From: a virus
DNA: 20,282 nucleotides
IMG/VR virus record: IMGVR_UViG_3300044237_004403
Coordinates: 1-20,282 of that record
Direction: 5' to 3' (one strand)
A program made the position numbers and the translations under genes. The notes beneath the pieces were generated by a model that saw only the letters and a program-made list of their open reading frames with translations, was not told where the DNA came from and ran no database searches. Shown one piece after another: positions 1 through 20,282 of the stretch (within the stretch, counting starts at the first letter, position 1; each line of letters opens with the position of its first letter).

Positions 1-1
1 G

Positions 2-751
2 AAGTTAGCAACCCTTAAGATACATTCTGCTTTTTCTAACCGTTTTGATAAGCTTGAGTATCAAGTTGATGCAGAAACGTATGCTGATTTTTTTCCTTAC
101 TTATCATCAATGCATCCTAAATTTAGAGAATATATGCTTCAAATTGAAACTCAAGAGTCGGACGAATCTTTTTGCTTACTAGACGATGATTTAAATATTA
201 TTGATAATGAAGCTATTTTCATCAAACGTGTAAAAGATGGTGAGGTCGTTCATCTTGTCCCTGCTATTGTAGGAGGTGGTGGAAAGCGAGGAGGACTATT
301 AGTAATGGCTGCAGCGATGGCTTTTGTAGTGGTTACAGCAGGTGCAGGTGCGCCAGTCGCTGCAGGAGCAGGTACTGCAGGAGCAGGTGCTAGTGGCTTT
401 GCAACAGGAATGGGACCTGCCGCTAACGCAGCAGCTGCATCAAAAGGATTTGCAGCTGGATCAGGAGGTATATTCAGTGGGATGAGTGGTATGGCTATGC
501 GTCTTGTAGGCAACATAGCAATGAGTATTCTTTCTAGATTATTTGCTCCAAAACCTAAAGCTACAGAGCGTGATACCTCAACTCGTGATAATAATATGTT
601 TGGATCTTTAACGAATTCAACCACCTCAGGCACTCCGATTCCTTTAGTTTATGGACAGATGAGAGTCGGGGGACAAATGTTAAGTGGTTATCTTGATGCA
701 GAAATTCATGGTAAGTCAGACATTATTAATGTAGGAGACAAGTTTGACTAG
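2..751 (+). CDS. I: Lambda gpI-like tail assembly protein, 5'-truncated by the window edge
   Basis: The reading frame is open from the first bases of the window, so the gene starts upstream; the ATG at 110 is only an internal methionine. The visible N-terminal part (FSNRFDKLEYQVD, then KFREYM) has the ubiquitin-like look of lambda tail assembly protein I. It is followed by LVPAIVGGGGKRGG, a long Ala/Gly-rich hydrophobic stretch (about nt 295-540), and a C-terminal segment with GTPIPLVYGQMRVGGQ, which matches the end of gpI (VLPVLYGEMRVG in lambda). In lambda, gpI acts in building the tail tip but is not a major part of the virion. The gene ends inside the start of the gpJ-like gene (8-base overlap), the lambda I-J order. 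The family call is firm; the true start cannot be seen. Confidence 0.85.
   Translation, partial: KLATLKIHSAFSNRFDKLEYQVDAETYADFFPYLSSMHPKFREYMLQIETQESDESFCLLDDDLNIIDNEAIFIKRVKDGEVVHLVPAIVGGGGKRGGLLVMAAAMAFVVVTAGAGAPVAAGAGTAGAGASGFATGMGPAANAAAASKGFAAGSGGIFSGMSGMAMRLVGNIAMSILSRLFAPKPKATERDTSTRDNNMFGSLTNSTTSGTPIPLVYGQMRVGGQMLSGYLDAEIHGKSDIINVGDKFD
733..737 (+). promoter_or_regulatory. Shine-Dalgarno deciding the TTG start of the tip gene
   Basis: AGGAG lies six bases before TTG at 744. No in-frame ATG precedes or closely follows this codon, and the protein reads sensibly from here (MTSLSKTYVNYNG). The site is inside the end of the upstream tail assembly gene, so the two are probably translationally coupled. 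Confidence 0.7.
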
Positions 752-3700
752 TTTATCTAAAACATATGTAAATTACAATGGTCAATTAGTTCCACGTATT
801 ACTGGTGCTGGAGGCGGTGGTAAAGGCGGCGGTGGAGGAGGTATCTCAGAAGATCCTAACTCACTTTTTTCTACTGATATTTTATTTGTTACTATCGGGC
901 TAGGTGAAGGTCCCGTATATCGCATTAACCCTAATGGCCCACAAGATATTGAGATTCAAGACGGAGCTATTGATGATCTAATCATCTTAGATGGTGATGG
1001 AAGCGAAGATACTGAGCAATTTAAAACATTAACAAATACAGGCACAACTACTCAGTCTCCATTAAGAGTATTTGGAGAAACAATAACAGCTCCCCAAAAT
1101 TTTAAATCTCCTGTATCGTTAAAAAAAGGCAACGTAGACGGCATACCAGCAGCAAAAGTAACACTACAAGATACTAGTGCTAATGATTGGGACTCTATTA
1201 AGTTTGGTTTCGTCTTACAAGGATTAACAAGAACTGATGATGATGGAAATATTCATGGTCATCAAGTATCTATCAAAATTACCGTTTTTGATCGAATTGG
1301 AACAACAGAAATTGCTTCTATAAGTAAAACTGTAGACGGTAAAACTAATGTTCCTTTTAAATTTACTGTTCGCGTGAATATACCTGAACAATTTAAATCA
1401 ACAGATGGTTATAAATTTACAATTGAAAAAACTTCTGATGATACCGAATCTTCTTTAATTAACGAAAACATTCAATCATTTGGATGGTTTGAGATTGAAA
1501 ATTCTCCACAATCTTATCCTCGTACAGCGCATATTGGTTATGCACTGAAAGCTACAAATGAACATAAAGGTGGTATTCCAAATTTTACTTCAATGGTAAA
1601 AGGTCTTTTAGTCAAAGTTCCATCAAACTATAATCAACCAATTTTGGCTAATGGTGAGATAGATTGGCGTGAGCTTGAGTTAGAAGAAACTGGTTCAAAT
1701 GGTTATACAACTAATGGTTATAGACTTCAAAAATCTGGTACAGGCACTATTTTAACTGACGCAAATCCGCAACTGTACGTTGGAACTTGGGATGGGACTT
1801 TTGTCTATTCATGGACTCAGAATCCTGTATGGATTATCTATGATATCTTAACTAATAAAACATATGGTTTGGGTGTCCCTGAAGAAAATGTTGATAAATT
1901 TAAATTTTTTCAAATAGCACAATACTGTGATGCCTGTGATGTAACAACAGGAGAGTTTCAAGGTGTTAACGGTCAAGCAGATGGTTCTTTCAGACACAAA
2001 CCTTTAGGTAAGTTTACATCAGTTCGTGAAACTTTAATTGGAGTTCCGGCTGGCACTGTTGTAAAAGAGCGTAGGTTTATGTGCGACATTACGATATCAG
2101 ACCAAGAACAATCAATGGATATATTAAATACAATTTGTGCTTCATTTAGGGGTGCGCTTGTTTATACTCTAGGTAAACTTTCGTTGGCTGTAGATATGCC
2201 AGATGAATTTCCCATGATGATTTTTAATGAAACTAATATTCAAACTGGCTCTTTTCAAATTAGCGGAACAAAAGAGAGTGAGATTATCACTGGAGCTGAT
2301 GTAAGCTACTTAGAGCCAACTAATCATTATAAACGAGAGACAGTAAGGATTGATACTGTAGATGCTAATGATGGAAATGACCGTAATACAATAGAAAACA
2401 TTGCAACTATAGATTTACCCTCAGTAACTCGGCGTAGTCAAGCATTAAGGTTTGCTCAATATCAAATTGCCGCCTCAAGATATCAAAGAAGAACTATAAA
2501 TTTTGTGACCTCTACTGACTCACTTTCACTTTCTCCAGGTGATTTAGTATCAGTTTCTCAGAATATGACTGGTATTAATTTTGGATACGGCGGTAAAATA
2601 CATGCTAATGCCTCAACAGATTCTAATTCAGCTAATATACTATTAGAGCATTTTACTGAACCAACTTTAGCATCATCAACTTTTACCGCCAATTCTGATC
2701 CGTTAGCGCTTCGTATTATTTCTTTAGACAGTGATAGAATTGATCTCTATGTTATTGATAATGCAGCATTTACTCTTACATCTACAGATAATGTATCCAC
2801 AGGATTTGATCTTGCTAATGTTTCAGTGGTAGGCAGATTTAATCCAATTACAAAAGCCATTGATTCATACACAACTTTTACATCAAATAATGTTCCAAAG
2901 AAAGGGGATTTATGGTCACTTGGTGAGTGGCAGAATCCTGGAGACTTTTACACTAATAAGTCAGGTAAGCTTTTTAAATTAACTGATATTTCTCGTGATC
3001 CAGAGAAAGAAGAAATTACAATCGGTGCTATTGAGTATATTTCTAATATTTACGTAGATTCAGATACTTTTATTGACTATACACCTACCCCTTATACTGA
3101 TATCATATCTACCCTTTCTACTCCGCCCACACCTGAATTTAACTTTTCAACTCGTGCTGTAAGAACTTATGATGGCAGCATAAGAACAGATGGTGTGGTT
3201 GAGATTAACACTGAGCGTGAAGATTTCAATCAATTGTTTAAGACTGAATTTTTCATTGCTCAACCAGAAGGATCTACTCTTTTAAATAATGTCACTGCTC
3301 AAAACCCTCTTACTTTTACAAGCGAAAATAATTCAGTTACCATAGATGGAGCCTCTCCTGTTTCGATCACTGGAAAAAATGGATTTTCTGGATTTGCTGG
3401 TGAGCTTAGAATGTTGTGTACCGATGTCACTGTTGTAGATACTGATGATGGTTCGTCCGGTAATGTTCAGTTTACTATCAGAGGATTAAATGATGCTTTT
3501 GATGAAAACTTTAATAAGCACATTCTTTCTGTTAACGATGCGAGTTTTGCTGGGTTAAAAGGTTTTGATGGTATCAGATTTCCAGTAAACCAAAAATCTT
3601 CTCAAAACAGTAAAAGAAACTTTGTTGCATTTGGTGGTGTGGAAACAGAAATTAGTGCTAACGCCCTTGCATTCGATACTAGCACTAATACCCTTAAGAT

Positions 3701-6446
3701 TGATAACTTTACAACAGGTTCACAAACAATATTTGACAGAATGCCTTCTGCTCCTTTTTTTGTAAAATTGGACCAGTTGTTAGACGCAAGATTTTATGCA
3801 AACTTAAGTTTTTATGTGTCAGGAACAGAAAAAACCTTTATAGATTCAGGTAGCTTGAGTGAGGGTTTAAATACTATTAATTTACCAGTCAAATCAGATA
3901 GTGCTAATTTTATAAGATTTTTTTCAGACGGAATAGAAAAAACAGCTGGACAATTTATTTATAACAAGAACGAGTCTCTTGAATCTGCAAACATACAATA
4001 CACAGCTCACAATGAAAACATCTACAGAGTAGAGATAGACCACTATACAGTTCCAACAATTGAAGTGGGCGATAATGTACAAGTTAGTTTTAATAATACT
4101 TTTAGTGTAATTAATACGTCGTATGACACCGATTCAGCAGAGTATAATGCTAGTGCGACAGCAAATTCTATTTTTAGAATATATCTTGCAACTAAGCCTA
4201 AAACTAATCTTGCTAGTAAAGTTTTCACTAATATATCAAAAAATCCTGTTGGTGTTATTAACAATGTTTCAGGTTCTACTTTTACTTTTGATTATGATAC
4301 CACAAGATTTCCAGGATCATTTAATTTAACTAACAATAAACTCTATACTATGACTATCAATAATGAGTTTGACAAAATAACGTTACCTCAAGATAGAATT
4401 ATAAAAGATCTACCTCTTGGGATAACCTCTCTTAGAGCTAGAAACAGAAATCCTCTAGGTAGATTCTCAAACTTTTCTGAAAAAAGTGTAGTAGTTGAAA
4501 CTCTACCAATTCAAAAAATTACTAATGATTTAGTAACTGAGTCTTTGTACAGAGAACAAAATTCTGGAGTGTCAGTAAGAGTTACTCTTAGTTTTGATCA
4601 TATAACAGACCAAGAAGTAACTGATTATGAAATTTCGTACAAGTTAGACAATGTTGCAGATGTAGGGGCTGATGATGGTGGCGCAGACTTAACTAGTTTT
4701 AATACAGTTAAAGTTCCAGCTCTCGGAGTAGATTCAGACGGAAAAATAAGATTTACTGTTACAGGCATTAACAGAGGAATAACAAGTGAGTCTAACTCGA
4801 TCACTTTTAGAGTGACTCCTTTGAATAAAAATATTAGAGGCACTACAAAAACAATCTCAAAAACAATTATCGGTAAAACTGCAAAACCAGCTAATATATT
4901 TAACCTAACAGGAGGACAACAGTCTGATCAGGTAACACTATTTTGGGAATATACTCGTAACACAGAAACTAACGAGTTAGTGGATCTCGACTTAAAAGAG
5001 GTAATTATTACTCGTGTACCTGGCGAGTTAAATGCAACTGAAAGTAATTTTTTAGCTGGAACTCCTTTTGTAACTGTTGCAGCAGGAGTTAACAGAAAGT
5101 CAGTTCCTATTGACACTTTTGGAACTTTCACCTACTTAGCAAAAACAAGAGATACTAGTGGTAATTTTAGTGAATCTGTTGTAAAAATTACTTTAACAAC
5201 TACACGACCTCAAGGAACAACTGTTGTTGCAGCTTTTAATGAAGACAATCCCTCAGAAAACTTTACAGACATAACAAATACTAATGCAGGTGAAACAAAC
5301 TTTCCTTCATTCGCTAACTCAAATACTGGTGGTCTATCTTTTGATTTTACCTCCCTTGTAGACAATGCAAACGGAACATCACAAGGATTTTCTGTAGTAG
5401 CTGGAGAAGCAACTGATTTATTAGCTGATGAAGAAGCTACCTATATTACCCAAGTTAGAGACTTCGGAGTAATTGTTAATGGGATCATAAATGTTGATAT
5501 TGAAGGAACACAAGTAACCCAGTTAACTTATTTTGATCAACATGAACATGTAGTCGAAAGTGTAACAGAAACTGCCCCACTCGGGAATGTATTATATGAT
5601 TCTTCTTTTGGTGGAATAGGTCATTTAGTTGGTTTTTCTAATACTGCTGTTGTAAACCCACGATTTGATGCTAATAATAAAACCCTAGTCAGCGGTTCTG
5701 CGTCAGGAGCATCAAGTAAGGTGTTTGGAATACACTTACATGGAAACTTTACAAATGATACATCAAACGCTAACGTGTTTGCACTAATAGCAGGATCTAT
5801 AAATGCAAATGCTATTGCTTTAGGTGAAACGTTTTTTGCTAATGGTGAACCAACTGGTGGTAATACCTATGCTAATATTGCAGTGGCAGGCACGTCCTAT
5901 TTATTAGTTGATTTTAATCAATATGATGATGGAGGTTCTACCGAAACTTATGTAGGGTCTTTTGGAGGACTAACTTCACAAACACTCATTAGAACTTCAA
6001 CAGAGGACGATGTGTTTTTTGCAAACGGTAATGTAAATCTATCAGCTTTTGTTGGGAGTGAGGTTAATGAAGGTTTTGTTCCTTATGAAGCTGGTTCAAG
6101 ATCTTTTAGACACTTCCAATTAAAATTTGTAGTAAACAATTCAAAACCAGATGAATTAGACTTTACAATTGATAAGTTTAGATATACTATAGAAAAAGAG
6201 CAAGCCGTTTTTGAAGATACAGTCACTTATAACGCTAATCCAACTACAGTTGATTACTCTAGTTTTAGTTATAAGAATAGACCTGTAATTAACTTGCAAC
6301 CTATTGATACTGCAACAGCTCAAACAGCCGTGGTAACTGCAGGATCAAATTCAAGTGTGTCTTTTAGATTGTTCGATTTAGAGGCTGGAACTAATGCTCC
6401 TACAGATCAGAGTATTCAAGTTCAAGTATCAGCTACAGGGGTGTAA
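744..6446 (+). CDS. J: gpJ-like tail tip / host specificity protein, 1900 aa
   Basis: This is the central tail tip protein that contacts the host receptor. Near the N-terminus is a glycine run (about residues 22-34), then LGEGPVYRINPNG, the start of the conserved J region. PVWIIYDILTNKTYGLGV (about residues 361-378) is the J signature, and residues about 455-600 (SMDILNTICASF through SLSPGDLVSV) resemble the tip-J/phage-tail-3 domain. Fibronectin-III-like beta segments follow (about 1260-1490, including KPANIFNLTGGQQSDQVTLF). The last 400 residues are Asn/Thr/Gly-rich and unrecognised, probably receptor-facing. Lambda gpJ is 1132 residues, so this protein is much longer, with extra beta-rich modules between the tip domain and the fibronectin part and at the C-terminus. 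TTG start with AGGAG. The gene order supports the call strongly. Confidence 0.9.
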   Translation: MTSLSKTYVNYNGQLVPRITGAGGGGKGGGGGGISEDPNSLFSTDILFVTIGLGEGPVYRINPNGPQDIEIQDGAIDDLIILDGDGSEDTEQFKTLTNTGTTTQSPLRVFGETITAPQNFKSPVSLKKGNVDGIPAAKVTLQDTSANDWDSIKFGFVLQGLTRTDDDGNIHGHQVSIKITVFDRIGTTEIASISKTVDGKTNVPFKFTVRVNIPEQFKSTDGYKFTIEKTSDDTESSLINENIQSFGWFEIENSPQSYPRTAHIGYALKATNEHKGGIPNFTSMVKGLLVKVPSNYNQPILANGEIDWRELELEETGSNGYTTNGYRLQKSGTGTILTDANPQLYVGTWDGTFVYSWTQNPVWIIYDILTNKTYGLGVPEENVDKFKFFQIAQYCDACDVTTGEFQGVNGQADGSFRHKPLGKFTSVRETLIGVPAGTVVKERRFMCDITISDQEQSMDILNTICASFRGALVYTLGKLSLAVDMPDEFPMMIFNETNIQTGSFQISGTKESEIITGADVSYLEPTNHYKRETVRIDTVDANDGNDRNTIENIATIDLPSVTRRSQALRFAQYQIAASRYQRRTINFVTSTDSLSLSPGDLVSVSQNMTGINFGYGGKIHANASTDSNSANILLEHFTEPTLASSTFTANSDPLALRIISLDSDRIDLYVIDNAAFTLTSTDNVSTGFDLANVSVVGRFNPITKAIDSYTTFTSNNVPKKGDLWSLGEWQNPGDFYTNKSGKLFKLTDISRDPEKEEITIGAIEYISNIYVDSDTFIDYTPTPYTDIISTLSTPPTPEFNFSTRAVRTYDGSIRTDGVVEINTEREDFNQLFKTEFFIAQPEGSTLLNNVTAQNPLTFTSENNSVTIDGASPVSITGKNGFSGFAGELRMLCTDVTVVDTDDGSSGNVQFTIRGLNDAFDENFNKHILSVNDASFAGLKGFDGIRFPVNQKSSQNSKRNFVAFGGVETEISANALAFDTSTNTLKIDNFTTGSQTIFDRMPSAPFFVKLDQLLDARFYANLSFYVSGTEKTFIDSGSLSEGLNTINLPVKSDSANFIRFFSDGIEKTAGQFIYNKNESLESANIQYTAHNENIYRVEIDHYTVPTIEVGDNVQVSFNNTFSVINTSYDTDSAEYNASATANSIFRIYLATKPKTNLASKVFTNISKNPVGVINNVSGSTFTFDYDTTRFPGSFNLTNNKLYTMTINNEFDKITLPQDRIIKDLPLGITSLRARNRNPLGRFSNFSEKSVVVETLPIQKITNDLVTESLYREQNSGVSVRVTLSFDHITDQEVTDYEISYKLDNVADVGADDGGADLTSFNTVKVPALGVDSDGKIRFTVTGINRGITSESNSITFRVTPLNKNIRGTTKTISKTIIGKTAKPANIFNLTGGQQSDQVTLFWEYTRNTETNELVDLDLKEVIITRVPGELNATESNFLAGTPFVTVAAGVNRKSVPIDTFGTFTYLAKTRDTSGNFSESVVKITLTTTRPQGTTVVAAFNEDNPSENFTDITNTNAGETNFPSFANSNTGGLSFDFTSLVDNANGTSQGFSVVAGEATDLLADEEATYITQVRDFGVIVNGIINVDIEGTQVTQLTYFDQHEHVVESVTETAPLGNVLYDSSFGGIGHLVGFSNTAVVNPRFDANNKTLVSGSASGASSKVFGIHLHGNFTNDTSNANVFALIAGSINANAIALGETFFANGEPTGGNTYANIAVAGTSYLLVDFNQYDDGGSTETYVGSFGGLTSQTLIRTSTEDDVFFANGNVNLSAFVGSEVNEGFVPYEAGSRSFRHFQLKFVVNNSKPDELDFTIDKFRYTIEKEQAVFEDTVTYNANPTTVDYSSFSYKNRPVINLQPIDTATAQTAVVTAGSNSSVSFRLFDLEAGTNAPTDQSIQVQVSATGV

Positions 6447-6448
6447 TA

Positions 6449-7690
6449 GTGGCATTAACCAATTCAAACACATATATTGAGCCAACTGCGGGAACTTCTA
6501 TTAATACTGGTAGAATTCAGCAAAATAACTCTTTGCGTTCTCTATTAACAAATTTCAGATCATCTTCAGCACCAGCTCTTATAAATATTACTGCAAGCGG
6601 GGAAAATATTGATGCACAAGATGGTATGTTATTTAAAATGGCTAATAATAACGTATCAGCCCTATATATTTCAGATTCTGTAAATAAAAAGACTTCTCCA
6701 GTTGGAGGTAATTTTACCAGAGTTGGAATTGGTAATAGAGTCGAAGAAGGTATTGTATCGTTAGCTGCTAATATTACTCATTATGAGATTGGAGAGTTAG
6801 TAGCGACTCCTTCAGCAGCTGGTGCATTGGCATCAAATGCTAGACTATACATGATAACAAGTAACTCTGCCAGTATGGCAAGTGTTAAAGACGTTGGTAT
6901 CCCGCCAACTAATGGTTCTGTTACTAATACCATGCTCGCCACTAATTCTATTACCTCAGATAGGATTAAAGATGGCAACGTAACACTTGATAAGGCAGAT
7001 TTTACCACAGGCACTGGAGATGGTGGTGTAGGTTCTGCAGCTACTTTAAAACTTTCTTCAACATCTGGAGCAGATACTTCTATAGGCTTAAGCACTCGAA
7101 ACACTTCTTCAAATGTCGCAATTGTGCACATTAACGGAGGGACAGGTGTATTATCAGGTCTTAAAGTAATTAATCAATCGTCTGCTTATATCCCTGTCAC
7201 TTCTAACCTAGCACTTCAATCTGCTATACAAGGGGGCACAACTGAACCAGTTCCAGTTGTTCCTGCTGGGTCGATTATGGCATGGAGTGGATCTTCAGCT
7301 CCCTCTGGCTGGTTAATTTGTGATGGAAGTGCTATATCAAGAACTACCTACGCAGCTTTATTCGCTGTTGCAGGCACTACGTATGGCCCAGGTAATGGAT
7401 CAAGCACTTTTAACGTACCTAATTTACAAGATAGACTGCCTTTAGGAAAGGGAACTAATAATAGTACATTAGGCACCCAAACAGGCTCAATGAGTAGTTC
7501 TTCTTCAGTAACCACTGATTCTGGTGGATCAGGCGGTATAACTCTAACTACGGCTACAAGAGATGATGCTCTAGGTAGCGGAACTAAGGATGTGAGTCAA
7601 ATTGCACTTGTAACTGGAGTTAGTCAAGCTGCTCACACCCATACTCTTACTGTTCCAACCTCTGTAGTAAATTATATTATTAAAACGTAA
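6449..7690 (+). CDS. Tail fibre protein with phage tail collar domain
   Basis: The GTG start is two bases after the tip gene, with AGGGG (6437-6441) seven bases upstream. The N-terminal half is Ser/Thr/Asn-rich, with a segment NSITSDRIKDGNVTLDKADF (about residues 168-187) like the shaft or adaptor motifs of many phage fibres. From about residue 271 there is a collar domain (PAGSIMAWSGSSAPSGWLIC, then NVPNLQDRLPLGKG). The C-terminus carries AHTHTL and ends VVNYIIKT; a His-x-His motif near a fibre tip binds iron in some characterised fibre and spike tips, so metal binding here is a reasonable inference. The protein is 413 residues and probably forms a trimeric fibre at the tail tip. It shares its first residues (MALT) and the I-T-S motif with the second fibre downstream. 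The specific receptor cannot be predicted. Confidence 0.85.
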   Translation: MALTNSNTYIEPTAGTSINTGRIQQNNSLRSLLTNFRSSSAPALINITASGENIDAQDGMLFKMANNNVSALYISDSVNKKTSPVGGNFTRVGIGNRVEEGIVSLAANITHYEIGELVATPSAAGALASNARLYMITSNSASMASVKDVGIPPTNGSVTNTMLATNSITSDRIKDGNVTLDKADFTTGTGDGGVGSAATLKLSSTSGADTSIGLSTRNTSSNVAIVHINGGTGVLSGLKVINQSSAYIPVTSNLALQSAIQGGTTEPVPVVPAGSIMAWSGSSAPSGWLICDGSAISRTTYAALFAVAGTTYGPGNGSSTFNVPNLQDRLPLGKGTNNSTLGTQTGSMSSSSSVTTDSGGSGGITLTTATRDDALGSGTKDVSQIALVTGVSQAAHTHTLTVPTSVVNYIIKT

Positions 7691-7701
7691 AGGATATAAA
7701 A

Positions 7702-8175
7702 ATGGAATATTTTAAATTTCACATTGATGAAGATGACGCAAAAACTGTATACTGTGCGTATCGTGACTTATCAAAAGGTAAATCTTCACCTCTTTTAATT
7801 CGATCATTTCCGCTCGACATTATTGCAGAGAGTGAGCCTAAAATTAATGAAATGGTTGAAGGTGATATTACTGATGTGTACTATGAAGAATTTAATGAAG
7901 AAGTTAGAGCATCTGAAATTAAATGGTTTTTAGGTGAAAAAGAAACAAACTCTGAAGAGGATGTTGATTGGATAAAAACTTTTGTTAAATGTGCGTGTGT
8001 TAATGAAGATTATGATGAGTTAATTGCACCACCAACAGTTGATCAACAAGTTGAAGACTTTATTAAAGAGTTTTTTGAAGAAGATGAAATAGAAAATCTT
8101 GACGATGAAAAGCCTCTTGAACAAAAAGACTTTTTAGCGGAATTTTTTGCAGAGCTTGAGGAAGACTCTGAATAA
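7702..8175 (+). CDS. Small highly acidic protein between the two tail fibre genes
   Basis: A 157-residue protein with AAAGGA before its ATG. It has no motif I recognise. The first two thirds look like a compact domain (MEYFKFHIDEDDAKTVYCAY at the start, and IKWFLGEKE around residue 74), with several cysteines. The last 45 residues are dominated by Asp and Glu (FFEEDEIENLDDEK, FFAELEEDSE), giving a strongly acidic tail that is probably flexible. Its place between two fibre genes is where many phages keep a fibre-assembly chaperone, so a chaperone or fibre accessory role is possible, but this is inference from position only. An acidic DNA-mimic role is an alternative without direct support. Confidence 0.75.
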   Translation: MEYFKFHIDEDDAKTVYCAYRDLSKGKSSPLLIRSFPLDIIAESEPKINEMVEGDITDVYYEEFNEEVRASEIKWFLGEKETNSEEDVDWIKTFVKCACVNEDYDELIAPPTVDQQVEDFIKEFFEEDEIENLDDEKPLEQKDFLAEFFAELEEDSE

Positions 8176-8185
8176 GGACGTATAA

Positions 8186-9922
8186 ATGGCATTAACTCGT
8201 ATAACCACTGGATCTATAAGCGCGAATACAATCACTTCTGAAAAGGTGCAGAACGCTTCTATTCAAGCTCGTCATTTTCAGGTAGGTACGATTACTAATA
8301 ACTTGTTAGAGGCAAACGCTAACGTTGCAGCAGCTGAGACTAGAGTTAATGCTAATTTAGACATCGTACAAGACAATGTTGTAATTGTTAATAACTCTGT
8401 TAATACTGTACAAGATAATGTTGTAGCTGCTGAAGCAAATGTAGTACTTAATACTTCTAATATTGATTCTTTTGCAAGTTTTGCAAATACTAACCTTGAT
8501 ACAAAAGCAAATGTATCAGCTACTTATTTTCTAGCTCTTGCAAATGACCTTGCTACTTTTACTAATATAACTGCCAATCTTGACATAGTACAAGATAATG
8601 TAACAGCAGTAGAGACTCGAATCAATGCTAATCTTGATACAACATCTGACAACGTAACTAATATTATAAACGGAACAACACCTTTTACAGGTGCTGTTAC
8701 TATGCAAGATGATCTTACCATTCAAGGAAACTTAACTGTTGCGGGAAATTTTGCTAATTTAGCTGTTACTGATTCATATACAGATGATCGTCTAATTATT
8801 TTAGCAAACTCGTTCACAGGTGCCCCATCTTTAGATGTGGGTATATTGTTAAATCGTGGAAATGATGGTAATGTTTTTATAGGATACGACGAATCTGAAG
8901 GAGAGATAGCTCTTTTACATAATCAAGATCCTGCAAGTAACACGTCTATATCTGCAACCGGGGCTGCAAATCTAAGACTTCAGCGTGGTTATTTTGATGA
9001 TGGTACAGTATCTCTCCCATCTATTACTTTTGATGGTGATGATAATACTGGTTTGTACAAATCTACAACTGATACTTTAGGTATTGCTTCAGGCGGAGTA
9101 GAGGTTATAACTGTTGGTCCAGACGGTGCTACTACTATAACTTCAGATGATGCTGGTTCTGCAGCAGGTCCTGAATTGACTTTATACCGTAACAGTGCTT
9201 CTCCTGCAGCGGCAGACTATATCGGTCAGGTGATGTTTAAAGGTGAGAATAGCACTGGGGGCGCAGAGAACTATGCTAAAATTACAGGTAAGATTACAGA
9301 TCCAACAGCAGGCTCCGAAGATGGTTTAATAGAGACAGCAATTAAAGGTGCGGGCTCCTTTACGATTGTAAGTCGCCAAAATGCTACTCAACTTCAATTA
9401 TTAAATGGAGTAAGTTTAGATGTTGATGATGATGTAACTGCTTCTAATATTTCTGCATCTATCGATCTAATCGCAACAAATGCTGTCATATCACCTTTGA
9501 TGTTTGAGAATGGTGTAGGTATGTCAGCTAATGATAGTGCTACCTATTTTGCTGCTTATGCTAATGATTACATTACTTACACTCGACTTAATGCAAACGT
9601 TAACTCAGTGCAAGCAAACCTAAGCACAGCTCATACTGATTTATCTTCTAATATCAACACAGTTCAAAACAATGTTGATGCAATTACAGGAGGAAGCACT
9701 TTATTAACACCTTTCACTAATGTTAACTCAGCTTTAGGCACTTCAAATGTATTTTTTGTGGGTCGTGATATTGGAGCTGAGGCTAATGTTGTTCTTGTGA
9801 TGTTAGATGGTGTCTCACAACCAAATACAGAATATGAAGTAAATGCTTCAAACAATACAGTTCAATTTACTGATGCCACTATTCCCTCTGGTACAACCGT
9901 TCAAATTTTCTCATTGAGTTAA
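8186..9922 (+). CDS. Second tail fibre protein, coiled-coil repeats with a duplicated module
   Basis: Starts MALTRITTGSISANTITSEK with AAGGA six bases upstream. Residues about 45-165 carry short repeats with NLDIVQDNV and NANLD-type units, spaced like a trimeric coiled coil. A central globular part (about 180-430) contains DGDDNTGLYKSTTDTLGIAS, a motif common in phage fibres of the Gly-Leu-Tyr type. A 58-61-residue module starting SATYF occurs at residues 111-168 and again at 451-511, on either side of the central part. The C-terminal domain (about 512-578, VLVMLDGVSQPNTEYEVN) is a small beta domain seen at the end of many marine phage structural proteins. It is probably a distal fibre or baseplate-linked fibre. 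It ends in a TAATG overlap with the radical SAM gene. Confidence 0.85.
   Translation: MALTRITTGSISANTITSEKVQNASIQARHFQVGTITNNLLEANANVAAAETRVNANLDIVQDNVVIVNNSVNTVQDNVVAAEANVVLNTSNIDSFASFANTNLDTKANVSATYFLALANDLATFTNITANLDIVQDNVTAVETRINANLDTTSDNVTNIINGTTPFTGAVTMQDDLTIQGNLTVAGNFANLAVTDSYTDDRLIILANSFTGAPSLDVGILLNRGNDGNVFIGYDESEGEIALLHNQDPASNTSISATGAANLRLQRGYFDDGTVSLPSITFDGDDNTGLYKSTTDTLGIASGGVEVITVGPDGATTITSDDAGSAAGPELTLYRNSASPAAADYIGQVMFKGENSTGGAENYAKITGKITDPTAGSEDGLIETAIKGAGSFTIVSRQNATQLQLLNGVSLDVDDDVTASNISASIDLIATNAVISPLMFENGVGMSANDSATYFAAYANDYITYTRLNANVNSVQANLSTAHTDLSSNINTVQNNVDAITGGSTLLTPFTNVNSALGTSNVFFVGRDIGAEANVVLVMLDGVSQPNTEYEVNASNNTVQFTDATIPSGTTVQIFSLS
8516..8689 (+). repeat. Fibre module, copy 1
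   Basis: Codes residues 111-168 of the second fibre: SATYFLALANDLATFT, then VQDNV, then ending NGTTPFT. It aligns with copy 2 without gaps for about 50 residues, with shared SATYF, AND, VQxN, NVxxI and GxT positions. At the DNA level the copies have diverged considerably, so the duplication is old. Confidence 0.7.
9536..9718 (+). repeat. Fibre module, copy 2
   Basis: Codes residues 451-511 of the second fibre: SATYFAAYANDYITYT, then VQANL and NNVDAITGG, ending TLLTPFT. It is the counterpart of copy 1, with three extra residues before TPFT, and separates the central domain from the C-terminal domain. Confidence 0.7.
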
Positions 9923-10908
9923 TGGATAAAATCAAACAGCTAACAACAGAATTGACGTTTAGGTGTAATGCTAAGTGTCCTGCTTGTCATCGTTGGAAGC
10001 CTCTTAGTATCAATCTTAATGACGCAAAGTATACAATCACCTTAGAACGCTTTACTCAACTTTTCAATCCAGAGTTACTTCAAAACTTAGACTGGTTAGT
10101 GCTTAACGGAAACTTTGGTGATTCTATAATGAACAAACAGTTTCGTGAAATTATTTCTTATGTCAAGTCTAATGGTACACGTCTTTTGATTCATACGAAT
10201 GGTGGTATACATAATCAAGAGTATTGGACTGATGTAGGTAACATTCTCACAAACCGTGACATTATTAATTTTGATTTAGATGGTTTAGCAGACACTCATC
10301 ATATCTACAGAATTAATACTCAGTTTGATAAAGTGTTAGAGAATGCAAAATCAGTTATCGCAACAAACCGTGCACAAGTGCATTGGAAGTACATAGTGTT
10401 TGAACATAACAAACATCAGGTAGAGGATGCTCGTGAAATAGCAAAACAAGCTGGGTTTACAACTTTTTCTACAGTCAAAACATCACGTGATGTATTTGCT
10501 CCTAAAACAGGTTCTTTCGTTCACTCTAAAAAGACTCAAGAGTATCAACAGGCTGAGAGAAAGATTCATTGTGTGTGGAGTGATTGGGGAAAATGGTACG
10601 TTTCACCAGAGGGTTTAGTTTTTAGGTGTTGTTGGACAGGTGGTCATTACTATGATCAACAAAATGATAAATTTTATTATCCACCCCAGTTTGAACGAAT
10701 GTTTAATGGATTTGAGGTTCCCATTCAAAAAATTATATCGTACAATTATTGGACAAAGTTACAACAATATTTACAAGGATATGACCGATCGTTCAAACTA
10801 TGTAAATCACAGTGCGGAAAGATTGTTTCATCTATAGAGAAGACAGAAGAAAATTTAAAAACAGGTGAGCAGACTGAAGTAGATGCAAAAAACCAATGGG
10901 GAAATTAA
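9922..10908 (+). CDS. Radical SAM protein with SPASM/twitch-like C-terminus
   Basis: The N-terminus has the radical SAM cluster motif C15-x3-C19-x2-C22 (ELTFRCNAKCPACHRW), which binds the [4Fe-4S] cluster used to cleave S-adenosylmethionine. Further family features follow: LNGNFGDSIMN (about 60-70), LLIHTNGG (about 89-96) and DLDGLADTHHIYR (about 117-129). The C-terminal part holds C217, C236-C237 in GLVFRCCW, and C294-x3-C298, the layout of a SPASM or twitch domain with an auxiliary cluster. SPASM proteins often modify peptides or proteins. The substrate here is unknown. The start overlaps the fibre stop by one base (TAATG), so the enzyme should be made with the tail proteins. Its 328 residues are a normal length. 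The family is clear; the role is not. Confidence 0.88.
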   Translation: MDKIKQLTTELTFRCNAKCPACHRWKPLSINLNDAKYTITLERFTQLFNPELLQNLDWLVLNGNFGDSIMNKQFREIISYVKSNGTRLLIHTNGGIHNQEYWTDVGNILTNRDIINFDLDGLADTHHIYRINTQFDKVLENAKSVIATNRAQVHWKYIVFEHNKHQVEDAREIAKQAGFTTFSTVKTSRDVFAPKTGSFVHSKKTQEYQQAERKIHCVWSDWGKWYVSPEGLVFRCCWTGGHYYDQQNDKFYYPPQFERMFNGFEVPIQKIISYNYWTKLQQYLQGYDRSFKLCKSQCGKIVSSIEKTEENLKTGEQTEVDAKNQWGN

Positions 10909-11120
10909 TGAGAAAACCTGAAGTATTACGCAAAATTGGAAAATTTAAGTTTTTAAGATTCCCTAATCAGGGTATACGCCGTAATAAACGGATTAGAGAA
11001 CTTGCCACATCAGGAAAATTAAGTTATCCTACACTTGAAAAATTTATTGAGCGAGAACGTTCGCTTGGATATCCAATTAAATATTCTAAACCTATAGGCT
11101 TTAAAAGGAAACGCAAATGA
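10908..11120 (+). CDS. Small basic protein, unknown function
   Basis: A 70-residue Lys/Arg-rich protein, MRKPEVLRKIGKFKF at the start and GFKRKRK at the end. I chose ATG 10908 because it makes the same TAATG one-base overlap with the preceding stop as the previous junction and has GGGGA (10898-10902) five bases upstream; an in-frame ATG at 10896 would add four residues. The charge suggests nucleic-acid binding or packing in the virion, but no domain is recognised. It overlaps the next gene by ATGA. Confidence 0.72.
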   Translation: MRKPEVLRKIGKFKFLRFPNQGIRRNKRIRELATSGKLSYPTLEKFIERERSLGYPIKYSKPIGFKRKRK

Positions 11121-11734
11121 GAAAAGATGGACACACAGACGTATCTTCTTCACGTAGAATGTGCAAAACTATTATAGAAGATGCAAATGATATTTTAGAC
11201 GCATTACCAAGAGATATGGAAGCTTCTCTTCCGACTTGGTGGACGAACAAACTGGCAAAAAGTTCAGCATATATGAATAGCACTCGTGATTATTTAGTAT
11301 ACTCTGATTTTCCAATGCAAGAGCCTCGTGAAGAAATGAATGATGAAGAGGTAATGATTCCTATGGGTCAAGTAAAAGTTGGTGACTATCAAACTAAACA
11401 CTTTGACATATGCCCTGCTGCGCAAGCAGTGTATAAAGATATTGAGCCTTCAGATGAGGCAGTAGAATCTGCTATACTACATGATATGTTATTTAAGGTA
11501 GAAAAGAAAGCTATTGCAGATAATATGGCAACACAGGATCAGGTTGATAAAACTCAACACTATGCTGATATGATTATGGAACTTGCTGAAGAAATGAATA
11601 TGGTTGATGAACATTCATATGTAGAAGATGTTCACATGACAAAAATGAAAGAATTAGCTGGAATGAAGCAGGAGGAAAATGAAGATGAAGATGATATGCT
11701 TCCTCCGTCTGTGAGAATGATGAATGCCACTTAA
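11117..11734 (+). CDS. Conserved phage hypothetical protein with SLPTWWTNKLA motif
   Basis: A 205-residue protein whose ATG overlaps the previous stop (ATGA), with AAAGGAAA just upstream. The N-terminal region is helical: MCKTIIEDANDILDAL, then SLPTWWTNKLAKSSAYMN and RDYLVYSD. I recall this Trp-containing arrangement from hypothetical proteins of marine phages, where a short helical domain of this kind recurs. The C-terminal half is acidic and Met-rich (AEEMNMVDEHSY, KQEENEDEDD). No catalytic motif is visible. Position between the fibre genes and small virion-type genes suggests a virion or assembly role, but this is inference. Confidence 0.78.
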   Translation: MRKDGHTDVSSSRRMCKTIIEDANDILDALPRDMEASLPTWWTNKLAKSSAYMNSTRDYLVYSDFPMQEPREEMNDEEVMIPMGQVKVGDYQTKHFDICPAAQAVYKDIEPSDEAVESAILHDMLFKVEKKAIADNMATQDQVDKTQHYADMIMELAEEMNMVDEHSYVEDVHMTKMKELAGMKQEENEDEDDMLPPSVRMMNAT

Positions 11735-11927
11735 ACGAGGTAAATCTCAAAAAACCATATCAACTAATATTAAGGAGCTAATGAAAAAACCTTCAAAAGC
11801 TCGTGCTAGAGGCGTGCGCACCTTGGCCAAACGTATGGGTATTACACAGAAAGAAGCACAACGTCGTCAAGCGGTAGCGATTGCTCTTCGTGCGGCAGGA
11901 AAGCCTCTTTCAAAACGTAAGAAATAA
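11724..11927 (+). CDS. DUF6496-like small basic protein
   Basis: A 67-residue protein starting MPLKRGKSQKTISTNIKELM and ending QAVAIALRAAGKPLSKRKK. This start and end are typical of a small phage/bacterial family (DUF6496-like), in which the Lys-Gly-Lys-Ser start and the QAVAIAL-AGK end are conserved. Here an insert of about 25 basic residues (KARARGVRTLAKRMGITQKEA) separates the halves. It overlaps the preceding gene by 11 bases; AGAATGATG is the only purine-rich run in front. Function is unknown; nucleic-acid binding is possible from the charge. It is the last gene before the internal promoter. Confidence 0.75.
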   Translation: MPLKRGKSQKTISTNIKELMKKPSKARARGVRTLAKRMGITQKEAQRRQAVAIALRAAGKPLSKRKK

Positions 11928-11930
11928 AAA

Positions 11931-11959
11931 TTGACACTTAAATGTTTATTTGTGATAAT
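11931..11959 (+). promoter_or_regulatory. Near-consensus sigma70 promoter
   Basis: TTGACA (11931-11936), a 17-base spacer, and GATAAT (11954-11959) preceded by TG at 11951-11952 (extended -10). The -35 is perfect and the -10 differs in one base. It lies in the only real gap of the plus-strand block and faces the gene at 11995, leaving a leader of roughly 30 bases. Confidence 0.8.
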
Positions 11960-11974
11960 AAAATCATAAATAAA
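11945..11974 (+). promoter_or_regulatory. Dyad overlapping the -10 and likely start site, candidate operator
   Basis: TTTATTTGTGAT (11945-11956) and ATCATAAATAAA (11963-11974) are complementary at 11 of 12 positions around a 6-base centre; the one mismatch is G-T. It covers the -10 box and the expected transcription start. It could be a repressor site or a 5' end mRNA hairpin; being AT-rich, it could also be partly chance. Confidence 0.45.
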
Positions 11975-11994
11975 ACCCCTCAAGGAGAAACTAT

Positions 11995-12633
11995 ATGGCT
12001 ATTATAGATAAAAGAGGAACCGATGGGTTTCCAAATTTAATTACAGATATACCTTCCGCTGCTCTTACACAAGGTGGCAATGAAGTACACATGTACCCAG
12101 GCTCATATACAGCACCAACAGGTGTTGTAGCAACTGACTACGCATACGTTGGCATGGGTGATGTAGACAATGTTATTGTTGATGGTGATATGACTATTGC
12201 TGACGGATCATCTGGAACCATTACATTTAGAAATATTCACTTTAGAGGCTCAACAGCAGCTTCAAACGGTGGTAAAGCTTGTGTTACTAAGTTAGGTAAC
12301 ACCGCTGTAAAACTTCACTTTGTGAACTGTAAGTTCTCAAACAACGAGCACGGTATTAACCAGCTTGCTAACTTAACTTCAACCGCTGCAACTGGTGATG
12401 CAGGTTTAGTGGTTGAGTATTCTGACATGTCTGGTGTAGATCAGTCTATTGTTTCAAACTGTAACACAGAGATTAGCTTTTCACAATTAAGCACTAGCTC
12501 AAATACATATTATAAAGTTGGTAACGACACCTTAAACGGTGATCCAGCTCATACAGTTACAGTTCGTGCCTCTACATCTGGCGGCTCAAACGCAGGTAAC
12601 ATGACAGAAACAGTGTTAGGACTGATTTCTTAA
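11995..12633 (+). CDS. Parallel beta-helix-like protein, probable virion surface protein
   Basis: A 212-residue protein with an excellent AAGGAG (11982-11987) and the promoter above, so it is probably made in large amounts. After MAIIDKRGTDGFPNLITDI, the chain is built of short strand-turn units: TITFRNIHFRGS, KLHFVNCKFSNN, LVVEYSDMSG and EISFSQLSTSSNTYYK, spaced as rungs of a right-handed parallel beta-helix (pectin-lyase fold). There is no signal peptide and I see no catalytic residue pattern of a lyase or hydrolase. Such proteins in phages are commonly trimeric decoration, spike or head-fibre proteins. A decoration or fibre role is my inference from fold and expression signals. It begins the second plus-strand transcription unit. 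Confidence 0.75.
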   Translation: MAIIDKRGTDGFPNLITDIPSAALTQGGNEVHMYPGSYTAPTGVVATDYAYVGMGDVDNVIVDGDMTIADGSSGTITFRNIHFRGSTAASNGGKACVTKLGNTAVKLHFVNCKFSNNEHGINQLANLTSTAATGDAGLVVEYSDMSGVDQSIVSNCNTEISFSQLSTSSNTYYKVGNDTLNGDPAHTVTVRASTSGGSNAGNMTETVLGLIS

Positions 12634-12653
12634 TTAGATAAAGGAGAATAATC

Positions 12654-12932
12654 ATGGCAATGATTTCAAAACAAGCTAAACAACCAATGGAAGGTATGTC
12701 TTCTGCTGGTTATCCAACTGATAAACCAATTGGTGATGCCGCTGCTTACACTGATCCAAGCATGAAAAAGGGCAAGGGTTACATTGATGAAGGCGCACCA
12801 AAAGTTGGTGGTAACTATCGCACTGGCGACACTTCTGGTGGTCCTGGTGGGGCAATTTCAAAAGAAGTAAATGTAACACGTGAAGATGTAACGCGTGGTA
12901 TGGGTGGTCGTGTCATTAAAGACATGAAATAA
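12654..12932 (+). CDS. Gly-rich small protein, unknown function
   Basis: A 92-residue protein with AAGGAG seven bases before the ATG. The middle is rich in Gly, Pro, Asp and Thr (YRTGDTSGGPGGAISKEV) and the end is basic (TRGMGGRVIKDMK); it looks mainly unstructured. No known domain. The strong ribosome site, matching those of its neighbours, supports a real and well expressed gene, perhaps a minor virion or assembly protein. Confidence 0.75.
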   Translation: MAMISKQAKQPMEGMSSAGYPTDKPIGDAAAYTDPSMKKGKGYIDEGAPKVGGNYRTGDTSGGPGGAISKEVNVTREDVTRGMGGRVIKDMK

Positions 12933-12941
12933 GGAGCTACT

Positions 12942-13139
12942 ATGGCTAAAACACTTTCAGGAGTCGAAGCGAGAGACGGTGAGGCCGTAAGAATTGGTGA
13001 TAACCGATACGGTGTTCGCGAAGAGTATGATCCTAAAGTAAAACGCGAGACCTTAGAATATTATCGCACGGGACATAATTTGACTGTTAAAGAGGTGAAA
13101 AATCCAAATTTACAATCAGTTAAAACGGTAAAAAGTTAA
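12942..13139 (+). CDS. Small hypothetical protein
   Basis: A 65-residue protein, MAKTLSGVEARDGEAVRIGD at the start, with AAGGAG six bases before the ATG. It has a probable small beta domain (VRIGDNRYGVREEYDPKVK) and a basic C-terminus. No family is recognised. It ends in a TAATG overlap with the last small gene of the block. Confidence 0.72.
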   Translation: MAKTLSGVEARDGEAVRIGDNRYGVREEYDPKVKRETLEYYRTGHNLTVKEVKNPNLQSVKTVKS

Positions 13140-13258
13140 TGATTGTGCCAGAGGTTTTTCAACGCTCAATGCCTAAGATCAAAAAGAAAAGAAAGAAAGC
13201 ATTGAAAAAGCGTGAAAAAATTTCACTTAAACAACTCTATGGTAAAAAAGCTAAGTAA
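13139..13258 (+). CDS. 39-residue Lys/Arg-rich peptide
   Basis: The ATG at 13139 shares its A with the preceding TAA, the same one-base overlap seen at three other junctions here. The peptide starts MIVPEVFQRSMPKIKKKRKK and ends LKQLYGKKAK; about 40% is Lys or Arg. A second ATG at residue 11 is an alternative start. No ribosome site of its own is obvious, so expression would depend on re-initiation. The stop codon is directly adjacent to the stop of the minus-strand gene. It may bind nucleic acid; this is from charge only. Confidence 0.55.
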   Translation: MIVPEVFQRSMPKIKKKRKKALKKREKISLKQLYGKKAK

Positions 13259-13795
13259 TTAGTTAGTTAATAAATTCTTAATCCAAACTTTTTCATACGG
13301 AGCGCAGACCCAAAACTGCGCTCCGCTTGTTTTTACTATTCTTCCGATTACATCTTTTGTGTCAACGTCACATGATATAAAAATCATATCATTTTCAGTA
13401 AAATTACTATAATCAAATAATACACCATCAGCCTCTATGATGGTTATTGAGCCTTTAGCAGGAGTTTTTTCAATAATTTGTTTTGAAAGAGTTGCACAAG
13501 AAGATAAAATTTCAATACCAAAATAAGACTTATCAGGAAATCTTTTAAACATATCAATCAAAGAATATGGGTACATTCCTGAGCCGACTAACAGTATTTT
13601 ATCAGCATTATTAAGTAGTTTTTTTAAACCCTTATCAATTATAGTTTTGTAGATCCAAGAATGTCTTGCATAAATATATTTATATAAGTTTTCTACTTCA
13701 TTATTGTAAAAGTGTTTTTTTATTCTAAAAAGCTCACTTTCAATATTTCTCTTTTTCCATTCTTGTCTAGCTTTTATAAGTTCTGATGATTTCAT
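13259..13795 (-). CDS. Class I SAM-fold protein resembling nicotianamine synthase
   Basis: A 178-residue protein. KILLVGSGMYPYSLIDMF (about 66-83) is a SAM-binding motif I with the Pro-x-Ser form typical of nicotianamine synthase-like proteins, then an acidic residue at the end of strand 2 (FGIEIL, E95) and a strand-4 region EADGVLFDYSNF followed by DMIFIS. Nicotianamine synthase joins aminocarboxypropyl groups from SAM, whereas most of this fold transfer methyl groups; which reaction applies is open. It is shorter than full nicotianamine synthases. The start overlaps the upstream glycosyltransferase by 29 bases and there is no later methionine near the N-terminus. It is the last gene of the minus-strand operon, and its C-terminal codons (for GAQFWVCAP) also contain the plus-strand terminator. 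Confidence 0.65.
   Translation of the reverse strand: MKSSELIKARQEWKKRNIESELFRIKKHFYNNEVENLYKYIYARHSWIYKTIIDKGLKKLLNNADKILLVGSGMYPYSLIDMFKRFPDKSYFGIEILSSCATLSKQIIEKTPAKGSITIIEADGVLFDYSNFTENDMIFISCDVDTKDVIGRIVKTSGAQFWVCAPYEKVWIKNLLTN
13298..13334 (+). terminator. Intrinsic terminator of the plus-strand block, inside the opposing gene
   Basis: CGGAGCGCAG (13298-13307) and CTGCGCTCCG (13316-13325) form a perfect 10-bp stem with an 8-base loop, followed by CTTGTTTTT. It is notably GC-rich for this AT-rich region. Only the plus orientation has a T tract; the minus transcript continues TATGAAAAAG after the stem, so it should not stop there efficiently. It lies 40 bases after the last plus-strand stop codon. 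Confidence 0.88.
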
Positions 13796-14879
13796 TTACT
13801 GACTTTTCAACCCCCATCATATCAAACTTAAATTTTTTAGGTTTAAAATTTAAGACATCTCTTAATGTAGATTCAAGTTTTGAAAACTCTTGAGTATTTA
13901 ACACTTTAAAAAATTCAAACGGTTCAAAAGTGTAACATCTAACAAATTGCTCTAACTTTTGGCCATCTTGTCTAGGAACTAAAATAGAAGGCACTCTACC
14001 CTTTAATACCTCCATTGTAGTGTTATATCCACCATACGAAATCAGCGCAGAGCAATTTTGTAATTTTTTACCTAGCTCAGGTATATAATTAACAAAAATC
14101 ATATTGTCTCTTACAGTGCCTGATAAGTTACGATGCTTATTTGCAATTGGCATTACAAACTTATAATCAGGAAATTTATTAGCTATTTTGGTAATTTCTT
14201 TAAAAAGTAAAAGTCCTTCGTTTTTATTAAGACCTGTAGTAACGTATATGTGATTATTTTTTCTGCTGTGAGTCTTTATAGACTTATCACAGACATAACC
14301 TGTATATGTAATTTTTTCTTCAATATCTTCTATAATTGCTTTTGAATTAGCTACTCTTGTTCTATCACTATAGAGAGGGAGTATATTTGGATCGCCATGA
14401 ATTAGTATCTTATCAACATAATATTTACAAACTAAATTTTGTGTATAATTAACCCAGTCTTTTAACTGGTCCTCGTGTGGATCATCCCAGGGAAAATCTC
14501 TTGCTGATACTATAATTTTAATATCTCTTTTTTTACATTCTTCCAGAAAAGTAAAATATTCATGAGCATATTGATGCCTACAAAAAGGAAATCCCTCAAT
14601 AACAATTAATTTGAAATCGTATTTATTCAAAATTTCTTTAAATTTTTTAATCCTTAAATGAACCATTTGTTCACTCATTATAAAGCCAGAAAAGCTTTTA
14701 CTATCTGGAACTTCTATACCATCCATAAACGCTATCATTGGAACTTTATATTCTAATGGAGGTCTAAACATAGACTCAATTATAAAAACATCACTGTATT
14801 TCGCAGTTTCCTCTGCTATTAGTTTTGTTCTATTACTATGACCTAGACCATATACATATTGAGTTACAAAACCAATCAT
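13767..14879 (-). CDS. GT-B fold glycosyltransferase (GT28/MurG-like)
   Basis: A 370-residue protein. The start MIGFVTQYVYGLGHSNR has the N-terminal Gly-x-Gly-His loop of GT-B enzymes of the predicted-glycosyltransferase type (COG4671-like). The C-terminal half has IYVTTGLNKNEG and then SYGGYNTTMEVLKGRVPSIL (about 278-297) and LEQ, the nucleotide-sugar binding motif of the GT28 C-terminal domain. It would move a sugar from a nucleotide donor to an unknown acceptor in the cytoplasm. I use ATG 14879, which forms a TAATG overlap with the thyX stop; an in-frame ATG at 14942 would add 21 residues that are only thyX sequence read in another frame. No membrane segment is evident. Confidence 0.8.
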   Translation of the reverse strand: MIGFVTQYVYGLGHSNRTKLIAEETAKYSDVFIIESMFRPPLEYKVPMIAFMDGIEVPDSKSFSGFIMSEQMVHLRIKKFKEILNKYDFKLIVIEGFPFCRHQYAHEYFTFLEECKKRDIKIIVSARDFPWDDPHEDQLKDWVNYTQNLVCKYYVDKILIHGDPNILPLYSDRTRVANSKAIIEDIEEKITYTGYVCDKSIKTHSRKNNHIYVTTGLNKNEGLLLFKEITKIANKFPDYKFVMPIANKHRNLSGTVRDNMIFVNYIPELGKKLQNCSALISYGGYNTTMEVLKGRVPSILVPRQDGQKLEQFVRCYTFEPFEFFKVLNTQEFSKLESTLRDVLNFKPKKFKFDMMGVEKSVNEIIRTYKS

Positions 14880-15544
14880 TATCCGCGAGGATTGAACCAA
14901 CGTTCTGCAAATGGGAAGATTTTGACTAATTCTTCTCCGCAAGCCTTAGCTATTTCAATATGCTCTTTTTGAGTTCCGTGAGAGGCTCTTAATTCAATAT
15001 AATGAATCCAGGATCTAAGAGTCCCATTCATATAAATTCTTGATTTCATCATACCCTCTGGTAATACAGCACGAGCTTGTTCTTTAGCTATACCCATATC
15101 TAAGGCCCAATTGTATGATTGAATAGCAGCTAACTTCACCTTATCTTGTTTTATAAGCCACTCATCGTGTAACTCTTTACTATTAGTTTCGATTGAGTTT
15201 TGTCTATTTTTACTATCTTGTAATCTAGCCTCTCTGTTAGTCCAACCTAAAGTGTCAGTTGGGTCAGCGTATCTCTGAGAAAATTCTTGAAATGAAAATG
15301 ATCTATGACGAAGAATCTGACGAGCAATATCGCGGGTAGTTTCTATTTCCATACAGACAGAAACCATCTCAAAAGGCGACCAGTGATTTTCTCTCATCAA
15401 ATATTTTAATAGTTTTTCAGACGTTTCAGTGCTCATTTGATTATCAGGATTAGAAACCCGAGCACAATAGGCAACTAAATCTTCAGCATTATTAATTCCA
15501 ATCATATCTACAGGTTGTGAATAAGATATTAACCTAACTTTCAT
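14879..15544 (-). CDS. thyX: Flavin-dependent thymidylate synthase ThyX
   Basis: Makes dTMP from dUMP with methylenetetrahydrofolate and FAD/NADPH. The signature RHRxxSx4SxRY is intact as RHRSFSFQEFSQRY (residues 79-92). Other ThyX features are CARVSNPD (27-34), HWSPFE (54-59) and the C-terminal ARAVLPEGM and MNGTLRSWIHY. At 221 residues it is a normal length. I chose ATG 15544, which has GGAG six bases before it and begins MKVRLISY as other ThyX proteins do; an ATG four codons earlier (15556) is possible but places that GGAG inside the gene. It overlaps the upstream dUTPase-fold gene by 11 bases and the downstream gene by one. Phages carry ThyX to raise thymidylate supply during replication. 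Confidence 0.96.
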   Translation of the reverse strand: MKVRLISYSQPVDMIGINNAEDLVAYCARVSNPDNQMSTETSEKLLKYLMRENHWSPFEMVSVCMEIETTRDIARQILRHRSFSFQEFSQRYADPTDTLGWTNREARLQDSKNRQNSIETNSKELHDEWLIKQDKVKLAAIQSYNWALDMGIAKEQARAVLPEGMMKSRIYMNGTLRSWIHYIELRASHGTQKEHIEIAKACGEELVKIFPFAERWFNPRG

Positions 15545-16103
15545 TTTTATCTCCATAAATATTAATTATTTTTTCCCTACTATATTGCTCAGTAGTCTTT
15601 GTTTTACTTCTACCTCTAATTTGATCCTTAATTCTTTTAATAAAAGTTTTTCCAGAATCCATTTTCCAATCGGATTTTTCTATCTGATCAACGTATTTTA
15701 TTACAATTCTTGGAAGTAATTTTATAGTCATATGTGCTATTTTTTGACCGGGCTTTATAATCACAGCTTCAACATTTTTATTTTCAAGATGTACCCATAT
15801 TTCATCTCTAAACGTGTAAGGAAAGTAAGTTACTCCTTCAGGCATACATACGCCGTAATTGTAAATTAAACCACTAAGAGAGTTGATCTCAATAATAAAA
15901 TGAGGGTTTATAATCTGTGGATATATACCTGTTGGAAAAGGAATGATTTCATTAGGTTGTAGAGTAATTGATTCATCTATACAAGCTCTGAGGTGATAAA
16001 AAGGTTCTAAATGGTTATAGACTTCAAATGACCAGCTTATACCTAATATCTTCTCAAGTTCTCTTGCTTTAGAGCTTTTTTCTATTTTAACTTCACAGAT
16101 CAT
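15534..16103 (-). CDS. dUTPase-fold protein with altered catalytic motifs
   Basis: The chain follows the trimeric dUTPase plan but departs from it at catalytic positions. YHLRACIDESITLQPNE (36-52) and IPFPTGIY match motif I and the strand after it, with His where AGYDL has Asp. NSLSGL (74-79) stands for RSGL and lacks the Arg. GVTYFPYTFRDEIWV (90-104) stands for GTIDxxYRGEI and lacks the catalytic Asp. PGQKIAHMTI (118-127) is motif IV with His for Gln. WKMDSGKTF sits where the GGFGSTG motif should be. It may have lost dUTP hydrolysis and be a regulatory or binding protein; a distant dCTP deaminase relative is less likely. I use ATG 16103 (11-base overlap with the exonuclease); ATG 16157 would give 207 residues with a 65-base overlap. 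Confidence 0.75.
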   Translation of the reverse strand: MICEVKIEKSSKARELEKILGISWSFEVYNHLEPFYHLRACIDESITLQPNEIIPFPTGIYPQIINPHFIIEINSLSGLIYNYGVCMPEGVTYFPYTFRDEIWVHLENKNVEAVIIKPGQKIAHMTIKLLPRIVIKYVDQIEKSDWKMDSGKTFIKRIKDQIRGRSKTKTTEQYSREKIINIYGDKNES

Positions 16104-16935
16104 TAAGTCTTGCAAGTGGTTCATCTCCGTATTTACCTGATGAAATCGCATCAACACAATATTTTTTAAGGTTAATTAGTTTTTCATTTCTGATTAGTTG
16201 TTCACGACCAGCGTTAAGGTTATTTATATATTTTGATCGTCCTTTAATAGGTAAAGCTTCTAGTAGATTATCAAGTGTTTTATATTCACGTGCCAGCCCT
16301 TGAGCACGTTTAGGACCAATACCTTCAATTCCTAAAATATTATCTGATTTATCACCTTCAATAATTCTAGATAACATATATTCAGACGGTGTAACTTCAA
16401 AATCTTCTTTTAAAGTTTGTAGAGTGACTTCTTTGCGCCCAAAAATATTGAAAATTGATATATTTTCATCAATTAATTGATATAAGTCACGGTCTGAAGA
16501 TACGATCCAAGTATGGTCATATTTATCAGATATATTCTGTGTAATCCAAGCCAAGATATCATCAGCTTCAACACCTCTAAATTTTAATACTTCATCATCC
16601 AGCTGATTAGGTAACTCGTTGAGAACTGCGAAAAATTCTTCGTATTTTTTTGCCTCATCATCATCTTGAGGTTTTTTACGAGTGCCTTTATATTCATCAT
16701 GCATATCCATTCTATAGTAAGATTTTCCGAAATCAAAACAAACAATTGTTCTTGTGGCCTCATATGATTTTGAAAGTGATTGAATTGTACGAATAAAATC
16801 AGAATCAAACGAAGAGTAGTTGGGTCTTTGAAGCCAACGATAGGATAAGTTGTTTGCATCGACTATTAAAAGATTATTATAGGTCGAGTAGTCTGGCTCT
16901 TGCAAGTCTGCAAGATCATTCCAAGATTTGGTCAT
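16093..16935 (-). CDS. 5'-3' exonuclease / flap endonuclease family (T4 RNase H-like)
   Basis: A 280-residue nuclease for removing RNA primers and 5' flaps during phage replication. The metal-binding motifs of the FEN/Pol I 5' nuclease family are in order: LLIVDANNLSYRW (22-34), CFDFGKSYYRM (66-76) with the following EYKGTRK, GVEADDILAW (121-130), IVSSDRDLYQLI (144-155) and GDKSDNILGIEGIGPKRA (194-211), the last containing the helix-hairpin-helix that grips DNA. All expected acidic residues are present, so it should be active. The start is clear: AGGAGATAACTATG. There is a 36-base gap before it, the only non-overlapping stretch of any size in the minus-strand block. No polymerase domain is attached. 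Confidence 0.93.
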   Translation of the reverse strand: MTKSWNDLADLQEPDYSTYNNLLIVDANNLSYRWLQRPNYSSFDSDFIRTIQSLSKSYEATRTIVCFDFGKSYYRMDMHDEYKGTRKKPQDDDEAKKYEEFFAVLNELPNQLDDEVLKFRGVEADDILAWITQNISDKYDHTWIVSSDRDLYQLIDENISIFNIFGRKEVTLQTLKEDFEVTPSEYMLSRIIEGDKSDNILGIEGIGPKRAQGLAREYKTLDNLLEALPIKGRSKYINNLNAGREQLIRNEKLINLKKYCVDAISSGKYGDEPLARLNDL

Positions 16936-16971
16936 AGTTATCTCCTGTCTTTATAAATAACTATACCAATT

Positions 16972-17433
16972 TTATGAGGAAGTAGCAAGATCAGTTTGTT
17001 CTTTTATGGCATCAATCCAGTCATCAAGTTTTGTTAACTTGAAGTGACATCCATATGATTTAACTTCTATAAAAAAGGGAACTTTTAAATCATCATTAAA
17101 AGCTACAAAATCCTTTGAGCGATTCCATCTAAATATTAACAACGGCTTTTTTTTCATTACTTCTGCTTCTCTAACAGTTTGTCTCCAAAAGCTAAGAATG
17201 TCCGTGGTTTTTGAGGTAAGTAGATTATTCCATTGTAAATCTTTATAATGTTTACACTCTATTGCGTAAGGCCACCACGCTGTGTCGTAGGGAGTCCAAA
17301 TATCACCTTTTAAATAATCAATTGATCCTGATAGAGGAACTCTCCTAAATTCTACACCAAATTCTGCTGTAAGTCTTGTTGCTATTTTTTGTTCGTATGC
17401 AGAGCCTTTTGCTTTGCTTTTATTGTGTGCCAT
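16972..17433 (-). CDS. PD-(D/E)XK nuclease, probable Holliday junction resolvase-like
   Basis: A 153-residue protein with the PD-(D/E)XK pattern: E14 in the first helix (GSAYEQKIATRL), D44 in LKGDIW, and E59-x-K61 in YAIECKHYK. The basic N-terminus (MAHNKSKAKG) and a late stretch of Trp and Gln (DILSFWRQTVREA) are like phage resolvases and RecB-type nucleases. It may resolve branched DNA before packaging or act in repair; the exact substrate cannot be told. AGGT lies seven bases before the ATG. It overlaps the upstream gene by 14 bases and is followed by the exonuclease, which fits a replication and recombination pair. Confidence 0.8.
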   Translation of the reverse strand: MAHNKSKAKGSAYEQKIATRLTAEFGVEFRRVPLSGSIDYLKGDIWTPYDTAWWPYAIECKHYKDLQWNNLLTSKTTDILSFWRQTVREAEVMKKKPLLIFRWNRSKDFVAFNDDLKVPFFIEVKSYGCHFKLTKLDDWIDAIKEQTDLATSS

Positions 17434-18556
17434 ATAGTAACCTGTAAATATTATTTTGAGTGTTATTATGGTTATTCTTTAAAATATTCAAATTATGCTC
17501 AAATATTGGCTCAAGTTCATTTATTTGTTTTTTTAAATGATCAAAAGGTATGTTAGCTAATCGATTAATTTCTTTAAAAATCATTTTCAACCTTTCAGGA
17601 GGGGATTCTTCTTGATCATAATCTTCATTAATTAGTGGGGAGAAAGATTTAAAACCAAGACTACGAAAAAAATTTAAAGAGTATGGATGAGACGCTAAAA
17701 TAAAAGGCATTTTAGCTTCAACACATCGATAAACTTTTTCTGTAATAATATTTAGATTCACATTAGATGCCATGTCACCTTCAAAGGCAATATGTATTAA
17801 TGATTTTTTTAGTGTTTCTTCAATATTTAATAGTTCAAATGTTTTGTCAAAAGAGGAAAAAGATATATCAGAGTTACCAAAAATATGTTGTGTACTGTGT
17901 ATTTTATTAATTTTACTGAATCGTCCACCTTGTTCAGCAGCAGAAATATATATTTGATCAATTATACCAGTTTTTTCTAAAAAATGTAGAAATTGCATTC
18001 TTGAGGTGCATTCTTCATAATGGTGTAAAAATGCTGAAAATACTTTTTGTGGTCTGTCTTCAAGGAACTCTACATTATATTTATCAATATCGTTAATAAA
18101 TCCTAAATTTCTCTCTAAAATACAAGAATCATACATTATTATATTAGGAACAAGGCTTGGATGTTTTACACAATAAATAACTTCAGGAGTCTGTTGATGT
18201 GCTATATTTTCAAATATTTTAAAATCATCAACGGAATCAAATGGTTCATAAACGAAGACAATTATTTTACCATTATGCAAATTACTCTCTATTTTTTTTG
18301 ATAACATAGTTTGTATTTGCTTGAGAGAATTAAAAAAAAATAAATTATTTAAAAAAACTGGATATAACCACTTTAATTCTTCATCACAAAAATAAGAAGA
18401 TTTAAATTTTACATTAAAATTAGAAAAAGTTTTTTTCAGTAAACTTTCATAAGGATTAAAGAATCCTCTAGAAGCTTTTGGCTCCGGTATTAAGTTAGGC
18501 ACTGGTCCTTTATTCGGATCAATATGATCAAATAGAAATACTAAATCATTACTCAT
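17420..18556 (-). CDS. GT10-like glycosyltransferase
   Basis: A 378-residue protein. The N-terminal two thirds have no sharp motif. The C-terminal third (about 250-335) has the nucleotide-sugar binding region of fucosyltransferase-family 10-like enzymes: HIAFEGDMASNVNL, ITEKVYRCVEAKMPFILAS, then NFFRSLGFKSFSPLINEDYD and PPERL. In this family the Thr-Glu-Lys and Pro-Phe-Ile positions shape the donor site. The donor and acceptor here are unknown. The extreme C-terminus is Asn-rich. The ribosome site is weak, and the start lies 8 bases after the SGNH-like gene, so coupling is likely. Strong homology to true fucosyltransferases should not be assumed. Confidence 0.72.
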   Translation of the reverse strand: MSNDLVFLFDHIDPNKGPVPNLIPEPKASRGFFNPYESLLKKTFSNFNVKFKSSYFCDEELKWLYPVFLNNLFFFNSLKQIQTMLSKKIESNLHNGKIIVFVYEPFDSVDDFKIFENIAHQQTPEVIYCVKHPSLVPNIIMYDSCILERNLGFINDIDKYNVEFLEDRPQKVFSAFLHHYEECTSRMQFLHFLEKTGIIDQIYISAAEQGGRFSKINKIHSTQHIFGNSDISFSSFDKTFELLNIEETLKKSLIHIAFEGDMASNVNLNIITEKVYRCVEAKMPFILASHPYSLNFFRSLGFKSFSPLINEDYDQEESPPERLKMIFKEINRLANIPFDHLKKQINELEPIFEHNLNILKNNHNNTQNNIYRLLYGTQ

Positions 18557-18564
18557 AATTTTTA

Positions 18565-19245
18565 TTATGCAATTTCTTTTATTACTCTACTGGCAAAAAT
18601 TTTATTTTCTTTTTCAGAAAGATGATTTGTTGATTTTACATGCTCTTTTTCGTAGTCATGTGGACCAGAATTTATCATTACTGATTCTAAACCAAAATAA
18701 TGTTCACCACAATATTCTTTAATATTTTTGTGAAATCTTGGGTAGATATTTCTATATAAAATATACTTACATGGTAATAAACTTAAAAGATGTAGTAAAG
18801 CCCATGCTTGATATTGTGCGTTTAATCTATATGAGCTAGTTGCCAAATATTTTTTCATTTGTTCAATATGATAGTTTCTTAAATGTGAAGAAAGATTGCC
18901 AGAAGTTATAGTTGCGATTTTTTTAAAATAGCTGTGTTTTATTTCATCTATATTCTGTCTAAAATCAGATAATGACGCAGGATAGTTTAAATCATCATCA
19001 TCTATTTCAAAACGTTCAGCAGCTGTCAAAGATACAATAACAATATCATGCGGCTCTAGAAAGGAAATAGCATGTTGCAACTGAAAACATATAGCATAAT
19101 TGCTACATCCTACAATCGCTAAGTTAATAAGATCTAAGTCGTAAAAATCTGCTACAATCCGAGGCCAATGAGAACTCTTAGTTCCATAACTAAAACTCTC
19201 TCCACACACAACTAACTTATTCTTTTTAAGTCCAGAGTTACGCAA
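18565..19245 (-). CDS. SGNH/GDSL hydrolase-like protein
   Basis: A 226-residue protein. LVVCGESFSYGTK (11-23) contains the GDSL-type block I with S17 as the expected nucleophile, NLAIVGCSNYA (41-51) is block II with the oxyanion Gly, and STNHLSEKENKIFASRVI near the end is block V with the catalytic His. The Asp that normally precedes that His is not seen (Thr/Asn instead), and block III (VSLTAAERFEI) lacks the Gly-x-Asn-Asp form, so activity is uncertain. Relatives remove acyl or acetyl groups from sugars or lipids, which would fit the neighbouring glycosyltransferase. The start is TTG at 19245 with GGAGG six bases upstream; the gene overlaps the amidinotransferase by 34 bases. Confidence 0.68.
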   Translation of the reverse strand: MRNSGLKKNKLVVCGESFSYGTKSSHWPRIVADFYDLDLINLAIVGCSNYAICFQLQHAISFLEPHDIVIVSLTAAERFEIDDDDLNYPASLSDFRQNIDEIKHSYFKKIATITSGNLSSHLRNYHIEQMKKYLATSSYRLNAQYQAWALLHLLSLLPCKYILYRNIYPRFHKNIKEYCGEHYFGLESVMINSGPHDYEKEHVKSTNHLSEKENKIFASRVIKEIA

Positions 19246-20249
19246 TGAAATCCTCCACTTATAATTCTATCGTGTCTAAGCTCTAATGGTATAGTCTTAA
19301 TTCCGTGAGCGTTTAGTTTTTTGTGGATTTGTTTTTGTTTTTTGTCTACAATAACTAATTCAGAATTGACACTTAGTAAATTCATTCCTATCCATTCACT
19401 CGCTCCCCACGGTAAATTAAAAGGAGACTTTGTAGGTCCAATACATTCATCAATCCAAATTTTATCCCATGATTTAAATAGCTCAGGCTCATTTTCTTGA
19501 TTTACACGAGAAGCATTATACAATACTAATCCTTCTTTTAATGGTACGATAGTGCTATCTAAATGCGCATAAGAATATAAACTTTTAGTAACATGCACTT
19601 TATAATTACTACCTAAAGTTCTTTGTAACCACTCTGCGCCTAGCTCATTTCCGGTGTTTGAAACCTGATAAAGAATATCCTCATTTACTCTAACACAATT
19701 AGCCGCTTCAAAAAGAATCTCCTGATTGTTAAGTGCAGCAACCCCTTTTGTATCTTCTTTGTAATTTTCATCATACAGCATTGGGATGGGTGCTTTTATC
19801 CAATTGTAGCCTTCTCTAAAAAGTTGATAAAACACATCTCTATACGCCCATGTTTCATATTGACGATTCCAAATTGGAGATGGAGTTTCGATAATATTAT
19901 TACCTACAATTAAAGTTAAATCCCTAGGGCAATGGTAGTGCCAGTTCTTTCCTCTCCAATGAGGAGAAACTGTCTCTACCTCTGCGTATTTAGTGTCAGG
20001 TCTATGAACTATTACTCCTAACTCTTCTAATGTTTGTGTTAGTAAATTTAGATCTTCGTTTTGTTCATCTATTATTTGTTTTGGGTAATAACCTGTAAAT
20101 TTTTTTACATACTCTTCTTCATATTCTGGAAATTGACATTTCATTGTACTTATATTAGGAATAGGTATTGATGCATAGTCAGCTGTTCCTACAATAATTT
20201 CTTGCAATTTATCCCAGTCATTATTACAGCTCATATTGTATTCTTCCAT
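19212..20249 (-). CDS. Glycine amidinotransferase-like protein
   Basis: A 345-residue member of the guanidino-group-modifying superfamily, whose amidinotransferases move the amidino group of arginine to an amine through a covalent Cys intermediate. The catalytic Cys is C336 in GGFHCVTLD, the His is H229 in AHLDST, and the position of the catalytic Asp is E181 in FEAANCVR, a conservative change. Spacing between these residues is close to the human glycine enzyme (48 and 107 here; 49 and 104 there). Also typical are VSNTGNELGAEWLQRTLG and WIGMNLLSV. The acceptor amine cannot be told. The start is either ATG 20249 or ATG 20234; the second has GGAAG eight bases upstream and reads MSCNNDWDKLQEIIVG, so may be the real one. 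Confidence 0.86.
   Translation of the reverse strand: MEEYNMSCNNDWDKLQEIIVGTADYASIPIPNISTMKCQFPEYEEEYVKKFTGYYPKQIIDEQNEDLNLLTQTLEELGVIVHRPDTKYAEVETVSPHWRGKNWHYHCPRDLTLIVGNNIIETPSPIWNRQYETWAYRDVFYQLFREGYNWIKAPIPMLYDENYKEDTKGVAALNNQEILFEAANCVRVNEDILYQVSNTGNELGAEWLQRTLGSNYKVHVTKSLYSYAHLDSTIVPLKEGLVLYNASRVNQENEPELFKSWDKIWIDECIGPTKSPFNLPWGASEWIGMNLLSVNSELVIVDKKQKQIHKKLNAHGIKTIPLELRHDRIISGGFHCVTLDLKRIS
19252..19256 (-). promoter_or_regulatory. Shine-Dalgarno deciding the TTG start of the SGNH-like gene
   Basis: GGAGG on the minus strand lies six bases before TTG at 19245, inside the last codons of the amidinotransferase gene. There is no other methionine near the N-terminus, so this site fixes the start. 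Confidence 0.7.
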
Positions 20250-20282
20250 CCCAAATTCTTGAAAAGCATAATCTGTTTGTTA

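Follow-up and report, generated by a model that had tools for sequence, protein, structure and literature searches.

A radical SAM enzyme fixed within a phage tail gene module, and its motif-bearing neighbour

Introduction

On what does a radical SAM enzyme act when its gene lies directly behind a phage tail fibre gene? The question arises from a 20,282-nucleotide stretch of viral DNA (IMG/VR record IMGVR_UViG_3300044237_004403; hereafter the window), in which an initial annotation had recognized a SPASM-like radical SAM enzyme coupled to a fibre gene and followed by several tiny genes, and had suggested that it might modify the fibre or a small virion protein. Radical SAM genes have been described from other phages: in Campylobacter phages they form exchangeable modules with an amidinotransferase (PMC2853527), in pelagimyophages they lie in the host recognition cluster (PMC7029224), and in a Baltic virome study some viral radical SAM genes were called 'ahbD', a functional inference its authors deemed speculative (PMC9301287). 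A literature search for radical SAM enzymes of phages that act on virion or structural proteins, or on RiPPs, found nothing relevant.

Results

Cysteine motifs and class of the enzyme

The open reading frame, profile matches and structure comparisons all identify the gene at 9922–10908 (+ strand) as encoding a radical SAM enzyme of 328 aa with an ATG start. The TAA of the fibre gene (9920–9922) and the ATG of the enzyme gene (9922–9924) share a single base in the sequence TAATG at 9920–9924, just as the initial annotation had it. The annotated cysteines were likewise borne out: the enzyme has the CX3CX2C radical SAM cluster motif C15-x3-C19-x2-C22 (CNAKCPAC; 9964–9987, + strand) and five C-terminal cysteines, C217, C236, C237, C294 and C298, and all eight are invariant in 24 of 24 diverse homologues. 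In the alignment, C217-x13-G231-x4-C236-C237 (10570–10632, + strand) corresponds to the first half of the SPASM/Twitch auxiliary-cluster motif (PMC6231123) and C294-x3-C298 (10801–10815, + strand) to the remaining Twitch cysteines.

The complete SPASM motif, CX9-15GX4C-gap-CX2CX5CX3C-gap-C, has seven cysteines and two auxiliary clusters (PMC6231123), and Twitch domains have its first four cysteines only, CX9-15GX4C-gap-CX2C (PMC6231123, PMC9012708). All that the enzyme has of the former is C217-x13-G-x4-C236, C237 and C294-x3-C298. Because the SPASM cysteines of the second auxiliary cluster are absent, we call it Twitch-like rather than SPASM, and it probably carries one auxiliary cluster. The first half of the Twitch motif fits, and the last pair is CX3C instead of CX2C, in a C-terminal region modelled with low confidence. 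The original label of SPASM-like is thus correct as to the SPASM/Twitch class of radical SAM enzymes and incorrect as to SPASM proper.

With CX3CX2C near its N-terminus, a partial TIM barrel and profile matches, the enzyme belongs to the radical SAM superfamily. It matches PHROG 21308 ('radical SAM') with an E value of 1e-28, NCBIfam models of the SPASM/MoaA type match within its barrel, and Pfam Radical_SAM (PF04055) matches with an E value of 2e-4, which falls under the curated cut-off; 24 of 24 family members match this last model, the best at 6e-6. PF13186 aligns in register over residues 217–298 at 8.4 bits against a cut-off of 21.5, and matches 18 of the 24 family members, all weakly.

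The AF2 model of the enzyme has a good barrel (approximately residues 30–187) and a poor C-terminus, and we found no RiPP recognition element (RRE) fused to it, the modelled barrel beginning at residue 4. Its top structural match is the cytosylglucuronate decarboxylase BlsE (7vob; Foldseek E 5e-7, VIA-align Z 14.2 over 243 residues), followed in VIA-align comparisons with the model by SuiB (13.4), SkfB (13.3), MoaA (12.6) and PqqE (12.4); DesII is also among the matches. We counted the peptide maturases SuiB, SkfB and PqqE in favour of a protein substrate, and the lack of an RRE, together with a sugar-nucleoside enzyme as the best match, against it.

Distribution of the family

Scanning IMG/VR with the enzyme protein and two alignments yielded 100 distinct full-length enzyme genes, roughly 65–100% identical. 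A scan of a genome collection for bacterial relatives gave only one remote Vibrio match, and among phage isolates only remote relatives (21–27% identity) were found, in Campylobacter phages and in Pelagibacter phage Mosig. From these searches the family appears to occur only in phages that are uncultured, mostly marine and equipped with a lambda-J-like tail tip; the marine origin is presumed from the relatives and their setting.

The enzyme is a fixed member of a tail module

The gene run to which the enzyme belongs is headed by a central tail fibre or J-like tip protein (744–6446, + strand; profile matches), followed by a collar-domain tail protein (6449–7690, + strand), by a small acidic protein that we call chap (7702–8175, + strand; a working name only, which implies no chaperone function) and by a modular tail fibre of 578 aa (8186–9922, + strand). 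This order of genes, from J to the enzyme, does not vary across the loci of the family. Upstream neighbours were counted where at least 2.6 kb of sequence precedes the enzyme (89 distinct genes), and downstream neighbours where at least 4.3 kb follows chap (47 distinct genes). A chap gene with at least two copies of the motif described below precedes the fibre in all 89 enzyme loci, an abutting fibre open reading frame lies directly 5' of the enzyme in 88, and when the search was started from chap the enzyme was found 3' of it in 47 of 47. The one-base overlap of fibre and enzyme recurs in 62 of the 88 loci, with the remainder within −9 to +11 nt. The enzyme is therefore a fixed member of a tail module consisting of collar, chap, fibre and enzyme; the gene-neighbour survey proposed in the initial annotation upholds its placing of the enzyme in a tail operon in steady company with the fibre, and the outcome that would have spoken against it, homologues lying mostly away from tail genes, did not occur within the family.

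From the collar gene through chap, fibre and enzyme to the third gene beyond, no intergenic gap exceeds 11 nt, so a hidden gene for a precursor peptide does not fit there. The only sizeable gap between the collar gene and the end of the run of small genes is one of 67 nt after the 67-aa gene, where a promoter-like sequence is found (11931–11959, + strand; TTGACA-17-GATAAT, 11 of 12 positions, with TG before the second hexamer), although promoter-like matches in total do not exceed those in shuffled sequence.

The downstream small genes do not follow the enzyme

The initial annotation had looked to the tiny downstream genes for a substrate. These are s74, a basic 74-aa gene overlapping the end of the enzyme gene (10896–11120, + strand), g205, a 205-aa gene (11117–11734, + strand), and s67, a conserved basic 67-aa gene (11724–11927, + strand). 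All three also occur without the enzyme (s74 in L183 and L198, for instance), and they are lost, replaced or displaced in several lineages that keep it; in the deeper lineages the genes behind the enzyme are gone or exchanged while chap, fibre and enzyme are intact. We therefore rejected them as main substrate candidates, and the idea of a small-protein substrate survives in another form, since a better candidate, chap, lies upstream, where it had been missed; that any virion protein is modified is what we infer. In one contig (L108, 7193–8040) g205 is duplicated in tandem, and the near-identical contig L107 has a single copy.

A near-invariant motif in the tail of chap

The chap protein of the window has 157 aa, is acidic and belongs to no known family; across the family chap proteins are acidic and have 150–200 aa. 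An N-terminal domain (residues 1–100) is folded in the AF2 model (pLDDT about 95) and is followed by a tail in which each copy of a motif forms a short helix, with a low-confidence linker between them. No significant fold match to the N-domain was found in BFVD or the PDB, and chap was not found in INPHARED phages. The motif, [D][F/Y][L/I]xEFF, is near-invariant and occurs in two or three copies in 117 distinct genes (two in 76, three in 41); in the loci examined for it, the pattern is present in no other open reading frame. In the window the copies are DFIKEFFEE (8056–8082, + strand) and DFLAEFFAE (8128–8154, + strand). Their codons vary synonymously, and pN/pS, to be read with synonymous sites near saturation, is 0.045 for motif 1 and 0.113 for motif 2 against 0.60 for the fast-evolving N-domain and 0.55 for the inter-motif linker.

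We propose the acidic tail of chap as the likeliest substrate or docking site of the enzyme, chiefly because a constant enzyme is here paired with a constant short motif. The charges are opposite as well (pI 8.9 for the enzyme, 4.05 for the chap tail), which suits binding. With hydrophobic residues at i, i+1, i+4 and i+5, the motif could also be a plain amphipathic docking helix, and the copies might then be an assembly or docking signal only, for example the tail of a fibre chaperone that binds another virion or host protein, with an unrelated substrate of the enzyme encoded elsewhere. An acidic amphipathic helix in variable copy number is typical of short linear binding motifs, and the N-domain of chap covaries most with the fibre N-terminus (0.75) and the collar C-terminus (0.68). 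We nevertheless judge this quite unlikely, as it leaves unexplained that chap and the enzyme never occur apart and that the enzyme stays beside the fibre while its other neighbours change.

The fibre as a candidate substrate

The fibre itself is the other candidate named at the outset, and its conserved N-terminal end is what we propose as the second-likeliest site. The abutting genes and their shared base speak for modification of the fibre at this attachment region, as does the fact that the first approximately 45 residues are recognizable in every fibre, those of 214 aa included, while the remainder is highly variable among relatives. However, even this N-terminus has a mean pairwise identity of only 47%, and none of the conserved positions of the fibre shows repetition or near-invariance comparable to that of the chap motif. 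The enzyme remains 78–79% identical where the fibre is reduced to 214 aa, and in L002 and L003 it is 97% identical beside a fibre that is only 49% identical. The fibre is thus possible as a substrate but constrained, and we consider its modification unlikely.

Overall, the mean pairwise identity of the enzyme is 0.76 compared with 0.40–0.47 for the ends of the fibre, and an enzyme so much more conserved than the fibre is expected if it acts on something constant. Correlating identities revealed no specific co-evolution of enzyme and fibre: general phylogeny dominates, and the pairwise distances of the enzyme correlate with those of the flap exonuclease (0.83) rather than following chap or fibre specifically. 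Over 6449–11734 of the window, L002 and L003 are only 49–57% identical in collar, chap and fibre, with 97% identity in the enzyme and 100% in the downstream genes, a pattern that we read as a probable recombination breakpoint at the fibre–enzyme junction.

Relatives that lack the module

A search anchored on the 67-aa gene, and so not selecting for the enzyme, recovered relatives in which the collar gene is directly followed by s74, g205 or s67 and in which chap, fibre and enzyme are all absent; the C-terminal part of their collar protein also differs, with an end resembling an S74 chaperone. Record-wide searches found neither enzyme nor chap in the 14 enzyme-less virus records. L195 was ruled out as an enzyme-less relative, the whole-contig search finding enzyme and chap just past its initial flank, and in a tree of the flap exonuclease the enzyme-less lineages form one clade only. 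The co-absence of chap, fibre and enzyme accordingly rests on that single clade and on phages more distantly related. As proof of function it is weakened further, in that the clade also lacks a glycosyltransferase, a methyltransferase-like gene and a dUTPase gene that is unrelated, which makes joint absence less informative than joint contiguity.

The slot between collar and g205 is variously occupied. In L179 (1271–6604) and L181, which have no chap–fibre–enzyme unit, it is occupied by a cassette that comprises another radical SAM gene, one that is SPASM-bearing, a cytidylyltransferase of the CMP-sugar synthetase type, a sulfotransferase, an aminotransferase and a capsule-synthesis-like gene. 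Contig G004 (L321 / L195), in which chap, fibre and enzyme are intact, has a glycan-type cassette of a DegT aminotransferase, further radical SAM genes and an epimerase inserted directly behind the tail enzyme, before g205.

Genes on the opposite strand

Two genes on the opposite strand share the presence and absence of the enzyme: a glycosyltransferase (Glyco_tran_28_C; 13767–14942, − strand) and a methyltransferase-like gene with a generic SAM-binding match (13259–13795, − strand). All 42 loci examined that carry the enzyme have both, and whole records without the enzyme have neither. A second methyltransferase-like copy lies beside the first in L051, L052, L054, L061 and L065, and a strong terminator-like hairpin (13298–13325, + strand; 10 pairs, 8 of them G-C) lies inside the 3' end of this convergent gene.

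These two genes open a different reading, in which the enzyme has a small molecule, perhaps a sugar nucleotide, as its substrate and works with their products, leading to a change in the host surface or to a glycan, and travels with the fibre since both concern receptor use. They are as faithful to the enzyme as chap is, BlsE is the best structural match with DesII also listed, the same genomic slot in relatives holds other radical SAM genes together with genes for a CMP-sugar synthetase, a sulfotransferase, an aminotransferase or an epimerase, and the host recognition cluster of pelagimyophages combines radical SAM cassettes with glycosyltransferases (PMC7029224). Yet the enzyme stands alone in a late tail operon with no sugar genes adjoining; the glycosyltransferase and methyltransferase-like genes are not adjacent to it, and the former lies with replication genes on the opposite strand. 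Conservation of the enzyme is high, too, in spite of a strongly variable fibre and hence, presumably, receptor, and the dUTPase has the same presence pattern in the clade without the enzyme, so the pattern by itself does not imply shared function. We regard this reading as a serious rival, if a somewhat unlikely one.

The remainder of the opposite-strand block (18565–20249 and 14879–17433, − strand) comprises thyX, a dUTPase-like gene, a 5'-3' exonuclease, a resolvase-like gene and further unassigned genes. Within it an amidinotransferase/pentein-like protein (PHROG 25854; 19212–20249, − strand), which is not obligate in the clade, is 31% identical to CPT_0086 of Campylobacter phage CP220, encoded within the radical SAM cluster of that phage. 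The nearby thyX and dUTPase-like genes, and a match of the enzyme to the PADLOC viperin model (E 9e-7), would suit a radical SAM enzyme that takes part in modifying DNA or nucleotides, or one that acts on nucleotides as viperin does. We think this very improbable: the viperin match covers only residues 10–164, the shared radical SAM barrel, the enzyme gene is part of the late tail operon, and some relatives that carry the enzyme (L163, L187) have no thyX. L333 has no thyX either.

Discussion

Our favoured reading, held tentatively, is that the enzyme has one of the proteins of the receptor-binding tail module as its target during virion assembly. The [D][F/Y][L/I]xEFF repeats in the tail of chap, the likeliest site, would be either the modified residues or the docking sites; the CX3CX2C cluster would cleave SAM, the resulting 5'-deoxyadenosyl radical would abstract hydrogen from a carbon in a side chain or in the backbone, and an electron would pass to the auxiliary cluster, leaving an oxidized or crosslinked residue. 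That the substrate is a protein, which protein it is and what chemistry it undergoes are all things that we infer. A more specific scheme, which we put forward as rather doubtful, is a RiPP-like maturation of the tail in which the enzyme would modify or crosslink the chap motifs, each chap molecule offering two to three sites, either ahead of fibre assembly or in the course of it.

If the enzyme does modify a structural protein of the phage, tail assembly would gain a step of chemical maturation, and RiPP-type chemistry would reach into virions. One group of the many radical SAM genes that marine phages carry, otherwise classed as metabolic helpers, would also be accounted for. Even with another substrate, the strict unit of enzyme, fibre and chap is a specific and testable pairing.

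Comparison with known radical SAM systems

The enzyme is a new, apparently phage-specific branch of the Twitch-like radical SAM enzymes with a newly recognized motif-bearing partner. Like the Twitch enzymes BtrN, MoaA and SkfB (PMC9012708, PMC6231123), it combines a CX3CX2C barrel with a C-x9-15-G-x4-C element and two more cysteines. It differs from them in ending with CX3C rather than CX2C and in having an additional adjacent cysteine, C237, within a C-terminal half modelled at low confidence; SkfB moreover has an N-terminal RRE, which the enzyme lacks. BlsE, its best structural match, is only 15–19% identical; its substrate is a nucleoside sugar of an antibiotic pathway, and it has no association with tail genes. 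PqqE and SuiB share the fold (Z 12–13), and the notion that the operon itself supplies the enzyme with a ribosomally synthesized substrate is common to both cases; they have a full seven-cysteine SPASM domain, however, and the present enzyme is without the cysteines of the second auxiliary cluster.

Among phages, the radical SAM proteins of Campylobacter phages CP220 and CPt10 and of pelagimyophages (PMC2853527, PMC7029224) are the distant relatives at 21–27% identity. Their gene clusters are often near tail or baseplate genes, as here, and include glycosyltransferases and an amidinotransferase. Those clusters, however, are multi-gene exchangeable cassettes, and the present gene is not a cassette of the host-recognition-cluster kind: it is a single enzyme gene, in the same position across its family, fixed behind the fibre in the company of chap.

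Follow-up and report, generated by a model that had tools for sequence, protein, structure and literature searches.

The window analysed here is the whole stretch of 20 282 nucleotides taken from one strand of the virus record IMGVR_UViG_3300044237_004403 (IMG/VR, positions 1–20 282). The locus under study lies on the minus strand and comprises the following genes.

14879..15544, minus strand: ThyX, flavin-dependent thymidylate synthase; overlaps the degenerate gene, its open reading frame reaching an ATG at 15556
15534..16103, minus strand: degenerate dUTPase-fold protein of 189 amino acids, ATG at 16103
16093..16935, minus strand: T5 D15-like 5'-3' exonuclease/flap endonuclease; overlaps the degenerate gene
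16972..17433, minus strand: PDDEXK/Holliday-junction-resolvase-like (HJR) protein, the counterpart of T5 D14

These genes form part of an operon of DNA-metabolism genes (HJR-like nuclease, exonuclease, degenerate dUTPase, ThyX, a glycosyltransferase-like and a methyltransferase-like gene). Counted from the ATG at 16103, the degenerate gene overlaps the stop of the exonuclease gene by 11 bp; the true start may lie three codons further upstream, at a TTG (16112) in a start position common to several relatives. The overlap with ThyX is 11 bp from the ThyX ATG at 15544 and 23 bp from the first ATG of that reading frame at 15556. A GGAG motif is located ahead of 15544, within the 3' end of the degenerate gene, and the ATG that follows it is probably the start of ThyX. 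A full reading frame kept in tight overlap with both neighbours had been described in the initial annotation, and the description holds with these lengths.

Sequence similarity and predicted fold

No Pfam family other than dUTPase was matched by the degenerate protein, and the match to that family (PF00692) was obtained with E = 0.03, under the cut-off. PHROG 135 (dUTPase) was matched with E = 1.7e-5 and E. coli Dut with E = 6e-8 over 103 residues, ungapped. A structural model was predicted with AF2 from 35 natural relatives (pLDDT 86) and was searched with Foldseek; dUTPases made up 50 of the 50 PDB chains listed, and the target TM-scores among these 50 matches were mostly 0.8–0.9. Homology to dUTPases is real, being weak by sequence and clear by the predicted fold, and the dUTPase-fold assignment made earlier from the letters alone is supported by both the model and its structural neighbours. 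With the trimeric dUTPases (Dut; PF00692/PHROG 135) the protein shares the fold, the strand order, the sequence context of motifs I–IV and the neighbourhood after the exonuclease, whereas it differs from them in the replaced residues of motifs I–IV, the missing motif V and the Pfam score below the cut-off.

Active-site residues

The alignment with E. coli Dut has no gaps, which leaves the pairing of residues free of guesswork. The following replacements were read from the alignment.

15993..15995, minus strand: His37 for the motif I Asp (E. coli D32)
15876..15878, minus strand: Leu76 for the motif II Arg (E. coli R71); Arg is absent from 55 of 55 degenerate sequences
15837..15839, minus strand: Glu89 for the Asn that binds uracil (E. 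coli N84); 52 of 55 relatives have an acidic residue here
15819..15821, minus strand: Pro95 for the motif III catalytic Asp (E. coli D90); FPYTFR is conserved in the window's clade
15732..15734, minus strand: His124 for the motif IV Gln (E. coli Q119)

The Ser and Gly of motif II are kept (S72 to S77 and G73 to G78), giving the triplet Leu-Ser-Gly, and E. coli Y93 and R116 correspond to F98 and K121. Motif V (GGFGSTG type) is missing from the protein and from all 55 relatives; it and the motif II Arg are the features lost in every one of them. The motif IV Gln is still there in seven close relatives, and the motif I Asp survives in three and the Asn equivalent to N84 in two of the 55 degenerate sequences. 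At the motif III position Pro is confined to the window's own clade, an acid (Asp or Glu) being usual in the wider family; judged by the alignment, the D90 position is changed most in the window clade. The replacement or loss of the motif I Asp, the motif II Arg, the motif III Asp, the motif IV Gln and motif V, as first proposed, is confirmed by this comparison.

Bacterial dCTP deaminases are marked by an Arg-Ser-Ser motif and a deaminase Glu. Motif II of the degenerate protein is without Arg and departs from that signature.

A pocket rebuilt for another nucleotide or a modified base might be read into the acidic residues at position 89 (Asp or Glu where the uracil-reading Asn stood) and position 95 (an acid, Asp or Glu, in the greater part of the wider family), and into the fold and pocket strands, which are intact in the AF2 model. 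That the protein is still such an enzyme is nevertheless very unlikely: every member has lost all of motif V and the motif II Arg that binds phosphate, the phosphate loop RSG has become FTD or LSG with negative charge added in many, the motif III acid is Pro in the window clade, and the positions are too variable to resemble a new fixed active site.

Homologues and phylogeny

A search of viral contigs with the single degenerate protein returned nothing; a search with the neighbouring exonuclease gave about 80 related contigs, and in a local search most of these proved to have a homologue immediately after the exonuclease. The set contained 55 distinct full-length degenerate relatives, positioned after the T5-type exonuclease and usually before ThyX, and eight same-slot proteins with all catalytic residues (L154, L155, L156, L157, L159, L160, L014 and L254). 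No host or isolate homologue of the degenerate protein was found in a scan of genome contigs, and nine isolate or gut-phage matches that were examined were all motif-intact dUTPases.

In a maximum-likelihood tree all 55 degenerate proteins were recovered as one clade (support 100/96), which joined the same-slot intact dUTPases, with the intact dUTPases of the other slot placed apart; the tree has some long branches and its joining point is less certain than the single clade. Because the degenerate proteins form one clade beside the same-slot intact dUTPases, catalysis appears to have been lost once. The loss is an old one and is spread through a large group of uncultured phages, which from their context are apparently marine.

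Two further elements were located in the degenerate protein.

16026..16091, minus strand: N-terminal element, residues 5–26, IEKSSxAxxLExxxxxxW; not in E. coli Dut
15609..15698, minus strand: C-terminal element, residues 136–165, after the beta barrel and ahead of the site of the lost motif V

Both are also present in the intact same-slot dUTPases, and E. coli and T5 Dut are without them. The N-terminal element is a helix element and the most conserved stretch of the degenerate family; its residues E8, A13, L16, E17 and W24 are nearly invariant in intact and degenerate proteins together, unlike most of the catalytic positions, which have drifted in the degenerate ones.

Selection

The dN/dS check of the family that had been proposed in the initial annotation gave 0.07–0.16 for the closest pairs of the degenerate gene, compared with about 0.02–0.06 for the exonuclease and ThyX in their own closest pairs. 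By these sequence comparisons the degenerate gene is under purifying selection, yet evolves faster than the exonuclease and ThyX genes. No broken copy was found at any locus with a wide gap between exonuclease and ThyX.

The faster evolution and the lack of the gene in one group of relatives (type B, below) would suit a leftover that has been rotting since a takeover by MazG and survives through the overlaps with its neighbours. Decay of this kind is considered highly improbable, as the dN/dS values are well below 1, the 55 distinct full-length sequences make up a deep clade that is without a broken copy even at wide exonuclease–ThyX gaps, near-invariant residues lie outside the active site, and the overlaps span the gene ends only.

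Candidate genes for dUTP handling

The gene order in the related phages is RNR (ribonucleotide reductase)–(MazG, intact Dut or PRA-PH)–glutaredoxin–PhoH–HJR–exonuclease–(degenerate Dut)–ThyX. With PF03819 or a profile built from these MazG proteins, MazG was found in 28 related records; a PRA-PH/MazG-superfamily protein (PF01503) was found in three. The degenerate dUTPase was present in all 31 of these MazG-type records and an intact dUTPase was found in none, while among 12 records with an intact dUTPase none had a MazG-type gene above the cut-off. MazG-type genes and intact dUTPases are thus mutually exclusive in the records examined, most of which are fragments, many of the 31 MazG-type records also being closely related to one another.

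In records that show the whole region, MazG, PRA-PH and intact dUTPase share one slot, with RNR before it and glutaredoxin/PhoH after it. The order at L141 and L144 is RNR–MazG–glutaredoxin, that at L136 and L146 is RNR–dUTPase–glutaredoxin, and all of them carry the degenerate copy right after the exonuclease. Degenerate and intact dUTPases were found together in two phages (G035 and G040). In the phages referred to as type D the intact dUTPase is flanked by the exonuclease and ThyX, with nothing in the RNR slot; those of type B have the intact dUTPase in the RNR slot and no gene between the exonuclease and ThyX. Swapping of MazG, intact dUTPase and PRA-PH in the slot was seen at L210 (RNR–MazG–glutaredoxin), L252, L251 and L262. 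At L269, a divergent relative, a GIY-YIG-like frame (52–846), possibly a homing endonuclease, is located next to glutaredoxin.

On the exonuclease tree the type B loci (L131, L132, L133, L134 and L150) fall within the MazG-bearing group and are without MazG and the degenerate dUTPase, a placement which suggests that both genes were replaced there. Since the degenerate copy is absent from the type B phages, it must be dispensable in some backgrounds. The exchange of MazG and dUTPase was evaluated on the same tree in four independent supported contrasts, of which three agree, none opposes and one shows no change (sign test, p = 0.25); with so few independent contrasts the statistics are suggestive and not proof.

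The catalytic residues E53, E56, E82 and D85 of MazG were invariant in 19 of 19 sequences. Among known folds the nearest to MazG were dCTPases and DR2231, which cleaves dUTP; the E-values of these matches are weak (0.05 or worse). Cleavage of dUTP has been described for a MazG-like enzyme of Deinococcus radiodurans (PMC5122711), and MazG of the cyanophage S-PM2 hydrolyses dUTP among other dNTPs, with dGTP and dCTP preferred (PMC6850273). Compared with these MazG-type NTP pyrophosphatases (DR2231 and S-PM2 MazG), the gene in the slot encodes a small MazG with intact catalytic residues for which dUTP is a candidate substrate, and we infer that dUTP is cleaved by MazG in these phages.

The window stops before the RNR slot, and MazG was seen in its nearest relatives. 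In the search for a second, normal dUTPase that had been advised at the outset, none was found in the 20-kb window, which is a fragment, or in the closest relatives; one was found in each of the two phages named above. The overlapping 72-kb records G042 and G043, which together cover about 90 kb, likewise contained no intact dUTPase. The earlier suggestion that dUTP is handled differently in this phage is supported by the MazG-type gene that occupies the intact-dUTPase slot of most relatives, and by the second intact dUTPase in the two phages.

L069 (record G054) is an exception, with a degenerate copy and neither MazG nor an intact dUTPase in 32.5 kb; it is the only fully visible related record of this kind. 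It is also the only one with a dCMP deaminase (one of 26 records), and has a dNMP-kinase-like gene between two RNR genes. A dCMP deaminase as the general source of dUMP was rejected on that count. Replacement by a dimeric (all-alpha) dUTPase was rejected with PF08761 found in 0 of 43 records, a weakly informative result as the model matched just one of 14 control genomes. Uracil-containing DNA seems disfavoured by the intact ThyX.

Comparison with known systems

In the T5-like phage OSYSP the order is SbcC–D14 (HJR)–D15 (exonuclease)–dUTPase, and T5 Dut, encoded after the D14/D15 pair, has a place equivalent to that of the degenerate gene. T5 Dut is an active enzyme with a GTNPAA loop after motif I, whereas the degenerate family is without this loop and has N- and C-terminal elements other than those of T5 Dut. 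A T5 dut amber mutant is rescued by the inactive T5 Dut variants S68A and D85N but not by E. coli dut, which shows that T5 Dut has a function apart from its catalysis (PMC10815766).

Activity has been lost and another role retained in dUTPase-related proteins of herpesviruses (PMC11599850) and in a dUTPase-related gene of BIV (PMC4261571). These are animal viruses, whose proteins have several domains in the case of the herpesviruses and are truncated in that of BIV, whereas those of the phages have a single domain and nearly the full length, and are encoded in a nucleotide-metabolism operon.

The dUTPases of staphylococcal phages (Stl antirepressors) have a regulatory, protein-binding role (PMC4914113, PMC5608427). 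These signalling dUTPases are active and use motifs V and VI, in contrast to the degenerate protein, which is without motif V; its extra segments are N-terminal and before the motif V position. No degenerate phage dUTPase and no MazG replacing a phage dUTPase was described in the literature searched, which covered few subscription papers.

Proposed explanation

The preferred reading, to which a probability of about two in three is given, is that the protein is a dUTPase-fold pseudoenzyme whose chemistry was taken over by a MazG-type enzyme or by a second dUTPase, and which was itself kept for a non-catalytic job. The ancestral phage would have encoded an active dUTPase right after the exonuclease, as T5 does today, and this dUTPase would have lost catalysis once. 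Removal of dUTP and supply of dUMP for ThyX would have passed to the enzyme in the post-RNR slot, usually a MazG-type NTP pyrophosphatase and sometimes a second, intact dUTPase. The old protein would have stayed in the DNA-metabolism operon because of an extra non-catalytic job, most likely the binding of a phage or host protein via the trimer surface and the N- and C-terminal elements. The degenerate protein is presumably a trimer, probably acts by binding rather than by catalysis and, by analogy, may have a role related to the non-enzymatic role of T5 Dut.

A clade of 55 members and single origin that is intact, selected and catalytically dead is as a non-enzymatic role predicts. The suggestion of such a role in the initial annotation is upheld in this general sense, signalling in particular aside, by that clade and by the degenerate copies that stand beside an intact dUTPase; the two possibilities offered there, a non-enzymatic role and dUTP handled in another way, are supported as fitting together. 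Against the pseudoenzyme reading it may be held that the T5 loop tied to the extra function is absent here, that the cyanophage MazG prefers dGTP and dCTP to dUTP (PMC6850273) and that MazG was seen in the nearest relatives and not in the window phage itself.

The non-catalytic reading has two special cases. The protein could belong, as a non-catalytic subunit, to a complex for dNTP synthesis or replication that includes ThyX, the exonuclease, RNR or MazG, and there channel dUMP or organize the complex. Its fixed place between the exonuclease and ThyX, which it overlaps slightly in the window as in relatives, is consistent with this, as is the reported binding of a mycobacterial dUTPase to the AdnAB helicase-nuclease, by which recombination is modulated (PMC13309787). 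Adjacency of genes alone is no proof of contact, however, and L148, L149 and L153 have the protein without an adjacent ThyX, so that such a subunit is possible but somewhat doubtful. A dedicated signalling or counter-defence protein that binds a regulator encoded by the host or by an island is unlikely. Trimeric phage dUTPases do bind regulators (PMC4914113, PMC5608427) and the degenerate family has surface elements of its own, but the staphylococcal case needs motifs IV, V and VI (PMC5593958, PMC4914113), of which motif V is absent here, and no repressor or island is in view.

More tentatively, a dual-function dUTPase of the T5 type may have been split in two genes, one for the chemistry (a MazG-type enzyme or second dUTPase) and one for a purely non-catalytic dUTPase-fold protein. 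If true, this would make the family an experiment of nature in which the non-enzymatic role of phage dUTPases is separated from the enzymatic one. Why viruses and cells require the dUTPase protein when its activity is dispensable is a question raised for T5 and mycobacteria. A clade that keeps the fold without the chemistry, with its fixed residues visible, offers a direct route to the non-catalytic surface, and the gene-slot exchange suggests that small MazG proteins of phages may stand in for dUTPases.

Other features of the window

A variable block (17420–20249) is located upstream of the HJR-like gene and contains an amidinotransferase-like gene (19212–20249) and genes for proteins of 226 and 378 amino acids; some relatives, but not others, have blocks related to it between PhoH and HJR. 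In the tail-gene region of the window a radical-SAM-like protein (9922–10908) is followed directly by a short basic peptide (10896–11120), and this pair is kept in related phages (L210 and L148).
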